Shown here piece by piece: positions 1 to 64,000 of a stretch of 64,000 bases of DNA. Source of the stretch: Thermithiobacillus tepidarius DSM 3134 (lineage in GTDB: Bacteria > Pseudomonadota > Gammaproteobacteria > Acidithiobacillales > Thermithiobacillaceae). Numbering within the stretch: the first letter of the stretch is position 1; the number at the start of each line of letters is the position of its first letter. The stretch is taken from positions 62,001 through 126,000 of the forward strand of contig NZ_AUIS01000004.1 in the NCBI RefSeq assembly GCF_000423825.1. The letters run 5' to 3'. The notes under the pieces were generated by a model, which was not told the DNA's origin, ran no database searches, and saw only the letters and a list, made by a program, of their open reading frames with translations. Position numbers and translations under genes: made by a program.

Positions 1-2
1 AC

Positions 3-89
3 CCGCGCACCGGCGAAGAGATTGAAATCAAGGCTTCCAAGACGCCTAAATTCAAGGCTGGTAAAACGCTGAAGGATGCGGTAGGATAA
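3..89 (+). CDS. hupB: DNA-binding protein HU-beta, C-terminal fragment
   Basis: Only the last 28 codons are inside the window. They end in RTGEEIEIKASKTPKFKAG followed by KTLKDAVG and TAA, the characteristic C-terminus of the nucleoid protein HU, including the Arg-Thr-Gly of the DNA-contacting beta arm base. HU is a small dimeric DNA-bending protein. The hupB gene just upstream of ppiD, with tRNAs between, is the arrangement expected beside clpX-lon in many proteobacteria, so lon probably lies just outside the left edge. The call rests on this short but very conserved tail. Confidence 0.9.
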   Translation, partial: PRTGEEIEIKASKTPKFKAGKTLKDAVG

Positions 90-99
90 GCATCTTTCA

Positions 100-175
100 G
101 GGCGGTTAGCTCAGCTGGGAGAGCGTCGGTTTTACACACCGAATGTCGGGGGTTCGAACCCCTCACCGCCCACCA
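100..175 (+). tRNA. tRNA-Val (anticodon UAC)
   Basis: A full cloverleaf can be drawn. The acceptor stem GGGCGGT pairs with ACCGCCC, followed by discriminator A and an encoded CCA at 173-175. The T arm carries GGTTCGAACC. The seven-base anticodon loop TTTACAC gives anticodon UAC (valine). It starts 10 bases after the hupB stop. Confidence 0.97.
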
Positions 176-194
176 GTGTGAGTGTCCAAAATCA

Positions 195-271
195 GGGGTG
201 GTAGTTCAGTCGGTCAGAATGCCGGCCTGTCACGCCGGAGGTCGCGGGTTCGAGCCCCGTCCACCCCGCCA
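195..271 (+). tRNA. tRNA-Asp (anticodon GUC)
   Basis: The acceptor stem GGGGTGG pairs with CCACCCC; discriminator G and an encoded CCA end at 271. The anticodon loop reads CTGTCAC, giving GUC (aspartate). It lies 19 bases behind tRNA-Val, so the two are very likely co-transcribed. Confidence 0.97.
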
Positions 272-277
272 CAACCG

Positions 278-309
278 AAAGGCGAATCTGCAAAGGTTCG
301 CCTTTTTTA
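278..309 (+). terminator. Rho-independent terminator of the tRNA pair
   Basis: A nine-base inverted repeat, AAAGGCGAA (278-286) and TTCGCCTTT (297-305), is followed by more T residues. It closes the hupB/tRNA-Val/tRNA-Asp transcript before ppiD. Confidence 0.85.
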
Positions 310-391
310 TTGCTTGCGGCATCCGTCTCCTGCCGCTTGCAGAATCGGCAGGAAATGGTCTGAAAGTACTGTTTAGCCGACAGGATTTGGG

Positions 392-397
392 TATCAT
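392..397 (+). promoter_or_regulatory. Possible -10 element for ppiD
   Basis: TATCAT matches five of six bases of the sigma-70 -10 consensus, 45 bases upstream of the ppiD start and downstream of the tRNA terminator, where a promoter is needed. No convincing -35 hexamer is seen at the expected distance, so this is weak. Confidence 0.3.
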
Positions 398-441
398 GTA
401 GCGCGAATTCGTTTCCGCCTTCTGAATTGGATCATTGACCT

Positions 442-2355
442 ATGCTTGACGCGTTTCGAAATGTTGGCCAGTCCTGGGTGGCCAAGCTGCTGTTGGTGCT
501 GATTGCCCTGTCTTTCGTCTTGTGGGGCGTAGGCGACTATTTTACGGATCGGCCGGACAAAACCGAGGTGGCGGAGGTGGACGGCACGCCCATCAGCCAG
601 AAGATCTTCCAAGAGCGCTACAAGCAGGAAAGCGAACGCTATCGGCAGATGCTGGGCAAGGATTTCACCCCGCAGATGCTGGAACAGCTCAAGCTGAAGG
701 AGCAGGTGCTGGACGCCCTGATCAATTACCAGGTACTGGTGAACGAATCCAAGCGCTTGGGGCTGCAGGTCACCGATGCCGAGGTGGTGCGCTTCATTCA
801 GGGATTGCCGGTTTTTTCCGACGAGAAGGGTTTTTCCAAGCAGCGCTATGAGCAACTGCTGGCGCAACAGGGACTGACGCCCACCGCCTTCGAGGCGCAG
901 GTGCGCGAGGAACTGGCGGTGCGCCAACTGGAGCAGGGCATCACCGTCGCGCCGCTGACGACGCCGCAGGAAGTGGCCGCCCTGTACGCGATCAGCGAGG
1001 AAACGCGCAATGTCCAGGTGGCCTTTCTGCCGGCGCAGGCCTTCAGCGCCCAGGTGAGCGTGACCCCGGCGGAGGTGGAGCAGTACTACAAAACGCACCA
1101 GGCGGAGTTCAAGCTGCCGGAGCGGGTGAAGGTCAATTACGTGATCCTGGGACCCGAGCAGTTCGCAGCGCAGGCCAAGGTCAGCGAGGACGAGCTGAAG
1201 GCGGCCTATGAGAAGCAGAAGTCGAATTTCACCGTGGAAGAGCAGCGTCGCGCCCGCCACATTTTGATCAGCGTGCCGCAGGATGCCAGTGCCGAAGCGG
1301 TGAAGCAGGCACAGGGCAAGGCGGAAACCCTGGTCAAGCAGTTGCGCGGCGGCGCGGATTTCGCCGCCCTGGCCAAGGCGGAGTCGCAGGATCCCGGTTC
1401 CGCCGCGCAGGGCGGCGAGCTCGGCTTCTTCGGGCGCGGCACCATGGTCAAGCCGTTCGAGGATGCCGTATTCGCGCTGAAGCCGGGCGAGATCAGCGCG
1501 CCGGTGCGCACTCCCTTTGGTTTCCACATCATTCAGCTGGAAGAGATCCGTCCGGCCCACACGCAGCCCTTCGAGGACGTGCGCGCCGAACTGGAGAATC
1601 AGGTGCGTCGCCAGAAGGCCGAGCAGGCCTTCGATGCCGCCGTGGAGAACTTCAAGGACGTGCTGTTCACCCAGCAGACCCAGGGGCTGGCAGGAGTGGC
1701 CAAGGAATTCGGGCTGCAGGTGGAGCAGAGCGACTGGCTGACGCGCGACGGTCCGGCCCAGGGGGTGTTTGCCAGTCCCAACGTGGTCGCCCAGGCTTTT
1801 TCGGCCAAAGTGCTGCAGGGCAAGAACAGCGATGCGGTGGATCTGCCCGATGGGCGCGTGCTGGCAATGCATCTGGCGGCGCGTGAGCCGGCCAAGCAGC
1901 AGGATCTGGCGGCGGTGCAGGAGCGCATCAGCACGCTGCTCAAGGAGCAGAAGGCGGAGGCGCTGGCCAAGGAGAACGCCCAGGCGCTGCTGAAGGCGGT
2001 GCAGGCGGGACAGGGCCTCAGCGAGGCAGCGCGAGCCAAAGGCTATCAGGTGGACGCCGCCACTGTGTCCCGTCGCAACGCCGAGCAACTGCCGCAGCCC
2101 CTGGCCATGGCCATTTTCAAGGCGCCGCCGCCGGCCGCCGGCAAAGTCAGCGTCGGCACGGCCAGCATGCCGGGCGGCGCCTTCGTGTACAGCGTGGATG
2201 CGGTGAACAAGCCGGCGCCGGACACCCTGCAGGCGCCCATCCGTCAGCAGATCGCGGATTTCCTGCAAAACCAGCGCGGCAATCAGGCGTTCAGGAGCTA
2301 TTTGCAGACCCTGCGCGCCAAGGCAGAAATCAAGGTCTACAAGGACAAGCTGTAG
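442..2355 (+). CDS. ppiD: Periplasmic folding chaperone PpiD (parvulin-type PPIase)
   Basis: A 637-residue inner-membrane-anchored periplasmic chaperone that helps newly exported proteins fold. The N-terminus ([15 protein letters not shown], then a hydrophobic helix about residues 15-33) is the typical PpiD anchor. A SurA-like N-terminal chaperone region follows, with a parvulin domain at about 267-368 ([39 protein letters not shown]) and a long helical C-terminal region. Length matches the family (about 620-640). The start at 442 keeps the anchor complete; no strong ribosome site is visible. The position after hupB is the conserved genomic context. Many PpiD parvulin domains have weak or no isomerase activity, so chaperone function is the safer claim. 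Confidence 0.95.
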
Positions 2356-2373
2356 CCGCTCAGCCGGCCAATA

Positions 2374-2409
2374 CGAAAGGCGTGAGGGAGTCTCCCTCAC
2401 GCCTTTTCG
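2374..2409. terminator. Bidirectional terminator between ppiD and fabI
   Basis: An inverted repeat, AAGGCGTGAGGGAG and its complement, is separated by one base. It has A residues on its left and TTTTCG on its right, so it can terminate both convergent genes. Confidence 0.85.
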
Positions 2410-2450
2410 TTTGCCTGCCGCGGGTACGGCCCGGGTGGGAGTGCTGCTAG

Positions 2451-3224
2451 CTAGATGCCCATGGCGCTGTAGCCGGCGTCCACGTAGGTGATTTCGGCGG
2501 TAATGCCGGACGCCAGATCGGAGCAGAGAAAGGCGCCTGCGTTGCCGACTTCCTCGATGGTGACGTTGCGCTTGAGTGCGGCGTGCTGCTCGTAATGGTC
2601 GAGGATGCTCTTGAAGCCGCTGATGCCGCTGGCCGCCAGGGTGCGGATGGGGCCGGCGGAGATGGCGTTGACGCGGATGCCCTCGGGGCCGAGCGAGTGG
2701 GCCAGGTAGCGCACGCTGGCCTCCAGGCTGGCCTTGGCGAGCCCCATGACGTTGTAGTTTTCCATGGCGCGCACTGCGCCCAGATAGCTCAGGGTCAGCA
2801 GAGCCCCCCGCCGGCCCTGCATCAGCGGCCGACAGGCCTTGGCCAACGCCGTGAAGCTGTAGCTGGACACGTCATGGGCGATCTGGAAGCCCTCGCGGGT
2901 GACCGCGTCGATGTAGGGTCCGGCCAGCTCGTTTTTCGGGGCGAAGGCGGCGCCGTGCACGGCGATGTCGAGGCCGTCCCAGCGCCGCTGCATGTCGGCC
3001 ACCACGGCATCGAGCTGTTCCTGCTCGCCCAGGTCGAGGGGCAGGGGCGCGGGCGCACCGAGTTCGGCCGCCAGGCTCTCCACCCGCTCGCGCAGGCGCT
3101 CGTTCTGGTAGGTCAGCAGCAGTTCGGCCCCTTCGCGCTGCATGGCCTGGGCGATGCCCCAGGAGATGGAGCGGTCGGAGGCGACGCCGACGATCAAAGC
3201 CTTCTTACCTTGCAGGAATCCCAT
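2451..3224 (-). CDS. fabI: Enoyl-[acyl-carrier-protein] reductase (NADH), FabI
   Basis: A 257-residue SDR-family enzyme that reduces the trans-2 enoyl-ACP double bond in each round of fatty-acid elongation. The N-terminus [20 protein letters not shown] is the FabI nucleotide-binding start. Catalytic Tyr147, Tyr157 and Lys164 lie in [19 protein letters not shown], matching the E. coli pattern Tyr146/Tyr156/Lys163. An AAGGAGA ribosome site precedes the ATG at 3224. It is the last gene of a leftward string and starts 32 bases after the oppC-like stop. It is the target class of triclosan; nothing at the active site looks altered. Confidence 0.96.
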
Positions 3225-3256
3225 ACATTCTCCTTGTGTCGATCATCGAAACGGGT

Positions 3257-4099
3257 TCATGGACGATCAGGCATGCGCTCATGATGCGGATCGAGCGCGT
3301 CGCGCAGCCCCTCGCCAAGCAGGTTGTAGCTGAGTACGGTGACCAGGATGGCCAGTCCGGGATAGACGGACAGCCACCAGGCAAACTGGATGTATTCCTT
3401 GCCCTCGGTCAGGATGTTGCCCCAGCTGGCGGCGGGCGGCTGCACGCCCAGGCCGAGGAAGGACAGGCCGGATTCGACCAGGATGGCGCCGGCAATGCTG
3501 AGGATGACGGTGACGATGACCGGGGCCAGACTGTTGGGCAGGTAGTGCCGGAAGATGAGGCGCAGGTCGCTGGCGCCCTGGGCCCGGGCGGCCAGGACGA
3601 ACTCCCGGTCGTGCAGGCCCAGGAATTCGGCGCGCACCAGACGTGCTACCCCCATCCATGAAGTCAGGCCGATGACCACCATGATGTTGAAGATGCTGGG
3701 TTCCAGGAAGGCGATCACGGCCAGGATCAGGAAGAAAGTGGGGATGGCCAGCATGATGTCCACCAGCCGCATCATGAAGCTGTCGGTGAGCCCGCGGTAG
3801 TAGCCGGCAATGGCGCCGAGCAGCACGCCGATGAGCGTGGCCAAACCGACGGCCACCAAGCCCACGGACAGGGAGATGCGGGCGCCGTAGATCATGCGCG
3901 ACAGCACGTCCCGGCCCAGCCGGTCCGTGCCCATGGGATGGGCCAGGGACGGGGGCTTGAGGATGGCGTTCACGTCGATGGCGTTGGGGTCGTAGGGGGC
4001 TACCCAGGGCGCGGCCAGGGCCAGGAGGGCGATGGCGGCCATCACCAGCCCGCCCAGGACGGCGGTCGGGTTGCGGCGCAGGCGCTGCCACAGGCTCAT
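3257..4099 (-). CDS. Peptide ABC transporter permease, OppC/DppC family
   Basis: A 280-residue inner-membrane permease. It opens MSLWQRLRRNPTAVLGGLV with a first membrane helix, then the OppC N-terminal segment (APYDPNAIDV; HPMGTDRLGRDVLSRMIYGAR), several further helices, and the EAA-loop region (AARAQGASDLRLIFRHYLPN) that docks the ATPase. Its ATG overlaps the TGA of the upstream permease gene (ATGA), which fixes the start. It pairs with the OppB-like permease and the lipoprotein binding protein upstream. No ATPase (OppD/OppF) gene is next to it, so the ATPase subunits must be encoded elsewhere. Substrate cannot be decided from sequence: di-, oligo- or murein peptides are possible. Confidence 0.92.
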   Translation of the reverse strand: MSLWQRLRRNPTAVLGGLVMAAIALLALAAPWVAPYDPNAIDVNAILKPPSLAHPMGTDRLGRDVLSRMIYGARISLSVGLVAVGLATLIGVLLGAIAGYYRGLTDSFMMRLVDIMLAIPTFFLILAVIAFLEPSIFNIMVVIGLTSWMGVARLVRAEFLGLHDREFVLAARAQGASDLRLIFRHYLPNSLAPVIVTVILSIAGAILVESGLSFLGLGVQPPAASWGNILTEGKEYIQFAWWLSVYPGLAILVTVLSYNLLGEGLRDALDPHHERMPDRP

Positions 4100-5079
4100 G
4101 CGTTCAAACCCCGGCGCACGCGCGGGTCGGCCCAGGCATAGGCCAGATCCGCCAGCAGGTTGCCCAGAAGGGTGAGCACGGCGCCGATGACCAGGATGCC
4201 CATGACCACGGGAAAATCGCGCATGAGCACGGCATCGTAGAAAAGCTTGCCCATGCCGGGGATGGAGAAGAGGCTTTCCACGATCACCGAGCCGCCGATG
4301 AGGCCGGGAATGGACAGGCCCAGAATGGTGATGGTGGGCAGCAGGGCGTTGCGCAGGGCATGGGTGTAGATGACCTGCTGCTCGCGCAGGCCCTTGGCGC
4401 GGGCGGTGGTGATGTAGTCCTGGCGCAGCACTTCCAGGGTGTTGGAGCGGATGTAGCGGCTGAAGCCGGCAATGCCGCCGATGGCCGAGATGAAGACGGG
4501 CAGCACCAGGTGGCGGGCGCTGTCCCACAGCCGCTCCCAGAAGGGCAGTTGGTCGTGGTCCAGGCTGGCCAGGCCGGTGATGGGCAGCCAGGCGTGCTCC
4601 ACCCCGAGCCAGATCATCAGGATCAAGGCCAGCCAGAAGCTGGGAATGGCAAAGCCGATGAAGACCAGCACGGTGGTGATGCGGTCGAAGCTGGAGTGCG
4701 CGCGCACGGCGGAGGCGACACCGACCGGAATGGCCGCGGCCAGGATCAGGAGCATGGCGAGAGCGTTGATCAGCAGGGTGACGGGCAGGTGCTGGGCGAT
4801 TTTGTCGATGACCTTGGCGCCGTCGGGGGCGAAGGAGTTGCCGAAGTCCAGATGCACCAGGCGCTCCAGCCAGAGGCCGTACTGCACCAGCAGGGGCTTG
4901 TCCAGGTTGTAGGCGGCACGCAGGCGCTCGCGGGCCTCAGCACCCATGCGCGGGTCCAGGCTGGCCTCGGTGCTGGTGATGTCGCCGGGCGCCAGGTGCA
5001 TGATGACGAAGGAGATCAGGGTGATCCCCAGCAGTATCGGCAGCATCCAGGCCAGGCGTTTGGCGATGTAGCTCAGCAT
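4096..5079 (-). CDS. Peptide ABC transporter permease, OppB/DppB family
   Basis: A 327-residue permease that starts MLSYIAKRLAWMLPILLGITLISF, the classic OppB/DppB first helix, followed by HLAPGD. The conserved cytoplasmic EAA loop reads TTARAKGLREQQVIYTHALRN, and ESLFSIPGMGKLFYDAV is the usual C-terminal signature. It forms the heterodimeric pore with the OppC-like partner, whose gene overlaps it by four bases. The binding-protein gene ends 42 bases upstream. Confidence 0.93.
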   Translation of the reverse strand: MLSYIAKRLAWMLPILLGITLISFVIMHLAPGDITSTEASLDPRMGAEARERLRAAYNLDKPLLVQYGLWLERLVHLDFGNSFAPDGAKVIDKIAQHLPVTLLINALAMLLILAAAIPVGVASAVRAHSSFDRITTVLVFIGFAIPSFWLALILMIWLGVEHAWLPITGLASLDHDQLPFWERLWDSARHLVLPVFISAIGGIAGFSRYIRSNTLEVLRQDYITTARAKGLREQQVIYTHALRNALLPTITILGLSIPGLIGGSVIVESLFSIPGMGKLFYDAVLMRDFPVVMGILVIGAVLTLLGNLLADLAYAWADPRVRRGLNA

Positions 5080-5121
5080 AGTGCCAGCATCATACTATGG
5101 CCCCGGCGACAGGGGCTACTC

Positions 5122-6771
5122 CTACGGCTGCAGGGCAAGCTGCTGCAGGGGCTTGGGGATGTACCACTGCTCGAGGTTGTAGCCGATGCCGGCCGGCGCG
5201 GGCTCGATCCCGCGCACCCGCTTGTGCACGGCTACGAGCGAGTAAGGGGCGTAGAGGAACACGATGGGGGCGTCGGCATGCAGTTCCCGGGCGAACCGAT
5301 GATAGATGCGGACGCGCCGGTCGAGGTCCATTTCCCGGCGGCCGGCGACCAGCAGCCGGTCGACGGCGGGATTGCTGTAGCCGATGAAGTTGAATTTGCC
5401 GGGGCCCTGCTCGCTGGAGTGCCAGATGCTGTACTGGTCCGGATCCAGCGAGAGACTCCAGCCCAGGATCACGGCGTCGAAGTTGCCGGTGTGGATGAAT
5501 TGGCTCAGGAAGGCCGCCCACTCCACCAGGCGGATGCGCACGTCGATGCCCAACGCGCGCAGGCGGCGCTGGATCAGGGTGGCGGCCAGTTGCCGTGATT
5601 CATTGGCGTTGTTGGTGACGATCTCGAAACGGAAGGGGCGGCCGTTTTTGTCCAGCCAGCCGTCGCCGTCCGAATCGCGCCAGCCGGCCGCGGCCAGCAG
5701 TTGCCGGGCCTTGGCCGGATCGTAGGGGTAGGGCCGCAGATCGGCCGGATACCAGCGCGTGCCCGGCTTGAAGGGAGCGGCAATGGGCAAGCCCTGGCCC
5801 AGCGCCACTCCCTTGATCAGTTCGTCCTTGTCGATGGCGTAGTCGAGCGCCAGCCGGACGCGACGGTCGTTGAAGGGGGCTTTCTTCAGGTTGAAGCCCA
5901 AATAAGTGTAATTGTTGCCCAGGTACTTGTAGGTGTTGAAGGATTCCCGCAGGGCCGGGCGCGCCGGGAAAACCCGGGTGTACTGGACCGGGCTCAGTCC
6001 CATCTGGTCCAGATTGGCGGCGCTCAATTCCAGGAACTGGGCGGCCGGGTCCGGCATGATGCGGTAGTTGATCCGGTCGATGAAGGGGCGGCCGGCGAAG
6101 CTCCTCGGGTTGTAGCGCAGATTGATGAACTGGCCTGGCACCCACTGCGCCAGCTGATAGAAGCCGCTGCCCACGGGATTGCGGGCGAAGGGCGTGTTGT
6201 TGATGTCTTGGCCTCGCAGGATATGGGCCGGCAGGATGGACAGGGCGGCCCAGGTGGACAGGGCGGGGGCGAAAGGCTCCTTGTAGCGGACCACGACGGT
6301 GCGGGCATCGGGCGTGCTGAGGGAGGCCACCAGTTCGTAGTCGCTGCTGTAGGGCGTGCGGGTCTTGGGATCGATGATGGTATCGAAGGTGTAGCGCACG
6401 TCCGCGCTGGTGAGCGGCGCGCCGTCGGCCCACCGGATGTCGGGCCGCAGGGTGAAGGTGAGGGTGAGCCCGTCGGGGCTGACGGTCCAGCGGCTGGCCA
6501 GGTCGCCGACCAATTCCAGGTTCTTGTCGTATTTGAGCAGGCTGTTGAACAGGTAGCCGGCGATCTCGTGGGAGGCCGAGTCCGCGCCGATGAAGGGAAT
6601 GAGATTGCTGGCGTCGGCACCGACCGCATTGCGCAGCTGTCCCCCGGTGGCCGGCGGCAGCGGGGTATCCAGCAGGCGGTTGTTGTGGGGCGCGGGCTTG
6701 GAGCCGCCGCCACAGGCGCTCAAGCCGGCCGCCAGAAAAAGCAGCAGGGCAAGTCGGGCGGCCGGGCGCAT
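5122..6771 (-). CDS. Extracytoplasmic peptide-binding lipoprotein, SBP family 5
   Basis: A 549-residue solute-binding protein of the OppA/DppA family. The chosen start gives a lipoprotein signal peptide (MRPAARLALLLFLAAGLSAC) with lipobox LSAC and Cys20 as lipid-attachment residue. An open frame continues upstream but would bury this signal. Family marks include GYLFNSLLKYDKNLELVGDLA near the mature N-terminus, RPDIRWADGAPLTSADVRYTF, and RRVRLALDYAIDKDELI. It is the substrate receptor for the two permeases downstream. It starts 10 bases after the mltD stop, so a role in recapturing murein peptides released by the transglycosylase is possible but unproven. Confidence 0.93.
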   Translation of the reverse strand: MRPAARLALLLFLAAGLSACGGGSKPAPHNNRLLDTPLPPATGGQLRNAVGADASNLIPFIGADSASHEIAGYLFNSLLKYDKNLELVGDLASRWTVSPDGLTLTFTLRPDIRWADGAPLTSADVRYTFDTIIDPKTRTPYSSDYELVASLSTPDARTVVVRYKEPFAPALSTWAALSILPAHILRGQDINNTPFARNPVGSGFYQLAQWVPGQFINLRYNPRSFAGRPFIDRINYRIMPDPAAQFLELSAANLDQMGLSPVQYTRVFPARPALRESFNTYKYLGNNYTYLGFNLKKAPFNDRRVRLALDYAIDKDELIKGVALGQGLPIAAPFKPGTRWYPADLRPYPYDPAKARQLLAAAGWRDSDGDGWLDKNGRPFRFEIVTNNANESRQLAATLIQRRLRALGIDVRIRLVEWAAFLSQFIHTGNFDAVILGWSLSLDPDQYSIWHSSEQGPGKFNFIGYSNPAVDRLLVAGRREMDLDRRVRIYHRFARELHADAPIVFLYAPYSLVAVHKRVRGIEPAPAGIGYNLEQWYIPKPLQQLALQP

Positions 6772-6781
6772 CGTCGGCCGG

Positions 6782-8677
6782 CTAATCGCCCTTGCCTGCC
6801 TGCTTGCCGACGTACAGGGTGATGCTGTCGCCGGGGCGCAGTTCCGGGCGCTCGCCAAGGCGGTTCCAGGCCAGCAGCTGGTGGAAGGCGACATTGAAGC
6901 GCCGGGCGATGCTCCACAGGGTATCGCCCAGTTGCACCACGTAGGTGATCTTCCTGGTCTGGCCGGCGTGCTCCGCATCCGCGTCATCGCGGCTGCTTCT
7001 GCTGGGCATGCCGATGCCGGGGGTGCTGGCCAGGGGGGTCGGGCCGGTGCGGCTGAACAGTTGGCCGTTGCCGGCTGTGCCACTGTCGGTCAGGACCAGG
7101 CGCTGGCCGGGTCGGATCTGGTCGTCGGCAGCCAAGCGGTTCCAGCGGCGCAGGTCTTCCAGCGGCACGTTGGCGTTTTTGGCGATGCGGAAGAGGGTCT
7201 CGCCCGCTTTCACGACCACTTCGCGGATCTTGCCGGCGGGCTCGGCGTTGCTCCAACGCCGGTTGCTCTCGGCCAGGACCGCGCTATGGGCTTTGGGCGT
7301 ACCATTGACCAGGCTCGACAAGGCGCTGGCGGAGATGCGTTGCGGGACGTTGCCGCCCGAAAGTCCGGCCAATACCGGCGCGCTGGGCTTGGCTTTGCCC
7401 GGCTCCGCCGCGCTGATGGACTCGCCGGCGGAGGCCAGGAAGCTGCTCGGGTAGCGCACCGGCGACTGGGCGATCAGCAGCGTTTCCCCGGCCCGGTAAT
7501 TGCCGGTTTCGCGCGGATTCTGCTTTCTCAGCTGGTCCGGGTCCACGCCGTAGCGGCGGGCCACCGATTCCAGGGTCTCGCCCTTGGCCAGCACGTGGCG
7601 CTCCCAGGGCTGCTTGTCCGCCGGGGCCAGTTGGGCCAGCGCCGTGGTGAAATTCTTCAGCTTGTCCTTGGGAATGGCCAGCTTGTATTCCCGGTCCGGC
7701 GGCGTGGAAAATTTCTTCAGGCCGGGGTTGAGCAGCTTCAGGTCATCCACCGGCATGTCCAGGATGCGGGCGGCCACGCCCAGGTCCAGCGGCTCCTGAA
7801 TGGGCACCGAGGCGACAGTGGCCGCGGCCGGAATGGCCGGCAGGGTCAGGCCGTGATTGCGGGGTTCGCGCACGATCTGCGCCATGGCCAGCAGACGCGG
7901 CACGTAGTCCCGGGTTTCCCGAGGGAGGTCCAGGTTCCAGAAGTCGGTCGGCAGTCCAGCCGCCAGGTTCTTCTCCACCGCCTTGCGCACGCGGCCCTCG
8001 CCGGCGTTGTAGGCGGCGATGGCCAGGAGCCAGTCGCCGTTGAAGAAGCCGTGCAGGTAGGTGAGGTAGTCCAAGGCGGCATTGGTGGAGGCGTTCACGT
8101 CACGGCGCAGATCCATCCAGTCGTCGGCATTGAGCTTGAAGCGGCTGGCCGTGATGGGAATGAACTGCCACAGTCCCGAGGCGTGGCTGCGGGAATAGGC
8201 AAAGGGATGGAAGCCGCTCTCGATGGCGGGCAGCAGCGCCAGCTCCATGGGCAGGTCGCGTGCTTCCACCTCCTTGACCACGGAATGCAGGAACGGTTTG
8301 GAGCGTTCGAAGATGGCCGAGATCAGCTTGGGGCGCTGGCTGTAGTATTCGCGCCAGTAGTCCACTTCGACCCGGGACAATGTGCTGATCTGGAAGCCGC
8401 CGTTCAGGTGCTCCCAGATGGTGCTTTCTTCTTCCTGCAGATCCAGGGTCGGGTAGCTCCCCTCGCCGGCGTAGGCCGTGGAGGCGCTGCTTTGTCCTGC
8501 TTTGCTGCGCTTGGATTGGGATTTTTGCAGCTGGACGCTGCTGGCGGCATCAGCGGCCTGGAGATCCTGGGGGGCGGCGGGGACTTGGGACGCTTGCGCC
8601 GGCGCGGTGGCCGTGGTATCGACGTGGGCGCAGGCGCTCAGGCCCAGCGCGGGCAATAGTAGCAGTAGGGCTCGCAT
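6782..8677 (-). CDS. mltD: Membrane-bound lytic murein transglycosylase D with LysM repeats
   Basis: A 631-residue lipoprotein that cleaves peptidoglycan glycan strands. The start at 8677 follows a GGGAGG ribosome site and gives signal peptide MRALLLLLPALGLSAC with Cys16 as lipobox cysteine. The SLT-type catalytic domain spans about residues 100-300; the likely catalytic acid is Glu153 in LLPAIESGFHPFAYS, followed by the family's SGLWQFIP motif. Three LysM peptidoglycan-binding repeats follow near 395-440, 514-558 and 580-625 (for example YVVQLGDTLWSIARRFNV). This is longer than E. coli MltD (about 450) mainly because of linkers and the third LysM. Confidence 0.94.
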   Translation of the reverse strand: MRALLLLLPALGLSACAHVDTTATAPAQASQVPAAPQDLQAADAASSVQLQKSQSKRSKAGQSSASTAYAGEGSYPTLDLQEEESTIWEHLNGGFQISTLSRVEVDYWREYYSQRPKLISAIFERSKPFLHSVVKEVEARDLPMELALLPAIESGFHPFAYSRSHASGLWQFIPITASRFKLNADDWMDLRRDVNASTNAALDYLTYLHGFFNGDWLLAIAAYNAGEGRVRKAVEKNLAAGLPTDFWNLDLPRETRDYVPRLLAMAQIVREPRNHGLTLPAIPAAATVASVPIQEPLDLGVAARILDMPVDDLKLLNPGLKKFSTPPDREYKLAIPKDKLKNFTTALAQLAPADKQPWERHVLAKGETLESVARRYGVDPDQLRKQNPRETGNYRAGETLLIAQSPVRYPSSFLASAGESISAAEPGKAKPSAPVLAGLSGGNVPQRISASALSSLVNGTPKAHSAVLAESNRRWSNAEPAGKIREVVVKAGETLFRIAKNANVPLEDLRRWNRLAADDQIRPGQRLVLTDSGTAGNGQLFSRTGPTPLASTPGIGMPSRSSRDDADAEHAGQTRKITYVVQLGDTLWSIARRFNVAFHQLLAWNRLGERPELRPGDSITLYVGKQAGKGD

Positions 8678-8678
8678 G

Positions 8679-9014
8679 TCATCTACCTCCCGTGGCTGCG
8701 GCGATGGCCGTCCGACTCCATTCGGGAATGGAGTATGCGGCCAGCACCTGGGCCTCTGACGGATCGAGATAGGCAATTTCCCGGCCATTGCCGGGCAGGC
8801 CGTGGATTTCGATCCGGATTTCTTGGCTACCTGTCCTTTCGATGCGCTGCTGATCCGGCCCGCTGGCGCACAGGCGCCGGCTCAGGCCGAGCAGGCGCTG
8901 GTGCAGCCGATAGGTGTGCAGCCCGTCCGCGTGCGCCAGCAGGCCGTAGTCCTTGTTGCGGGATACGCGACCGGTGCGCAGGGTGTGAAGCAGAGCGGTG
9001 TTACAGGCTTGCAT
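8679..9014 (-). CDS. Small protein of unknown function upstream of mltD
   Basis: A 111-residue open frame I do not recognise. It is basic in its first half and has no membrane helix, signal peptide or metal motif; the middle holds SQEIRIEIHGLPGNGREIAYL, which could be a short beta region. Its TGA lies one base before the mltD ATG and its start is 33 bases after the ferredoxin reductase stop, so it fits an operon position. There is no clear ribosome site before the ATG. It could be real or a chance frame in GC-rich DNA. Confidence 0.45.
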   Translation of the reverse strand: MQACNTALLHTLRTGRVSRNKDYGLLAHADGLHTYRLHQRLLGLSRRLCASGPDQQRIERTGSQEIRIEIHGLPGNGREIAYLDPSEAQVLAAYSIPEWSRTAIAAATGGR

Positions 9015-9047
9015 GGCAGCACATGGTAAGATCTAGGTCTGAGTGCG

Positions 9048-10097
9048 TCAAATTTTTGTACTATCCTCGGCTTGGCGCGGACGCGTCCTGCCGAGGTCCA
9101 GCGGCCCGATGTTGGACGAATAGGCCGTGGGTAAGCGTGTACCTGGGTATATATAGTTGAAAGCATGGCGTGCGGCAATGGCCGCTTCGCTGAATCCGAT
9201 CACGATGAGCTTGGCCTTGCCCGCATACGCGGCCATGTCGCCGATGACGTATAATTGGCGCTGCGGACTTTCCATGCTCGCCGGGTCGACGGCAACGGCG
9301 CCGGCCTGCAGGGGCAGCGCCCAATCCTTGATCGGGCCCAGCGCGGCGCCGAAACCCAGCAGCGGCAGGAAGAGATCCGTTTCCACGGTGACGTCCGCCG
9401 TGCCGTATCCTTTGAGTTTAGCCCATTTCAGCTGCGCGTCGGTGCCGCCGAGCGCATTGACCGTGTAGGGAATGCGGCAGCGGATCCGGCCGGCTTGGCG
9501 CAGCTGGCGGAAGGGCTCGGCATGATGGGGCAGCAGTTCGAATTCATCCTTGCGGTGCACGAGGTCCACGCCGGCGGCCGTCTGCGCCGCCGCGACGGCC
9601 GCAGCCACCGCCTGGGCCGTGCCGCCCTGGATCAGGATGCGGCGGCCATGCCAGTCGGCCGCCGCATCCGCCTGGTAGCGGACCTGATCGAGCCGCTCGT
9701 AGTGTTCCAGCCCTTCCGCGCGCGGTCTTTTGGGCGCAAAGGCGCCGATGCCGGCGGCCAGCACCACCACCGGGGCGCGCCATTGCCCCTGGGCGGTGCC
9801 CACGGTCCAGCGGCCGTCGGCGAAGTTGAGGGTGTCCACCCGTTCTCCCCAGCGGTAGCGGGGCTCGAAGGCCTCGGCCTGCGCCAGCAGCCGTTCGATC
9901 AGCTCCTGGGCCAGGACGCTGGGAAAGCCGGGTACGTCGTAGATGAGCTTGTCCGGGTAGAGGGCCGCCAACTGGCCGCCGGGCTGGGGCAGGGCGTCGA
10001 TGAGCAGGCTGCGCATGCCGTAGAGGCCGGCCTGGAAAACCATGTGCAGGCCTGCCGGGCCGCCGCCAATGATGATAACATCCGTATCTTTATCCAT
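9048..10097 (-). CDS. Ferredoxin/flavodoxin-NADP+ reductase, thioredoxin-reductase-like type
   Basis: A 349-residue FAD-dependent oxidoreductase. The N-terminal FAD motif is VIIIGGGPAGLHMVFQAGL, the pyridine-nucleotide domain has ILIQGGTAQAVAAAVAAAQ, and the C-terminal FAD contact is YVIGDMAAYAGKAKLIVIGF with EAAIAARHAFNYIYP. The CxxC redox pair of true thioredoxin reductases is absent, and the C-terminal pattern is that of YumC-type ferredoxin-NADP+ reductases. Its start is only 24 bases from the divergent gltX start, so promoters must overlap coding sequence. It appears to head the leftward string running through mltD to fabI. Confidence 0.88.
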   Translation of the reverse strand: MDKDTDVIIIGGGPAGLHMVFQAGLYGMRSLLIDALPQPGGQLAALYPDKLIYDVPGFPSVLAQELIERLLAQAEAFEPRYRWGERVDTLNFADGRWTVGTAQGQWRAPVVVLAAGIGAFAPKRPRAEGLEHYERLDQVRYQADAAADWHGRRILIQGGTAQAVAAAVAAAQTAAGVDLVHRKDEFELLPHHAEPFRQLRQAGRIRCRIPYTVNALGGTDAQLKWAKLKGYGTADVTVETDLFLPLLGFGAALGPIKDWALPLQAGAVAVDPASMESPQRQLYVIGDMAAYAGKAKLIVIGFSEAAIAARHAFNYIYPGTRLPTAYSSNIGPLDLGRTRPRQAEDSTKI

Positions 10098-10121
10098 GGT
10101 TCTTACTCGATAGGATCGTCC

Positions 10122-11540
10122 ATGACCGTTCGTACCCGCTTCGCGCCCAGCCCCACCGGCTACCTGCACATCGGCGGCGCCCGCACCGCCCTGTATTCCT
10201 GGCTCCATGCCCGCAGCCACGGCGGCCAGTTCGTGCTGCGCATCGAGGACACCGACCTGGAGCGTTCCACGCCCGAGTCGGTGCAGGCCATCCTGGACGG
10301 CATGGGCTGGCTCGAGCTGGACTGGGACGAGGGGCCATATTACCAGACCCAGCGCTTCGACCGTTACCGGGAAGTCATTGGGCAGCTCCTGGACGCCGGC
10401 CAGGCTTATCACTGCTACTGTACCCGGGAGGAACTGGACGCCATGCGCGAGGAGCAGCGCGCCCGTGGCGAGAAGCCCCGCTACGATGGCCGTTGCCGCC
10501 ATCGCACCGCGCCCCGGGAAGGCGTGGAGCCGGTGGTGCGCTTCCGCAGTCCCGACGAGGGCGAAACGGTGGTGGATGATCTGATTCACGGGCGCGTGGT
10601 CTTCCAGAACAGCGAGCTCGACGATCTCATCATTGCCCGCAGCGACGGCTCGCCCACTTACAATTTCTGCGTGGTGGTGGACGACTGGGACATGGGCATC
10701 ACCGACGTGATCCGCGGCGACGACCACCTCAACAACACGCCGCGCCAGATCCAGATCCTGCAGGCCCTGGGCGCGACGCCGCCGCGCTATGCCCACGTGC
10801 CGATGATTCTCGGGCCCGACAAGCAGAAGATGTCCAAGCGCCACGGCGCGGTGAGCGTGGTGCAGTACCGGGACGAGGGCTACCTGCCCGATGCCCTGTT
10901 GAATTACTTGGTGCGGTTGGGCTGGTCCCACGGCGATCAGGAGGTCTTCAGCCGCGAGGAGATGATCCGCTATTTCCACATCGAGGACGTGAACAAGGCG
11001 GCTTCGGTGTTCAACCCGGAAAAGCTCCTGTGGCTGAACGCCCATCACATCAAGCACAGCGATCCAGCGCAGCTGGCCGCGCGGCTGCGGCCCTTCCTGC
11101 AGCAGCGCGGCGTGGATTCGGACGCCGGTCCGGCGCTGGCGGAGGTGGTCAGGACCCAGCAGGAGCGTGCCCGGACCCTGGTGGAGATGGCCGACAACAG
11201 TCTGTTCTTCTATCGGGCGCCCGCGGCCTACGAGCCCAAGGACGCGGCCAAGCACCTGACCGCTGACGCGCTGCCGCTGCTGGAGGCCGTGCAGCAGGCC
11301 TTCGAGGCGCTCGAGGACTGGAGCGCACCGGCCATTCACGAGCTGGTGAACCGGGTGGCCGAGGCGGCGGGCGCCAAGCTCGGCAAGCTGGCCCAGCCCC
11401 TGCGCGTGGCCATCGCCGGCCGCGCCGTCTCGCCGCCCATCGACGTGACCCTGGCGCTGCTGGGCCGGGCGGAGACCCTGGCGCGGCTGGGGCGCGCCCT
11501 GCATTGGGCACGTGCCGGGGGGAGCGGAACGAACACTTGA
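10122..11540 (+). CDS. gltX: Glutamyl-tRNA synthetase
   Basis: A 472-residue class I aminoacyl-tRNA synthetase that charges tRNA-Glu. The ATP-binding HIGH-type motif is PSPTGYLHIGG (residues 9-19) and the KMSKS-type motif is KMSKR (236-240). The sequence between them carries the usual CYCTREELDAMR and RGDDHLNNTPRQI blocks. Length is normal (about 470). The ATG at 10122 begins the conserved MTVRTRFAPSPTG start. The stop codon overlaps the -35 box of the downstream tRNA-Ala promoter, and tRNA-Glu, its own substrate, is encoded about 380 bases further on. Confidence 0.97.
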   Translation: MTVRTRFAPSPTGYLHIGGARTALYSWLHARSHGGQFVLRIEDTDLERSTPESVQAILDGMGWLELDWDEGPYYQTQRFDRYREVIGQLLDAGQAYHCYCTREELDAMREEQRARGEKPRYDGRCRHRTAPREGVEPVVRFRSPDEGETVVDDLIHGRVVFQNSELDDLIIARSDGSPTYNFCVVVDDWDMGITDVIRGDDHLNNTPRQIQILQALGATPPRYAHVPMILGPDKQKMSKRHGAVSVVQYRDEGYLPDALLNYLVRLGWSHGDQEVFSREEMIRYFHIEDVNKAASVFNPEKLLWLNAHHIKHSDPAQLAARLRPFLQQRGVDSDAGPALAEVVRTQQERARTLVEMADNSLFFYRAPAAYEPKDAAKHLTADALPLLEAVQQAFEALEDWSAPAIHELVNRVAEAAGAKLGKLAQPLRVAIAGRAVSPPIDVTLALLGRAETLARLGRALHWARAGGSGTNT

Positions 11541-11565
11541 CACGGCCCGCGGGCCTAGGTAAATT
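11537..11565 (+). promoter_or_regulatory. Sigma-70 promoter of tRNA-Ala
   Basis: A perfect -35 TTGACA (11537-11542), a 17-base spacer and -10 TAAATT (11560-11565) are followed by a GC-rich discriminator, the form typical of stringently controlled stable-RNA promoters. The start site would be about six bases before the tRNA. The -35 overlaps the gltX stop. Confidence 0.75.
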
Positions 11566-11577
11566 ACGCCCCACATC

Positions 11578-11653
<76 letters not shown>

Positions 11654-11667
11654 AATCCCCGACATCA

Positions 11668-11698
11668 GGCTAGACGATCCGTCTAGCCTTGATTGTTT
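11668..11698 (+). terminator. Probable terminator after tRNA-Ala
   Basis: A nine-base perfect stem, GGCTAGACG (11668-11676) and CGTCTAGCC (11680-11688), with a three-base loop is followed by TTGATTGTTT. The T tract is interrupted, so termination may be partial. Confidence 0.6.
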
Positions 11699-11709
11699 AG
11701 AGGCGTCGC

Positions 11710-11868
11710 ATGGCCGGCAAGCTCCTGGTGGTTTTTGGCACGTTGCTGATCGTGGTCGGTTTCGTCTTCGGCATCGTCGACGAGTGGCAGACCAACGGCT
11801 TCATGCTGATCCCCATCGGCTTCTTCGTGCTGCTCATCGCCGCCGTCGCCAGCATGCAGAAGCCTTGA
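11710..11868 (+). CDS. Small hydrophobic two-helix membrane protein
   Basis: A 52-residue open frame between two tRNA genes. MAGKLLVVFGTLLIVVGFVF forms one membrane helix, a short polar turn (DEWQTNG) follows, and GFMLIPIGFFVLLIAAVA forms a second. A GAGG sits nine bases before the ATG. It is not a family I can name. The clean two-helix pattern with charged turn and C-terminal Lys-Pro suggests a real small membrane protein. Confidence 0.5.
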   Translation: MAGKLLVVFGTLLIVVGFVFGIVDEWQTNGFMLIPIGFFVLLIAAVASMQKP

Positions 11869-11878
11869 GCCGCCGTCC

Positions 11879-11907
11879 TTGCGCGGCCTTGGCATCTCGA
11901 ATAAACT
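11879..11907 (+). promoter_or_regulatory. Possible promoter of tRNA-Glu
   Basis: TTGCGC, a 17-base spacer and TAAACT (11902-11907) lie 15 bases upstream of tRNA-Glu, followed by a GC-rich discriminator. The -35 matches the consensus at only three positions. Confidence 0.4.
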
Positions 11908-11921
11908 AAGCGCGTTTCCGC

Positions 11922-11997
11922 GTCCCCATCGTCTAGAGGCCTAGGACACCCGCCTTTCACGCAGGTAACTGGGGTTCGAATCCCCATGGGGACGCCA
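11922..11997 (+). tRNA. tRNA-Glu (anticodon UUC)
   Basis: Acceptor GTCCCCA pairs with TGGGGAC; discriminator G and CCA are encoded at 11994-11997. The anticodon loop CTTTCAC gives UUC (glutamate). The anticodon stem CCCGC/GCAGG contains a C-A mismatch at positions 29-41, while the other four pairs are intact; this is unusual for tRNA-Glu. Confidence 0.95.
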
Positions 11998-12006
11998 CCT
12001 ACATCA

Positions 12007-12039
12007 CCCGGCTCGGACTTGCTCCGAGCCGGGTTTTTT
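12007..12039 (+). terminator. Strong Rho-independent terminator after tRNA-Glu
   Basis: An eleven-base GC-rich perfect stem, CCCGGCTCGGA (12007-12017) and its complement (12023-12033), has a five-base loop and is followed by six T residues. Confidence 0.93.
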
Positions 12040-12357
12040 ATTGGCGCCGAGCGCTGGGCGGTTGGATCGGCCAGAGGATAGCCGGTTTTGGCTCCGCGCA
12101 GGGCCGCACCCCTCTCTGGACGCAGTTCTTCTTCCTGGGAGGCGGTGTTTCGGGTTGCATGCTGCGGATGATCTGCGCACCTCGTACGCTCCAGCCTGAT
12201 ACTTTGATGCCAAGGCGATTCGCGCCGTGCTTTTATTTCAGATGTCCATCATGGGGGTGGTTGCCCATGGCAGGTGTGGCTTGAGCGGATGAATGTCCAA
12301 TCCCGACCGTGGCGCGGCTTCACGGCCAAGCGCAATCAGGGCCAATTCAATAATGCT
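12040..12357. other. Intergenic stretch without a recognisable gene
   Basis: About 320 bases between the tRNA-Glu terminator and the Fur-box promoter. Short open frames exist on the minus strand but lack ribosome sites and sensible composition. I see no repeat or RNA element here. Confidence 0.5.
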
Positions 12358-12387
12358 ATTGATAACGATTCGCATTTGTAATACTAT
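12358..12387 (+). promoter_or_regulatory. Fur-box promoter of hemP and the siderophore receptor
   Basis: The stretch ATTGATAACGATTCGCATT (12358-12376) resembles the 19-base Fur box (consensus GATAATGATAATCATTATC). It sits exactly on a good sigma-70 promoter: -35 TTGATA (12359-12364), a 17-base spacer and -10 TACTAT (12382-12387). Fur binding would block the -35, so iron-replete cells should silence hemP and probably the genes behind it. Confidence 0.75.
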
Positions 12388-12420
12388 GCCTGCCGTAGCG
12401 TATACGATTCGGGGTTTCCA

Positions 12421-12615
12421 ATGAGCAATAAGAATGCACCGGATGCCAAGCGACGCACCGGCAAAGCGTCGGAAGGGGAGCAAGCGCAACAAGGCCCACC
12501 GTGCTTGAGCACGAGCGAGCTGTTTCACGCGGCGCGGGAACTCGTCATCGAGCATCAGGGAGAGCTGTACCGCTTGCGCATTACCCGAAACGGGAAATTG
12601 ATTCTCACCAAATAA
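12421..12615 (+). CDS. hemP: Hemin uptake protein HemP family
   Basis: A 64-residue protein. The C-terminal half, STSELFHAARELVIEHQGEL followed by YRLRITRNGKLILTK, is the HemP signature (PF10636). HemP homologues are small, iron-repressed proteins usually found next to haem-uptake or siderophore receptors. Some act as positive regulators of receptor expression, though the exact mechanism varies. Here it is the first gene behind the Fur-box promoter and precedes a TonB-dependent receptor by 88 bases. No haem-degradation gene is nearby. Confidence 0.85.
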   Translation: MSNKNAPDAKRRTGKASEGEQAQQGPPCLSTSELFHAARELVIEHQGELYRLRITRNGKLILTK

Positions 12616-12703
12616 ACCGTTGCTTTAGCCAGCCATCCCGCCCCTCCTGGGCCAGGGTAGCCAGCCACTTATCAGTGCTTGCTTTGAACCAGGAGAGAGT
12701 TAC

Positions 12704-14833
12704 ATGCGGCGATCTTCCAAACGGGTCACGTTCGTGACCACCCAGCTTGCCATCGCCATTGGTCTGGCGTGCGGCGCCATCCCAGCTTACAGCCAGGACA
12801 AGGAAAGCGAGAGCGCTACGCGGAGCAAGGCCGCGGCCGCTGTCAGCGGTGGCGATGCCCAGAGCACCCGCTTGAAGGAGGTGACGGTTGCCGCCGACTG
12901 GCTCGGCGCGCCCACCGAAGAGTCCATCAAGACCTATCCCGGCGCGCGCGATGTGGTCACCGAGACCGAGCTGCATGATTCCGGCTCGCGCACCGTGGAG
13001 GACGCCCTGCGCTTGGTGCCAGGCGTGCGCACCCAGGACGAAAGCGGGGTGGGCACTCTGCCCAACATCGGCGTGCGCGGCCTCAATCCCCTGCGTAGCG
13101 AGCAGACGCTGATCCTGGTGGACGGCATCCCCATCACGCTGGCGCCCTACGGGCAGACCGGCATGTCCCTGTTTCCGCTGACCATGGAAATGGTGGAGCG
13201 CATCGACGTGGCGCGCGGCGGCGTGGCGGTGCACTACGGGCCCAACAACGTGGGCGGCGTGGTCAACTTCATCACCAGGCCCATTCCCGAGAAGTTCAGC
13301 GTCGGTGCCCGGGAGACGCTCACGATTTCGGAAAACGGTCATTTGCTGACCGACAGCTTCGCCCGTGCCGGCGGTTTCATCTCCGATCGCTTTGGCATCC
13401 AGCTCATGGCCAATCGCATCGACGGCCAATCCTTCCGGGATCATTCGGATACGAAGGTCAACAACATCATGTTGGATGCCGACTGGCTGCCTACGGACAG
13501 CACCGAGGTCAGGGGCCGGCTCCAGTACTATGATGCCGACACCGAGCTGCCCGGAGCGCTGGCGCCCACGGCCTATGATCAGGACCGCAATCAATCCACC
13601 CGCCCCTATGATTACTTCAAGGGCGACACGGTCCGCGGCAGTCTGGTTTTCAACAAAGCCTTCGCCAATCAGAGCGAGTTCAGCTGGACCAACTTCGGGC
13701 ATCGCAGCCATCGTGAGTTCGGCTTTGGCTCGCCGCTGGATTCGGCCAATCCGACGGCAGTCAGCACCTCGCCCAGGGACTATTGGGTCTTTGGCACGGA
13801 ACCGCGCTACACCTTTACCGTGAATGCCGGCGCCAAGCAGAAGATCATGCTGGGTGCGCGCTACATGCGGGAGGAGGTGGATTTCGTTGTGGACAGTCGC
13901 AGTCTGGCCAGCGGGGTGGTCACGGTCCCGCGCGACTGGCGCTTCGAGAATGATGCGATCGCGCTCTACGCCAGCGACACCTTCAGCCTGCTGGACGACC
14001 GGTTCAAGATTACCCCCGGCTTGCGCTATGAGTCAGCGAGGCTGTATTACCGCAACAATCAGACCGGTGCCGAAGACCGCAATCCCACCAATGACCTGTT
14101 GCCGGGTCTGGACATCGGCTACCAGATGAATGACCAACTCTTTGCCTTCGCCAATTATCACGAATCCCTGCGCCCGGTGCAGTTCGTCCACATCGTCTAC
14201 GAGGGGGAACTAAGCGCGGAACGTGCGAAGAACTACGAAGCGGGCGTGCGGCTGACGCCGGCCGAAGGCTTGAGCACCAGCGTCACCGCCTTCCGCATCG
14301 ACTTCAAAGACAAGATCGAGGCGGACCGTTCCGGGGGCAGCTTCCGCTTCAGCAATTTGGGCGAGGCGCGGCACCAAGGCGTGGAAACGGAGCTGGCCTG
14401 GTCGCCGGTCGCGTTGCCCGGCTTGGATCTGCGGGCCAGCTATACCTATCTCGACACGGAGCAGTTGTCCGGCACCACCGCGGGCAAGGAGCTGCCCTTT
14501 GCTTCCCGCCATCAGTTCACCACCATGGCGAACTATCGCACGGGCAGTCTGAACTGGAACGTGAACAGCTCCTATTTCAGCGCCGCCTATACCGACGCCG
14601 CGAATACCGAAGCGGAAAATGCCACGGGCTCGGTGGGCAAAATTCCCGCCTACTGGCTCTGGAACGCCCAGGTGACCAAAGGATTCCGCTGGAACAATAC
14701 GCCGATGCAGGTCGGCCTGGGCGTGAACAACATCTTCGACGAGGATTACTACTTCCGCGGCGTCGATTACAGCTTTGGCCGCATGCCCGGGCCGGGTCGT
14801 GCCTATCTGCTGAAGCTGGGCGTGAACATCTGA
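12704..14833 (+). CDS. TonB-dependent siderophore receptor (FecA/PsuA-like)
   Basis: A 709-residue outer-membrane receptor. A signal peptide covers about residues 1-30 (MRRSSKRVTFVTTQLAIAIG through AYSQ). KEVTVAADW near residue 57 is a likely TonB box. The plug domain follows (DALRLVPGVRTQDESGVG; NIGVRGLNPLRSEQTLILVD; VERIDVARGGVAVHYG), then a 22-strand barrel ending with PGPGRAYLLKLGVNI. A GGAGAG ribosome site precedes the ATG. It lacks the N-terminal signalling extension used by FecA in sigma/anti-sigma control. Its place directly ahead of a vibrioferrin-type gene set makes ferric vibrioferrin-like carboxylate siderophore the best substrate guess. Confidence 0.9.
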   Translation: MRRSSKRVTFVTTQLAIAIGLACGAIPAYSQDKESESATRSKAAAAVSGGDAQSTRLKEVTVAADWLGAPTEESIKTYPGARDVVTETELHDSGSRTVEDALRLVPGVRTQDESGVGTLPNIGVRGLNPLRSEQTLILVDGIPITLAPYGQTGMSLFPLTMEMVERIDVARGGVAVHYGPNNVGGVVNFITRPIPEKFSVGARETLTISENGHLLTDSFARAGGFISDRFGIQLMANRIDGQSFRDHSDTKVNNIMLDADWLPTDSTEVRGRLQYYDADTELPGALAPTAYDQDRNQSTRPYDYFKGDTVRGSLVFNKAFANQSEFSWTNFGHRSHREFGFGSPLDSANPTAVSTSPRDYWVFGTEPRYTFTVNAGAKQKIMLGARYMREEVDFVVDSRSLASGVVTVPRDWRFENDAIALYASDTFSLLDDRFKITPGLRYESARLYYRNNQTGAEDRNPTNDLLPGLDIGYQMNDQLFAFANYHESLRPVQFVHIVYEGELSAERAKNYEAGVRLTPAEGLSTSVTAFRIDFKDKIEADRSGGSFRFSNLGEARHQGVETELAWSPVALPGLDLRASYTYLDTEQLSGTTAGKELPFASRHQFTTMANYRTGSLNWNVNSSYFSAAYTDAANTEAENATGSVGKIPAYWLWNAQVTKGFRWNNTPMQVGLGVNNIFDEDYYFRGVDYSFGRMPGPGRAYLLKLGVNI

Positions 14834-14846
14834 TACTGGCCTCCCA

Positions 14847-14872
14847 GGGCTGGCCGGTGAGCCTGCCAGCCC
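14847..14872 (+). other. Stem-loop between receptor and siderophore biosynthesis genes
   Basis: GGGCTGGC (14847-14854) and GCCAGCCC (14865-14872) form a perfect eight-base stem with a ten-base loop and no T tract. It may stabilise the receptor mRNA end or act as a partial terminator that lowers expression of the downstream enzymes. Confidence 0.45.
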
Positions 14873-14911
14873 GTCGGAGCCGATCCGCACATGCGTTTCC
14901 AGGAGGAATCC

Positions 14912-16120
14912 ATGCAAGAATTGATTCTGATCGCGCACGTCCCGACACCCTCTGTCAATGAGGGCTTCCTGCCCGCCGCGCGTGCGCTCGGCCTGCCGGT
15001 CGTCCTGCTGACGGACCACGCCGAGGCCCACCGGCAGCACTTCAGCCAGCCCGGGTTGAATGCCTATCCCAATGAAATTCAGCCCTGCGATGTTTTCAAT
15101 CCCGTCGCCGTGATCGACGCGGTCAGCCGTCGCAAAAGGCGGCCGGCGGCGATCTTTTCCAACAGCGATCATTTGCAGACCAGCACGGCCATCGCGGCGG
15201 ACTATTTCGGCTTGCCTGGCAAGGACTGGCGCGTGTGCTACCGGGCCAAGAACAAGGCGGAAATGCGCGCGTATCTGCAATCGCAGTCCATCGATACGGT
15301 CTGGCATGCCCAAGCCTGGGATCAGGCCAGCTTGGCGCAGGTGGCGGGCGCGGTGCCTTTCCCGTGCATATTGAAGCCGCGCGAGGGCGTGGCCAGCCAG
15401 CAGGTGTTAATGGCCCATGATCGCGCGGAGCTGGAGGCGCACTGCCAGACGATATGGAAAGGGCGACCCGGTCAGGTGCTGCTGATCGAGGAGTTCCTGG
15501 ATGGACCGCTCTACACTTTGGAAACCCTGGGCAGCGGCAGGCAGATACACGTTTTGGGCGGATTTCGGGTAACGTTGTCGCCGCCGCCCCATTTCATCGA
15601 ACTGGAAGCCCGGTGGGGCACGGGGCTCGGGTGCGATGAGGAAAGGGCGGTGCTGGAACAGATCACCCGCTTCGGGGTGGGATTCGGTGCCTGCCACACG
15701 GAATTCGTCCTGACGCCGGCCGGGCCGCGCCTGATCGAGATCAATTACCGCAGCATCGGCGATCACCGCGATTTCCTGATGCAGGAGGCGCTGGGCATGT
15801 CTTACTTCGAAACCGTGCTGCGCCTGCATCTGGGCGAGTCCCTCGCGCTTGCGCAAGGTAGCAGCAAGGCCGCCGCCATCCGGTATTTTGTGGCGCAGCA
15901 GGCGGGCAAGGTAGTCAAGGCGCCGGCACCGTTTTTTCGATCCGAGCTGGAAACGCTTCTCAGTTACGTGCCGCTGCGCAGTGCCGGCGAGACCGTGTCG
16001 CTGAGCCGCTCCAACAAGGATTATCTGGGCGTCTTGCGCGGCGTAGGCAGGAGTGCGGCAGCCGTGGAGGAAGCCATGCACCGCGCCAGCGCCGACCTGC
16101 ATTGGGAGCTGCAGCCATGA
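14912..16120 (+). CDS. pvsA: ATP-grasp ligase of the vibrioferrin-type cluster (PvsA-like)
   Basis: A 402-residue ATP-grasp amide ligase. Visible landmarks are the nucleotide-binding lysine Lys155 in CILKPREGVASQQVL, the hinge-region EEFLDGPLYTLE (193-204), and metal/ATP contacts Glu264 (HTEF) and LIEINYR (274-280). AGGAGGA (14901-14907) sets the start at 14912 rather than an in-frame ATG 21 bases earlier. It heads a row of genes in the order ATP-grasp, NIS synthetase, MFS, NIS synthetase, PLP decarboxylase, which is the pvsABCDE order for vibrioferrin. In that pathway the ATP-grasp enzyme is thought to attach the alanine building block. The substrate here is inferred from context. Confidence 0.82.
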   Translation: MQELILIAHVPTPSVNEGFLPAARALGLPVVLLTDHAEAHRQHFSQPGLNAYPNEIQPCDVFNPVAVIDAVSRRKRRPAAIFSNSDHLQTSTAIAADYFGLPGKDWRVCYRAKNKAEMRAYLQSQSIDTVWHAQAWDQASLAQVAGAVPFPCILKPREGVASQQVLMAHDRAELEAHCQTIWKGRPGQVLLIEEFLDGPLYTLETLGSGRQIHVLGGFRVTLSPPPHFIELEARWGTGLGCDEERAVLEQITRFGVGFGACHTEFVLTPAGPRLIEINYRSIGDHRDFLMQEALGMSYFETVLRLHLGESLALAQGSSKAAAIRYFVAQQAGKVVKAPAPFFRSELETLLSYVPLRSAGETVSLSRSNKDYLGVLRGVGRSAAAVEEAMHRASADLHWELQP

Positions 16121-17928
16121 GGACCGCGCCAGTCATGGCCAGTCGGGATACGCATGCCGATTACATCTGCCGTCGGGTGGTGGATGCCTTGCTGCGTGAG
16201 GACGTGCGCGAGTGCGTCAGCCGGGCGCAGGTGGTGACGGGGGAAGTGGTGCCCTTTGCGTCGCGGCTTCCGCCCGCGCTGCGGGATGGGCAGTGGCTGA
16301 TGGTGACCCATCTGGGAGAGGGGCGCCTCTGGCTGCCGGTGCAGCGTTGCCGCTTCATGCAGGATTGGCGCCTGCGTGCGCTCGTGCTCATCTGGGAGCA
16401 TGGCCGCGGTCTGGAGCATCTGCAACACCTGCCCGCGATTTTGGCGCGTTTCCAGCACGGCTTGCAGCCGGAAGCGGCCCGGCGCTTCGACGACTTTGCC
16501 GCCGAATGCCTGACCGCCGTCGAGCACCGGGAAATCTGCGAGGATGCGCGGCGGCATTACGCCCGGACTTGGCAGGGGGAGGCTGGAGCGGTACACGCCC
16601 TGGACCGCCTCGACTGGTCGACGCGCATGCTGCATTACGACCGCTGGGCGGCCTTCCAGGATCATCCGTTTTATCCCACGGCACGCGCCAAGCTGGGTTT
16701 CGCGGCCGCCGATCTCGCGCATTATGCGCCGGAGTTCCAGCCCGTATTCCAACTTTGCTGGCTGGCGGTGCCGCAGGCGCTGTACGTCGGGGACATTGTG
16801 CCTGCGGAATGGTGGCCGGGCTTCGCCGATGTCGGCTTGGATCCGGCGCTTCGCAAAAGCCACGCCTTGCTGCCCGTGCATCCTTTCATGTGGGCGCGAC
16901 TGGACGGCTACCTGGCTGAAAGCGGCCTGCGCGACCGGATCATGCCGGCACCCCGCGATCATCTGGAGGTCAGTCCGACCTTGTCGGTGCGCACCGTCGT
17001 GCCTGCGGTCGCGCCGCACTGGCACCTTAAGCTTCCGCTGCCCATCCGTACCCTGGGCGCCCGGAACATCCGCACCATCAAGCCGAGTACCATCCGTGAC
17101 GGACAGGTTATGCAGGAGATCCTGGCTAGCATCGCCGCCCGGGAGCCGGCTATCGGCGACCGCCTGCTGCTCACCGATGAGGGCTTGGGCGCGCATGTGG
17201 CGCATCAAGCTTTTCTGGGCTTCATTCTGCGCCGTTATCCGGACGGTTTGGAAGACAGTCATCTGGTGCCGGTGGCAGCCCTGCCCGCCGCCGCGCCGGA
17301 CGGCCGGTTGGTCATGGCATCCTTGGCGGCACGCTTTTTCGCCGGACGCGTGCTGGATTTCTTCGATGCTTACCTTGATTTGACGCTGCGCCTGCATCTG
17401 CTGCTCTGGATACGCTACGGCATCGCCCTCGAATCCAACCAGCAGAATTCGGTGCTCGTGCTCTCGGATCGGGAGCCGCGGCTGCGTCTCCTGCTCAAGG
17501 ACAACGACGCCGGGCGCATCTGCGCAAGCATGTTCGCCGCCCGCTGCCCGGACTGGGCCCCGCGGTTAGGCCGCCTGCAGGACCGGCGCATCGTCGTGGA
17601 TAGCGCGCTGCCCCTGGCGCAGATGTTCAGCACCATCACCCTGCAGTTGAACGTGGCGGCGCTGGTGGAAAGCCTGGCGGAGGCGGGGCACGGCACACGG
17701 GAGGCACTGTACGCCCGCGTGCGCGGCAAGTTGGAAAACGTGCTGGCGGCCCTGGAGGGGCAGGGGGAGGACACGGCTCTGGCGCGCCGGGTACTGCTGG
17801 AGGACGAGCATCTGTACATCAAGTATCTGTTGCGCGCCGCCAGCCTGGAAAGCAAGGAGACTACAGGGGCGGCGGATGTGAACAAGTTCTATGGCAAGAG
17901 CGCGCCCAATTTCCTGAGGTGGTCATGA
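16117..17928 (+). CDS. pvsB: NIS siderophore synthetase, IucA/IucC family (PvsB-like)
   Basis: A 603-residue NRPS-independent siderophore synthetase that activates a carboxylate with ATP and joins it to an amine or alcohol. Family motifs include LLPVHPFMWARL with His255, then TLGARNIRTIKPST and the C-terminal FhuF-like block with ESNQQNSVLVL and RLLLKDNDAGRI. The ATG overlaps the TGA of the ATP-grasp gene; another in-frame ATG lies 18 bases on. It overlaps the following MFS gene by four bases. Position in the cluster matches PvsB. Which carboxyl group it activates cannot be read from sequence. Confidence 0.88.
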   Translation: MRTAPVMASRDTHADYICRRVVDALLREDVRECVSRAQVVTGEVVPFASRLPPALRDGQWLMVTHLGEGRLWLPVQRCRFMQDWRLRALVLIWEHGRGLEHLQHLPAILARFQHGLQPEAARRFDDFAAECLTAVEHREICEDARRHYARTWQGEAGAVHALDRLDWSTRMLHYDRWAAFQDHPFYPTARAKLGFAAADLAHYAPEFQPVFQLCWLAVPQALYVGDIVPAEWWPGFADVGLDPALRKSHALLPVHPFMWARLDGYLAESGLRDRIMPAPRDHLEVSPTLSVRTVVPAVAPHWHLKLPLPIRTLGARNIRTIKPSTIRDGQVMQEILASIAAREPAIGDRLLLTDEGLGAHVAHQAFLGFILRRYPDGLEDSHLVPVAALPAAAPDGRLVMASLAARFFAGRVLDFFDAYLDLTLRLHLLLWIRYGIALESNQQNSVLVLSDREPRLRLLLKDNDAGRICASMFAARCPDWAPRLGRLQDRRIVVDSALPLAQMFSTITLQLNVAALVESLAEAGHGTREALYARVRGKLENVLAALEGQGEDTALARRVLLEDEHLYIKYLLRAASLESKETTGAADVNKFYGKSAPNFLRWS

Positions 17929-19100
17929 CCCAGGCGCAGAGACGGGTGGTGGCCACGGTGATGCTGGGGCACTTCATTGCCGCTTTTGCCGCCTTGGGCA
18001 TGCCGCCTTTCTTTGGCCTGATCCTCAGCCAATCCCTGCACAGCGATGCCCTTTACCTGGCGGGTTGGCTGTACGTGGTACCGACCCTCGTCATGGCACT
18101 GAGCAGCCCCTGGTGGGGGCGGCTCGCGGACCGTTTCGGCAAACGGGCCCTGCTCCTGCGGGCACAGCTCGGCCTGGCGGGCAGCTTTCTCCTAGCCGGT
18201 TTTGCCGACAGCCCCGCCATGTTTTTCGCGGCGCTCGCGTTGCAGGGATTGCTCGGGGGCACCTTCGCGGCTTCCAACGCCTATCTGGCGACGGTCGTCG
18301 ACGGGTCGGCCCTGACTCGCAGCCTGACGCTGATGCAGGGCTCGGCCCGCGCCGCTTTGGTCGTGGCGCCCGTGGTGCTGGGGCTGTTCGTGGGCATGGA
18401 CTCGCCCATTGAGCTCTATCGCTATCTGGCATTGCTGCCCCTGGCGGCCGCGTTTCTGATCTGGCGCTTGCCGGAATGGACCGGCACACCGGGGGCGCAA
18501 GCCGCCGTCCGGCCAACGGGCAGTCCTGGCGAGTCCGTGGCGCCGCAGCATGTCTACGTCTTGCAGTTCGTGTTCGTGCTCGCGACGGTGATTACCTTTC
18601 CTTATTTCGTCTCCTTTGCCCAGCAGTATTTCGCCGGCTTGTCCGCGAGCATGGCCGGGCTGCTGTTCGGCTTGCCCCACCTGGTGTACCTCGTCATTGC
18701 CGCGCCGTGGAGCACTTATCTTGGGCAAAGGCGACTCGCCGCACTCGCGCTGGCATTCTTGGGACTGGCCGTCACCCTCGTTGGCCAAGTCCTGGCACAG
18801 AGTCTGTGGGGATTGGCCTTTTGGCGTGTGGCGATGGGTGTGGCCATGACCCTGGGCTTCGTCGCATTGCATGGCTTGGTGGCGTCCGTGGTGCATGCCG
18901 GCAATGCCGGCAAGACCTTCGGCTGGCTGGAAAGCGGTTCCAAGTGGGGCGCGGTGCTCGCCGGCCTGCTTGCCGGGCTGGGCGCGCAAGCACTGGATCT
19001 GCGTGCGCCGTTTCTGCTGGGAGCGGGGCTCATCGCCTCGGCTGCCGCATATCTCCTCGTCCTGAGCGTTTATCGGCACAGGACGCTGGCACCTGATTGA
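17925..19100 (+). CDS. pvsC: MFS transporter, probable siderophore exporter (PvsC-like)
   Basis: A 391-residue major-facilitator protein with about 12 membrane helices. The loop between helices 2 and 3 carries the MFS motif GRLADRFGKRALLLRAQ. Its ATG shares ATGA with the end of the preceding synthetase, and GAGGTGG serves as ribosome site; a GTG six bases upstream is an alternative. Being embedded between two NIS synthetases, as PvsC is, it most likely exports the finished siderophore across the inner membrane. A drug-efflux role cannot be excluded by sequence alone. Confidence 0.88.
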   Translation: MTQAQRRVVATVMLGHFIAAFAALGMPPFFGLILSQSLHSDALYLAGWLYVVPTLVMALSSPWWGRLADRFGKRALLLRAQLGLAGSFLLAGFADSPAMFFAALALQGLLGGTFAASNAYLATVVDGSALTRSLTLMQGSARAALVVAPVVLGLFVGMDSPIELYRYLALLPLAAAFLIWRLPEWTGTPGAQAAVRPTGSPGESVAPQHVYVLQFVFVLATVITFPYFVSFAQQYFAGLSASMAGLLFGLPHLVYLVIAAPWSTYLGQRRLAALALAFLGLAVTLVGQVLAQSLWGLAFWRVAMGVAMTLGFVALHGLVASVVHAGNAGKTFGWLESGSKWGAVLAGLLAGLGAQALDLRAPFLLGAGLIASAAAYLLVLSVYRHRTLAPD

Positions 19101-19111
19101 TGGAGGAAGGG

Positions 19112-20935
19112 ATGTCAAACACGCTGCAACGCTTCTACCAAACCCGGCTCGCCGAGGACAAGGCCGGCCAGCGTTGTCTGGAGACTCTGCTCAATTGCTA
19201 CTGCCGCGAGGTGGCCAGTCCGGAGGGGCAGGTCAGCGTCGGACCGCTGTTCGGCCAGAACGACTGGCCCCAGGCCCTGCGCGCGGCACTGCCGCGGGGA
19301 CAGGCAATGCACATCCTGCTGCCGCGCATCGATACGCGCGTGCTGGTGGTGGTGGAACGGGCTTCGCCCACGGGCAACTATCGTTATCAATCGCCATCTT
19401 ATTACAAGGCGCCCGGGCAAGCCTGGGCCCCGCTGGATTGGCAGACGCTTTCCGTGTTGCTGATCGAAGATCTTGCTTGCAGATACGAGCGGCCTTTCAA
19501 TGAAGAACTGCTGGCGCAGATCCGCGACAGCGTGGAGGTCACCACCGCCATTCTGGCTGTCCCTGCGCCCATGACCGGGAGCACTGAGCCGCTCAGCGCT
19601 TACCTGGAGTCGGAGCAATCCCTGAGTTACGGCCATCCCTTCCATCCCGCGCCCAAAAGCCGGCAGGGATTCTCCAGTGCGGATCAGCAGCGCTATTCGC
19701 CCGAGCTGCGCGCGCACTTTCCCTTGCACTATTTCGCCGTGCGTCGGGAGTATCTGGTCCAACAGTCCCTGCTGGCCGCGCCCTGCGATGCCGTGGTCGG
19801 TGCCCAGGCTCCGGCTCATCTGCACGTGCCGGCAGATTTCGCCCTGCTGCCCGTCCACCCGTGGCAAGCGCGGCATCTGCAGGCGCATCCGTTGGTCAGG
19901 AACGCTTTGCGGCAAGACCTGCTGCGCGATCTCGGCCCTCAGGGCGAGGCCTATTTCCCCACCTCGTCCATCCGTACCGTATTCCATCCGGCCAATCCTT
20001 ATTTCTATAAATTCTCGCTCCACGTGCGCGTGACCAACTGCGTGCGCAAAAACGCCCCGTACGAGCTGGAAGGCGCATTGCAGGTCACGCGCATCATGCG
20101 GGAGATCTTGCCGGACCTGGCGGGACGTTTCCCGGGGCTGCGCATCATGGAGGAGCCCGCCTATCAGTCCGTCGATCTGCGCCACCCGGATGTCCAGTGG
20201 AATAAGGAGGTCACCGAAGGTTTCGGCACAATCCTGCGGCAGGGACTGCCGGCCCTGCTGGAAGACGGCGTGACGCCGCTGCTGGCCGGCGCGCTCTTCG
20301 GCAATCATGTCATCGGCCAGGCGCGCCTCCGGTCACTCGTGCATGCCTTCGCGGCGGCGGAAGGACTGGCGCAGGAGGAGGCGTCGGAGCGATGGTTCGC
20401 CCACTATGTGGAGCAGGTGCTTCCGCCGGTGCTCTACTGCTTTTTCACGCACGGCGTGATCTTCGAGCCCCATTTGCAAAACATCCTCATCGGCCTGCGC
20501 GATCGCCGGCCGGACCAGGTCTTTCTGCGCGATTTCGAGGGGGTCAAACTCGTGCCGGAGCGTTTTCCTGCGGAGCGCCTGGAAGGCATCAGCCCACGGG
20601 CGCGGGAGGCGCTGTGGTACGCCGAGGAGCAAGGCTGGAATCGCATTGCCTATTGCCTCTTCGTCAATAACTTCTGCGAGGCCATCGATCAGCTCGCGGC
20701 GGGGCGGCCTGCCCTGGAGGCACGCTTGTGGGGCATCGTGCGCCAGCAGTTGCGCGAGTATCAGAGCCGCTACGGCAACCGCGGCTCGGCTCGCCGCCTC
20801 AATGCGTTGCTGGCGGGTCAGCCGCTGCCGGCCAAGGCCAATTTGATCAACCGCTTTTTCAAGCGGCCCGACCGCAGCGTGACCTACATATCGCTGCCCA
20901 ACCCGCTGGTCCAGGCCGAGGAGCCGCAGGCATGA
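19112..20935 (+). CDS. pvsD: NIS siderophore synthetase, IucA/IucC family (PvsD-like)
   Basis: A 607-residue second NIS synthetase. It has FALLPVHPWQARHLQ with His249, the SIRTVFHPANPYFYKFSLHV block, and the C-terminal FFTHGVIFEPHLQNILIGL and VFLRDFEGVKL motifs. GGAGGAAGG lies just before the ATG at 19112; in-frame starts at 19097 and 19100 are less well spaced. In vibrioferrin biosynthesis PvsD is thought to couple citrate with serine, whose product PvsE then decarboxylates. Its stop overlaps the decarboxylase start (ATGA). It is clearly divergent from the first synthetase, as expected for enzymes with different substrates. Confidence 0.88.
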   Translation: MSNTLQRFYQTRLAEDKAGQRCLETLLNCYCREVASPEGQVSVGPLFGQNDWPQALRAALPRGQAMHILLPRIDTRVLVVVERASPTGNYRYQSPSYYKAPGQAWAPLDWQTLSVLLIEDLACRYERPFNEELLAQIRDSVEVTTAILAVPAPMTGSTEPLSAYLESEQSLSYGHPFHPAPKSRQGFSSADQQRYSPELRAHFPLHYFAVRREYLVQQSLLAAPCDAVVGAQAPAHLHVPADFALLPVHPWQARHLQAHPLVRNALRQDLLRDLGPQGEAYFPTSSIRTVFHPANPYFYKFSLHVRVTNCVRKNAPYELEGALQVTRIMREILPDLAGRFPGLRIMEEPAYQSVDLRHPDVQWNKEVTEGFGTILRQGLPALLEDGVTPLLAGALFGNHVIGQARLRSLVHAFAAAEGLAQEEASERWFAHYVEQVLPPVLYCFFTHGVIFEPHLQNILIGLRDRRPDQVFLRDFEGVKLVPERFPAERLEGISPRAREALWYAEEQGWNRIAYCLFVNNFCEAIDQLAAGRPALEARLWGIVRQQLREYQSRYGNRGSARRLNALLAGQPLPAKANLINRFFKRPDRSVTYISLPNPLVQAEEPQA

Positions 20936-22164
20936 AGCTCGATCTTTCCCGTGTTGCGGCAGCGGCGCGGCAGGCACAGGCCGCTGCCAGCGAACCCTTC
21001 TGCGCTTATCTCTACGATCTCGCTGCCCTGCGCCGGCACGCTGCGGCACTGGCGCGCTCCCTGCCGGTGAATTGCGAGCTCTTTTACGCCATCAAGGCCA
21101 ACTCGGATCTGCCCATTCTGCAGACACTGGCGCCTTTGATGGCAGGCTTCGAAGTCGCCTCGGGTGGGGAGCTCGCCTGGGTGCGCGCCCATTTTCCAAG
21201 CATACCGGTGATCTTCGGGGGACCGGGCAAGACGGATCAGGAGCTTCGGGAGGCTTTGGCGCAGGATGTGGAGCGCCTGCACGTGGAAAGCCTGGGCGAG
21301 CTGGAGCGCTTGGCTTGGATTGCGCGCGAGCGCGGACGGACCGTGTCCGTGCTGTTGCGGATCAACCTGCCCCTGCATGATTTGCCTGAGACCACCTTGA
21401 CCATGGGCGGGCGGCCGACTCCCTTCGGCATCGACGCCGACCAAGTGCCGCAGTGTCTGGCATGGCTCAAGCAGCATCCGGAAATCCACCTGAAGGGTTT
21501 TCACTTTCATCTGTTGTCCCATCAGCTCGACGCCCGGGCCCATTTGAAGCTGCTGGAAAGCTATTTCCGCCAGGTGCGCGATTGGCAGGAGCGCCATGCG
21601 TTGACTATCGAGGAGCTCAACGTCGGCGGCGGTATCGGCATCAACTACCGGGAGCCGGACAGGCAGTTCGATTGGCCGGCCTTCACTGGCGGTCTGGCCG
21701 CGTTGGTCCGGCACTGGCGCATGGAATTCTGCCGCATCCGCTTCGAACCGGGCCGCTATGTGAGCGCCGCCTGCGGCTACTACCTCATGGAGGTGCTGGA
21801 CATCAAGGAAAATCTCGGCCGCACCTTCGTCATCGGTCGCGGCGGCACCCACCATTTCCGTACGCCCTATGCCCAGGGGCACAGTCACCCGTTCCAGGTG
21901 TTGCCGGTGGAGCGCTGGCCCTATCCCTTCCCGCGGCCCCAGGTTGCCCGGCGAGCGGTCTCGGTGGTGGGCCAGCTCTGCACGCCCAAGGACGTGCTGG
22001 CCGTGGATGTGCCCGTGGAGCAGGTGCGCGTCGGTGACCTGCTGCTTTTCCCCTATGCGGGCGCCTATGCCTGGCACATTTCCCATCACGATTTTTTGCG
22101 TCACCCACACCCCTTGCACCTGTATCTGCCCACGGAGGCGTCCTGCCATGCTGCAAACCAATAG
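20932..22164 (+). CDS. pvsE: PLP-dependent decarboxylase of siderophore biosynthesis (PvsE-like)
   Basis: A 410-residue fold-type III decarboxylase related to diaminopimelate and ornithine decarboxylases. Lys55 in FYAIKANSDLP is the PLP Schiff-base lysine. FHFHLLSHQLD, NVGGGIGI and FEPGRYVSAACGYY bind the cofactor phosphate and ring. The Cys loop at the dimer interface reads QLCTPKDVLA instead of the CESGD form of LysA, as seen in siderophore-associated members (PvsE, AcsE, SbnH type). In vibrioferrin production PvsE removes the serine carboxyl after citrylation to leave an ethanolamine unit. It overlaps the preceding gene by four bases and the next by 17. Confidence 0.87.
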   Translation: MKLDLSRVAAAARQAQAAASEPFCAYLYDLAALRRHAAALARSLPVNCELFYAIKANSDLPILQTLAPLMAGFEVASGGELAWVRAHFPSIPVIFGGPGKTDQELREALAQDVERLHVESLGELERLAWIARERGRTVSVLLRINLPLHDLPETTLTMGGRPTPFGIDADQVPQCLAWLKQHPEIHLKGFHFHLLSHQLDARAHLKLLESYFRQVRDWQERHALTIEELNVGGGIGINYREPDRQFDWPAFTGGLAALVRHWRMEFCRIRFEPGRYVSAACGYYLMEVLDIKENLGRTFVIGRGGTHHFRTPYAQGHSHPFQVLPVERWPYPFPRPQVARRAVSVVGQLCTPKDVLAVDVPVEQVRVGDLLLFPYAGAYAWHISHHDFLRHPHPLHLYLPTEASCHAANQ

Positions 22165-22933
22165 GCTCAAGGCGGCACTGGGCGAGGGGAAAACCGTCTT
22201 CGGCCTGCTGAATTCCGTGCCGTCGCCGCTCCTGGTGGAGATGCTGGGATATGCAGGCTATGACTTCGTGATCATCGACATGGAACATGTCTGCATCAAT
22301 CCGGAAACCCTGGAAAACATGGTGCGTGCCGCCGAGTGCGCCGGCATCACTCCCCTGGTGCGGGTGCCCGGCGTCATGCCCGAAGTGATTCTGCGCGTGC
22401 TGGACTCCGGCGCCCAAGGCGTGGTGGTGCCTCATGTGCGCAGCCGCGCCGAGGCCGAACAGGCGGTGCAGGCGAGCCGCTATCACCCCTGCGGGGCACG
22501 CGGCATCAGCGGCGGCCGTACCACCGGATTCGGCACCATCGATCTGCCCACCTATTTTGCGCGCGCCAACGCCGAGCTCATGGTCGTGCTCATGATCGAA
22601 GATCGTGAAGGCGTGGAGGCCATCGATGAGATCCTGTCCGTGCCGGGCGTGAATCTGGTGCTCGAAGGCGCCATCGACCTGTCTCAGTCCTACGGCGTGC
22701 CGGCTCAGGTCCAGCACCCACGGGTGCAGGCCGCCATCCAGCGTGTCGCCGATGGCTGCCGTCGTAGCGGCGTACCGTTTTGCGCCATCCCGCGCCATCC
22801 GGGCCAGTTGGAACACTGGGCTGCCCGGGGCGTGCATGCTTTCCTCCTGGGCGACGACCGCGGCGTGGCATTCCGGGCCCTGAAGGCTCACGTGGCCGGT
22901 CTCAGGCAAACGCTTCCCACTTCCGTCACATAA
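22148..22933 (+). CDS. HpcH/HpaI aldolase-family protein, SbnG/AcsB-like citrate synthase
   Basis: A 261-residue barrel protein of the HpcH/HpaI aldolase family. The expected acidic and arginine residues are present: Arg72 in LVRVPGV, Glu151 in IEDREGV and Asp177 in GAIDLSQS. SbnG (staphyloferrin B) and its AcsB-type relatives belong to this family but make citrate from oxaloacetate and acetyl-CoA for the siderophore. That role fits because the pathway beside it consumes citrate. An ordinary aldolase role is possible. The start codon lies inside the end of the decarboxylase gene, with GGAGGCG as ribosome site. The canonical Vibrio pvs operon lacks this gene as I recall it. Confidence 0.82.
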   Translation: MLQTNRLKAALGEGKTVFGLLNSVPSPLLVEMLGYAGYDFVIIDMEHVCINPETLENMVRAAECAGITPLVRVPGVMPEVILRVLDSGAQGVVVPHVRSRAEAEQAVQASRYHPCGARGISGGRTTGFGTIDLPTYFARANAELMVVLMIEDREGVEAIDEILSVPGVNLVLEGAIDLSQSYGVPAQVQHPRVQAAIQRVADGCRRSGVPFCAIPRHPGQLEHWAARGVHAFLLGDDRGVAFRALKAHVAGLRQTLPTSVT

Positions 22934-22943
22934 GGAACTCTCT

Positions 22944-23600
22944 ATGGAATCCAGCTATCTGCTTGTCAATCTGTTCATCAAGGGAGGGGCCATCATGTGG
23001 CCCCTGCTGCTGACTTCCACTCTGGCGCTCATGGTGATTCTCGAGCGTGGCTGGTTTTGGTGGACGACCCTGCGCCAGCGTGAGCCGCAACGGGTGGAGG
23101 AGGCTTTGGCCCTTCTGGAGAATGGCCAAGTGCAGGCCGCCGCCAAGGCGTTGGAGGGTTCGGAGGATTTCATCGCCCGTGCCCTGCGTCATGGTCTGAA
23201 CCATCACCACGGTTCCCTGCAGGGTGCCCTGCAGACGGCCGCCGGCGCGGAGCTTGCGCGCATGGGACGCTTCCTGCCGGTATTGGACACCATCGTCACC
23301 CTGGCACCGCTGTTGGGCTTGCTCGGCACCATCTTCGGCATCATGCACAGCTTCCAGATGATGGGGGATGCCCAGTTGGCCGAGCCGAAGGCGGTGACCG
23401 GCGGCATTGCCGAGGCGCTGATCGCCACCGGCTTTGGCCTGGCCATCGCCATCTTCAGCCTCATCCCGCTGAATTTCTTCACCACGCGTCTGCATAGAGC
23501 CCAGCACCTGCTCGAAACCTACGCCACCCATGTCGAGGTCCTGTACCAAGGGCGCCAAGCCCAGCAGCATGCCTCGTCCGCTCGCTCCATTTCCGCCTGA
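22944..23600 (+). CDS. exbB: ExbB/TolQ/MotA-family proton channel subunit
   Basis: A 218-residue inner-membrane protein with three expected helices: near residues 15-35 (IMWPLLLTSTLALMVILERG), around 105-130 (LDTIVTLAPLLGLLGTIFGI) and around 150-170 (EALIATGFGLAIAIFSLIPL). These match ExbB, which with ExbD harvests the proton gradient to energise TonB. AAGGA lies before the ATG. It follows the aldolase gene by 10 bases and is followed by exbD and tonB, so the siderophore operon encodes its own energising complex. Confidence 0.93.
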   Translation: MESSYLLVNLFIKGGAIMWPLLLTSTLALMVILERGWFWWTTLRQREPQRVEEALALLENGQVQAAAKALEGSEDFIARALRHGLNHHHGSLQGALQTAAGAELARMGRFLPVLDTIVTLAPLLGLLGTIFGIMHSFQMMGDAQLAEPKAVTGGIAEALIATGFGLAIAIFSLIPLNFFTTRLHRAQHLLETYATHVEVLYQGRQAQQHASSARSISA

Positions 23601-23607
23601 GGCGCCG

Positions 23608-24024
23608 ATGAAGCTATCCACGCCCTATCCGCCGAAAAAGCCGCGCATCGAGCTGATTCCGCTCATCGACGTCATGTTCTTCCTGCTGGCGTCCTTCATC
23701 TTCGTGTCACTGAGCATGGTGCAGCACCGGGGCATCCGGGTGGATGTGCCCCAGGCCGCGGCCAGCCAGCCGGATCGCCACGATTACTTCGCCATCAGCC
23801 TGACTGCGGACGGCAAGCTCTACGCCAACAAGCGGCTGGTATCCGAGCAGGAGCTGCGCCGGGAGCTGGCCGCTCTGCTGGGCCGTGAGAAGGAGCCGCG
23901 GGTCTATATCAATGCCGACCGGCGCGTGCCGCATGGCGAGGTCATCGCCGTGCTCGATCTGGCTCGCCGCACGGGGATCAATAAGATCGCCTTCGAAACC
24001 AAGCCGGTGCAGGTCGGGCCATGA
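23608..24024 (+). CDS. exbD: ExbD/TolR-family protein
   Basis: A 138-residue protein with a single N-terminal helix, IELIPLIDVMFFLLASFIFV, holding the proton-carrying Asp of ExbD (LIDVMFFLL). The periplasmic domain follows (YFAISLTADGKLYANKRLVS; RVYINADRRVPHGEVIAVLD). Length is normal. The ATG lies seven bases after the exbB stop and the gene overlaps tonB by four bases. Confidence 0.93.
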   Translation: MKLSTPYPPKKPRIELIPLIDVMFFLLASFIFVSLSMVQHRGIRVDVPQAAASQPDRHDYFAISLTADGKLYANKRLVSEQELRRELAALLGREKEPRVYINADRRVPHGEVIAVLDLARRTGINKIAFETKPVQVGP

Positions 24025-24785
24025 GGGACTGGCGCGAAGCACGACAGTCATCCTGGGTGGGGCTGGGGGTGGCCGCGGCGGCCGCTGTCGGGCTGCAGCT
24101 TGCCTTGGTCCTGATTTTTCCCGAACCCCCGCCGCGGCTGCAGGTGCGGCCCCAGGACCCCATTGAGGTGGAGCTCGTGGTGCCGCCGATGGCGGTCCGA
24201 TCCGAAACGCAGCCAAGCACGCCCGCGCCGGAACCGCAAGCCAGCACACCACCCCCGAAAGCGGCACCTGCATCTCCGGCTCCGGGAACGCAGGCCAGTG
24301 CGCGCGCGCCAACGCCACAGGCGGAGCCGCAGCCTCCGATGCCAGCCAGTGAAGCACCGCCCCCATCGGCGCCAGCGGCAATGCAGCCAGTGCCGGCGAC
24401 TCCGCCGCAGGCGCGGACGGAGGCTTCGCCAGCCGAAACAGCACCCAGGGAGGTACGCCATGCGGCGCCTGCGCCCGCTGCACCCCAGCGTCCCGCAGGC
24501 AATACCCTCGTCGCGGCCAGGCCCGATTATCTGAGCAATCCGCCGCCCGCCTATCCGGCGCTGGCGCGCCGTCGGGGCTGGGCCGGGACCGTCCTCTTGA
24601 AAGTGCGGGTGTCCGCCAGCGGCGTGGCGCGGGAGGTGCAGCTGCTGAAAGGCTCGGGGCACGAGGTGCTGGATCAGGCCGCCCGGCAGGCGGTGGAGGG
24701 CTGGCGCTTCATCCCCGCCAAGCAAAACGGCGAGCCGGTGGAGTCTTGGGTCGAGGTGCCCGTGCGCTTCGAACTTGCGTCCTGA
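24021..24785 (+). CDS. tonB: TonB energy-transducing protein
   Basis: A 254-residue protein. One membrane helix lies near residues 11-31 (SWVGLGVAAAAAVGLQLALV), followed by a proline/alanine-rich periplasmic spacer to about 165, then a C-terminal TonB domain with SNPPPAYPALARRRGWAGTV, LLKVRVSASGVAREVQLLKG and the ending VEVPVRFELAS. It spans the periplasm to contact the TonB box of outer-membrane receptors. The linked receptor at 12704-14833 is the obvious partner, though it may serve other receptors. Confidence 0.93.
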   Translation: MRDWREARQSSWVGLGVAAAAAVGLQLALVLIFPEPPPRLQVRPQDPIEVELVVPPMAVRSETQPSTPAPEPQASTPPPKAAPASPAPGTQASARAPTPQAEPQPPMPASEAPPPSAPAAMQPVPATPPQARTEASPAETAPREVRHAAPAPAAPQRPAGNTLVAARPDYLSNPPPAYPALARRRGWAGTVLLKVRVSASGVAREVQLLKGSGHEVLDQAARQAVEGWRFIPAKQNGEPVESWVEVPVRFELAS

Positions 24786-24788
24786 AAA

Positions 24789-25784
24789 ATGCCCAAGCGC
24801 GTCCTCTTCAAAATTCATGTCTATGCCGGCACGGTGTTGAGCCTGCCTTTGTTCGTCATTGCCCTGACGGGCATCGTCCTGGGTTTTTACGACCCGCTAC
24901 GGTATGCCGGGCCACCCTATGGCCTGGAAACAGCGGCGAGCAGACCGCTCCCGCCGGCTGCCTTGGCTGAGCGGGTACGGGCGGCGTACCCGCACCTCTC
25001 GCTGGAGGTTCTGTACCTGCCCACAGATCCCGGACGTGCGGCACGGGCCAAGCTCGTGGGTGAAGACAAGCCCGTGCTGGCCTTTCTCGATCCGCTCTCG
25101 GGAAAGACGCTGGCTGAGCAGGATCCGGCCGAGGAGGACTGGCTCCAGTTCCTGTACCACCTCCACCGGGGCCAGCCGCTGGGACTGGCCGGCCAGATCA
25201 TGGCCAGCGCCACCGGCGTCCTGATTCTGTTGCTGTGGCTGGCGGGACTGTGGCTGTGGTGGCCGAAGCGGCATGTGGCGAGGCCGTGGAAGGCGGGCAG
25301 CCCGCGCGCAAGGCTGCTCGGTTTGCACCGCTGGCTCGGCCTATGGCTGGGGGGACTGCTGGTGCTGCTTGCGCTTGCCGGCGCGCTGTTGAATTTCGCC
25401 GGGCCGCTGGGCAAGGCTTTCAATCCCCCGCCGCGGGCGGAAGCAGTCGAGCAGTCATCCCTGTTGCCGCTGGCGCATATCGTCGCGCGGGCCGAGCGGG
25501 CCTATCCTGCCGCACCCGTGGAGCGCATTTATTTCCCCAAAGCGGGCGGCGCGCTGTGGCAGTTTCGCTTTCGGGACGGCGGCCGCGTCTTCGTGTCCGC
25601 GGCCAGCGGCCAGGTGCTCAAGGTGGACACACCGTTTTCGCACTGGACCAGCCTCTTATACCCCTTGCACAGCGGCCGCGTTTTCGGAGAGAACGGGCCC
25701 AGGCTCATTGCCATCCTGGGGCTTGGGCTGCTGGCGTCGGGCGTGAGCGGCTTGGCGTTCTGGCGCCGTATCCCGCGGAAATGA
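24789..25784 (+). CDS. PepSY-domain membrane protein, possible siderophore-iron reductase
   Basis: A 331-residue protein with a helix at about 12-34 (VLSLPLFVIALTGIVLGFYD), periplasmic PepSY-type segments, paired helices in the middle (ASATGVLILLLWLAGLWLWW; RWLGLWLGGLLVLLALAGAL) and a last helix near the C-terminus. Conserved histidines flank helices (KIHVYAG, YHLHRGQP, LHRWLGLW, YPLHSGRV), as in PepSY membrane proteins such as FsrB/FoxB/PiuB linked to siderophore genes, some of which reduce ferric siderophore iron. It starts four bases after tonB and is the last gene of the run. The cluster contains no inner-membrane siderophore permease, which favours a periplasmic reduction role. Confidence 0.82.
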   Translation: MPKRVLFKIHVYAGTVLSLPLFVIALTGIVLGFYDPLRYAGPPYGLETAASRPLPPAALAERVRAAYPHLSLEVLYLPTDPGRAARAKLVGEDKPVLAFLDPLSGKTLAEQDPAEEDWLQFLYHLHRGQPLGLAGQIMASATGVLILLLWLAGLWLWWPKRHVARPWKAGSPRARLLGLHRWLGLWLGGLLVLLALAGALLNFAGPLGKAFNPPPRAEAVEQSSLLPLAHIVARAERAYPAAPVERIYFPKAGGALWQFRFRDGGRVFVSAASGQVLKVDTPFSHWTSLLYPLHSGRVFGENGPRLIAILGLGLLASGVSGLAFWRRIPRK

Positions 25785-25806
25785 AAAATGGGCCTTGCGG
25801 CCCATG
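25785..25806 (-). terminator. Terminator between the PepSY gene and bfr
   Basis: ATGGGCC (25788-25794) and GGCCCAT (25799-25805) form a stem with a four-base loop. On the minus strand it is followed by TTTTCATTT, so it mainly serves bfr; it may also slow transcription from the other side. Confidence 0.65.
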
Positions 25807-25817
25807 GGAGAAGAAAA

Positions 25818-26282
25818 TCACATTTGGGATTGCAGATAATTTTGTATGCCCACCTTTTGGACGAGTTCCAATTGGATTTCCAACCAGTCGATGTGTTCCT
25901 CGGTATCCTTGAGCAGGCCCTGCAAGAGATCCTTGCTGACCTCGTCACCCTGAGTGCGGCAGTACTGGAGCGCCTCCAGCAGCAGAGGACGGTCGCTCAG
26001 CTCCAGCTGCAGGTCGAGGCGGAGTTGCTCTTCCACGTTTTCACCGACGTTGATCTTGTGCAGGTCCTGCAGGTTGGGGATGCCTTCCAGGAAGAGAATG
26101 CGATCCATCAGCCGCTCCGCGTGGCGCATCTCTTCGATGCTCTCCTTGCGTACGATCTCCGCCAATTTCTTGAAGCCCCAGTTTTCCTGCATTTTCGCAT
26201 GCATGAAGTACTGGTTGATGGCAGTGAGTTCGTAGGTAAGCGCCCGGTTGAGATAATCGATGACCTGCTTGTCGCCTTGCAT
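25818..26282 (-). CDS. bfr: Bacterioferritin
   Basis: A 154-residue haem-containing iron-storage protein that forms 24-mer cages. Ferroxidase ligands are seen at Glu18 ([10 protein letters not shown]), Glu51 and His54, with haem-ligand Met52 in [11 protein letters not shown]; Glu94, Glu127 and His130 follow in the later helices ([20 protein letters not shown]). The start [15 protein letters not shown] follows GGGGGTA at a suitable distance; the longer open frame upstream lacks family similarity. It lies convergent to the siderophore operon, so iron uptake and storage genes are neighbours. No obvious Fur box is seen in its upstream region. Confidence 0.95.
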
Positions 26283-26548
26283 GGTATACCCCCGTGGCAA
26301 TTGTTTTTCTTCCAGCCAATAGCATAGCACGATGGGCATGGTCGGCCTATGGCTGGCACAAGCCATTCGCAGATTGCCTTATGGAGTCCAACGAACTGGA
26401 TGTCTGTGTGTTGCAATCCGTGTTCCCGGATGAGCCGCGACAAACATTAATTTTGTTCATTTATTGTTTGAAAAATTTGAATTTGATTAATCATTGCTGG
26501 GACTTGAAGCTATGTCTATATCTGTATCCATGTTCTAAGGAGATCGGC
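26283..26548. promoter_or_regulatory. Divergent control region between bfr and metE
   Basis: 266 bases with an AT-rich core at about 26440-26505, clearly different from the GC-rich surroundings, as expected for promoters. AAGGAG (26537-26542) is the metE ribosome site. I could not assign a SAM or cobalamin riboswitch, and no clean MetJ or MetR site is evident. Confidence 0.4.
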
Positions 26549-28909
26549 ATGACCCTGACTCACAACCTGGGATTCCCCCGTATCGGCCAACGCCGGGAGC
26601 TGAAGAAAGCGTTGGAGAGTTTCTGGAAAGGGGAGATCGACGAAAGCACGTTGCGGGAAACCGGACGCGCGTTGCGGGCCAAACACTGGCAGATCCAGCA
26701 AGCAGCCGGTCTGGATCTGATTCCCGTCGGAGATTTCTCCTACTACGACCAGATGCTGGACATGAGCGCCCTGCTCGGGGCGATTCCAGCCCGCTACGGC
26801 TTTGCTTACGGTACAGTGGACTTCGCCACGTATTTTGCCATGGCCCGAGGCGACGCAGCGCAGCCCGCCCTGGAAATGACGAAGTGGTTCGACACCAACT
26901 ATCACTATCTGGTGCCGGAATTCACAGCGGAGACCCGCTTCCAACTATCCAGCACCGCTCTGTTCGAAGCGGTGGCGGAGGCCCAAGCTCTGGGGGTACA
27001 ACCCAAGCCGGTGCTGATCGGCCCGCTGACTTACCTGTGGCTGGGCAAGGAAAGGGCGGCACAGGCGGAGCGGGCTGAAAATCATCCGCCCGCTGTGGCA
27101 GGCTGCGGGCACAGTCATGCCGCTCCCCGCGTGCACGCTGCCGGGTTTGACCGGCTCTCCCTGCTGGACCGCTTGCTGCCCGTCTACGCGGAGATCCTGG
27201 CCAGGCTGAAGGCGCAGGGGGTGAACTGGGTGCAGATGGACGAGCCGGCCTTGGTGCTGGATCTGCCCGCGGAATGGCTAGGGGCTCTGGACAGGATCTA
27301 TGCGGCACTGGCGACGGCGGACGCTCCAAGGATCCTGCTGACAACCTATTTCGGCTCGGTGGCGGAGATCGCCGGGCAATTGAAGAGGCTGCCCGTGGCC
27401 GGCCTGCACCTGGATCTCGTGCGGGCGTCGGGGCAGTTGGAGGCTTTCTTGGCCGACTACCCGGCGGACAAGGTGCTGTCACTGGGCGTCGTGGATGGCC
27501 GCAATGTCTGGCGCGCCGATCTGGACGCAGCCTTGAGCACGCTCGAAGCGGTCAGGGCCGTGCTGGGCGAGCGGCTCTGGATTGCGCCCTCTTGCAGCCT
27601 GCTGCACGTCCCCATGGATTTGGAGGAAGAAAGCGGGCTGGACCCTGAACTCAAATCCTGGCTTGCCTTTGCCGTGCAGAAATTGGACGAGGTAAAAATT
27701 CTCGGCACCGCCCTCGACCATGGGCGGGAGTCCGTGGCCGAGCCGTTGGCCGCCGCCCGCGCTGCTCGGCAAGGCCGGCGGAACTCCACGCGCATCCACA
27801 ATCCGGCGGTCAGCGCCCGGGTGGCAGCGCTCACGCCTGGCGACGATCAACGCCGCAGCGCTTTCCCCCAACGCCAAGCAGCCCAACGGGAACGGTTCGG
27901 ACTGCCATTATTTCCCACCACCACCATCGGCAGTTTTCCGCAGACCGACGCCATCCGGCGCGCACGCCTGCAGTTCAGGAAAGGCATGATCGAGGCAGCG
28001 GCATACGAGCAGGCCATGCAGGGCGAGATCGAGTACGCGGTGCGACGCCAGGAAGCCTTGGGCCTGGATGTGCTCGTGCATGGCGAGGCCGAACGCAACG
28101 ACATGGTAGAGTATTTCGGTGAGCAACTGGAAGGCTTCAGCTTCACCCGGCATGCTTGGGTGCAGAGCTATGGTTCCCGCTGCGTGAAGCCCCCGATCAT
28201 TTTCGGCGATGTGTCCCGACCGCGGCCCATGACCGTTTCCTGGACGCGCTACGCGCAATCCCTCACCGAGCGGCCCATGAAGGGAATGCTCACGGGGCCT
28301 GTGACCATCCTGCAGTGGTCATTCGTCCGCGACGATCAGCCGCGTGCCGAGACGGCGCTGCAGATCGCTCTCGCCATCCGGGACGAGGTGCGGGATCTGG
28401 AAAGGGCTGGCATCGGCATCATTCAGATCGACGAGCCCGCCTATCGCGAGGGACTGCCTTTGCGGAAAAAGGACTGGGAAGACTACCTGGCCTGGGCCAG
28501 CCGGTCGTTTCGCATCGCGGCCAGCGGGGTGGATGATGCCACGCAGATCCATACCCATATGTGCTACAGCGAATTCAACGACATCCTGCCGGCCATTGCG
28601 GCCATGGATGCGGATGTCATCACCATCGAGACGTCCCGCTCGCAGATGGAACTGCTGGACGCCTTCGGCCAGTTCGACTATCCCAACGAGATCGGGCCGG
28701 GTGTCTACGATATCCATTCACCCCGCGTTCCCGCTACGGAGGAGATGATCGCGTTGCTGGAGAAGGCGAGCCGGGTGGTGCCGCCGGAACGGCTGTGGGT
28801 CAATCCGGATTGCGGTTTGAAGACGCGCAAGTGGGAAGAGGTCGAACCGGCGCTGCGGAACATGGTGGACGCGGCCCGGGCGCTGCGCGCATCCACACGC
28901 CGTGGCTGA
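26549..28909 (+). CDS. metE: Cobalamin-independent methionine synthase MetE, with internal insert
   Basis: A 786-residue enzyme that transfers the methyl group of methyl-tetrahydropteroyltriglutamate to homocysteine. The start [20 protein letters not shown] is typical. Zinc ligands are present: His670 and Cys672 in HTHMCYSEF and Cys755 in [10 protein letters not shown]. The protein is about 30 residues longer than E. coli MetE. The extra sequence lies at residues 168-199, between YLWLGK and FDRLSLL, and contains GCGHSH (185-190) followed by another His, which resembles a metal-binding loop. The rest of both barrels looks intact. Confidence 0.94.
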
Positions 28910-28910
28910 G

Positions 28911-29507
28911 CTAACCGCGCTTGCGTGCCCGGTATCCCAGCCAGCCCAGCACGGAAGCGAGCAGCAGCATCAGCAGCAGGATTTCGGCATGCTTCATGCG
29001 CGCGAGCAGGAAGGCGAGGCTGGCGCTGAAGGCGTAGCCCAGGCCCGCGATGCCGGCGCTCCAGAGCAGGGCGGCAGGGATGTTGATGACGGCGAAGCGC
29101 ACGCGGGGGTAGCCGTGGCTGGCCAGCAGCAACAAGGACACCGTGCGCACGCCGTAAAGGAAACGAAAGAATACGGCGGCGAAATCGCCGTAACGGGCGA
29201 TGAAGGCCTCCGCCCGGGGCGCATGCAGAGACAGGCGCGGGTGGCGCGCCAGCAGTCTCGGGCCGTAGCGCTGTCCGGCCAGGAACAGGCCCTGTTCCGC
29301 CAGGGTGCTGGCAGCCCAGCCGGTGAGAATCACGCCGGTCAGGTGCAGGTGCCCGGCGTGGGCCATGGCCCCGGCCAGCATCAGAATGGTTTCCCCTTCC
29401 ATGAGCACGCCGACGAAGAGCATCCAGTAGCCGTAGCGTTGGAGAAAAGCGCCGAGGCTGGCCAGGGTGGCGTTGTCCACGCCCAAGGCTGCCAAAAGCT
29501 CGTGCAT
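28911..29507 (-). CDS. DedA-family membrane protein
   Basis: A 198-residue membrane protein. DedA features include YGYWMLFVGVLMEGETILML near the N-terminus, an internal GPRLLARHPRLSLHAPRAEA segment and the FFRFLYGVRTVSLLLLASHG motif with its arginines, then two C-terminal helices. DedA proteins are phospholipid flippases/scramblases needed for envelope homeostasis. The start MHELL is preceded by a GGAG; the longer open frame upstream adds non-homologous residues. It converges on metE with one base between the stops and starts 76 bases after the galK stop on the same strand. Confidence 0.88.
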   Translation of the reverse strand: MHELLAALGVDNATLASLGAFLQRYGYWMLFVGVLMEGETILMLAGAMAHAGHLHLTGVILTGWAASTLAEQGLFLAGQRYGPRLLARHPRLSLHAPRAEAFIARYGDFAAVFFRFLYGVRTVSLLLLASHGYPRVRFAVINIPAALLWSAGIAGLGYAFSASLAFLLARMKHAEILLLMLLLASVLGWLGYRARKRG

Positions 29508-29583
29508 GAGGTCTACTCCGCGCGCCGCTTGCGGCAGGATGATGTCGAGCACGCCGGGGCGCCGCCGGCCGGTAACGCCGCGG

Positions 29584-30648
29584 CTAGGCCGTCGGCACCA
29601 GAACGCGGCCGCCATGCTGCCGGTTGTATTGGGCCAGGATCCGTTCCGCCACGCCTTTTCCCTCCCCCCGTTTCACCAGCGCCACGCAGGCGCCGCCGAA
29701 GCCGGCGCCGGTCAGGCGGGCGCCGTAGGTGGCGGGGTCCTGCTGCAGCAGCGCCACCAGGGTGTCCAGGGCGACGACGGAGACTTCGTAATCGTCGCGC
29801 AGGCTGGCGTGGGAGGCGTTCATGAGCTCGCCGAAGCGCGCGGCGGACACGCCGCCGGCGGCCTCGAGCACGCGCCGGTTCTCCGAGATGACATGGCGGG
29901 CGCGGCGGCGCAGCGGTTCGGGCAGCCGTTCCGCCTGCGCTGGATCGCCGACGTCGCGCAGGGCGGCCACCCCCAGGCGCCGCGCGGCCTCCTCGCATTC
30001 GGCGCGGCGCTGGTTGTACATGCTGCCGGCCAGGGTGCGCGGCACGCCGCTGTCGATGACCACGATCTCGGCCTGGTCGGGCAGGGGCAGCACCCGGCGT
30101 TCCAGCGTGCGGGTGTCGAGAAACAGCATGTGCTCGGTGTCGGCCAGGCTGGCGGCCATCTGGTCCATGATGCCGCAGCGCACGTGGGCGTATTCGATCT
30201 CGGCCTGCTGGGCGACTTGGGCGATGATCACATCGTCCAGGCTGAGCGCGAAGAGCGCGCGCAGGGCGCGCAGGGTGGCCACTTCCAGGGCCGCGCTGCT
30301 GGACAGGCCGGCGCCCATGGGCACCTGCGAGTCGATGTGCAGCAGGACCGGGCCGAGCGGGTGGCCGCGCGCCTGCAGGAGGCGGATGCAGCCGAAGACA
30401 TAGCTGGCGAAGCCCTGGGGGGCGGGGCCGTCCGGCGCCGCGCCGATGAGCTCGTCCAGGCGGGCGGCGTAAAAATGGTGGCGGTTGTCCGGGCTGCGCG
30501 ACGCCTGCACGTGGGTGCGCTGCGGGATGGCGGTCGGCAGGACGAAGCCGTCGTTGTAGTCGGTGTGCTCGCCCAGCAGGTTGACGCGGCCTGGGGCGTC
30601 GGCCCGGGCCTCGGGCGGGATGCCGAAGATTTCCTCGAAAGACTTCAT
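29584..30648 (-). CDS. galK: Galactokinase
   Basis: A 354-residue GHMP kinase that phosphorylates galactose at C1, the first step of the Leloir pathway. The galactokinase signature GRVNLLGEHTDYNDGFVLP lies at the N-terminus, the ATP motif is PMGAGLSSSAALEVA, and GAGFGGACVALV is the third GHMP motif. The start overlaps the stop of the M24-like gene (ATGA). It is slightly shorter than E. coli GalK (382). It is the last gene of a GH2-galT-M24-galK run. Confidence 0.95.
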   Translation of the reverse strand: MKSFEEIFGIPPEARADAPGRVNLLGEHTDYNDGFVLPTAIPQRTHVQASRSPDNRHHFYAARLDELIGAAPDGPAPQGFASYVFGCIRLLQARGHPLGPVLLHIDSQVPMGAGLSSSAALEVATLRALRALFALSLDDVIIAQVAQQAEIEYAHVRCGIMDQMAASLADTEHMLFLDTRTLERRVLPLPDQAEIVVIDSGVPRTLAGSMYNQRRAECEEAARRLGVAALRDVGDPAQAERLPEPLRRRARHVISENRRVLEAAGGVSAARFGELMNASHASLRDDYEVSVVALDTLVALLQQDPATYGARLTGAGFGGACVALVKRGEGKGVAERILAQYNRQHGGRVLVPTA

Positions 30649-31742
30649 CAGCGCTCCAGCGGCAGGGGCCGTGGCCGGCCCTGGGTGGTGGTGTGGGGCC
30701 AGGCGGGGTCGTAGGTGAGATTCTCGAGCTCGCCGTCGGGCGTGATGAGGATGGTGTCCTCGATCTTGGCGCCCGGCACGCTCGGGTTCCAGGCCACCGC
30801 CATGCCCTCGGTGAGCGGGTCGGTGGTGTCCGGGGTGGCGATCACCTCCCGGGAAAGATAACCGGTCAGGCCGCCCTGATGATGCTCGCGGATGGCGTCG
30901 GGGTAGCCGTGAGTCTGGTAGGCATGGTCGAGGGTGCGGTAGATCTCGTCCAGGCGCTTGCCGGGGTTGCAAGCCTGCAGGGCGGCGGCCTCGATCTCGC
31001 GGACATGGCGGTGCCGTTCGGCGGCCGCGTCGCTCAGGGGTCCAAAGCTGACGAAGCGGGTGAGATTGGCGAAAAGCCCGAACTTACGGGCGCAGAACAC
31101 CAGCATGGCCTGGTTGCCGAGCCGTTCCCGGGTGGGGGTGGGATGGCGGTAGCGGGGCAGCCGGTTGGCGCCGGCCGCCAGGGTCAGCGCCGGTTCCAGC
31201 CCGCGCGCCCACAGGGCCTCGGCGCCGGCGCCGGCCAGTTGGTATTCCTTCCAGCCCGGCTCGGCCCGGGACAGGACCTCGGTCATGGCTTCGCCGGCGA
31301 GCCGCCCGACCAAGCGGTAGCGTTCGATCTCGCTGTCGAGCAGGATGCGGCGCTGGCGGCGCCAGCCGTGGGGCAGGGGCGCTTCCCCGGCCTGCGGACG
31401 GTCGCTGAGCACGATGGCGCCGTCGGTCATGTCGCGGACCCGGGCCTCGCGCTCCTGCGGCTGCGCCCAGGGGGTGACCAGCAGGTCGAAGTTGGACGGC
31501 AGCTCCTCCTCTTCCAGTCGCCTTGCCTCGATTTCATCGGTCAGCACCCAGGCACTCTCCAAGGTGACCAGGATTTCGGCGACGCCGGTTTCCGCGGTGA
31601 GCAGCACCGTGGGCGAAGCACCGGCCGTGATCCAGGTGAACCAGTCGGTGCCCCGCAGGCGCACGCCCCCGGCGTCCGCTTCCATCAGGCCGGCGCGGAG
31701 GGTAGCCAGCTTGGCGTTGACTTCGTCGCTGCGATTTTGCAC
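30648..31742 (-). CDS. M24-family (pita-bread fold) protein, probably not a metallopeptidase
   Basis: A 364-residue protein with an N-terminal creatinase-like domain (about 1-125) and a C-terminal M24 fold. GTG at 31742 follows GAGGTGA at a good distance. In M24 peptidases five residues bind two metals. Here the first Asp aligns with Val215, the second with Asn226 (ANLTR in place of DITR) and the first Glu with Asn319 (AWNPSV in place of EPG). Only His288 (HHQGG) and Glu328 (IEDTILIT) remain. A standard dinuclear peptidase is therefore unlikely; creatinase shows that the fold can work without metal. It sits between galT and galK with overlaps, suggesting a sugar-related function I cannot name. 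Confidence 0.8.
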   Translation of the reverse strand: MQNRSDEVNAKLATLRAGLMEADAGGVRLRGTDWFTWITAGASPTVLLTAETGVAEILVTLESAWVLTDEIEARRLEEEELPSNFDLLVTPWAQPQEREARVRDMTDGAIVLSDRPQAGEAPLPHGWRRQRRILLDSEIERYRLVGRLAGEAMTEVLSRAEPGWKEYQLAGAGAEALWARGLEPALTLAAGANRLPRYRHPTPTRERLGNQAMLVFCARKFGLFANLTRFVSFGPLSDAAAERHRHVREIEAAALQACNPGKRLDEIYRTLDHAYQTHGYPDAIREHHQGGLTGYLSREVIATPDTTDPLTEGMAVAWNPSVPGAKIEDTILITPDGELENLTYDPAWPHTTTQGRPRPLPLER

Positions 31743-31751
31743 GGCATCACC

Positions 31752-32834
31752 TCAATCGATGGAGACCTCCACCGCCTGCAGCTCCCGGGCCTTGTCCTCG
31801 GGCAGGGCGTCGCTGGCGAACATGCCGGCGGCGAGTTCGGTGCCGGCCAGGAATTTGAGCCGGTCGCGGGTGCGATAGGGCGGATAGAACTCGGCGTGCA
31901 GATGCGCTTCCGGGTGCGCCTGTCCGTCGGTCGGCGCCTGGAACCAGGCCATGAGATAGGGGAGGGAGCGCTGCCACAGGCCGTCATACTTGAGCAGCAC
32001 GGTTTTCAGGGCGCGCGCCAAGTCCTGCCGCGCCGCGGGCGGCAGTTCGTAGAGGTAGGGCACGGCGCGGCGCGGCGCGACCCAGACTTCGTAGGGGTAG
32101 CGGGCCCAGGCGGGCAGCCAGGCGAGCGCGTGCTCGCCCAGGTAGAGCACGCGCTCGCCGCTCCCGATCTCCGCGTCGATGAGGTCCTGGAGTAGGGAGC
32201 GGCCGTGGCGCTCGTGGTATTGGCGCTCCTGGGCATTCATGCGCGCCGGTACCGGCGGCACGAAGGGGTAGGCGTAAATCTGGCCATGGGGGTGGTGCAG
32301 GGTGACGCCGACTTCCACGCCCTTGTTCTCGAAGGGCAGCACGTACTGGATGTCCGGCTGCGCGCCCAGGGCCCGGGTGCGTTCCGCCCAGACCTGGATC
32401 AGCAAGTCGATGTGGGCCAGCGGCAGGGCAGCCAGGGAGGTATTGGGGTCCTGGGTGAAAACCACCACCTCGCATTTGCCGGTGGCCGGCAGGGTGTCGA
32501 CGATGGACGGCGGGGCATCGTGGGCGAGAGGGGTGAGCGACGGGAAGCGGTTGTCGAAGACGGCGACGTCGTAGTCGCCGGCGGGCAGTTCCGTGGGGTT
32601 TTGCGGGTCGGTGGTGATGGCCAGGGGGTTGTACTCGGGGGGCGGCATGAAAGTGCGCCCCTGCCGGTAGCTGGCGTAGGTCACCCACTCGCCGCGCAGG
32701 GGATGCCAGCGCAGGTGCGGGTTGGCCCGGATGGTCTCGCCGGGGGCCGGAGCCGACAGGGTCGGGTCAATGGGGCGGCGGCTGTAGAGGATGAGTTGCC
32801 GGCCATCCGGCTTCTGCAGGGTCAGCGAATACAT
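31752..32834 (-). CDS. galT: Galactose-1-phosphate uridylyltransferase
   Basis: A 360-residue HIT-superfamily enzyme that exchanges UMP between UDP-glucose and galactose-1-phosphate. The active-site motif is HPHGQ (181-185), with His183 as expected nucleophile. The N-terminal block [20 protein letters not shown] and the C-terminal HLHAEFYPP with its metal-site histidines are typical. The start [13 protein letters not shown] is chosen because the longer open frame upstream runs into the GH2 gene; it lies eight bases after the GH2 stop. Confidence 0.94.
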
Positions 32835-32842
32835 GGGTTTCC

Positions 32843-34606
32843 TCAGTCGGATCCGCAGGTGGCCTTGCGGATCGCTGCAATGGGGATCTTCGGCGTGCGG
32901 TCGGCGTAGAGTAGGCCGTTGGCCTCCTGGAAGGTGTCGGTGAACTGGGTGTAGCAAAATCCGCTGAACATGCCGATGTCGCGCACGGTCTCCAGGTAGG
33001 CCGTGTAGCGGCGCTCGAAATCCTGGACGCTGCTGGTGCTGCTGTAGCCCCAGATGCCTTCCGCCTCAGGGGTCTCGGTTCGCGACAGGGCGATGCCGCC
33101 GAATTCGGTGAGCATGATGGGCTGGCCGCGGTGCGGGTAGCCGTCCAGGGTGAGGATGCGCCCGCCCGGGCGCCGGCGGTCGAAGAGTTCCTCGGGCTTG
33201 ATCTTGGGACCGTAGCGCTCATGGAAGTTGGACGGGTCCCGGTCATAGTCGTGAATGCCGATGATGTCGGTAGCCGTGCTTTCCCAGCCGTCGTTGCCGA
33301 TGACCGGGCGCGTGGGGTCGAGGGTCTTGGTCAGGTGATAGAAGGCCTGCACCGCATCGCGATGTTCGGCGGTCTGCGGCAGATCCGGCACGCCCCAGGA
33401 CTCATTGAAGGGCACCCACACCACGATGCAGGGATGGCTGTAGTCGCGGTCGATCACTTCCTTCCATTCGCGCATGAGGCGCTGCACCGCCCGGCTGGTG
33501 AAGCGATAGGCGCTCGGCATTTCCTCCCAGACCACCAGGCCCAGGGTGTCGGCCCAGTAGAGGAAGCGCGGATCCTCGATCTTCTGGTGCTTGCGCACGC
33601 CGTTGAAGCCCATGGCCTTGACCAGTTCGATGTCGCGGCGCAGGGCTTCGTCCGAGGGCGGAGTCATGAGCGTGTCCGGCCAGTAGCCCTGATCCAGCAC
33701 CAAGCGCAGATAGTAGGGGCGGCCGTTCAGCATGAAGCGGTCGCGCTGGACGTACACCGCGCGCAGGGCGGTATAGGACTGCACCCGGTCGACCAGCCGG
33801 TCGCCGTCCCAGAGGGTGACTTCGGCCTGGATGAGCTTGGGTGATTCCGGGCTCCACAGCAGCTCGTTGCGGTAATCGTCGATGCCGGGATCGGCCAGGA
33901 CGATGCGCCGCACCACTTCGCCGTAGATGACCGCGTAGTTGTCGTCGGCCAGGATCTGTTCGCCGTGGCTCAGCCGGACGCCGATGCGCATCTGATGGCT
34001 GAGGTCGCCGGCGATGTAGGCTTCCATGGTGATTTCCCAATCCACCAGATCGGGCGTCCAGCGCAGCCGTTCGAGATAGGTCTCGGGGACGCGCTCCAGC
34101 CACACCGTCTGCCAGATGCCCGAGGTGCGCGGATACCAGATGCTGTGGGGTTCCAGCATCCAATCCTGCTTGCCGCGCGGCTTGGCCAGGTCGTGCGGGT
34201 CGTCGAGGGCCTGCACCGTGACCCGTTGCGGTCCGTCGGGACGCAGCGCCCGCGTGATGTCCGCCGTGAATGGCGTGTGTCCGCCCTCGTGTTCCACCAC
34301 CAGCTGGTCGTTCACCCAGACGCGGGCCTGATAGTCCACCGCGCCGAAGTGGAGCAGGACGCGGCCTTCGCCGGGCGGCGCTTCGAATTCGCGCTCATAC
34401 CAGCATACCGGGTGGAAGCCGGTATCGCCGATGCCGCTGCGCTCGCTCTCGGGCGCGAAGGGCACCTGGATGCGCAAGGGCCAGTCCCGGATGTCGCCGG
34501 GCAGCTCATGGCGTCCCTGGTCATCGAAGGTGAAGCGCCACTGGCCGTCCAGCGATTGCCAGGTGGCGCGTTGCAGTTGCGGGCGTGGGTGTAGCGTCTG
34601 ATCCAT
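32843..34606 (-). CDS. Glycoside hydrolase family 2 (beta-galactosidase/glucuronidase type)
   Basis: A 587-residue enzyme with the GH2 order: sugar-binding jelly-roll (about 10-170, with [14 protein letters not shown] and [14 protein letters not shown]), immunoglobulin-like domain, and TIM barrel from about 270. The acid/base Glu lies in VPFNESWG and the nucleophile in LTEFGG. There is no signal peptide, so it is cytoplasmic. It is the first gene of the galactose operon and probably releases the galactose (or related sugar) that GalK and GalT then process. Substrate (beta-galactoside or beta-glucuronide) cannot be told from sequence. Confidence 0.88.
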
Positions 34607-34963
34607 GCAGCCCTCGGTGATGGCGACGGTAAAGAAGGATTCGAGCACAGAAGTGGCGGGCGGTGTGATGGCCGAAAGTCTGAGCGCCTGAATTGAACCA
34701 CATAATCTAGGACTAAGGGGCTATTCTAGTGCCTGTTTTCTATCTATATAGTGTCTGATTCTGGGGGATCGTGCGATTTTTGTCGGAATAAAATAATTTT
34801 TTGTTTAGATCAAGAGCAAGATGCGGTCCTGAGTCGAAAGATGTTGCGCTTGGGATACAACTGGGGTGGGCTGGATGTGACCCGAGTCGATGGGTATTTT
34901 GAAATTATGGCGGTTTCGCTACCTGTTTTGGAAAAATGGTGAAAAAGCCCAAAAGGACTATCT
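34607..34963. promoter_or_regulatory. AT-rich divergent promoter region, gal operon versus glycosyltransferase
   Basis: 357 bases separate the divergent GH2 and glycosyltransferase starts. The middle (about 34690-34815) is far richer in A+T than its surroundings and should hold both promoters. A 63-codon open frame starting with GTG at 34751 ends in the region but has no ribosome site and no recognisable content, so I do not call it. AAGGA at 34954-34958 serves the downstream gene. Confidence 0.45.
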
Positions 34964-36211
34964 ATGGAAAAATCCCGACCCGACAACTTCAGCAGTGCCG
35001 AGCCGCAACAGCGGCTAGCGCCGCAGCAGAGGCTCATCAAGCATGGTTCGACCGCCCATTCGGAGCTGTCCCTCATCGTTCACAGCCATCTGCGCTGGGA
35101 TTTCGTGTGGCAGCGGCCGCAGCAGATCCTGTCCCGCCTTGCGGAACGCTATCCGGTGCTCTTCGTCGAGGAGCCGGTATTCACGGAGGAGGCCGCGCAG
35201 GGTCAACTGGAAGTCGCGGCCGTGCACGCCAACGTGCTCAGAGTCATACCCCGGTTGACTGCCGCGCTGCGGGACGCGCGCGATGCCGCCCAGACCCGGG
35301 TGCGTGATCTGCTGCAGGATTTCCTGCGCTCCAGCGAGCACCTGACGCGGCGCTTCCAGCAGCCGGTGCAGTGGTTCTACACGCCGATGCCGGCGCCGGT
35401 GATGCTCGGCCAGTTCGGCGAGATCGGCGTGGTCTACGACTGCATGGATGAATTGTCCAAATTCCGCTTTGCGCCCGCTGAGCTCATCGAGCGCGAAATC
35501 CAACTGATGGAGGCCGCCGACGTGGTGTTCACGGGCGGCTACAAGCTGTACGAGGCCAAAGCCTGCAAGCATGACAATGTGCATTTTTTCGGCTGCGGCG
35601 TGGATGTGGCGCACTTCCAGAAGGCGCAGTCGCCGGCAACCAAAGTGCCCGCCGATGTCGCGGCGGTCCCGGGGCCCGTCCTGGGCTTTTACGGCGTCAT
35701 CGACGAACGCCTGGACTACGAGCTGCTGCGCAAGCTGGCCGCGGCGCGGAGCGACTGGTCGCTCGTGATGGTCGGGCCGGTGGTCAAGGTCGATCCCGCC
35801 GAATTGCCCCGCGCGGACAATATCCACTGGCTGGGGCAAAAGGATTTCAGCGAACTGCCGGCCTACGTGAAGGCCTTCGACGTTTGCCTGATGCCCTTCG
35901 CCCTGAACGAAGCCACCGAGTACATCAATCCCACGAAAACGCTGGAGTACATGGCCGCCGCCAAGCCGATCGTCTCCACCGCGGTGGCCGACGTGATCCG
36001 CAATTTCACCCCCATCGTGCGGGTAGCGCACAGCCACGAGCAATTCGTGCAGACGGTGACCGAGGCGCTGGCCGCCGAGCCCGAGTTGCTGGCCCAGGGC
36101 GTGGCGCGCGCCGCGGCCTCCACCTGGACGGCGATCGTGGCCGAGATGGAGCAGATCATGTGCAACGCCGTGCTGGGCGGCCAATCGCCGGCGGTCGCCG
36201 GCGCGGTCTAG
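34964..36211 (+). CDS. Family-1-type glycosyltransferase (GT-B fold)
   Basis: A 415-residue cytoplasmic glycosyltransferase. The N-terminal block LRWDFVWQRPQQILSRLAER and the middle VVYDCMDELSKFRFAP are typical of GT-B enzymes in capsule and O-antigen-type loci. The C-terminal donor-binding region has LGFYGVIDERLDYELL and NPTKTLEYMAAAKPIVSTAV with the conserved Glu. It precedes a UDP-galactopyranose mutase by 65 bases, so a galactofuranosyl or galactosyl transfer into a surface glycan is a reasonable inference. Confidence 0.82.
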   Translation: MEKSRPDNFSSAEPQQRLAPQQRLIKHGSTAHSELSLIVHSHLRWDFVWQRPQQILSRLAERYPVLFVEEPVFTEEAAQGQLEVAAVHANVLRVIPRLTAALRDARDAAQTRVRDLLQDFLRSSEHLTRRFQQPVQWFYTPMPAPVMLGQFGEIGVVYDCMDELSKFRFAPAELIEREIQLMEAADVVFTGGYKLYEAKACKHDNVHFFGCGVDVAHFQKAQSPATKVPADVAAVPGPVLGFYGVIDERLDYELLRKLAAARSDWSLVMVGPVVKVDPAELPRADNIHWLGQKDFSELPAYVKAFDVCLMPFALNEATEYINPTKTLEYMAAAKPIVSTAVADVIRNFTPIVRVAHSHEQFVQTVTEALAAEPELLAQGVARAAASTWTAIVAEMEQIMCNAVLGGQSPAVAGAV

Positions 36212-36276
36212 GAGTCGCGCGAGCCGGGGCGTAGCGCTTGCGCCCCGGGAACGCCCACAATTGCTGAGAGGTCCAT

Positions 36277-37389
36277 ATGATCAAGATAGATTTTCTGGTG
36301 GTCGGCGCGGGCTTTGCCGGCAGCATCGTCGCCGAGCGGCTCGCCAGCGCCGGCCGTCAGGTGCTGATCATCGACAAGCGCCCGCACGTGGCGGGCAATG
36401 CGTACGATGAGCACGACGCGCACGGGGTGCTGGTGCACCGCTACGGACCGCACATCTTCCACACCAATGCCCAGCGCATCGTGGACTACCTGTCGCAATT
36501 CACCGAGTGGCGGCCTTACGAGCATCGCGTGCTCGCCCAGGTGGAAGGACAGTTGCTGCCGATCCCAATCAACCGCGACACGGTCAACCGGCTCTACGGG
36601 CTGAACCTGGACGAGGCGGGAGTGCAGGCCTTTTTCGAGCGGGTGCGCGAGCCCCGCGAGCCGGTGCGCAGCAGCGAGGACGTGGTGCTGAACACGGTCG
36701 GCCGGGATCTCTACGAGAAATTCTTCAAGCACTATACCCGCAAGCAGTGGGGCTTGGACGCCTCGGAGCTGAGCGCCGGCGTCGCCGCCCGCATTCCGGT
36801 GCGGACTAATCAGGACGATCGCTATTTCACCGACACTTTCCAGGTGATGCCGCTGCACGGCTACACCCGCATGTTCGAGCACATGCTCGACCACCCCAAC
36901 ATCCGAACGGAGCTGGGGGTCGATTTCGCCGCGATCCGGAACAAGGTCAAGGCCGGGCACATCGTCTACACCGGGCCCATCGATGCCTACTACGACTACT
37001 GCTACGGCAAGCTGCCATACCGCTCGCTGCACTTCGAGCACGAGCACCTGCCGGCGCTGGCGCAATACCAGCCGGTGGGTACGGTGAACTATCCCAACGA
37101 CCATGCCTACACGCGCATCACCGAGTTCAAGCACCTGACCGGGCAGGCGCACGCGGGCACCTCCATCGTCCGCGAGTATCCGCAGGCGGAAGGCGATCCG
37201 TACTATCCCATTCCGCGGCCCGAGAACGAAGCCCTATACAAGCGCTATCAGGCCCTGGCGCTGCAGGAGCCGCACGTGACCTTCGTCGGTCGCTTGGCGC
37301 AGTATCGCTACTACAACATGGATCAGGTCGCCGCCGCGGCCCTGAAGGCGGCCGACAACATCCTGGGGGTGGCGCAGGAAGTCGCCTGA
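36277..37389 (+). CDS. glf: UDP-galactopyranose mutase
   Basis: A 370-residue flavoenzyme that interconverts UDP-galactopyranose and UDP-galactofuranose. The FAD motif is FLVVGAGFAGSIVAERLA; GNAYDEHDAHGVLVHRYGPH and IFHTN follow, with FFKHYTRKQWGLDASEL and the C-terminal RLAQYRYYNMDQV. All are diagnostic of Glf. Together with the neighbouring glycosyltransferase it implies galactofuranose in a surface polymer. It is transcribed away from the gal operon, which could supply or drain the same sugar-nucleotide pool. Confidence 0.95.
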   Translation: MIKIDFLVVGAGFAGSIVAERLASAGRQVLIIDKRPHVAGNAYDEHDAHGVLVHRYGPHIFHTNAQRIVDYLSQFTEWRPYEHRVLAQVEGQLLPIPINRDTVNRLYGLNLDEAGVQAFFERVREPREPVRSSEDVVLNTVGRDLYEKFFKHYTRKQWGLDASELSAGVAARIPVRTNQDDRYFTDTFQVMPLHGYTRMFEHMLDHPNIRTELGVDFAAIRNKVKAGHIVYTGPIDAYYDYCYGKLPYRSLHFEHEHLPALAQYQPVGTVNYPNDHAYTRITEFKHLTGQAHAGTSIVREYPQAEGDPYYPIPRPENEALYKRYQALALQEPHVTFVGRLAQYRYYNMDQVAAAALKAADNILGVAQEVA

Positions 37390-37409
37390 AGGCCTTGTTC
37401 TCGCACTGG

Positions 37410-37442
37410 ACAGCCGGTCGGCCGAAGCCGCCGGCTGTTTTT
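37410..37442 (+). terminator. Terminator after glf
   Basis: ACAGCCGG (37410-37417) and CCGGCTGT (37431-37438) form an eight-base stem followed by five T residues. It ends the glycosyltransferase-glf transcript just before the convergent GH1-RmlD gene. Confidence 0.88.
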
Positions 37443-37446
37443 CGCT

Positions 37447-39720
37447 TCAGGACGTGCCCTGCGCAGGCACGCTGACGCGCGTGTCCACCGCCAGGGCGGC
37501 CTGCCAGTCCACTTCGCACTCGGCCAGGTAGCGCTCCAGCGCCCTGTCCAGCGGAGGCAGCAAAATGCCCCGCCCGCTGGACAGGGCGCTGTAGCGCGGC
37601 CGCCGGGCGGGCAAGGCCAACTCGTCCTGTCGGCAGGCGGTGACGCGCCTGGGATCCAGGCCCGCGGCTTGCGCCATCCGCCGCGCCAGCGCCGCCCAGG
37701 AGATCTGTCCCCGGTTGGCCAGATGCCAGATGCCGGATTCGCCGTCGATCAGGAGGTCCAGGCAGGCATTGACCAGGTCGGGCACGTAGGTGGGCGAGAC
37801 GATGGCGTCGTCGGCGGCCCGGAAGCGCTGGCCGGCCGCCAGGGTGCGCAGGGCCACGGTCACGAAGTTGTACTCGTCCCACGGACCGAAAAAGGCGCTG
37901 GTGCGGACGACGAGGGAACGGGGGCAGTGGGCCAGCACCAGCCTTTCCGCTTCGGCCTTGCTCCTGCCATAGACGTTCAGCGGCAGCGCCGGATCTGCCT
38001 CATGGTAGGGCCGATCCTGTTCTCCGTCGAAGACCAGATCGGAAGAGAAGGTCAGCAGGGGCAGGCCCAGCCGCGCGCAGACCTGCGCCAGTGCGCCGGG
38101 CCCCTGGGCGTTTTCCCGAAAGCAGCGCTCCGGCTCGCGTTCCGCGTCGTCGACGCGGACGTAGCCGGCGGCATTGACCACGGCCCAGGGCTGGAGCGCG
38201 CCGAGTGTCGCGGCGACCATGTCGGCATCGGCGATGTCCATGTCCGCCCGGCTCAGCAGCCGGTAGGGGATGCCGCGGATCTTGCAGATCCGGGCGAAGG
38301 CCCGGCCCAAGGTGCCGCGCGCCCCGACGATCACCAGCGCCCGTGGGAGGCCGAATTGGGCCGTGCGCCGGTCCCGGCGCTTCTGTTTCAGCTGCTCGGC
38401 CGTGCTGGCGTCGAGCACGGAGATGCCGAAGCTGAGGCGCTGCGGCCGTTGCCACCAGCCCGGCGAATCCAGCAGCGGGTGACGCGGCTCACGGCCCTCG
38501 CTCAGGTCCCGGAGCAGCCCGGCCAGGGCGGTGGGGCGCGGCTGCGTCCCGCTCAGGTCGAAGACCCCGGGCTCGTAGTGGCCGTTGGCCTGAGTGACCA
38601 GACTGTTCCAGTCATAGGCGCCCAGCAGGGTCCAGGCGGTGACGGCGCGCAGGTCCATTCCCGCGCGCCGGGCGTCCGCGGCCGCCTGCCAGACGTACAT
38701 GAACCAGCGCAATTGCTCTTCCCGCGTGCAGCCGTTGTGGACCTCGGTGATCGCCATCGGCAGCCGGAAGCGCTCCCAGCATTCGCCCAGCAGGGCTTTC
38801 GGCCCCCACAGGCCCAGGGCACGCACGCGCACGGCCTCCGCGTCCACGTAGCGGTCGCGGCCGTTGCCGCCGTGGGTGTGCGGCGGATAGCGTTCGAGAC
38901 ACTCGTCCAGGAAGCGCTCGCTGGTCAGATAATAGTTGAGCCCCAGCACGTCCGGCGGGCAGGCGTGCTCCTGAAACCAGAGGATGTCGGCCTCGCGCTG
39001 CCCGCTTTCGAGCAGGTAGGACCACAGGGGGTGATGCTGGTCCACGCGGCCCATCAGCAGATCGAAGCCGAGCCAACGCCGTTCATTTTCGAAATCGGCC
39101 TGGTAGGCCAGCCTGGCCGTGCTGAAGACCTTGCGCAGATCCTCGGTCTGGATCAGGCGGGCGGCCGGATTGACGGCGCGGATGGCCTCCATGGCGCGCA
39201 CGACGCCGCGGCATTCGTTGAAGAGAATCCGGATGAAGCTCGCCTCGTCGCGCCGGTGCGGATGCCAGAGGCCGTACAAGCCGCTGAAGCGCGCCGTGGT
39301 GAGCGGCTCGTTCACCGGCGTGAACAGTTCCACCCAGGGGTAGCGCTGCGCGAAGGCGGCGGCGAAGGCTGCCAGCTTGTCGGCGAAGGCCGGGTCCAGG
39401 AGGCCGGTGTAGCGGGGGCCGCTGCCGTGGTGGACGAAACCGACGATGGGCGTGATGTCCAGCTCGCGCAGGCGGTGCAGGCGCTCATCGGCCCAGCGCC
39501 AGTCGGCCGCGTCGATCCCGTCGGGCGCGATGCGTTCCCACAGGATGGGATAGCGCAGGATTTTCAGGCCCAAGGACGCGAAGCGATCCAGATCCTCGAT
39601 GCGCTGGGCATGCCCACTCCAGGCCAGTTGGTCGAAGTATTGATCTCCGACCCGGTTCACGGTGCATTCGACGCCGCCCCACAACTCCAGGCCGTGCGTG
39701 TTGAAAACCGGTGAGTTCAT
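37447..39720 (-). CDS. Fusion: GH1-like glycosidase domain and RmlD-like reductase domain
   Basis: A 757-residue two-domain protein. Residues about 1-430 resemble a family 1 glycosidase barrel: LELWGGVECTVNRVGDQYFDQ at the start, FTPVNEP (the acid/base Glu motif) and later MAITEVHNG where the nucleophile Glu sits. Residues about 465-757 are an NAD(P)-binding sugar-nucleotide reductase of the RmlD type: ALVIVGARGTLGRAFARICK, VVNAAGYVRVDDAE, TFSSDLVFDGE and YGRSKAEAERLVLAH with the Tyr-Lys pair. GGAGGG precedes the ATG. Such fusions occur in proteobacterial polysaccharide-related loci, but the reaction is unknown to me. Confidence 0.85.
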   Translation of the reverse strand: MNSPVFNTHGLELWGGVECTVNRVGDQYFDQLAWSGHAQRIEDLDRFASLGLKILRYPILWERIAPDGIDAADWRWADERLHRLRELDITPIVGFVHHGSGPRYTGLLDPAFADKLAAFAAAFAQRYPWVELFTPVNEPLTTARFSGLYGLWHPHRRDEASFIRILFNECRGVVRAMEAIRAVNPAARLIQTEDLRKVFSTARLAYQADFENERRWLGFDLLMGRVDQHHPLWSYLLESGQREADILWFQEHACPPDVLGLNYYLTSERFLDECLERYPPHTHGGNGRDRYVDAEAVRVRALGLWGPKALLGECWERFRLPMAITEVHNGCTREEQLRWFMYVWQAAADARRAGMDLRAVTAWTLLGAYDWNSLVTQANGHYEPGVFDLSGTQPRPTALAGLLRDLSEGREPRHPLLDSPGWWQRPQRLSFGISVLDASTAEQLKQKRRDRRTAQFGLPRALVIVGARGTLGRAFARICKIRGIPYRLLSRADMDIADADMVAATLGALQPWAVVNAAGYVRVDDAEREPERCFRENAQGPGALAQVCARLGLPLLTFSSDLVFDGEQDRPYHEADPALPLNVYGRSKAEAERLVLAHCPRSLVVRTSAFFGPWDEYNFVTVALRTLAAGQRFRAADDAIVSPTYVPDLVNACLDLLIDGESGIWHLANRGQISWAALARRMAQAAGLDPRRVTACRQDELALPARRPRYSALSSGRGILLPPLDRALERYLAECEVDWQAALAVDTRVSVPAQGTS

Positions 39721-39850
39721 GGGTTTCCCTCCTGATTCCCGGCAAAGCGCGATTTTTGCAGACAGGAGACTCCGAATGTAAAGGAGCCGTTGCGCTGTAA
39801 CCATCAGGCTTCGGACTGAAGCAGAGCGGCCGGGGCTGCTTGGGGTCGGC

Positions 39851-39856
39851 TATACT
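39851..39856 (+). promoter_or_regulatory. Possible -10 element for the DsrE-family gene
   Basis: TATACT matches five of six -10 bases and lies 41 bases before the start codon; the -35 is not convincing. The 171-base divergent region also has to supply the GH1-RmlD promoter. Confidence 0.35.
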
Positions 39857-39891
39857 CGACGGTATCGAAACGCATTGCTGAGGATGTTTTC

Positions 39892-40428
39892 ATGTTTCGT
39901 CGAATCCAGTTCCTTTTTCTGCCGCTGGCCGTCGCCGCGTCGCTGAGCCTCCCCGCCGCCCACGCCGCGGCGCCGGCTGCCGCAGCGACGGCGGCCCAGC
40001 GGCCCATCATCCAAGTTGAGAAGCGCCAGGACATCCGTGTGGCCTATGACGTCAAGGACGACGTCTGGGAGGCGGGCATCGGCAAGGCCTTGTACTACGT
40101 GCGCGGGCTGCTGGAGGCCTACAAGTCGCAGGGCGTGGCGCCGGGGCAGCTGCACGTCAGCGTGGTCCTGCACGGACCCGCCGCCTATTGGGTGCTCAAC
40201 GATGCCGCCTACCAGCGCTTCAAGAAGGACGAATTCGCCTACAATCCCAATGACAAGGTGATCGGGGAGCTGCTGGCCCACGGCGTAAGCGTGGAGCTGT
40301 GCGGCGTCACCATGAAGGCGCAGGGCTGGCGGCCCGAGGACGTTTTGCCCGGGGTCGTCATCGTCCACGATGCCTATACCCGCCTCATCGACCTGCAGCA
40401 GCGCGGCTATGCCTACATCCGCTTCTGA
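39892..40428 (+). CDS. Periplasmic DsrE-family protein
   Basis: A 178-residue protein. A signal peptide covers residues 1-25 with cleavage after AHA. The mature part has the DsrE fold pattern: RVAYDVKDDVWEAGIGKALY, LHVSVVLHGPAAYWVLND, and VELCGVTMKAQGW with a single cysteine at 137. DsrE/DsrF relatives often handle sulfur on this cysteine; exported single-cysteine members of this subgroup are mostly uncharacterised. Next gene starts 24 bases later. Confidence 0.82.
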   Translation: MFRRIQFLFLPLAVAASLSLPAAHAAAPAAAATAAQRPIIQVEKRQDIRVAYDVKDDVWEAGIGKALYYVRGLLEAYKSQGVAPGQLHVSVVLHGPAAYWVLNDAAYQRFKKDEFAYNPNDKVIGELLAHGVSVELCGVTMKAQGWRPEDVLPGVVIVHDAYTRLIDLQQRGYAYIRF

Positions 40429-40452
40429 GCCGCGGCAGGGGAGAGCCTGACC

Positions 40453-41232
40453 ATGCCTATCCCGCTCTACCAGATCGACGCCTTCGCCAGCCGCGTCTTT
40501 GCCGGCAATCCAGCCGCCGTATGCCCGCTCGACGGCTGGCCGGAAGACGGGCTGCTGCAGGCCATCGCCCAGGAAAACAACCTGTCGGAAACGGCCTTTT
40601 TCGTGCCGGAAGGCGAGGCTTTCCGCATCCGCTGGTTCACGCCAGTGACGGAAGTGGACCTGTGCGGCCACGCGACCCTGGCCGCCGCCTTCGTGATCTT
40701 CGGCATGCAGCCGGGCAGGTCCGACGAGGTCGTATTCGAATCCCGCAGTGGTACGCTGCGCGTGCGCCGGGACGGCGAGTGGCTGGTGATGGATTTTCCG
40801 GCGGAAGTCGTGCAGCCCTGCGCGGCGCCCGCCGCGCTGCTCGACGGGTTGGGCGTGGCGCCGCTCATGGTGCTGGCCGGCACGGATTACCTGGTGCTGC
40901 TCTCCGATGAGGCGGCCGTGCGCGCCCTGCGGCCGGACATGCGCCATCTGGAGCGGCTGGACCGGCGCGGGGTGATCGTCACGGCGCCGGGGCGCGAGGC
41001 GGATTTCGTGTCGCGCTTCTTCGCGCCGCGCTGCGGCATCGACGAAGACCCGGTGACGGGCTCGGCCCACTGCGCACTGACCCCGTTCTGGACCGGGCGC
41101 CTGGGCCGGCAGTGCCTGCGTGCACAGCAGGTGTCGCGGCGGGGCGGGGAGCTGTGGTGCGAGCTGAAGGGCGATCGGGTCGCCATCGCCGGCCAGGCCG
41201 TCCAGTACCTGGCTGGACAGATCACGCTCTGA
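40453..41232 (+). CDS. PhzF-family isomerase/epimerase
   Basis: A 259-residue cytoplasmic protein of the diaminopimelate-epimerase fold. IPLYQIDAFASRVFAGNPAA is the classic PhzF start, Glu46 in NNLSETAFF is the expected acid/base residue, and VDLCGHATLAAAF and EDPVTGSAHC are family motifs. Substrate is unknown: PhzF itself isomerises a phenazine precursor, but most relatives lack an assigned reaction, and no phenazine genes are here. Confidence 0.9.
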   Translation: MPIPLYQIDAFASRVFAGNPAAVCPLDGWPEDGLLQAIAQENNLSETAFFVPEGEAFRIRWFTPVTEVDLCGHATLAAAFVIFGMQPGRSDEVVFESRSGTLRVRRDGEWLVMDFPAEVVQPCAAPAALLDGLGVAPLMVLAGTDYLVLLSDEAAVRALRPDMRHLERLDRRGVIVTAPGREADFVSRFFAPRCGIDEDPVTGSAHCALTPFWTGRLGRQCLRAQQVSRRGGELWCELKGDRVAIAGQAVQYLAGQITL

Positions 41233-41370
41233 GGCGGCATCCGCCGCACGTTGTACAGTTCGTTTACAACATGGCGGAGCCATCGCGCAGACGCTGCCAT
41301 GTCAAGCCGGATGCCGTGCCTCCCCGGCCGCCGCCGGTGCAGGGTGCGACTTTGGCAGCACTTATCCCTT

Positions 41371-41405
41371 TTGTGCACAGGGTTATCCCCGGAAATTGTG
41401 GATAG
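41371..41405. repeat. Cluster of DnaA-box-like nonamers
   Basis: Between convergent genes lie TTATCCC twice (near 41372 and 41382-41388) and TGTGGATAG (41397-41405; its complement CTATCCACA is one base from TTATCCACA), with TGTGCACAG between. They may be chance, a DnaA-titration spot or a regulatory site. Confidence 0.3.
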
Positions 41406-41411
41406 TTCCCG

Positions 41412-41909
41412 CTAGCGGCCCGGGCCCGGCAGCTTGAGCAGGCCAAGGCCGCTGCCGGCCACCAGCGCGTCCTCGGCCGCGCCGACCAGCGGATCGCGCA
41501 CGTGCAGTTTCTGCCCGGCCCGCCGGCGCAGGCGCAGGCTGCCGTAGGCGGCGGCCACCGCAGCCACGGAGCCGAGCAGGGCGCCGGCGCCGCGCCTACG
41601 GCCGTCTGCGGCAAAGAGAGTGGCGCCGACCAGGGCGCCTGAGCCGGCCCGTCCGAGCAGGAACGGCAGGATGGTGCGGTCCGGCGTTACCGGCAGCTTG
41701 TCGCCCATCATTTCGCCGGCCGCCAGCCATTTGAGCAGAGCGGAGGTCCTGGGCGAGCTCATGCGTCTGATCAATTTGTCCTCATTTGGCGGTGCTGGTT
41801 GGCGGGCCAGGTGATCGCTCAGGAGCGCGGGCGCCGCCATGCTGCGCATGCCGGCAAGGGCGCCGAGGCCCAGGGTCTGCAGGAAGGTGCGCGTGCGCGG
41901 GGAAATCAT
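41412..41909 (-). CDS. DUF4126-family membrane protein
   Basis: A 165-residue small membrane protein. FLQTLGLGALAGMRSMAAPA at the N-terminus is the DUF4126 signature, followed by helices around GRAGSGALVGATLF and GALLGSVAAVAAAYGSLRLR, and the C-terminal DPLVGAAEDALVAGSGLGLL. An AGGAGGA site lies six bases before the ATG. Function is unknown for the family. Confidence 0.82.
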   Translation of the reverse strand: MISPRTRTFLQTLGLGALAGMRSMAAPALLSDHLARQPAPPNEDKLIRRMSSPRTSALLKWLAAGEMMGDKLPVTPDRTILPFLLGRAGSGALVGATLFAADGRRRGAGALLGSVAAVAAAYGSLRLRRRAGQKLHVRDPLVGAAEDALVAGSGLGLLKLPGPGR

Positions 41910-42158
41910 AAGGTCCTCCTGTTCGTGATGGCGGGAATACGGACTCGCTGACCCGTGCTGCGCCGGCCGGCTTCATGACGGCGGGCGCCGGAGGAGCAGG
42001 CTTATCCCTAATGAGCTTGTCCGCGGGCGGGGAGTTCCGGCGTCGCGGCACGCCTGCGCGGGCGTGCAACCAAGGTCGGAAACGCGTGTTCCGCAGTGAA
42101 ACTCGCAGCCGGTGAACTGTCTACCAGACCAGATGACCCATGCCGGGGAGGATGGCGG

Positions 42159-42878
42159 ATGCTGACGCTGATCGCTGCGCTGCTGCTGGTCTCGGTGCAT
42201 CTTTTCGCCGGCAAGCTGCGCTTTCTGGAGGGCATTCCGCGCAGCCGCTGGCTGTCGGCGGCCGGCGGCGTGTCGGTGGCTTACGTATTCATGCACCTGC
42301 TGCCGGAATTGGATCGGGGACAGGAGGTGTTCCGGCGGCTGGGCGTGCTCCGCTTCATGGAAAGCCATGCTTATCTCATCGCCCTCGTCGGCCTGATCAC
42401 CTTCTACGGCCTCGAGCGGCTGGCCAAATCCTCGCGCCACGCCCAGCGCAGCGCCGGCGCGGCGGACGCCACCAGCCCGCAGGTGTTCTGGCTGCACATG
42501 GCCTCCTTCGCCTTGTACAACGGCTTGGTCGGCTATCTGCTGGTGCATCGCGAGCAACCGGGCGTCATCAGCCTGGTGCTCTTTACCGTGGCCATGGCCC
42601 TGCACTTCGTGGTCACCGACTTCGGCCTGCGCGAGGACCACAAGGCGGCCTATACCCGGGTAGGGCGCTGGATCCTGGCCGCCGCCATCGTGGCGGGCTG
42701 GGCGCTGGGGCGCGCCACGGTGATTTCCGATCTGGCCTTGGTGGTGCTGGTGGCCTTCCTGGCCGGCGGCGTGATCCTCAACGTGCTCAAGGAGGAACTG
42801 CCCGAGGAACGGCGCAGCCGCTTTTCCGCCTTTCTCCTGGGCGCCGGCGCTTACGCCGTGCTGCTGCTGGCCATCTGA
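42159..42878 (+). CDS. Polytopic membrane protein with ZIP-like HxxPE motif
   Basis: A 239-residue protein with about seven to eight helices. The second helix reads SVAYVFMHLLPELDRGQ, which recalls the HxxPE type of metal-site helices in ZIP transporters, and HMASFALYNGLVGYL and ALHFVVTDFGL carry further membrane histidines. GGGGAGGA sits at a good distance from the ATG at 42159; an earlier in-frame start is not supported. I cannot assign it to a named family with certainty; metal transport is a guess. Confidence 0.72.
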   Translation: MLTLIAALLLVSVHLFAGKLRFLEGIPRSRWLSAAGGVSVAYVFMHLLPELDRGQEVFRRLGVLRFMESHAYLIALVGLITFYGLERLAKSSRHAQRSAGAADATSPQVFWLHMASFALYNGLVGYLLVHREQPGVISLVLFTVAMALHFVVTDFGLREDHKAAYTRVGRWILAAAIVAGWALGRATVISDLALVVLVAFLAGGVILNVLKEELPEERRSRFSAFLLGAGAYAVLLLAI

Positions 42879-42962
42879 TGCGCCACTGTCATTTTTTTGC
42901 AAAAAAGTTCTGCTAGGCTGCAGCGCACTGACAATTTCAGCGAAACGACACGGAGAATTGAG

Positions 42963-43418
42963 ATGCGCCAAGCTGCAGTCCAAGATGCCTTCAACCCGGC
43001 TTTGCAGCGGCCCGAGATCAGCATCGCCACGGCGGCGGACCTGATCGGCGCCGGTCTGGGCGTGGTGGTCGACGTACGTCAGCCTTGGGAGCTGGAGTGC
43101 TCGCCCGTCATTGGGCAGGCCGAGCGGCTGCCGCTGTATGCGCTCAAAGCCTTTGCCAAGCGGCCGCTGACGGCCGAGGAAGCCGAGGAATGCGCCGACG
43201 GGCTGGAGCGCGTGCCCGGCGTGCTGGCCGAGCTGCGCCGGCTGAGCGAGCAGGGCGTGTTCCTGCTCTGCGTGTGCCGCTCCGGCAGCCGCAGTCTGGC
43301 GGCCATTGAGCTGCTGCATGAACTCGGCTGTCACACGGCCGTGAGCATGGCGGGCGGCATGCATGCCTGGGCGGCGGCGGGTCATCCGGTGCTGCAGCCG
43401 CTGCTCGCCGCCTCCTGA
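42963..43418 (+). CDS. Rhodanese-like sulfurtransferase
   Basis: A 151-residue single-domain rhodanese. VVDVRQPWELECSPVIGQAE is the conserved N-terminal block and the active-site loop is CRSGSRS with Cys105. An insert of about 25 residues (KAFAKRPLTAEEAEECADGL) between them is longer than usual. No signal peptide is seen. A weak GGAG precedes the ATG. It converges on the membrane-protein gene at 43438. Confidence 0.86.
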   Translation: MRQAAVQDAFNPALQRPEISIATAADLIGAGLGVVVDVRQPWELECSPVIGQAERLPLYALKAFAKRPLTAEEAEECADGLERVPGVLAELRRLSEQGVFLLCVCRSGSRSLAAIELLHELGCHTAVSMAGGMHAWAAAGHPVLQPLLAAS

Positions 43419-43437
43419 GCGGCACAGCGGCCGCATC

Positions 43438-45462
43438 CTACTGATGGGCGGATTCCTGGGCCTCGATCGCCTTCTCCAGGCGCGCCTGGTCGCAGCGATC
43501 TCCGCGCAGGGTGAGCAGCCGCAGGGGGGCGGCCAGCAGGGCGAGCAGAGCGCGCCCCAACTGCTGGGCGGCACGGCGCGGCGGGGTGCGGGTCGCCCGC
43601 AAAGCCACGTAAAAGGCCAGCCCGAAGCTCACCATGAGATTGGCGAAGCCGATCAGCAGCACGCCGGCCAAGGCCAGCGCCAGGGTGTGGTTGACTGCGT
43701 GGAAGTTCAGGCTCTGCCAGGCATAGGCGGTATTGGCGGCGGAAAAGGCGATGTGCCGGATGTCCAGCGGCAGCCCGGTCAGCTTGCCGAGCGCGCCGAA
43801 GAGGCCGAGATAGAGCCCGAAGAAGGCGTTGCCCATGATGCCGCCGAGATGGTCGCCGGCATACTCGCTCATCCGGCGCCAACGGCCCGGTCCGAACACC
43901 CGCGCCGCCCAGCGCAGTCGGGCCAGGCGTTCGCTCACCTGCTCATAGACCGCCTTGTTGTCGTAGTAGCCCGACACCACGCCCGATAGAAAGAGGCCGA
44001 CGCCCGCCACCCCGGCGTAGAACAGCGCCAGGGACGTGAAGGGCTGCACGTCCTGCAGGAGCTGCAGCGCCTTGGCGGGTTCCACCAGCCGCCAGCCCAG
44101 CGCCTCCCGGGCGGCGTAGGCCAGGGCGAAGGCCGTGCCGAAGGCGAGAAAGAGGTTGCCCAGGATGGACATCATCTGCGACTTGAAGACCCGGCCGACG
44201 AAGCAGACCAGCATGCGCCGCTCCTGCTGGCTGTTGCGGATCTGCTGCAGGGCATTGACCATGAAGGTGGCGGTCATGGCTGGCTGCTTGGTGGCGACCG
44301 TGAAATGCAGCATGTAGATGATGACGAAACCCAGCGCGTAATCGAGACTGACCAGCGCCAGTTCCGACAGGGGCGCATAGTGCATGTCCTGGAGGCGGAT
44401 CTTGAGGAGCGCCATCAGGGCGATGATGGGACCGGCGCCGGCCGCCGCCAGGAACATGGTCCAGTGCTCGCGCGGACTCTCCGCCACGTAGTGCTGGCCG
44501 GTGTGGGCCACGTGCTGGGTGATCTGGTAGGCGAGCCGCCCGGTGGTGGCGGCCATGAGCGCCTTGGGGCTGTAGCGCTGGGCCGCGCCGGCGAGGATGC
44601 CGGCCAGGAGCTTCGCCAGGATCGGCAGTTGCTGCCCGATGCCGGGCGCTTCCAGCAGGGTGAGCAGGTCCTCCAGGCGCTGGATTTGCTGCTCGAGACG
44701 GATGGCGGCGTAGGTCAGCTCCACGCTGGTGCCGGCCGTGTGGGCGCGACGGCGGATCTTGTCGAGCACTTCCGCGCATTGAGCGAGCAGGACGCGGGCG
44801 TGGCTGGCGTCGGCGTCCGGAGCCGTGCGCCCGCGCAGCCAGGCGTTGATTTCCTCGTACTGGGCGAGAAAGGGCGAGTCGTACTCGTCGAGGCTGGGAT
44901 CCAGGCGCAGCAGTTCCGGATTCAGCCCGCCGGCGGCGATCTGGTGGGACAGGGCGACTACCACGGTTTCCATCCGCTGCACGAGTTCGGCCTTGTCCTC
45001 GCCGCTGATCCGCTCGAAGTGCAGGGCCGCCAGCAGCCGTTCCCAGAGACCGGGATCGATGCCTTCGATCCAGGCATGGTCCTTGGGCAGGAAGACCCGG
45101 TCGGTCCAGTCGCGCAGCGAGTTGGGATTGGGCGGCAGCGGCAGGAGGCGGAAGCGCAGTCGGCGGGAGAGCTCCTTGCCGAAGCCCCGCTCGGACAGGA
45201 TGCCCGAGTCCAGCAGCAGGCGGAAGAAATTCTTGGCCAGCAGCAGGGCGATCACATGGCGGCGCAGGGCCTCGGCGTAATCCGGGCGCCGCTGCAGCAG
45301 CGCGGTCAAGGCTTCGAGCAGCACCGCGGCCGCGCCCACGTCCCGCGGATCGCGCGGTCGCAGGGCGCATAGGAGCCGGCGCACCAGACGCCCGTCTTCC
45401 GTGAAGGGCTCCCGGTTCATCTGCGCCAATATCTGCTCGATGGTGACCAGGGCGTTTTCCAT
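43438..45462 (-). CDS. 'Site-specific recombinase' (Gcr/PF10136) family membrane protein
   Basis: A 674-residue protein. The first 320 residues are soluble and helical (EQILAQMNREPFTEDGRLVR; LLPLPPNPNSLRDWTDRVFL). The rest has several membrane helices (MFLAAAGAGPIIALMALLKI; LALVSLDYALGFVIIYMLHF; and near the end LALALAGVLLIGFANLMVSF). The family is labelled site-specific recombinase after Neisseria Gcr, but I see no tyrosine- or serine-recombinase catalytic motif and the helices argue for a membrane role. It starts downstream of a terminator that separates it from prkA. Confidence 0.8.
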   Translation of the reverse strand: MENALVTIEQILAQMNREPFTEDGRLVRRLLCALRPRDPRDVGAAAVLLEALTALLQRRPDYAEALRRHVIALLLAKNFFRLLLDSGILSERGFGKELSRRLRFRLLPLPPNPNSLRDWTDRVFLPKDHAWIEGIDPGLWERLLAALHFERISGEDKAELVQRMETVVVALSHQIAAGGLNPELLRLDPSLDEYDSPFLAQYEEINAWLRGRTAPDADASHARVLLAQCAEVLDKIRRRAHTAGTSVELTYAAIRLEQQIQRLEDLLTLLEAPGIGQQLPILAKLLAGILAGAAQRYSPKALMAATTGRLAYQITQHVAHTGQHYVAESPREHWTMFLAAAGAGPIIALMALLKIRLQDMHYAPLSELALVSLDYALGFVIIYMLHFTVATKQPAMTATFMVNALQQIRNSQQERRMLVCFVGRVFKSQMMSILGNLFLAFGTAFALAYAAREALGWRLVEPAKALQLLQDVQPFTSLALFYAGVAGVGLFLSGVVSGYYDNKAVYEQVSERLARLRWAARVFGPGRWRRMSEYAGDHLGGIMGNAFFGLYLGLFGALGKLTGLPLDIRHIAFSAANTAYAWQSLNFHAVNHTLALALAGVLLIGFANLMVSFGLAFYVALRATRTPPRRAAQQLGRALLALLAAPLRLLTLRGDRCDQARLEKAIEAQESAHQ

Positions 45463-45540
45463 GTGATCCCTGTGACAGGCTCGGAAGCGGTACTCTAGCG
45501 GGCCGGACCTGCGGGCGCGCCCGGCGCGAGTCTGATTGCC

Positions 45541-45567
45541 AAAAAACAGGCGCCCGCAGGCGCCTGT
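45541..45567 (-). terminator. Terminator after prkA
   Basis: ACAGGCGCC (45546-45554) and GGCGCCTGT (45559-45567) form a nine-base stem with a four-base loop, followed on the minus strand by six T residues. It closes the yeaH-spoVR-prkA operon. Confidence 0.92.
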
Positions 45568-45590
45568 GTCTCGGTTGCTGCGGCGAGGCC

Positions 45591-47510
45591 TCAGGAGCTC
45601 TTGCGCACCCGCATGAACCAGTCCACCACCAGGTGCACCTGCTTGGGCGTGTAGCCACGCTCCTGCATGCGCTCCACGAAGGCATCGTGCTTCTTCTGCT
45701 CGTCCTGGCTGCCCTTGCTGGTGAAGCTGATCACCGGCAGGATCTCCTCGGTATTGGCGAACATGCGCTTTTCCAGCACGGTCTTGATCTTCTCGTAGGA
45801 GTCCCAGCGCGGGTTGCGGCCGCCGTTGTTGGCCCGGTAGCGCAGGCTGAAGTTGACGATCTCGTTGCGGAAGTCCTTCGGGTTGGCGATGCCCGCCGGC
45901 TTCTCGATCTTCTCCAGCTCGGCGTTCAGGGCCGCGCGGTCGTAGATCTGGCCGGTGTCCGGATCGCGGAACTCGTTGTCCTGCATCCAGTAGTCGGCGT
46001 AGAGCACGTAGCGGTCGAAGAGGTTCTGACCGTAATCGGAGTAGCTCTCCAGGTAGGCGGTCTGGATCTCGTGGGCGATGAACTCCACGTAGCGCTGCTG
46101 CAGCTCCTTGAGGATTTCCAGGTAGCGGCTCTGGGTCTCCTCGGTGAACTGCTCGCGGATGATCTCCTGCTCCAGGATCAGCATCAGGTGGATGGGGTTG
46201 GCCGCCACCTCGGTCGGATCGTAATTGAAGACCTTGGACAGCACCTTGAAGGCGAAGCGGGTGCTGATGCCGCTCATGCCCTCGTTCACCCCCGCCTGCT
46301 CGCGGTACTCGGCCACCGACTTGGCGCGCGGATCGGTCTCCTTGATGTTCTCGCCGTTGTAGACGCGCATCTTGCTGTAGAGCGAGCTGTTTTCCGGCTT
46401 GACCAGGCGCGTCATCACCGAAAACTCGGCCAGCATGCGCAGCGTGCCCGGCGCGCAGGGGGAGGCGGCCAGCGAGGAATTGTGCAGCATCTTCTCGTAG
46501 ATCTTGATCTCTTCGTCCACCCGCAGGCAGTAGGGCACCTTGATGGTGTAGACGCGGTCCAGGAACGCCTCGTTGGCCTTGTTGTTGCGGAACTGCAGCC
46601 ACTCGCTTTCGTTGGAGTGGGCCAGGAGGATGCCCTGGAACGGAATGCCGCTCATGGACTCGGTGCCGTTGTAGTTGCCCTCCTGGGTGGCGGTCAAGAG
46701 CGGGTGCAGGACCTTCAAGGGCGCCTTGAACATCTCCACGAACTCCATGATGCCGCGATTGCCCTTGCACAGGGCGCCGGAGAAGCTGTAGGCGTCCGGG
46801 TCGTCCTGGGAGAAGTCGGCCAGCTTGCGGATGTCCACCTTGCCGACCAGGGCGGAGATGTCCTGGTTGTTGTCGTCGCCGGGCTCGGTCTTGGCGATGG
46901 CGGTTTGATGCTGGATGGAGGGATAGAGCCGCACCACCCGCAGCTTGCTGATGTCGCCCTTGTTCTCGCGGATGCGCTTGATCAGCCAGGGCGACACGAT
47001 GCCGGTGAGATAGCGGCGCGGAATGCCGTATTCCTGCTCCAGGTATTCGCCGTCGTGCTCCGGGTCGAAGAGGCCGAGCGGGTCGTCGAAGACCGGCGAG
47101 CCCTTGATGGCGTAGAAAGGCACCATCTCCATCAGGCGCTTGAGCTTTTCCGCCAGGGACGACTTGCCGCCGCCGACCGGGCCGAGCAGGTACAGGATCT
47201 GCTTGCGCTCCTCCAGGCCTTGGGCGGCATGCTTGAAGAAGCTCACGATCTGCTCCACCGCCGCTTCCATGCCGTAGAACTCGCGGAAGGCCGGATAGAC
47301 CTTGATCACCTTGTTGGAAAAGATGCGGCTCAGGCGCGGATCGTGCTTGGTGTCCAGCAGTTCCGGTTCGCCGATGGCCTGCAGCAGCCGCTCGGCCGGC
47401 GTCATGTAGGCGGACGGATCCTCCTTGCAGAGGTCCAGAAACTCTTCGATGGTGTAGCTTTCCTCGGGTTCGGAATACTTGCGTTTTACGCTGCTCAGTA
47501 GGGTTTGCAT
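45591..47510 (-). CDS. prkA: PrkA/YeaG serine protein kinase family ATPase
   Basis: A 639-residue protein, the same length as E. coli YeaG. The AAA-type N-terminal region has LYLLGPVGGGKSSLAEKLKR (Walker A) and the highly conserved TEPGDDNNQDISALVGKVDI and HPLLTATQEGNYNGTESMSG blocks; the C-terminus ends FMRVRKSS. Family members are induced in stationary phase and nutrient stress and act as kinase or, as proposed for some, as AAA+ protease. A GGAGATAG precedes ATG 47510. It is the third gene of the yeaH-spoVR-prkA run, 154 bases after spoVR. Confidence 0.96.
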   Translation of the reverse strand: MQTLLSSVKRKYSEPEESYTIEEFLDLCKEDPSAYMTPAERLLQAIGEPELLDTKHDPRLSRIFSNKVIKVYPAFREFYGMEAAVEQIVSFFKHAAQGLEERKQILYLLGPVGGGKSSLAEKLKRLMEMVPFYAIKGSPVFDDPLGLFDPEHDGEYLEQEYGIPRRYLTGIVSPWLIKRIRENKGDISKLRVVRLYPSIQHQTAIAKTEPGDDNNQDISALVGKVDIRKLADFSQDDPDAYSFSGALCKGNRGIMEFVEMFKAPLKVLHPLLTATQEGNYNGTESMSGIPFQGILLAHSNESEWLQFRNNKANEAFLDRVYTIKVPYCLRVDEEIKIYEKMLHNSSLAASPCAPGTLRMLAEFSVMTRLVKPENSSLYSKMRVYNGENIKETDPRAKSVAEYREQAGVNEGMSGISTRFAFKVLSKVFNYDPTEVAANPIHLMLILEQEIIREQFTEETQSRYLEILKELQQRYVEFIAHEIQTAYLESYSDYGQNLFDRYVLYADYWMQDNEFRDPDTGQIYDRAALNAELEKIEKPAGIANPKDFRNEIVNFSLRYRANNGGRNPRWDSYEKIKTVLEKRMFANTEEILPVISFTSKGSQDEQKKHDAFVERMQERGYTPKQVHLVVDWFMRVRKSS

Positions 47511-47664
47511 GCTGACTATCTCCATGACGCGTCCCGCCCGCGGCGGGCAAATAAGGAGCCGGTTCTGCGCTTTGAACAATGACGCTATGGCACTGACTTC
47601 GCTGATCTTTTGCTACCTCTCGCTGCCTGCTCGCAGCCAGGCGGCCTGCACTGGCTGCCTCCTT

Positions 47665-49158
47665 TCACCATTCCGGGGCTTCCGCCGGATCCATGCTCAT
47701 CCATAGGGTGGGTTCGCCGTCCTCGACCGTTTCCAGGATCACCGGAAAGCCCCACAGGTTGGCCAGGTATTCCAGGGTGTCGCGCGCCTGCGCCTCGTCC
47801 AGCGGACGGCGCTGGTAGGGGGTGTGCCGCAGGGTCAGCACCCGGTCGCTGTCCAGGTTGGCGGACTGGATCTGGATGTCCGGCACGAAGTTGTGGCGGG
47901 TATAGAGCTGGCTCAGCTTCTCGCGCACGCCGCGGTAGCCGCGCTCGTCGTGGATGGCGCCGATCTCGATCTCGTCCTCCCGCTCGTCGTCCACCACCAC
48001 GAAGAGCCGCAGGTCGCGCATGACCTTGGGGCTCAGGAACTGGGCGATGAAGCTGTCGTCCCGGTAATCGCGCATGGCGCCGTGCACGGCTTCCACCCAG
48101 TTGCGGCCGACGAGATCCGGGAACCAGCGGGCGTCCTCCTCGGTGGGCTCCTCGCAGATGCGGCGGATGTCCGAGTAGATCGAGAAACCCAGCTTGTAGG
48201 GGTTCAGGCCGCTGTAGCGCGGGTCGTCGTAGCCGGGCTGGAAGATCACGTTGGCGTGATGCTTGAGGAACTCCAGCATGAACTTGTCGCTCACCAGGCC
48301 GCGGTCGTAGAGGGCGTTGACCAGGGTGTAATGCCAGAAGGTGGCGTAGCCCTCGTTGCTGACCTTGGTCTGGCTCTGCGGATAGAAATACTGCTGCAGC
48401 TTGCGCACGATGCGGATGATTTCCCGCTCCCAGGGCTGCAGCTTCACGCCCTTCTTTTCGAAGAAGTAGAGGATGTTCTCCTCGGGCGCCTCCTGGCTGC
48501 GCTTGGCGGCCGGCGTGTCGGCGATGGGCACGGTGCGCCACACCTCGTCGTAGCCCTCGCGCTGGAACTCCAGGCGCTCCAGGGCGCGCCGCTCCTCCTC
48601 CTCGGCGGACAGGGGCTTGGGCTTCTTGTAGCGGTCCACGCCGTAGGCGGATAGGGCGTGGCAGGCATCGAGCAGATACTCCACCCGCCGTTCGCCGTAC
48701 TTTTCCTCGCAACGGCGGATGTAGTTGCGGGCGAAGAGCAGGTAGTCGACGATGCCTTCGGCATCGGTCCACATCTGGAACAGGTAGTTGTTCTTGAAAA
48801 AGGCGTTGTGGCCGAAGGCGGCGTGGGCGATGACCAGGGTCTGCAGCACCATGGTGTTCTCCTCCATCAGGTAGGAGATGCACGGGTTGCTGTTGATGAC
48901 CATCTCGTAGGCCAGGCCCATCTCGCCGCGGCGGTAGGACTGCAGCGTGCGGATGAATTCCTTGCCGTAGCTCCAGTGGCCGTAGTGGATCGGCATGCCG
49001 ACCGAGGTGTAGGCATCGATCATCTGCTCGGCGCTGATGACCTCCAACTGGTTGGGGTAGGTGTCCAGGCCGTATTCCGCGGCGATCTCGCCGAGGATGG
49101 ACAGGGCCAGCTCCAGCTGCTCGAAGCTCCAGTCGCCGCTTTCAAAGGGATACTTCAT
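47665..49158 (-). CDS. SpoVR/YcgB family protein
   Basis: A 497-residue cytoplasmic protein. The start MKYPFESGDWSFEQLELA, the histidine-rich blocks MPIHYGHWSYGKEF and VIAHAAFGHNAFFKNNYLFQ, and the later YATFWHYTLVNALYD and NPYKLGFSIYSDI are diagnostic of SpoVR. In Bacillus it affects spore cortex; in proteobacteria it travels with YeaG/YeaH and is stress-induced, its chemistry being unknown. Its ATG overlaps the yeaH stop. In E. coli ycgB is separate from yeaGH, so this linked set is informative. Confidence 0.94.
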   Translation of the reverse strand: MKYPFESGDWSFEQLELALSILGEIAAEYGLDTYPNQLEVISAEQMIDAYTSVGMPIHYGHWSYGKEFIRTLQSYRRGEMGLAYEMVINSNPCISYLMEENTMVLQTLVIAHAAFGHNAFFKNNYLFQMWTDAEGIVDYLLFARNYIRRCEEKYGERRVEYLLDACHALSAYGVDRYKKPKPLSAEEEERRALERLEFQREGYDEVWRTVPIADTPAAKRSQEAPEENILYFFEKKGVKLQPWEREIIRIVRKLQQYFYPQSQTKVSNEGYATFWHYTLVNALYDRGLVSDKFMLEFLKHHANVIFQPGYDDPRYSGLNPYKLGFSIYSDIRRICEEPTEEDARWFPDLVGRNWVEAVHGAMRDYRDDSFIAQFLSPKVMRDLRLFVVVDDEREDEIEIGAIHDERGYRGVREKLSQLYTRHNFVPDIQIQSANLDSDRVLTLRHTPYQRRPLDEAQARDTLEYLANLWGFPVILETVEDGEPTLWMSMDPAEAPEW

Positions 49159-50402
49159 GCGGCCTCCGGACTGAAGAGCTCGCGGAAGACCGGATAGATG
49201 TCCTCCGGTCCTTCCACTTGCTTCATCTGCAGATGCTTGAACTCCTCCGCCACCCGCGCGTAGGGGGTCCACAGATCGCTCAGGGCCTTGCCGCCGATCT
49301 CCACATAGGCGTAGTACTGCACCCGCGGCAACAGATCGCGCAGCAGGCGGATGCTGGTCTCGTTGTCCTGGATGAAGTTGTCGCCGTCGGTGGCCTGGCA
49401 GACGTAGACGTTCCAGTCCGCGTTGTAGCGCTCCTCCAGGATGCGGCGGGTGAGGCTGAGCGCGCTGGAGACGATGGTGCCGCCGCTGCTCGTGCTGTAG
49501 AAGAATTCGTTCTCGTCCACTTCCTGGGCGATGGCGTGGTGGCGGATGAAGACCACGTCGATCCGGTCGTAGCGCCGCTGCAGGAAGAGGTAGAGCAGGG
49601 CGAAGAAGCGCTTGGCCATGTCCTTCTCGTGCTGGCCCATGGAGCCGGAGACGTCCATGATGTTGAAGACCACGGCCTTGGTGGTCGGCACCGGCATCTT
49701 CACGCGGTTGTGGTAGCGCAGGTCCACCGGGTCCAGGAAGGGCACCCGCGCGATCCGCGTCCGCAGCGCGTGGATCTCCTCGGCCACGGCCGCTTGCGCG
49801 CCGTCCTCCAGCGGCTCGTCGGTCCGGCCCTCGGCGGTCAGCTCCGCCAATCGCCGGCGCTCCTTGCTGGTCAGGGCGATGTGCCGCCCCATGGATTGGC
49901 GCAGCGTGCGCACCACGTCCATCTGCGAGGGAATGCCGCTGGTGGACCAGCCGGCGCGCTTGGGCTTCCACTCCTCGATGCTGGCGAGCTTCTTCTTCAC
50001 CATGGCCGGCAGGGCCAGTCCGGCGAAGAGAAAATGCAGGAATTCGTCGCGGTTCAGCTCGAAGACGAAATCGTCCTCGCCGCCGGTCTCGTCGGAGGCG
50101 CCGCCGCCCCGGCCGCCGCCCCCGTCGGGCCGCGGGATGCGGTCGCCGGTCGTGTACTCGCGGTTGCCGGGCAGCACGCCTTCGTGCAAGCCGCCCTTGG
50201 CATGGCGGAAAGTGGGCTCGTCCAGCAGCTTCCGGGGAATGCGAACCTTGCCGCCGTTGCCCATGTCCGTGATGGACTTCTGGTCCACCAGATCCACCAC
50301 GGCCTTTTCGATGGCCTCCTTGTAGCGGCGGATGAAGCGGCGGCGGTTGTCCACGCTTTTGCCGGGACCATTTTGCCTGCGATCAATAATCATGTTGGTC
50401 AT
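49155..50402 (-). CDS. yeaH: YeaH/DUF444 protein with von Willebrand A-like domain
   Basis: A 415-residue protein. MIIDRRQNGPGKSVDNRRRF at the N-terminus and the glycine-rich linker around residues 90-105 are family traits. The C-terminal half is VWA-like with the metal-site motif MDVSGSMGQ and GGTIVSSALSLTRRILEERY. YeaH is the usual partner of the PrkA kinase. Two in-frame ATGs (50402, 50393) are possible; AAGGTAG favours the first. It is the promoter-proximal gene of the set. Confidence 0.94.
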   Translation of the reverse strand: MTNMIIDRRQNGPGKSVDNRRRFIRRYKEAIEKAVVDLVDQKSITDMGNGGKVRIPRKLLDEPTFRHAKGGLHEGVLPGNREYTTGDRIPRPDGGGGRGGGASDETGGEDDFVFELNRDEFLHFLFAGLALPAMVKKKLASIEEWKPKRAGWSTSGIPSQMDVVRTLRQSMGRHIALTSKERRRLAELTAEGRTDEPLEDGAQAAVAEEIHALRTRIARVPFLDPVDLRYHNRVKMPVPTTKAVVFNIMDVSGSMGQHEKDMAKRFFALLYLFLQRRYDRIDVVFIRHHAIAQEVDENEFFYSTSSGGTIVSSALSLTRRILEERYNADWNVYVCQATDGDNFIQDNETSIRLLRDLLPRVQYYAYVEIGGKALSDLWTPYARVAEEFKHLQMKQVEGPEDIYPVFRELFSPEAA

Positions 50403-50998
50403 AAGCTACCTTCTTGGGCCCGCTTATTGTTGGATTATAGGATACGGGGGCGGTGGACAATGGGTACGAAATGCGGACCTGGGGCCCGCCCAAACGCCAG
50501 CGGGGATGCAGCAGGACCGCTGCGATTCCTCAAGGCTGGCGTGGAGAAAAGTGAGAAAGAACGAGCCAGAACAGACTGCTGCCAGGCACGCCATCGGCCC
50601 CGACGGGCGTTGGAGATGGCGTGACGGTGGCCGGCTGGCGAGCGGGAGCGCGCCGGGATGGGAGCGTGCCGCCGGTTTCCGCGCCTGACTTAAGACTACA
50701 GCGTAGTCCCGAAGAGTGGCGTTGGAATCCACCGTAAGGCTCAAGCTGTCTGAAGAGCAATTAGGCCTGATTCCGCTGATAGGCAAGGTCGCCGCGAGAG
50801 TCGCTGCAACCCGGCATCCAGCGTGGAGGGACGGCCCGGTCCGCTGGCGGCGGATAACTGCGGAGGCGTTTCAAACCAACGAGTTATAGTCAGCTTCTAA
50901 ACCGATATAAAGATTAGCACGGACGCAGGGCGGGTCCGTCCGCCCTTGGTCGGATGCGCGCCGCCCGCGCCCAGGCGCAAGCGGCTGAGGGCGGGGCG
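50403..50998. other. Long intergenic region between yeaH and phoD
   Basis: About 600 bases with no gene I can support; a 120-codon minus-strand frame has no family features and odd composition. The yeaH promoter is at its left end (separate entry). Near the right end, AGGGCGG (50927-50933) and CCGCCCT (50940-50946) form a stem downstream of phoD without a T tract. An AT-rich patch lies at about 50880-50918. Confidence 0.5.
50434..50460 (-). promoter_or_regulatory. Promoter of yeaH-spoVR-prkA
   Basis: On the minus strand a perfect -10 TATAAT (50439 down to 50434) lies 31 bases before the yeaH ATG. The best -35 is TTGTCC with a short 15-base spacer. No sigma-54-type GG-N10-GC element was noticed. 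Confidence 0.5.
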
Positions 50999-52738
50999 CT
51001 AAACGGGAACGAGTTCCACCCGATCCCGCGGGATCACGAAAGTCCTCAGGGTACTCACGGTGGCCTGCGGCTCGCGGATGGTGCTGACGGCCTTCATGAC
51101 GCAGGTGGCCGCTTCGGGACGCACTTCCATGAGGCAGTAGCCATGCGTGGAGGAGTTGAAGTAGCGCATGTGCGGATTGCTGGCCATGAGCACGCTCTCG
51201 ACGCTCATGCCGGCGGGGGTGGGGATGGGCAGCGGCAGCGGTGCGCTGGGCAGCGGCACCTGGGAGGCGGCCAGCTCCAGCAGGTTGGCGGAGGTGACGG
51301 AGCCCACCACCAGCTCCACGCCGACCGGCGCGGACAGATCGTCGAAGTCGGTCTTGAGATAACCGGCGATGAAGCTGTGGATGTCGCCGGTGATGGCGAC
51401 CAGGTTCTTCACCCCGCTCAGGGCCAGCGAGGAGAGCAGGTTGGCGCGCTCGGCCGGGTAGCCGTCCCACTGGTCCAGATTCACGAAGCCGGCCAGCACC
51501 CGCATCTGCATCAGGGTGACTTCGTTGGCCCACAGCTTCCAGGTGGCGGTGCTCTGGCGCATGGTGTCCAGGAACCAGTCGCGCTGGCTGGCGCCGAGCA
51601 TGGTGCGGGCCGGGCTCTCGGCGGCGGCGCAGCGCAGGCTCAGGTAGCGTTGCAGGGTGTCGTTGCCGCACACCGGCCCATCCCGGTACAGGCGCTCGTC
51701 GGTGGCCACCAGTTCCATGAGCTGGCCGAAGCGGAAGCTGCGGTAGGTGCGAATGGACTCCAGCGGCGGGCGCTGGGGGTCGAAGGACACATCCGCCAGA
51801 CCGTACTCGGACCAGGCCTGATTGGCTGCCTGGCGCAGCGCCGGCGTGGGCGTCTCGGGGCTCGGATTGTTGTCGGGATGGTAGTCCTGGTGGCAGTCGT
51901 TGGCGAACTCGTGGTCGTCCCAGAGCTGGATGAAGGTGAACTGCTCGTGCAGCGCCTGCGCGTTGGGGTCGGCCTTGTAGACCCGGTACAGATGCCGGTA
52001 ATCCGCCAGGTCGGCCGCGGCGGTCTGGCCGCTGGGCAGCGGCGGGACCGGGCGCACCTGGGCGCCCTGGAAGCTCGGATCGCTCACCGTTTCGTAGATG
52101 TAGTCGCCCAGGAAGACGATGAAATCGACGGATTCCCGGGCCAGGTGCGCCAGAGCCGTGTAGTAGCCGTTGGAGTAGTCCTGGCAGGAGGCGAAGGCGA
52201 AGCTGACCCGCTCCACGGCGGCATCGGGCGCCGGCAGGGTCTTGAAGCGGCCGGTGCGGCTGGCGGCCTTTTGATAGATGAAGCGGTAGTAGTAATGCTG
52301 GAAGGGTGCCAGCGCGTCGTGCTCGATGGGCAGCTTGACCGTGTAGTCGCGGGCGGGGTCCAATTGCGCCAAGCCGCGCACGCGCACGCTGTTGCGCGCG
52401 AAACCCGGATCGGTGGCGATCTCGAAGGCCACCGTGCCGGGCTTCTGCGGATTGGCCATGGCCTGCGGGTCCACCCGCGTCCACAGCACGATGCCGTGGG
52501 GTCGCGGATCGCCGGAGGCGACACTGAGGCTGAAGATGGGATTCGGGTCGATGGCCGGGTCGATCTGGAAGTCCTCTGCCAGGAGATCCGCATTCAGCAG
52601 GCCGGCCGCCTGGCCCGTGCTCTGAAAGCTCACGGGGTTGCCGTAGCTGCTTTGCGTCACGCCATCGGAATAGCACCCCACCAGCCAGGCGGTGGAGCCG
52701 GTCGCCAGCATCGCCTTGAGGAATCTTCGCCTGTCCAT
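50999..52738 (-). CDS. phoD: PhoD-like alkaline phosphatase, Tat-exported
   Basis: A 579-residue phosphodiesterase/phosphatase of the PhoD family. The start MDRRRFLKAMLATGSTAWLV has the twin-arginine motif RRRFLK; the signal ends in a lipobox-like LVGC with Cys22. The PhoD N-terminal domain (FSLSVASGDPRPHGIVLWTR) is followed by the metallophosphatase domain with FIVFLGDYIYE and IQLWDDHEFANDC. Alkaline phosphatases of this type use Ca/Fe, which requires folding before Tat export. It releases phosphate from organic esters outside the cytoplasm. Neighbours give no further clue. Confidence 0.92.
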   Translation of the reverse strand: MDRRRFLKAMLATGSTAWLVGCYSDGVTQSSYGNPVSFQSTGQAAGLLNADLLAEDFQIDPAIDPNPIFSLSVASGDPRPHGIVLWTRVDPQAMANPQKPGTVAFEIATDPGFARNSVRVRGLAQLDPARDYTVKLPIEHDALAPFQHYYYRFIYQKAASRTGRFKTLPAPDAAVERVSFAFASCQDYSNGYYTALAHLARESVDFIVFLGDYIYETVSDPSFQGAQVRPVPPLPSGQTAAADLADYRHLYRVYKADPNAQALHEQFTFIQLWDDHEFANDCHQDYHPDNNPSPETPTPALRQAANQAWSEYGLADVSFDPQRPPLESIRTYRSFRFGQLMELVATDERLYRDGPVCGNDTLQRYLSLRCAAAESPARTMLGASQRDWFLDTMRQSTATWKLWANEVTLMQMRVLAGFVNLDQWDGYPAERANLLSSLALSGVKNLVAITGDIHSFIAGYLKTDFDDLSAPVGVELVVGSVTSANLLELAASQVPLPSAPLPLPIPTPAGMSVESVLMASNPHMRYFNSSTHGYCLMEVRPEAATCVMKAVSTIREPQATVSTLRTFVIPRDRVELVPV

Positions 52739-52833
52739 CTCGCGCCCCCTGTCCTGAACGGTTGAAAGTGGAGCGCTTCTAGATAGCACAGGCATGTTGC
52801 ACTTTGATGACAGCGGCGGGCGGGAAGCGGGGC

Positions 52834-53214
52834 TTACGCCTCGTCGCGCAGGGCGTGCAGATAGCGCTGCAGCCGCTGCAGGTCCGCCAGTTCCCCGGAG
52901 AGCAGCAAATCCAGCGCCTTGCGCCCGCCCAGCAGGGGATGGTCGGCGGGCTTCAGCACCCGTGGGTAGAAGGTGTCGCGATAGCGCCCATAGAGCACGC
53001 GCAGTGCTTCGTGGATGTCGGCGAGGATCTCCAGCCGTACCCGGGTCGCCTCGGGAATGTGGGTGACCCGGCCCTGCTTCCAGGCGTTGTAGGTGGCCTC
53101 CGCGTCCACGCCGAGCAGCCGCATGCCCTGGCTGCGGCTCAGATTCCAGCGTGCCGCCAGCTGGAAGAAGGTTCTCAGGGCGGCTTGGCTGCTGGCCTGC
53201 GCTTCGTCGTCCAT
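52834..53214 (-). CDS. DUF2384 (Xre/MbcA/ParS toxin-binding) family protein, orphan
   Basis: A 126-residue protein. An HTH-like N-terminal part (FQLAARWNLSRSQGMRLLGV) is followed by the C-terminal DUF2384 signature HPLLGGRKALDLLLSGELAD. Proteins of this type are antitoxins paired with RES-domain toxins. No RES toxin gene lies on either side; a DUF2934 gene is divergent and phoD is downstream. It could be a solitary regulator or a remnant of a toxin-antitoxin pair. Confidence 0.82.
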   Translation of the reverse strand: MDDEAQASSQAALRTFFQLAARWNLSRSQGMRLLGVDAEATYNAWKQGRVTHIPEATRVRLEILADIHEALRVLYGRYRDTFYPRVLKPADHPLLGGRKALDLLLSGELADLQRLQRYLHALRDEA

Positions 53215-53331
53215 GTTCCCTCGCGGCGGATCGAGCGGTTCCTGTGCTCTGGCGGCTGTCCTTCCGGATTGTCGCAGGTCCCGCCGCGTACCCCGTCCGA
53301 CCAAGGTCTTAATCCGAATGTAACCCAGGCT

Positions 53332-53340
53332 TGCTAATAT
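53332..53340 (+). promoter_or_regulatory. Extended -10 promoter of the DUF2934 gene
   Basis: TGCTAATAT contains an extended -10 (TGN then TAATAT) 80 bases before the DUF2934 start; the -35 is poor, as often with extended -10 promoters. Readthrough would also express hsp20. Confidence 0.4.
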
Positions 53341-53419
53341 GAGCCGCAAACAGCGCGTGGCGACGAACACATGCGTGCCTGTTTTTGGAGTCCCCACCTC
53401 TCAAGTCAGGAGTTTTGTC

Positions 53420-53725
53420 ATGGCCGAACCGAAGAGCACTCCGCCCGCCAAGGCGCCCAGATCCCGCAAGAAGACGGCGGCCTCCCCCGTGGAGCAGGCG
53501 GCTCCGCTGCCGAGCAATGCACCCAATGGCGAGGCGCAGCGGCCTGTCGTCGATCTGGATGCCGTGGTCTCCTCGGAGGAACGCGAGCGCATGATTGCCG
53601 AGGCGGCCTATTTCCGGGCCGAGCAGCGCGGCTTCGCGGGTGATCTGGCGGTGGAGGACTGGCTGGCGGCGGAGTCCCAGGTGGACGAGCTGTTGCGCAG
53701 CAGCGGCAAGTCGCCGCTGCACTGA
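53420..53725 (+). CDS. DUF2934-domain protein
   Basis: A 101-residue protein. The basic, proline- and alanine-rich N-terminus (PKSTPPAKAPRSRKKTAASP) is probably disordered. The C-terminal part ERERMIAEAAYFRAEQRGFA with GDLAVEDWLAAESQVDELL is the DUF2934 motif. AGGAG precedes the ATG. Function is unknown; members are often near stress genes, and hsp20 follows 42 bases later. Confidence 0.82.
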   Translation: MAEPKSTPPAKAPRSRKKTAASPVEQAAPLPSNAPNGEAQRPVVDLDAVVSSEERERMIAEAAYFRAEQRGFAGDLAVEDWLAAESQVDELLRSSGKSPLH

Positions 53726-53767
53726 GGCTTGTCAGGTAACGGCGGCTGCACATCGGGAGACCGAATC

Positions 53768-54259
53768 ATGGCGAAAGAGGACAAGGAAAAGTCGCTGGCC
53801 AAGCGCGGTGCGATGCCGGCGATGATGGATGACATGGAACGGATGATGGAACAGATGTGGGAGCGCATGCCCTGGCGCGGCTGGATGCGCCCGTGGATGC
53901 CCGGCATGCGGGAAACGGCGTCCGGCGGCTTTCGCATGCCCAACGTCGATGTGCTCGACCGGGACAAGGAAATCGTGGTGCGTGCCGAAGTGCCGGGCGT
54001 GGAGAAGGATGACCTGGACGTTTCCATCCACGACAGCTCGCTGACCATCCGCGGCCACAGCCGGCGCGAGGACGAAGAGGAAAAAGGTACCTATTACCGC
54101 CACGAGGTGAGCTACGGCGAATTCCTGCGCACCGTGCAACTGCCCGCCGAGGTGGATGTCGAGCAGGTCAAGGCGAAGTTCAGGAACGGCATCCTTGAAG
54201 TGACCCTGCCCAAAGTGGAAGGGGCCAAGGGCCGTGCCATCGAAATCGAAGAATCATAG
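53768..54259 (+). CDS. Hsp20/alpha-crystallin family small heat-shock protein
   Basis: A 163-residue ATP-independent holdase. The N-terminus is methionine- and tryptophan-rich (MMDDMERMMEQMWERMPWRG). The alpha-crystallin domain runs about 57-150 with MPNVDVLDRDKEIVVRAEVP and GILEVTLPK, and the C-terminal IEI motif (AIEIEES) supports oligomer assembly. GGGAGA precedes the ATG; an upstream in-frame start lacks support. No CIRCE or clear sigma-32 site was noticed. Confidence 0.92.
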   Translation: MAKEDKEKSLAKRGAMPAMMDDMERMMEQMWERMPWRGWMRPWMPGMRETASGGFRMPNVDVLDRDKEIVVRAEVPGVEKDDLDVSIHDSSLTIRGHSRREDEEEKGTYYRHEVSYGEFLRTVQLPAEVDVEQVKAKFRNGILEVTLPKVEGAKGRAIEIEES

Positions 54260-54264
54260 CGACG

Positions 54265-54282
54265 CCGGCTGCGGCCGGTTTT
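54265..54282 (+). terminator. Short terminator-like hairpin after hsp20
   Basis: CCGGC and GCCGG with a TGCG loop are followed by TTTT. The stem is only five base pairs. Confidence 0.5.
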
Positions 54283-54553
54283 CCAGGCTCCTTGGGGGCG
54301 GGTGCGGATGATGCTTGATCCGTGCCCGTTTATTTTTTCGGCAGGGTAGCGCGTTCCGCTGGCTCCGCTTTTCCGCCACGGCGTCCCGCCCGCCGGCAAC
54401 TTTGCCGTTTCTCCCCGCCGCAAGCGTTTTCTGCCGCCGTCCCGGCTGTCTACTCTGCCGAAAGTCGGGCTTTGGGTAACTAAATCCCGCCGTTCCAGTC
54501 AAAAAAGCAAAATGACGCAGCCCAGCCACGGACGGCCGTTTGCGGAGGCGGAG

Positions 54554-56503
54554 ATGCAGCTTGAAGGCAAGGCAAAGCGAATCGGGATCGGCGTCGCCGT
54601 CCTGGCCGCGCTCATCGCGCTCGGGGTGGCGCTGTTCGACTGGAACATGCTGCGCGGCTTCGTGTCCCACCAGGTCAGCGAGCGCACCGGTCGGCCCTTT
54701 GCCATCCGTGGCGATCTGGACGTCAAGCTGTCCATGACGCCCACCATCCGCATGCACGACATCGTCATGGGCAATGCCTCCTGGGGCAGCCGGCCCGACA
54801 TGGCGGACATCGATCTGCTGGAGTTCCGCATCGACCTTTGGCAATTGCTGAAGGGCCATGTGCTCATCCCGGAGCTGAGCCTGACCCGGCCGGACATCCT
54901 GCTGGAAAAAGGCCCCAGCGGCCAGCGCAACTGGGATCTCGGCAAGCCCGGCGCCAAGGGCGGCGAGCCGCCGCGCATCGGTCAGCTGAACATCCGCGAC
55001 GGCGTGCTCGCCTATCGCGACCCTGCCCTCGACGCCAGCATCCGCCTGAACATCTCCACCGTGCCGCCGCCGGCGGCCGGCGGCGAGGCGGCCATCATCG
55101 TCAGCGGGGACGGGCGCTTCAAGGACGAGCCCTTTTCCCTGACCGGGCGGGGCGGCTCCCTGCTGTCCCTGCGCCGGCCCAACGATCCCTATCCGCTGGA
55201 GGTCAAGGCACGCATCGGCGGCAGCCGGGCGGAGGCGCGCGGCACCCTCACCGACCCCATCCGCTTGCGTGGCATCAACCTCAATCTGGCCCTGCGCGGC
55301 GAGGATCTGGCGAAGCTGTATCCGATCATCGGCACGCCCATCCCCAGCACGCCGCCGTATACCCTGGTGGGCCATCTGGACCGCCAGGGGCAGGTGTGGC
55401 GCTTCAATGATTTCCGCGGCACGGTGGGCGACAGCGACCTGTCCGGCGACTTCTCGGTGGACAATGGCGGCGACAAACCCTTCATGCGCGGCAATCTGGT
55501 ATCCGAGAACCTGGATTACGACGATCTGGCCGGCTTCATCGGCGGCCATCCCAAGACCGGTCCGGGCGAAACGGCCTCGCCCGAGCAGAAGCAGGAGGCG
55601 GCCCGCGATGCGCGCCGCGGACGCATCTTTCCCGACAAGCCCTTCAATCTGACCCGGCTGCGCGCGGCGGACGCGGACGTGAAGTTCCGCGGCAAGCATA
55701 TCAAGACCGCCAAGCTGCCCCTGGACGACATCAGTGCGAACCTGATCCTGAAAGACGGCAGGCTCACCCTCAAGCCGCTGAACTTCGGCGTGGCCGGCGG
55801 CAACGTGGTGTCCACCATTTCTCTCGACGCCCGCAAGCCGGTCATCGCCACCAATGTCGATGCGACCGTACGCGGCATCCACCTGCGTCGGCTCTTTCCC
55901 ACGTTCAATCTCAGCAAGACCAGCGTGGGACAGTTCGGCGGACGGGCGAAATTCGTCACCACCGGCAACTCCTTCGCCGATATGGCGGCGGCGGCCGACG
56001 GCAACATCGGTCTGGCCATGAACGGGGGGGCGACCAGCGAGCTGTTGCTGGCTTTGGCCCAGATCCATGGCGACCAGGCCTTGATGTACCTGCTCGGGGG
56101 CGACGAGAAGGCGCGCATCCGCTGCGCGGTGGCGGATTTCAAGGTGAAAGACGGCGTCATGCGCACCGACACCTTCCTGATCGACACCACCGCCACCAAC
56201 GTGGTCGGGCAGGGCACTGTGGATTTGCGCAGGGAGCACCTGAATCTGACGCTGCGCACCCAGCCGAAGCAGGTGAGCTTCGTCAGCGCCCGCGCGCCCC
56301 TATACATCAAGGGGCCTTTCCGCAAGCCGGATGTCGGCGTGGACAAGACCGCCATCGCCGCCCGCGGCGCGGCGGCCATCGCTCTCGGCGCGCTCTTGAG
56401 TCCCATCGCGGCGCTGGTGCCGCTGGTCGACACTCCCGAAGGCAAGAACCACGATTGCGCGGCGCTGCTCGACCACGTGCGGCAACCGGCCGGGAAAGAG
56501 TAG
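54554..56503 (+). CDS. AsmA-family protein
   Basis: A 649-residue protein with one N-terminal helix (about residues 8-28, KRIGIGVAVLAALIALGVAL) and a large periplasmic part. FAIRGDLDVKLSMTPTIRMH and GNASWGSRPDMADIDLLEFR are typical AsmA N-terminal blocks; the C-terminal AsmA_2-type region has TVDLRREHLNLTLRTQPKQV and IKGPFRKPDVGVDK. The GGAGG at 54544 favours ATG 54554 over an in-frame ATG at 54512. AsmA-like proteins are thought to bridge the periplasm and move phospholipid to the outer membrane. Confidence 0.88.
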   Translation: MQLEGKAKRIGIGVAVLAALIALGVALFDWNMLRGFVSHQVSERTGRPFAIRGDLDVKLSMTPTIRMHDIVMGNASWGSRPDMADIDLLEFRIDLWQLLKGHVLIPELSLTRPDILLEKGPSGQRNWDLGKPGAKGGEPPRIGQLNIRDGVLAYRDPALDASIRLNISTVPPPAAGGEAAIIVSGDGRFKDEPFSLTGRGGSLLSLRRPNDPYPLEVKARIGGSRAEARGTLTDPIRLRGINLNLALRGEDLAKLYPIIGTPIPSTPPYTLVGHLDRQGQVWRFNDFRGTVGDSDLSGDFSVDNGGDKPFMRGNLVSENLDYDDLAGFIGGHPKTGPGETASPEQKQEAARDARRGRIFPDKPFNLTRLRAADADVKFRGKHIKTAKLPLDDISANLILKDGRLTLKPLNFGVAGGNVVSTISLDARKPVIATNVDATVRGIHLRRLFPTFNLSKTSVGQFGGRAKFVTTGNSFADMAAAADGNIGLAMNGGATSELLLALAQIHGDQALMYLLGGDEKARIRCAVADFKVKDGVMRTDTFLIDTTATNVVGQGTVDLRREHLNLTLRTQPKQVSFVSARAPLYIKGPFRKPDVGVDKTAIAARGAAAIALGALLSPIAALVPLVDTPEGKNHDCAALLDHVRQPAGKE

Positions 56504-56510
56504 CGTAGCC

Positions 56511-56650
56511 TCGATCGCGGGCAAGCCCGTTCCCACAGGCCAGTGCAAAGGTGTAGGATGAACTGCCGGTATTGCAGCACCCACCCGATGCACCACAGGC
56601 CAGTGCAAAGGTCGGGCTCGGGTTGTAGGAGCGAGCTTGCTCGCGATCGA
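56511..56650. repeat. Inverted REP pair (REPIN-like element)
   Basis: Two REP-type palindromic units face each other: 56511-56540 (minus-strand core GTGGGAACGGGCTTGCCCGC) and 56622-56650 (core GTAGGAGCGAGCTTGCTCGC). Their sequences match the class of REP elements known from Pseudomonas and relatives. They lie between asmA and the riboswitch. REPs are mobilised by RAYT transposases; none is in this window. Confidence 0.75.
56533..56612 (+). repeat. 20-bp direct repeat, 60-bp period
   Basis: CCACAGGCCAGTGCAAAGGT occurs exactly at 56533-56552 and 56593-56612, partly overlapping the first REP unit. It may be spacer sequence of the REP element or the trace of a tandem duplication. Confidence 0.85.
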
Positions 56651-56738
56651 TGCGGTCTTGCCGCGTTCTTCCCGCCCGCATACGAGCGTTCGCGGCTGGA
56701 GACGCGTCCTGGTCGCCGGGATGCGAACACCTTCGCTC

Positions 56739-56768
56739 TGGACCTGGACAATCCCGCTGCTTTAAACT
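56739..56768 (+). promoter_or_regulatory. Possible promoter of the c-di-GMP riboswitch and chemosensory operon
   Basis: TGGACC (56739-56744), an 18-base spacer and TAAACT (56763-56768) would start transcription near 56775, just before the aptamer. Each box matches only four of six consensus bases. A sigma-28-like pattern overlaps (TAAA at 56763, CTGATAA at 56782) but would start inside the aptamer, so I do not favour it. Confidence 0.35.
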
Positions 56769-56783
56769 AAATGAGAATACACT

Positions 56784-56866
56784 GATAAAGGCAAACCCAT
56801 CGAAAGGTGGGGACGCAAAGCTTCCGGTCTACGGGACGCAGTCCTAGGATAGCGGGGTCGCCAGAT
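56784..56866 (+). ncRNA. Cyclic-di-GMP-I (GEMM-I) riboswitch aptamer
   Basis: All hallmarks are present. A GGC/GCC outer stem closes the element (56790-56792 with 56860-56862). A hairpin is capped by a GAAA tetraloop closed by C-G (56796-56811). The invariant joining segment GACGCAAAGC is at 56812-56821. The second hairpin has the tetraloop-receptor-like TCTA...CCTAGGATAGC, and the 3' side reads GCGGGGTCGCC. The class binds cyclic di-GMP through a guanine and a cytosine at the helix junction. It lies about 220 bases upstream of the first methyl-accepting chemotaxis gene, in the operon leader. Confidence 0.93.
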
Positions 56867-56976
56867 GTCACGCTTGGTCTCATCTGTCCTCCCCGTCTTT
56901 CCTCCCGGCCCTTTGCGGCCACCCCCATGAGTTTTGCCCGGATCTTGCGCCGTCGGCGGCATATCGTGTCATTGCC

Positions 56977-57020
56977 GCGTGGCAGCGGACGGCCGGACGC
57001 CTGCGCGCCACGCTGTTCTC
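56977..57020 (+). other. Candidate expression-platform hairpin of the riboswitch
   Basis: GCGTGGC (56977-56983) and GCCACGC (57007-57013) can pair across a GC-rich loop, followed by TGTTCTC. It could act as a weak terminator or as part of a switch between the aptamer and the start codon. The following 57040-57075 is very AT-rich (TTTAAAAATATATTTAAAAG) and keeps the ribosome site unstructured. Confidence 0.3.
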
Positions 57021-57087
57021 ACGTCTTCGGCTGCGCATGGTTATCAGAATTTAAAAATATATTTAAAAGACGATGTTTGGAGGAAGC

Positions 57088-58299
57088 ATGAACGAGCTGA
57101 CACCGGGCTTGGCCAATTCGTCCGCCCTGTGGCTGGCCCCCCTGGCCGTTGCCGTGCCAGGCAGCGCGATGTTGCTGGCCGCCGCCGGCTTTGGGCTGCA
57201 GCAGCTGCTCATGGGCGCGGCCCTGCTGATCCTGGGCGTTGGCGCGGCCTGGTGGGCGCTGGCCCGGCATCGGGCCGCGTTGCGCACTGCCATGTCGCGG
57301 ACGCGTGCCGCCCTGGAGCAAGCCCAGGCGACGACGGCTGTCGAGTGCCAAGTGGCGGGCCTGGAGGAGGGCTGCAATGCGGCTCTGCCCATCTGGTGCC
57401 GCCAGATCGACACCGCCCGGGTGCAGACGGAGGACGCCATCATGGCGCTGATGGGGCGCTTCGCCGGCATCATCGACAAGCTGGAGGCGTCGGTGGCGGC
57501 CTCGCAGCAGGCGGCGGGCGGCATCGGCGGACAGGGAGGCGCCAGCGCCGCCTTCAGCGAGAGCGAGATCGAGCTCGCCGCCATCGTCGATGCCCTGAAG
57601 CTGGCGGTGGAAGTGAAGAACAGCATGCTGGCCGAGACCCACAAGCTGGCCGGCCTGGTGGGCGAGCTCCAAGGCATGGCGGTGGAGGTGGGCGAGATCG
57701 CCGGGCAGACCAATCTCCTGGCGCTCAATGCCGCCATCGAGGCGGCGCGCGCCGGCGAGTACGGGCGCGGCTTCGCCGTGGTTTCGGACGAGGTGCGCAA
57801 GCTGTCCACCCTGTCCGCCGAAACCGGCAAGCGCATCAGCGAGAAGGTGGCGGTCATCGGCGCGGCCATGCATGCCGCCGTGCAGGCCGCCGACGATCAT
57901 TCCGCCCGGCACGAGCAGGCGGTGCTGGACTCCGAGGCCGCCATTCAGCGCATCCTCGCCCGGTTCCAGGAAGTCACCGCCGGCCTGTCGGCGTCGGCCG
58001 ACCTCATGCAGCGGGAGAGCGCGGGCATCCGCGACGAGATTTCCGACGTGCTGGTCTCGCTGCAGTTTCAGGATCGCATCAGCCAGATCCTGACCCACGT
58101 GCGCAACAGCATGGACGATTTGCACGAACGCCTGCAGGAAGCGGCCCGGGCGCGCGCCGGCGGCCGCGCCCCGGTGCCGATCGACGTGGGCGCCTGGCTG
58201 CGGGAGATGGAGGCGGGCTACGCCATGATCGAGCAGCGCATGAACCATCGCGGCCAGCAGGCCCAGGCCGCGTCCGACTCGGACATCACCTTTTTCTAG
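57088..58299 (+). CDS. Methyl-accepting chemotaxis-type protein without periplasmic sensor domain
   Basis: A 403-residue protein. Two closely spaced membrane helices (about 16-36 and 40-62) leave almost no periplasmic loop, and there is no HAMP domain of usual form. The signalling tip reads [20 protein letters not shown] followed by [18 protein letters not shown], the CheA/CheW contact hairpin. The C-terminal helix includes [20 protein letters not shown], seen in receptors of alternative chemosensory systems. GGAGGA sets the start at 57088. Lacking an external sensor it probably responds to cytoplasmic or membrane signals. The final residues DITFF do not form the aromatic CheR-docking pentapeptide. 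Confidence 0.88.
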
Positions 58300-58319
58300 A
58301 ACGACACAGGGAGGAATAC

Positions 58320-58688
58320 ATGGCCAAAACCGTCATGATCGTGGACGACTCCGCGTCCATTCGCCAAGTGGTCGGCATCGCCCTCAAGGGTGCCGGCTAC
58401 GATGTGATCGAGGCCGCCGACGGCAAGGATGCGCTCGGCAAGCTCAACGGCCAGAAGGTGCATCTCATCATCAGCGACGTGAACATGCCCAACATGGACG
58501 GCATCAGCTTCGTCAAGGAAGTCAAGCAGTTGCCGAGCTACAAGTTCACGCCCGTGATCATGCTGACCACCGAGTCCCAGGAGAGCAAGAAGCAGGAGGG
58601 CCAGGCGGCCGGAGCCAAGGCCTGGGTGGTCAAGCCTTTCCAGCCTGCGCAGATGCTGGCCGCCGTCTCCAAGCTGATCATGCCCTGA
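58320..58688 (+). CDS. CheY-like response regulator
   Basis: A 122-residue single receiver domain. Asp9/Asp10 form the metal pocket, Asp53 (IISDVNMPNMDG) is the phosphorylation site, Thr83-Thr84 and Lys105 (VVKPF) complete the active site. AGGGAGGA precedes the ATG at 58320. It is placed between a receptor and the STAS/CheA genes, so it is the phosphoacceptor of the CheA in this operon. It may act on flagella, pili or another output; no motor gene is visible. Confidence 0.93.
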   Translation: MAKTVMIVDDSASIRQVVGIALKGAGYDVIEAADGKDALGKLNGQKVHLIISDVNMPNMDGISFVKEVKQLPSYKFTPVIMLTTESQESKKQEGQAAGAKAWVVKPFQPAQMLAAVSKLIMP

Positions 58689-58707
58689 ATCGGGCCGGGG
58701 GTGTGCG

Positions 58708-59031
58708 GTGGCGGTGAGCATCGACAAGGAAAACGACATCTGCCGGCTGGGCATCGACGGCGAGATGAGCATCTACACGGCGGCGGCGCTGAAGGACGCG
58801 CTGCTGCAGCCGCTCGCGGACTGCGCCGAGTTGGAGGTCAGTCTGGCCGGGGTGAGCGAGCTGGACGGCGCTGGCCTGCAACTCTTGCTGCTGCTCAAGC
58901 GGGAGGCCGCCCGGCGGGACAAGGCCCTGCGGCTGGTGGCCCACAGTCCAGCCACCCTGGAGGTGCTGGAGCTCTGCAACCTGGCCGCCTATTTCGGCGA
59001 TCCCCTCGTCATCCCGGCACAACAAGCATAA
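58708..59031 (+). CDS. STAS-domain protein in chemosensory operon
   Basis: A 107-residue single STAS domain, related to anti-anti-sigma factors. In SpoIIAA the DSSGL loop contains the serine phosphorylated by an anti-sigma kinase; here the loop reads ELDGAGLQLL, so that serine is missing. GTG 58708 is the likely start (no in-frame ATG nearby). STAS proteins occur in several chemosensory operons where their partner is unknown. No anti-sigma factor gene is seen. Confidence 0.85.
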   Translation: MAVSIDKENDICRLGIDGEMSIYTAAALKDALLQPLADCAELEVSLAGVSELDGAGLQLLLLLKREAARRDKALRLVAHSPATLEVLELCNLAAYFGDPLVIPAQQA

Positions 59032-59064
59032 GACGGAAATCGCGCATTTCCGGGAGGAAGCAGC

Positions 59065-61266
59065 GTGGACCTGGCACAGGCCCAAGAAACCTTTATCGTC
59101 GAAAGCAGCGAACTGCTCCAGGAAATGGAGAATGCGCTGCTGCATCTGGAGACCCGGCCCGACGACCTGGAAGCCGTGCACGCCCTCTTTCGGGCGGCGC
59201 ACACCATCAAGGGCTCGGCCGGGCTCTTCGGCTTTGACCAAGTGGTGGCCTTCACCCATGTGGTCGAGAGCGTGCTGGAGCAGCTGCGCGACGGCTTGAT
59301 CACTTTGAACGCCGATTTGAGCGCCGTGCTGCTGGCCTGCCGCGACCATGCCGGCGCCCTGATCGATCAGGCCGTGGCCGGCAGCGGGCCGGATGACGAC
59401 ATGCACGCGCATGGAGAGGCCCTGCTCGCCCGGCTGCGGACCCACGCCCAAGGACCGGCGGCGGGCGCCGGCACGCCGCCGGCCCCGGTGACCCCTGCGC
59501 CGGTGGAAGTCGTCGGCCGGACCGTGGCGACGGACAACTGGCACATCTCCCTGCGTTTCGGCCGCGACGTGCTGCGCAACGGCATGGATCCGCTGTCCTT
59601 CATCCGCTATCTCGCCACCCTGGGCGAGATCGTCAACCTCACCACCTTGCCAGATGCCCTGCCGCCGGCCGCCGACATGGACCCGGAGTCCTGCTATCTC
59701 GGCTTCGAGATCGATTTCCACAGCGCTGCGGACAAGGACAGCATCGAGCGCGTCTTCGAGTTCGTGCAGGACGACTGCCAGATCCGCATCCTGCCGCCGC
59801 ATAGCCGCATCGACGAGTATCTGGCCCTGATCGAGGAGTTGCCGGAGGACAAGCTGCTGCTCGGCGAGATCCTCATCCAGGGCGGCGCCCTGACCGCCCG
59901 CGAGCTGGAGGAGGCGCTGGCGGCGCAACGGGCGGGCGCCGGGGCTGCGACGGAAGCCGCGCCCCAGGCCCGGCTCGGCGAGATCCTGGTGGAAGAGGGG
60001 GTGGTGCATCCGCCGGTGGTCGAGGCGGCGCTGGAAAAGCAGAAGCAGACGCGCGAGCACAAGGCCCAGGAGAGCAAGTTCATCCGCGTGCAGGCCGACA
60101 AGCTGGATCAGCTCATCGACCTCATCGGAGAACTGGTCATCGCCGGCGCCGGCACCAGCCTCATCGCCAGCCGCGCCGGCCATGCGGAGATGCAGGAGGC
60201 GGCCTCGCTCATGGCGCGCCTGGTGGAGCACATCCGCGAGCACGCCCTGCGGCTGCGCATGGTGCAGATCGGCGAAACTTTCAACCGCTTCCAGCGCGTG
60301 GTGCGCGAGGTCAGCCGCGAGCTGGGCAAGGACATCGAGCTCGTCATCAGCGGCGGCGATACCGAGCTCGACAAGTCGGTGATCGAGAAGATCGGCGATC
60401 CGCTCATGCATCTGGTGCGCAACGCCATGGACCATGGCATCGAGCCGGCCGAGCTGCGCCTGGCGCGCGGCAAGCCGGCGCGTGGCCGGCTGCGGCTCAA
60501 CGCCTACCATGAATCCAGCAGCATCGTCATCGAAGTGGCCGACGACGGCGGCGGGTTGAGCCGCGAGCGCATCCTGAAAAAAGCCCTGGACAAGGGGCTG
60601 ATCGAGCCCGGCCAGACGCTCGCCGACGCCGAGGTGTACAAGCTCGTCTTCGAGCCCGGCTTTTCCACGGCGGAGCAGGTTACCAACCTGTCCGGCCGCG
60701 GCGTGGGCATGGACGTGGTCAAGCGCAACATCGAGGCGTTGCGCGGCAGCATCGAGGTGGACACCCGCGAAGGGGAGGGCACCACCTTCCGCATCCGCCT
60801 GCCGCTGACCCTGGCCATCATCGACGGCTTCCTGGTGGGCGTGGGTCGGGCGTCGTACGTGCTGCCCCTGGATGCCGTGGTGGAGTGCATCGAGCTGTCG
60901 GAAACGGAGCGTCAGGCCGCCCGGGGCCGCGACTACATCAGCCTGCGCGGCGAGGTGCTGCCTTTCCTGCGCCTGCGGGATCTCTTCGCTCTCGAAGCCG
61001 GCTCCACCCGCCGCGAGAGCATCGTCGTGGTCGAATACGCCGGCCGCAAGGCCGGGCTGGTGGTGGACGAGCTGCTGGGCGAGTTCCAGACCGTGATCAA
61101 GCCGCTGGGCAAGGTCTTCCAGCACCTGCGCGGCATCAGCGGTTCGACCATCCTCGGCAGCGGCGAGGTGGCGCTCATCCTTGACGTGCCCAACATCATC
61201 CAGCGCGCGGTGACGGCGCAGGCGCAGGCGCAGCGCAGCGCCGCCGGCCGCGGCCTGCTGCATTAA
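59065..61266 (+). CDS. cheA: Chemotaxis histidine kinase CheA with two MshEN-like motifs
   Basis: A 733-residue kinase. The Hpt domain is at 1-105 with phospho-acceptor His46 ([11 protein letters not shown]). An unusual middle region (about 150-330) has a small domain and then two 24-residue repeats: [20 protein letters not shown]... ending at Gln288, and [20 protein letters not shown]... ending at Gln326. These match the MshEN pattern (RLG..L...G......L..AL..Q) found at the N-terminus of PilB/MshE-type ATPases. The P3 dimerisation helices (335-400), the ATPase domain with N box [11 protein letters not shown] and G boxes ADDGGG and GRGVGMD, and the CheW-like domain (577-733) follow. Start is GTG 59065 with GGGAGGAAG. 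E. coli CheA has a CheY-binding P2 in this middle position. Confidence 0.94.
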
Positions 61267-61295
61267 CGAATACCAAATTGTGGGAGGAAAGCGAA

Positions 61296-62909
61296 ATGTT
61301 CAAGAGCATGAAAATCGGCACGAGATTGGGGTTGGGCTTCGGACTGGTGATCCTGCTGATGCTCGCCATGGGCATCATGGCCATCCGCCAGTTGGCCACC
61401 CTGAATAGCATGCTGGATCAGGTGGTGACGGATCGTTATCCCAAAACCGCTATTGCCAACGACGTGGTCAAGCAGTTGGGCCTGATCGCGCGGGCACAAC
61501 GCAACACGATGCTGGTGGCCAGCCCGGCCGAGGTTCAGAAGGAGCTTGGGCGAATTGACAAAGCAAGAAAGGAAATTGGCGAAAACTTGGACAAGCTCGA
61601 AAAGTCCGTTTCCAGTGGTGAGGCCAGGGCGCTGTTCGAGAAGGTCAAAGAAGCGCGTGGCAAGTATAAGGTGGCGCAGGACCGCTTCACCGAGATGGTA
61701 AGGGCAGGAAACATTGAGGAAGCGAAGCTCTACCTGCTGACCCAGGTGCGCCCGGTGCAGAATCCCTATTTCGAAGCACTGAACGCCTTCGTGGATTACC
61801 AGCAGTCGCTGATGGACAGCGCTTCCCAAGAGTCCACCGCGCTTTATGAGAACGCTCGCAACACCCTGGTTCTGCTCGGCGTCATCGCGCTGGCCCTGGC
61901 TGCCGGCCTGGGCTTCTGGGTCACCCGCTCCATCACCCGCCCCCTGAACGAGGCCGTGGGCGTGGCCAACCAGCTGGCGGACGGCAACATGGCGGTGCAG
62001 ATCGCCGCCACGTCCAAGGACGAGACCGGACAGTTGCTGAGCGCCATGCAGAACATGGTGGCCAAGCTGTCGCAGATCATCACCGAGGTGCGCGGCTCGG
62101 CCGATGCCCTGTCCAGCGCCGCCGGCGAGGTGAGCGCCACCGCGCAGAGCCTGAGCCAAGCCGCCAGCGAGCAGGCCGCCGGCGTGGAGGAGACCAGCGC
62201 CGCCCTGGAGCAGATGACCGCCAGCATCAACCAGAACACCGACAACGCCAAGGTGACCGACGGCATGGCCGCCAAGGCGGCGCAGGAGGCGGCCGAGGGC
62301 GGCACGGCGGTGCAGCAGACCGTCGCGGCCATGCAGCAGATCGCCGAGCGCATCAGCATCATCGACGACATCGCCTACCAGACCAACCTCCTGGCCCTGA
62401 ACGCCGCCATCGAGGCGGCGCGCGCCGGCGAGCAGGGCCGCGGCTTCGCCGTGGTGGCAGCGGAGGTGCGCAAGCTGGCCGAGCGCAGCCAAGTGGCGGC
62501 CCAGGAGATCGGCGAGCTGGCCGGCAACAGCGTGGCCCTGGCGGAACGGGCCGGCAAGCTGCTGGACGCCATCGTGCCGAGCATCCAGAAGACCTCGGAC
62601 CTGGTGCAGGAGATCGCTGCGGCCAGCAGCGAGCAGTCGGCCGGCGTCGGCCAGATCAACACCGCCATGGCCCAGCAGAGCCAGATCACCCAGCAGAACG
62701 CCTCGGCCAGCGAGGAGCTGGCCGCCACCGCCGAGGAGATGAGCGGGCAGGCCGAGCAGCTGCAGCAGGTCATGAGTTTCTTCCGCATGGCTGATGCTGG
62801 CCGCGGCGGCCGGGTGTCGCCGGTCAAGCCGGTCGCGGCGCCGCGCGTCGCCCGGGCGGCCGCGCCGCTCCCGGCCGCGGCCGACGAGCGCGATTTCGAG
62901 CGCTTCTGA
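61296..62909 (+). CDS. Methyl-accepting chemotaxis protein with four-helix-bundle sensor
   Basis: A 537-residue transmembrane receptor. Helix 1 is at about 11-31, a periplasmic four-helix bundle sensor covers 32-190, helix 2 about 193-215, then HAMP ([20 protein letters not shown]) and the cytoplasmic signalling domain with the tip [20 protein letters not shown] and methylation helices. The protein ends ERDFERF; the last five residues DFERF fit the CheR/CheB-docking pattern x-aromatic-x-x-aromatic. GGGAGGAAA precedes the ATG at 61296. Ligand is unknown. Confidence 0.94.
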
Positions 62910-62919
62910 GGAGGGCGGC

Positions 62920-63447
62920 ATGGGCGAACTCGTGGCAGCAGCACAGCCGGGCGCCGGATCGGCGCAGGAGCAGCAGTACCTCACCTTTCAGCTGGCGGGT
63001 GAGACCTATGCCCTGGCCATCCTGGGCATCAAGGAGATCATCGAGTACGGCCAGCTCACCGCCGTGCCGATGATGCCGGCCTGGATCCGCGGCGTGATCA
63101 ACCTGCGCGGCAGCGTGGTGCCGGTGGTGGATCTCGGCGTGCGCTTCGGCGGCGCGCCCACCGCCGTGCACAAGCGCAGCTGCATCGTCATCCTGGAAGT
63201 GGCGGCCGGCGAAGAGCGGCAGGATCTCGGCGTCATCGTCGACGCGGTCAACGAAGTGCTGGAAATCGCGCCGGCGGAGATCGAGCCGGCTCCCGCCTTC
63301 GGCGCGCGGCTGCGCACCGACTTCATCCGCGGCATGGGCAAGGTGGACGGACGCTTCGTGATCATCCTCGATGCCGGCCAGGTATTGTCGGTCGAGGAGT
63401 TGGCCCTGCTGGAGCAGAGCGTGGACAGCGTCGGCGCGGAGGCGTGA
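62920..63447 (+). CDS. cheW: CheW coupling protein
   Basis: A 175-residue adaptor linking receptors with CheA. The core CheW fold reads YLTFQLAGETYALAILGIKE, then PAWIRGVINLRGSVVPVVDL and FIRGMGKVDGRFVIILDAGQ. GAGGAGGGCGG precedes the ATG, which follows the MCP stop by ten bases. Slightly longer than E. coli CheW (167). Confidence 0.94.
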   Translation: MGELVAAAQPGAGSAQEQQYLTFQLAGETYALAILGIKEIIEYGQLTAVPMMPAWIRGVINLRGSVVPVVDLGVRFGGAPTAVHKRSCIVILEVAAGEERQDLGVIVDAVNEVLEIAPAEIEPAPAFGARLRTDFIRGMGKVDGRFVIILDAGQVLSVEELALLEQSVDSVGAEA

Positions 63448-63483
63448 GCGAGCGGCTTGGCCCATGACCGGGAGGAGACGGCA

Positions 63484-64000
63484 GTGGTGATGGACGAGCA
63501 GGGGACGGGCGCGCAAGGCATGCTGCCGCGCTTCGTCGCGATCAACGAGGAAATCAAGCGCGTGGTGCAGGGCGCCCGCCAGGTGAACCACGCCGCCCTC
63601 AACGCCATGCTGCTGGCCAAGAAGTCCGGCAGCCGGGCGGCCGGCTTCGGCGTGGTGGCGGCGGAGCTCAGGCGCTTCAGCACGATGCTGGAAAGCCACA
63701 TGCAGGTGCTCAGCAGCCGCATCTTCGGCGTCATCGAGCGCTTTGCCGTGCTGCAAAAGCGCTCGCGCCTGCACGCTCTGCTGCGCCGCGCCGGCGAGTC
63801 GAGCGCCGAGGCGGGCGCCCGTGCGCTGGATGCCCGCCTGGCATGTGGCCGGGCGGCGCTGGCACGGGCCCGGACCGAGTTGCGGCAGGGCCTGGTCCGC
63901 TTCGGCCGGGAGCTGGATCGCTCCCGGGTCTTGTGCGAGCACGGCGCCCGGCTGGTCACCCTGGCCAAGGTCGAGTCGGCCTACGGCGGCGACTTCGCCG
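63484..64000 (+). CDS. Soluble receptor-tip-like chemosensory protein, cut by window end
   Basis: 172 codons lie within the window and the frame is still open. GGAGGAG six bases before GTG 63484 favours that start; GTG 63487 and ATG 63490 also fit. There is no signal peptide or membrane helix. The region VNHAALNAMLLAKKSGSRAA followed by GFGVVAAELRRFSTM resembles the MCP hairpin tip ([16 protein letters not shown]...[14 protein letters not shown]), but several usually invariant residues are changed. It appears to be a degenerate, soluble half-receptor within the che operon. A role in array structure or as a decoy/adaptor for CheA-CheW is a guess. Confidence 0.7.
   Translation, partial: MVMDEQGTGAQGMLPRFVAINEEIKRVVQGARQVNHAALNAMLLAKKSGSRAAGFGVVAAELRRFSTMLESHMQVLSSRIFGVIERFAVLQKRSRLHALLRRAGESSAEAGARALDARLACGRAALARARTELRQGLVRFGRELDRSRVLCEHGARLVTLAKVESAYGGDFA

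Follow-up and report, generated by a model that had tools for sequence, protein, structure and literature searches.

A vibrioferrin-type siderophore gene cluster with a predicted SbnG-type citrate synthase in Thermithiobacillus tepidarius DSM 3134

The closest described siderophore systems are the vibrioferrin operon of Vibrio (pvuA-pvsABCDE), the staphyloferrin B locus (sbn) and the achromobactin locus (acs). SbnG is described in the available text of PMC7139808 as forming citrate from oxaloacetate and acetyl-CoA, AcsD in that of PMC3323832 as esterifying citrate with L-serine, with five residues named for it, and acsB is called an 'aldolase' in the consulted part of PMC8907978. Thermithiobacillus tepidarius is a sulfur-oxidising obligate autotroph, and the accessible text of PMC5037610 gives it a biosynthetic horseshoe and no full Krebs cycle. 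The window is the whole 64,000-nucleotide stretch analysed (contig NZ_AUIS01000004.1, positions 62,001 to 126,000), and all positions below refer to it.

The T. tepidarius locus shares with the Vibrio operon all five biosynthetic genes and their order, the synthetase clades and the receptor type, but has an SbnG-type gene after pvsE, followed by exbB-exbD-tonB, whereas none of the 11 Vibrio operons has an SbnG-type gene. It resembles the sbn locus in that its predicted citrate synthase falls within the SbnG clade, but it has no sbnA or sbnB, has two NIS synthetases rather than three with an ATP-grasp enzyme instead, and its PvsB and PvsD lie outside the staphyloferrin B synthetase clades. A staphyloferrin B locus was ruled out by the synthetase tree, by the lack of SbnA and SbnB among the operon proteins and by the presence of only two IucA_IucC genes in the whole genome. 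An AcsD-type synthetase, a PLP decarboxylase and an SbnG/AcsB-type gene are held in common with the acs locus, but the third NIS synthetase and the diaminobutyrate aminotransferase are missing and PvsA is present. An achromobactin locus was rejected on the two rather than three NIS synthetases, the missing aminotransferase and the separate position of PvsB in the tree.

Layout and flanking signals

All open frames in 14912-22933 sit where the initial annotation placed them, and its reading of the gene order as pvsABCDE was upheld. This six-gene core encodes an ATP-grasp enzyme, a NIS synthetase, an MFS protein, a second NIS synthetase, a PLP decarboxylase and an HpcH/HpaI protein, and Pfam is concordant for all six, the pvsA ATP-grasp match being weak and near the cut-off. 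The reported overlap of the HpcH/HpaI gene with pvsE is exactly 17 bases (22148-22164). The pvsB frame is open from TTG 16102, but translation probably begins at ATG 16117, giving a 4-base overlap with the pvsA stop. The full unit spans 12.35-25.8 kb in the order hemP, receptor, pvsABCDE, sbnG, exbB-exbD-tonB and PepSY gene, and its features are as follows.

12349..12387, + strand: Fur-like site (overlapping matches at 12-13 of 19 positions, at 12349, 12355 and 12361) over a sigma-70-like promoter (12359-12387)
12421..12615, + strand: hemP-like small protein of 64 aa, encoded by the gene that opens the unit (PF10636, 66.7 bits; counterpart upstream of the receptor in the same-family genome G026)
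12704..14833, + strand: TonB-dependent siderophore receptor, FecA/PvuA-like (573-583 bits against a receptor adjoining the 11 pvs operons of Vibrio)
14912..16120, + strand: pvsA, ATP-grasp ligase (Pfam ATP-grasp, weak)
16117..17928, + strand: pvsB, NIS synthetase (Pfam IucA_IucC and FhuF; start inferred)
17925..19100, + strand: pvsC, MFS exporter (Pfam MFS_1)
19112..20935, + strand: pvsD, AcsD-like NIS synthetase (Pfam IucA_IucC and FhuF; five AcsD residues)
20932..22164, + strand: pvsE, PLP-dependent decarboxylase (Pfam Orn/DAP/Arg decarboxylase)
22148..22933, + strand: predicted sbnG-type citrate synthase of the HpcH/HpaI fold family (Pfam HpcH_HpaI; SbnG match, tree and residues)
22944..23600, + strand: exbB (Pfam)
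23608..24024, + strand: exbD (Pfam)
24021..24785, + strand: tonB (Pfam)
24789..25784, + strand: PepSY_TM protein, probably encoded by the final gene of the unit (PF03929; counterpart at the same place in G026)
25788..25805, no strand assigned: terminator-like hairpin separating the unit from a convergent bacterioferritin gene (11 found in the region against 10.8 expected)

The hemP gene, the FecA-like receptor gene, exbB/exbD/tonB and the PepSY_TM gene are additions to the gene list of the initial annotation.

About 0.5 Fur-like sites with 13/19 matches were expected per window by shuffling and three were seen, two of them in this region; neither the Fur-like site nor the promoter near 12.36 kb is significant alone, both lying at the level of a few chance matches per window. 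The Fur-like site occurs at the same position in G026 and reaches 18/19 matches in locus L005, several of the relatives' loci examined have none, and Fur-family genes are present in the genome. The promoter and terminator scans gave results at chance level, and an Rfam search over 11500-26400 returned two tRNAs only.

Synthetases and the last gene

The assignment of the locus to the vibrioferrin type was borne out by the synthetase tree, in which PvsB falls in one clade with Vibrio PvsB (support 99), apart from the staphyloferrin B and achromobactin synthetases, and PvsD groups with PvsD and AcsD (support 95), the order inside that clade being without resolution. Placement of the synthetases with another siderophore type was thus checked, and both group with Vibrio PvsB/PvsD. 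Residues R312, E452, H454, R511 and K575 of PvsD correspond to R305, E442, H444, R501 and K563 of AcsD, all five being retained, and the vibrioferrin-type reading stands because of this retention together with the grouping.

The best solved-structure match of the 22148-22933 protein is S. aureus SbnG (4tv5; 250.6 bits, E 1.6e-73), the next being an aldolase at 126.2, and the alignment with SbnG is free of gaps over 254 residues. In the tree, from which the SbnG of locus L008 was left out on account of a broken frame, the protein lies within the SbnG clade (support 100/99), and the three solved aldolases tested (HpaI/GarL aldolases) lie outside it. Residues found in at least 90 % of the SbnG family and missing from these aldolases are present, including S23, P25, M149, A175 and R238, as is the SbnG signature FCAxPR (F211 to R216), which the three aldolases also lack. 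H47, R72, E151 and D177, which we take to be the metal and catalytic residues, are retained. The reading of the last gene as SbnG-type is accordingly supported by clade placement and signature residues, which rule out a generic aldolase identity, and its product very likely makes the citrate of the siderophore. The dedicated citrate supply under iron limitation put forward in the initial annotation is supported as an inference only.

Proposed pathway and alternative products

Judged from sequence, the locus is probably a single iron-regulated transcription unit whose products would synthesise, export and re-import a citrate siderophore of the vibrioferrin type, a dedicated citrate-making enzyme among them. 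Under iron shortage Fur would leave the promoter near 12.36 kb. Citrate would be formed from oxaloacetate and acetyl-CoA by the SbnG-type protein, PvsD would join it to L-serine, and PvsE would decarboxylate the citrate-serine product to citryl-ethanolamine. The 2-oxoglutarate and alanine side would presumably be added by PvsB and the ATP-grasp PvsA, after which PvsC would export the product, and the receptor with ExbB-ExbD-TonB would re-import the ferric form. The gene overlaps are expected to couple translation, so that the citrate-making enzyme would be produced in step with the other proteins of the unit.

The extra citrate synthase is not obligatory, since the genome carries one ordinary citrate synthase, 

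A vibrioferrin relative, with the citrate-serine core unchanged but a different amino acid or keto acid on the side built by PvsA and PvsB, is a possible though unlikely product. The long branches of the synthetase tree point towards it, as do the scores of the window PvsB, which reach no more than 378-404 bits with the 11 operons from Vibrio but 635-695 bits, with one exception at 634, with the unbroken methylotroph and Cupriavidus-family operons tested; the divergence of PvsA and PvsB from Vibrio is large enough to make a modified product possible. The five genes, their order and both synthetase clades are nevertheless those of the vibrioferrin operon.

The HpcH/HpaI family is catalytically versatile and the sequence comparison tests the general active site only, so an SbnG-type enzyme using a different acyl-CoA or keto acid to make a citrate homologue or other hydroxy tricarboxylate is conceivable; it is improbable given the retention of all SbnG-specific residues checked, the gap-free alignment and the AcsD residue set of PvsD. 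Pfam and NCBIfam place the protein in HpcH/HpaI, the best NCBIfam model being GarL (149.6, below its cut-off of 406.75), but a sugar-acid or aromatic-pathway aldolase lying behind pvsE by accident is scarcely credible in view of the SbnG clade and signature residues, an overlap with pvsE conserved across families and the lack of catabolic neighbours within the unit. Citrate might instead be made mainly for secretion as the iron carrier itself, as the available text of PMC5550697 describes for citrate in Photobacterium damselae, and the best NCBIfam model of the receptor is FecA (427 bits, below the 1100 cut-off). This is highly improbable, because the unit holds a complete synthetase set and the same receptor type adjoins the Vibrio pvs operons.

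Distribution of the six-gene cassette

The combination of vibrioferrin-type genes with a predicted citrate synthase turned out to be widespread and not unique. The same cassette, usually with overlaps, occurs in methanotrophs, Cupriavidus (including plasmid pHG1 of strain H16), Halomonas relatives and Rhodococcus, and the arrangement is more than chance because 10 of the 11 loci recovered with the last gene have all six genes in an identical order. Among 25 pvs-bearing genomes found without using the sbnG-type gene, the gene is present in 11, in three proteobacterial families, and is missing from all 11 Vibrio and all three Piscirickettsia-family clusters. Its position and its overlap with pvsE are conserved in relatives, across families. 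To call the arrangement a hybrid, as had been done, was therefore too strong for a form recurring in three proteobacterial families of this unbiased set, in methanotrophs and in Rhodococcus.

A single origin of the SbnG-type genes in pvs operons was rejected (p 1.3e-7), the gene having joined more than once. The pvs tree left out L046 (G320), which has broken frames and showed no SbnG, and L061 and L067 (duplicates of L047 and L014), and L015 and 3qz6 were left out of one set of tests. Nine of the 12 plasmid records with PvsB were examined (H42, H47 and H48 lying outside). Eight records were examined among the best 40 of 753 of a plasmid search with the citrate synthase, comprising three pvs, two achromobactin-like, one staphyloferrin B-like and two without synthetases, and the matches listed among these 40 were mostly weaker and generic. 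A literature search, with most subscription journals outside its reach, gave no paper on SbnG together with vibrioferrin, and the texts consulted on vibrioferrin and aldolases do not link the two.

We lean towards the view that SbnG-type synthases were added to vibrioferrin operons repeatedly and are standard in many non-Vibrio lineages, and that the five-gene Vibrio operon therefore represents just one of two principal forms; in T. tepidarius, an obligate autotroph with an open horseshoe and a single ordinary citrate synthase, the operon enzyme would be the siderophore's own citrate supply, translation-coupled to PvsE. Beyond staphyloferrin B and achromobactin, SbnG-type citrate synthases would thus serve a third class of siderophore, with dedicated citrate supply as a repeated solution. 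A vibrioferrin-type siderophore is predicted in Thermithiobacillus, for which the texts consulted, seen in part, name none, in C. necator H16 (pHG1) and in methanotrophs. The finding would also offer genetically tractable hosts for studying why the operon of some producers includes a citrate synthase when that of Vibrio has none.

The pHG1 cluster is unnamed and its genes are annotated only generically. Its receptor differs in type (48 bits), the examined stretch contains no exbB/exbD/tonB match, and the overlap is 14 bases compared with 17 in T. tepidarius, but receptor, ATP-grasp, NIS, MFS, NIS, PLP enzyme and aldolase/citrate lyase-family genes follow in the same order, and its last protein is 73% identical to that of T. 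tepidarius.

Organization and putative regulation of the siderophore unit

The six genes from pvsA to the sbnG-type gene lie on a single strand, and most of their ends overlap. Re-reading of the frames confirmed the coordinates given in the initial annotation, including the final overlap of 17 bases between pvsE and the sbnG-type gene. The unit extends beyond these six genes on both sides.

Features of the siderophore unit, by window position
12421-12615, + strand, hemP-like gene, preceding the receptor gene and pvsA
12704-14833, + strand, FecA/PvuA-like receptor gene, preceding pvsA
14912-16120, + strand, pvsA
ending at 17928, + strand, pvsB
17925-19100, + strand, pvsC
19112-20935, + strand, pvsD
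20932-22164, + strand, pvsE
22148-22933, + strand, HpcH/HpaI-family (sbnG-type) gene
22944-25784, + strand, exbB, exbD, tonB and a PepSY_TM gene, downstream of the sbnG-type gene

The order receptor, pvsABCDE, sbnG, exbB, exbD, tonB and PepSY is identical in G026, a genome from the same family, which also has a hemP-like frame upstream. The hemP-like gene is the first of the siderophore unit; the usual company of HemP is haem uptake. A bacterioferritin gene (25818-26291, - strand; TIGR00754, 221 bits against a cut-off of 125.55) is convergent with the unit.

The sole sigma-70-like match between 12000 and 26400 (chance expectation 2.3) lies at 12359-12387 and is overlapped by three Fur-like matches. 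Fur-like matches scoring at least 13 number three in the window, two of them in this region, with about 0.5 expected per window. Similar matches lie 347-353 bases ahead of the aligned receptor start in G026, and the fetched locus L005 has a match of 18/19; none was found, among others, in L006, in L012 (206 bases available) or upstream of pvsA on pHG1, a Cupriavidus necator H16 plasmid. The host genome has two Fur-family genes. Fur is the likely, predicted regulator of the unit.

Identity of the sixth protein and type of siderophore

The sixth protein matches HpcH_HpaI alone in Pfam. Among all solved chains its top match is Staphylococcus aureus SbnG (4tv5; 250.6 bits, residues 1-254, gap-free), against 126.2 bits for the best non-SbnG chain. 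A tree of 34 proteins puts it among 30 that form a clade with support 100/99; SbnG and the achromobactin-type and staphyloferrin B-type copies belong to this clade, and the three solved aldolases fall outside. It has S23, P25, M149, A175, F211, C212, A213, P215, R216 and R238, all among the residues conserved in 90 % or more of the family but absent from each of these aldolases, and also the residues common to aldolases, H47, R72, E151 and D177. The 4tv5 and 4tv6 chains differ at the position aligned to E151.

The phylogeny of the NIS synthetases, named in the initial annotation as one of the analyses that could overturn its vibrioferrin-type reading, was run and came out for the vibrioferrin type. 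Among 36 synthetases, with achromobactin and staphyloferrin B rows labelled here from gene content, all 12 PvsB rows, those of Vibrio among them, share with the window PvsB a starred clade that contains no staphyloferrin B or achromobactin row. The window PvsD belongs to a starred clade whose 14 members include PvsD and AcsD rows and none of the staphyloferrin B rows. PvsA and PvsB would add the other half of the siderophore. The best solved match of PvsD is the achromobactin-pathway enzyme AcsD (312 bits), which joins citrate and L-serine and whose key residues R305, E442, H444, R501 and K563 (PMC3323832) are all five retained; AcsE-type decarboxylases subsequently yield citryl-ethanolamine (PMC7857480). 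No IucA_IucC gene beyond the operon's two was found in the host genome.

SbnG forms citrate from oxaloacetate and acetyl-CoA (PMC7139808) and sustains the citrate pool of iron-deprived S. aureus without its ordinary synthase (PMC11315280). The simplest reading of the gene content is that the operon carries an additional source of citrate. The host genome (43 contigs, 2,958,498 bases) has one ordinary citrate synthase, and T. tepidarius is described as having a biosynthetic horseshoe instead of a Krebs cycle in its genome paper, the main text of which does not contain the word siderophore (PMC5037610). Unlike the acidophilic family that is sister to its own, the host grows near pH 7 (PMC8528912). 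A pvsA match was absent from all 29 genomes of the same order that were scanned outside the host's family, which would agree with a scarcity of iron confined to neutral pH.

Distribution and origin of the six-gene form

When named genomes were scanned with the sixth protein, 11 loci emerged; ten of them have the entire pvsABCDE with the gene at the end (Methylococcaceae, three Methylobacter, Methylomonas, Thiogranum, Methylosinus, Reyranella, Marinobacterium and Halomonas). The same form occurs on pHG1 and two Rhodococcus plasmids. Loci found in this way are biased towards the sbnG-type gene, and a counter-sample was drawn by PvsA or PvsB profile searches, yielding 25 distinct genomes with pvs clusters (5/369, 5/398, 6/200, 3/201 and 11/99 in overlapping sets; 13 further weak matches in the 369-genome set lacked pvs neighbours in short loci). 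The gene was present in 11 of these 25 and absent from 14, namely 11 Vibrio and three of one family including Piscirickettsia; it was not seen within the fetched stretch of three actinobacterial plasmids (Streptomyces, Embleya and Nonomuraea). With the sixth-protein profile, only G000 and G026 passed 1e-65 among 369 class genomes, and 6 of 150 genomes did so in the family of the surveyed genome G704, five in pvs clusters and one in a staphyloferrin B-like cluster. The hybrid arrangement proposed initially holds as to kind, a vibrioferrin-type operon with an SbnG-type gene, and is overstated as to rarity.

In 23 pvs clusters with an sbnG-type gene, the window not counted, the overlap between pvsE and sbnG measures 17 bases in seven, 14 in eight and 1 in four; in two (Rhodococcus) the genes are 13 bases apart, and one cluster was unmeasurable owing to a broken frame. 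Such a conserved overlap would be compatible with translational coupling. In the remaining cluster, from Pantoea soli, the gene is at the opposite end, divergent and ahead of pvsA rather than behind pvsE (L017, 9953-10720), a sign of separate recruitment.

Mapped onto a tree of 41 clusters built from joined PvsA, B, D and E proteins, the distribution of the gene takes 4 changes to explain, where shuffling expects 13.3. The SbnG tree places the copies from Rhodococcus together with a staphyloferrin B copy from an actinobacterium, and that of Pantoea with an orphan copy. A tree constrained to a single group of all pvs-linked copies was rejected (p 1.3e-7; 4.3e-4 minus Rhodococcus; a weak 0.04 minus Pantoea too), and for this reason the gene appears, as far as these models go, to have entered pvs operons at least twice. 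Within Proteobacteria, the present trees fit gain and loss alike.

Plasmids of Acinetobacter soli (L019, 9082-9750) and Pseudomonas mandelii (L020, 9082-9762) carry SbnG-type genes without synthetases, adjoined by a siderophore receptor that is complete in the former and truncated in the latter; these are probably relics or citrate-only systems. In a Thiogranum metagenome assembly the gene is split over two frames (L008, 10001-10759), which may be a genuine break or an artefact of assembly. In the pvs cluster L046 of another surveyed genome, G320, the frames of the receptor, pvsA, pvsB and pvsC are broken, and this is perhaps a decaying siderophore locus.

Follow-up and report, generated by a model that had tools for sequence, protein, structure and literature searches.

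Proteins are the usual route by which cyclic di-GMP (c-di-GMP) influences motility. In Thermithiobacillus tepidarius DSM 3134, the leader of a chemosensory operon raises the question of whether an RNA sensor of this nucleotide stands before the genes and, if so, in which direction it would switch them.

A GEMM-I aptamer at the head of a chemosensory operon

The original prediction had assigned positions 56784 to 56866 of the window (the whole 64,000-nucleotide stretch of DNA that was analyzed) to the GEMM-I class and had proposed an Rfam search as a check. That search bore the assignment out. The covariance model RF01051 matched the window at 79.7 bits against a gathering threshold of 35 (E = 4.9e-14), with boundaries no more than 4 nt from those predicted:

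56780 to 56865, forward strand: c-di-GMP-I (GEMM-I) riboswitch aptamer (RF01051, full model, positions 1–87 of 87)

A genome-wide RF01051 search returned the same site with E = 5.4e-16, as the sole GEMM-I aptamer in the 2,958,498-bp T. tepidarius genome. The aptamer was found again, at 88.8 bits, by a class-built model of 31 sequences, the window's own sequence among them. Alignment to the consensus structure placed the GAAA tetraloop at 56802–56805, the GACGCAAAGC segment at 56812–56821 and the closing strand GCC at 56860–56862, and both the GAAA-tetraloop P2 and the P3 hairpin are present; the hallmarks that had been named (tetraloop, joining segment, second hairpin and closing strand) were thus all located. 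These data confirm the element as a true member of the GEMM-I class and its position at the head of a chemosensory operon. No point was found in favor of a chance match or a decayed aptamer, and the E value of 4.9e-14, the match to the full model and the conserved contacts make that explanation exceedingly improbable.

The ligand-contact residues of the structural type for RF01051, Vc2 of Vibrio cholerae, are named in PMC4744006, and we assigned the equivalent positions ourselves. Model position 11 of the aptamer is a G, equivalent to Vc2 G20, where the base determines the preference for c-di-GMP over cGAMP. An A in place of G20 allows the aptamer to accept cGAMP (PMC7288161), and this column holds an A in a few class members of the 31-sequence alignment. 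C82, equivalent to Vc2 C92, is present and is invariant across the alignment. The genome encodes 20 GGDEF domains, and therefore c-di-GMP is very likely made in T. tepidarius. Taken with the G at position 11 and the presence of C82, these domains indicate that c-di-GMP is the likely ligand. The aptamer shares with Vc2 the full sequence and structure match, the ligand-contact G and C and the tetraloop positions, whereas it differs in being followed by a 221-nt leader with a predicted hairpin and anti-Shine–Dalgarno platform.

The original prediction had the element preceding the genes MCP-CheY-STAS-CheA-MCP-CheW. Pfam searches upheld this order, but the operon extends further than predicted, continuing with MCP-like, ODP, CheR, CheD and CheB genes. 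In all, 11 genes (MCP-CheY-STAS-CheA-MCP-CheW-MCP-like-ODP-CheR-CheD-CheB) lie on one strand with short gaps, from 57088 to about 67229:

57079 to 57085, forward strand: Shine–Dalgarno sequence GGAGGAA of the first gene, read from the sequence (ATG at 57088)
57088 to 58299, forward strand: MCP-like chemoreceptor, first gene of the operon, 403 aa (PF00015, E = 1.5e-24)
58314 to 58688, forward strand: CheY-like receiver (PF00072, E = 4.5e-28)
58708 to 59031, forward strand: STAS-domain protein (PF13466, E = 4.2e-14)
59065 to 61266, forward strand: CheA kinase with MshEN-like motif pair (Hpt, H-kinase_dim, HATPase_c and CheW domains; NF053729 above cutoff)
61296 to 62909, forward strand: MCP with 4HB sensor and HAMP (PF12729, PF00672, PF00015)
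62917 to 63447, forward strand: CheW (PF01584, E = 2.1e-39)
63457 to 64000, continuing past the window end to about 64098, forward strand: MCP-like protein (PF00015, weak)
beyond the MCP-like gene to about 67229, forward strand: ODP, CheR, CheD and CheB (PF19583, PF01739, PF03975 and PF01339; locus L009)

From the tight spacing of these genes, it is a reasonable inference that the riboswitch would control the whole operon. The ODP-type protein, a diiron protein of the beta-lactamase fold, is encoded at L009 8843–9829 (about 63843–64829 in window coordinates) and is a possible oxygen sensor.

T. tepidarius DSM 3134 is a motile, moderately thermophilic sulfur oxidizer with a single polar flagellum (PMC5037610). 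On another contig, a second che cluster accompanies flagellar genes, in the order FlhB-FlhA-FlhF-FleN-like-FliA-like sigma-CheY-CheZ-CheA-CheB (L214 8129–12779; contig C43, about 312–317 kb). The riboswitch-led operon thus encodes a separate chemosensory system and not the che genes of the flagellar cluster. The CheA of this second system is split into two overlapping frames, one with the Hpt domain and the other with the kinase and CheW domains, perhaps through a frameshift or an assembly error.

The predicted expression platform

About 221 nt separate the end of the aptamer from the start codon. An intrinsic terminator of the Cd1 type (a GC-rich hairpin followed by a U run) was not found in 56500–57110, nor was a clear sigma-70 promoter in the leader region, where promoter matches were weak everywhere. 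Three features of the spacer bear on how the switch might work:

56852 to 56896, forward strand: predicted anti-aptamer hairpin, in which the aptamer 3′ strand (56852–56867) pairs with a downstream strand (56881–56896) (folding, −22.2 kcal/mol)
56887 to 56892, forward strand: predicted anti-Shine–Dalgarno strand UCCUCC (pairing probabilities), with a second copy, UUCCUCC, at 56899–56905
56880 to 56939, forward strand: C-rich, G-poor stretch, a possible Rho loading site (base composition)

The hairpin draws on the same 3′ strand as the closing stem (CUG/CAG) of the aptamer, so that the two structures would be mutually exclusive. In folding calculations, the energy cost of keeping the aptamer fold climbs as the hairpin strand is transcribed. 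At 56906 the cost was 24.5 kcal/mol. Shuffled tails gave 18.1 ± 2.6 kcal/mol, and 23 of 1000 reached the cost of the leader, which thus exceeds 97.7% of them; tails drawn at random from the genome gave 13.1 ± 3.2 kcal/mol, and 3 of 1000 reached it. By these controls, the predicted hairpin beats chance modestly. For the isolated aptamer, the cost of the class consensus structure was 3.6 kcal/mol, the same as the class median. Neither tertiary contacts nor ligand enter into these energies, which imply that the ligand would have to bind during transcription. Pairing of 56905–56945 with the 5′ half of the aptamer is striking by eye but was not counted as anti-aptamer evidence, its duplex energy being average (−31.1 vs. 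−30.9 ± 3.2 kcal/mol in shuffles).

The Shine–Dalgarno sequence was computed to pair with 56887–56892 with a probability of about 1.0 when the aptamer was enforced and near 0 when it was not. This dependence persisted at 37, 44 and 50 °C and with most of the 3′ ends tried; with the longest (57160) at 50 °C, pairing of the Shine–Dalgarno sequence with the CU-rich strand in the apo fold rose to 0.3–0.5. The apo fold also leaves the Shine–Dalgarno sequence part-paired with early coding sequence, at 0.2–0.8 depending on the 3′ end. Among 150 shuffled spacers, 26 behaved likewise, since any CU-rich spacer can make such pairing; by itself, the ribosome-binding site pairing is thus not better than chance. 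As the Shine–Dalgarno sequence is paired when the aptamer forms and mostly free when it does not, a c-di-GMP OFF switch is predicted. A switch of the opposite sign, with ligand binding undoing an expression-blocking structure, would be in keeping with the great stability of the full-length apo fold and with published GEMM-I switches of both signs (PMC6366702, PMC9262584), but is unlikely given that the computed folds block the ribosome-binding site with the aptamer and not without it.

The excess of C over G in the leader reaches 0.317 over 60 nt, and values of at least 0.30 occur in just 0.19% of the 60-nt windows of the 64 kb. This rare composition suits an anti-Shine–Dalgarno strand or a Rho loading site alike. 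It is therefore possible, though we give it clearly less weight than translational control, that ligand binding frees the C-rich stretch 56880–56939, that Rho loads there and terminates transcription within the long leader, and that the ribosome-binding site pairing is incidental. The rarity of the C excess and the 221-nt leader in which no intrinsic terminator was found are consistent with such a mechanism, and translational control is known to be combined with Rho in E. coli ribB, a precedent cited in PMC11218506. Conversely, Rho sites are not reliably callable from sequence, and part of the C-rich stretch pairs with the Shine–Dalgarno sequence in the aptamer fold.

An AT-rich island at 57045–57075 lies right before the Shine–Dalgarno sequence in an otherwise GC-rich region and is possibly an internal promoter or a translation enhancer. 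Were the operon read mainly from a promoter downstream of the aptamer, the aptamer might bind c-di-GMP with weak or absent control of the genes. The island and the uniformly weak promoter matches would allow this, and the GEMM-I element before mcpE of Bacillus thuringiensis leaves expression unchanged by c-di-GMP (PMC11218506); we nonetheless consider it improbable for T. tepidarius, where the aptamer sequence and its binding nucleotides are intact in a single genomic copy.

Two further candidates in this region were set aside. A sigma-28-like box (TAAA-N14-ACTGATAA, 2 mismatches) overlaps the conserved 5′ end of the aptamer and was treated as coincidence because its RNA would start inside the aptamer. 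A small ORF at 56928–57091, which overlaps the MCP start (ATGA), lacks a Shine–Dalgarno sequence and would encode an unconvincing protein rich in arginine. At 56625–56646, shortly before the leader, lies a palindrome, GTAGGAGCGAGCTTGCTCGCGA, which we take to resemble the REP elements of Pseudomonas. Across the genome its degenerate pattern occurs in 158 copies, many of them arranged as close inverted pairs, and the reversed control has 0.

The mechanism that we favor, somewhat ahead of even, is that the aptamer is a c-di-GMP OFF switch of the 11-gene operon acting through the anti-aptamer hairpin and ribosome-binding site sequestration, possibly with Rho as well; the hairpin, the pairing, the direction and the part of Rho are all modeled from folding energies. 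Without ligand, the downstream strand would capture the 3′ strand of the aptamer in the hairpin 56852–56896, hiding the CU-rich strand and leaving the ribosome-binding site mostly free, and the operon would be ON. Binding of c-di-GMP during transcription would prevent the hairpin from forming, and the freed strand 56887–56892 would pair with the Shine–Dalgarno sequence (57079–57084), turning the operon OFF; the C-rich stretch may also load Rho, to the same effect. We rank sequestration first and Rho second, and both could act together.

A putative c-di-GMP motif in the CheA of the operon

The CheA encoded by the operon matched NF053729, an MshE-related c-di-GMP motif, at 44.7 bits against a cutoff of 38 (48.5 for the sub-region). 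The motif pair is partly degenerate and spans residues of about 265 to 326 (window 59857–60042):

about 59857 to 59928, forward strand: CheA MshEN-like motif I
59971 to 60042, forward strand: CheA MshEN-like motif II

MshEN consists of two RLGxx(LVI)(LVI)xxG(LVI)(LVI)xxxxLxxxLxxQ motifs joined by a 5-residue linker, and CheA–MshEN fusions have been noted earlier (PMC5013675). The operon CheA shares the tandem 24-residue motif with those fusions but differs in three respects. In motif I, a Leu replaces the Arg that matters in MshE (compare PMC5013675); the linker is 14 residues rather than 5; and in motif II, a Val stands for the first Leu of LxxxLxxQ. Binding of c-di-GMP by this module is putative. 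Similar motifs are present in many related CheA proteins, among them those of Pseudomonas, Sulfuricella, Vibrio and others. We raise only tentatively the idea that c-di-GMP acts twice in this operon, the riboswitch setting the amount of the chemosensory system and the MshEN-like module the kinase activity of CheA.

Precedents, distribution and meaning

The riboswitch class itself is ordinary in this setting, since GEMM-I elements before MCP genes have been published (PMC6366702, PMC11218506), in agreement with the link to motility and chemotaxis genes that the original prediction called established, and since Cd1, which precedes the flgB operon in Clostridioides difficile, turns a flagellar operon OFF with c-di-GMP (PMC6366702). 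Cd1 is the precedent for an OFF switch on a motility operon and shares with the T. tepidarius element the GEMM-I class, a large motility-type operon and, as predicted here, the sign; unlike the T. tepidarius leader, it works by intrinsic termination. Bc1, upstream of mcpE in B. thuringiensis (PMC11218506), shares the position before a chemoreceptor gene, a long platform and a ribosome-binding site drawn into structure with ligand (predicted in our case), whereas it relies on two intrinsic terminators and leads an MCP gene, compared with no terminator found and a complete che operon in T. tepidarius. A Bacillus anthracis GEMM-I copy likewise lies upstream of an MCP gene (PMC6366702).

With strict filters, GEMM-I was found in 0 of the order's 30 other genomes. 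This result agrees with the published statement that Acidithiobacillus has no known c-di-GMP riboswitch (PMC5852609), and we found no published report of one for the order of Thermithiobacillus. In the class, 66 of 369 sampled genomes, T. tepidarius included, have GEMM-I. We surveyed about 4.5 kb downstream (less at contig ends) of 80 other GEMM-I sites in the class, and none led an MCP or CheA operon; one MCP was present on the opposite strand, and the few CheY- or CheA-like matches resemble hybrid kinases or receivers. Likewise, the aptamer was absent from all 75 loci that encode relatives of the first MCP gene, which leaves no homologous leader for covariation. Because neither set shares it, this combination of aptamer and operon seems to have arisen locally in the T. 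tepidarius lineage.

The kind of sensor is thus already known, and what is new is its placement and the predicted switch: a complete che operon under a GEMM-I leader, in an order without reported members, with a testable platform and the coincidence of an MshEN-like CheA. The genes that follow this RNA sensor make up a full chemosensory operon, with receptors and an ODP protein resembling an oxygen sensor among the products. Should the switch behave as predicted, a cell that settles would cease production of one sensory array, to which the MshEN-like CheA could add a fast second layer of c-di-GMP control.
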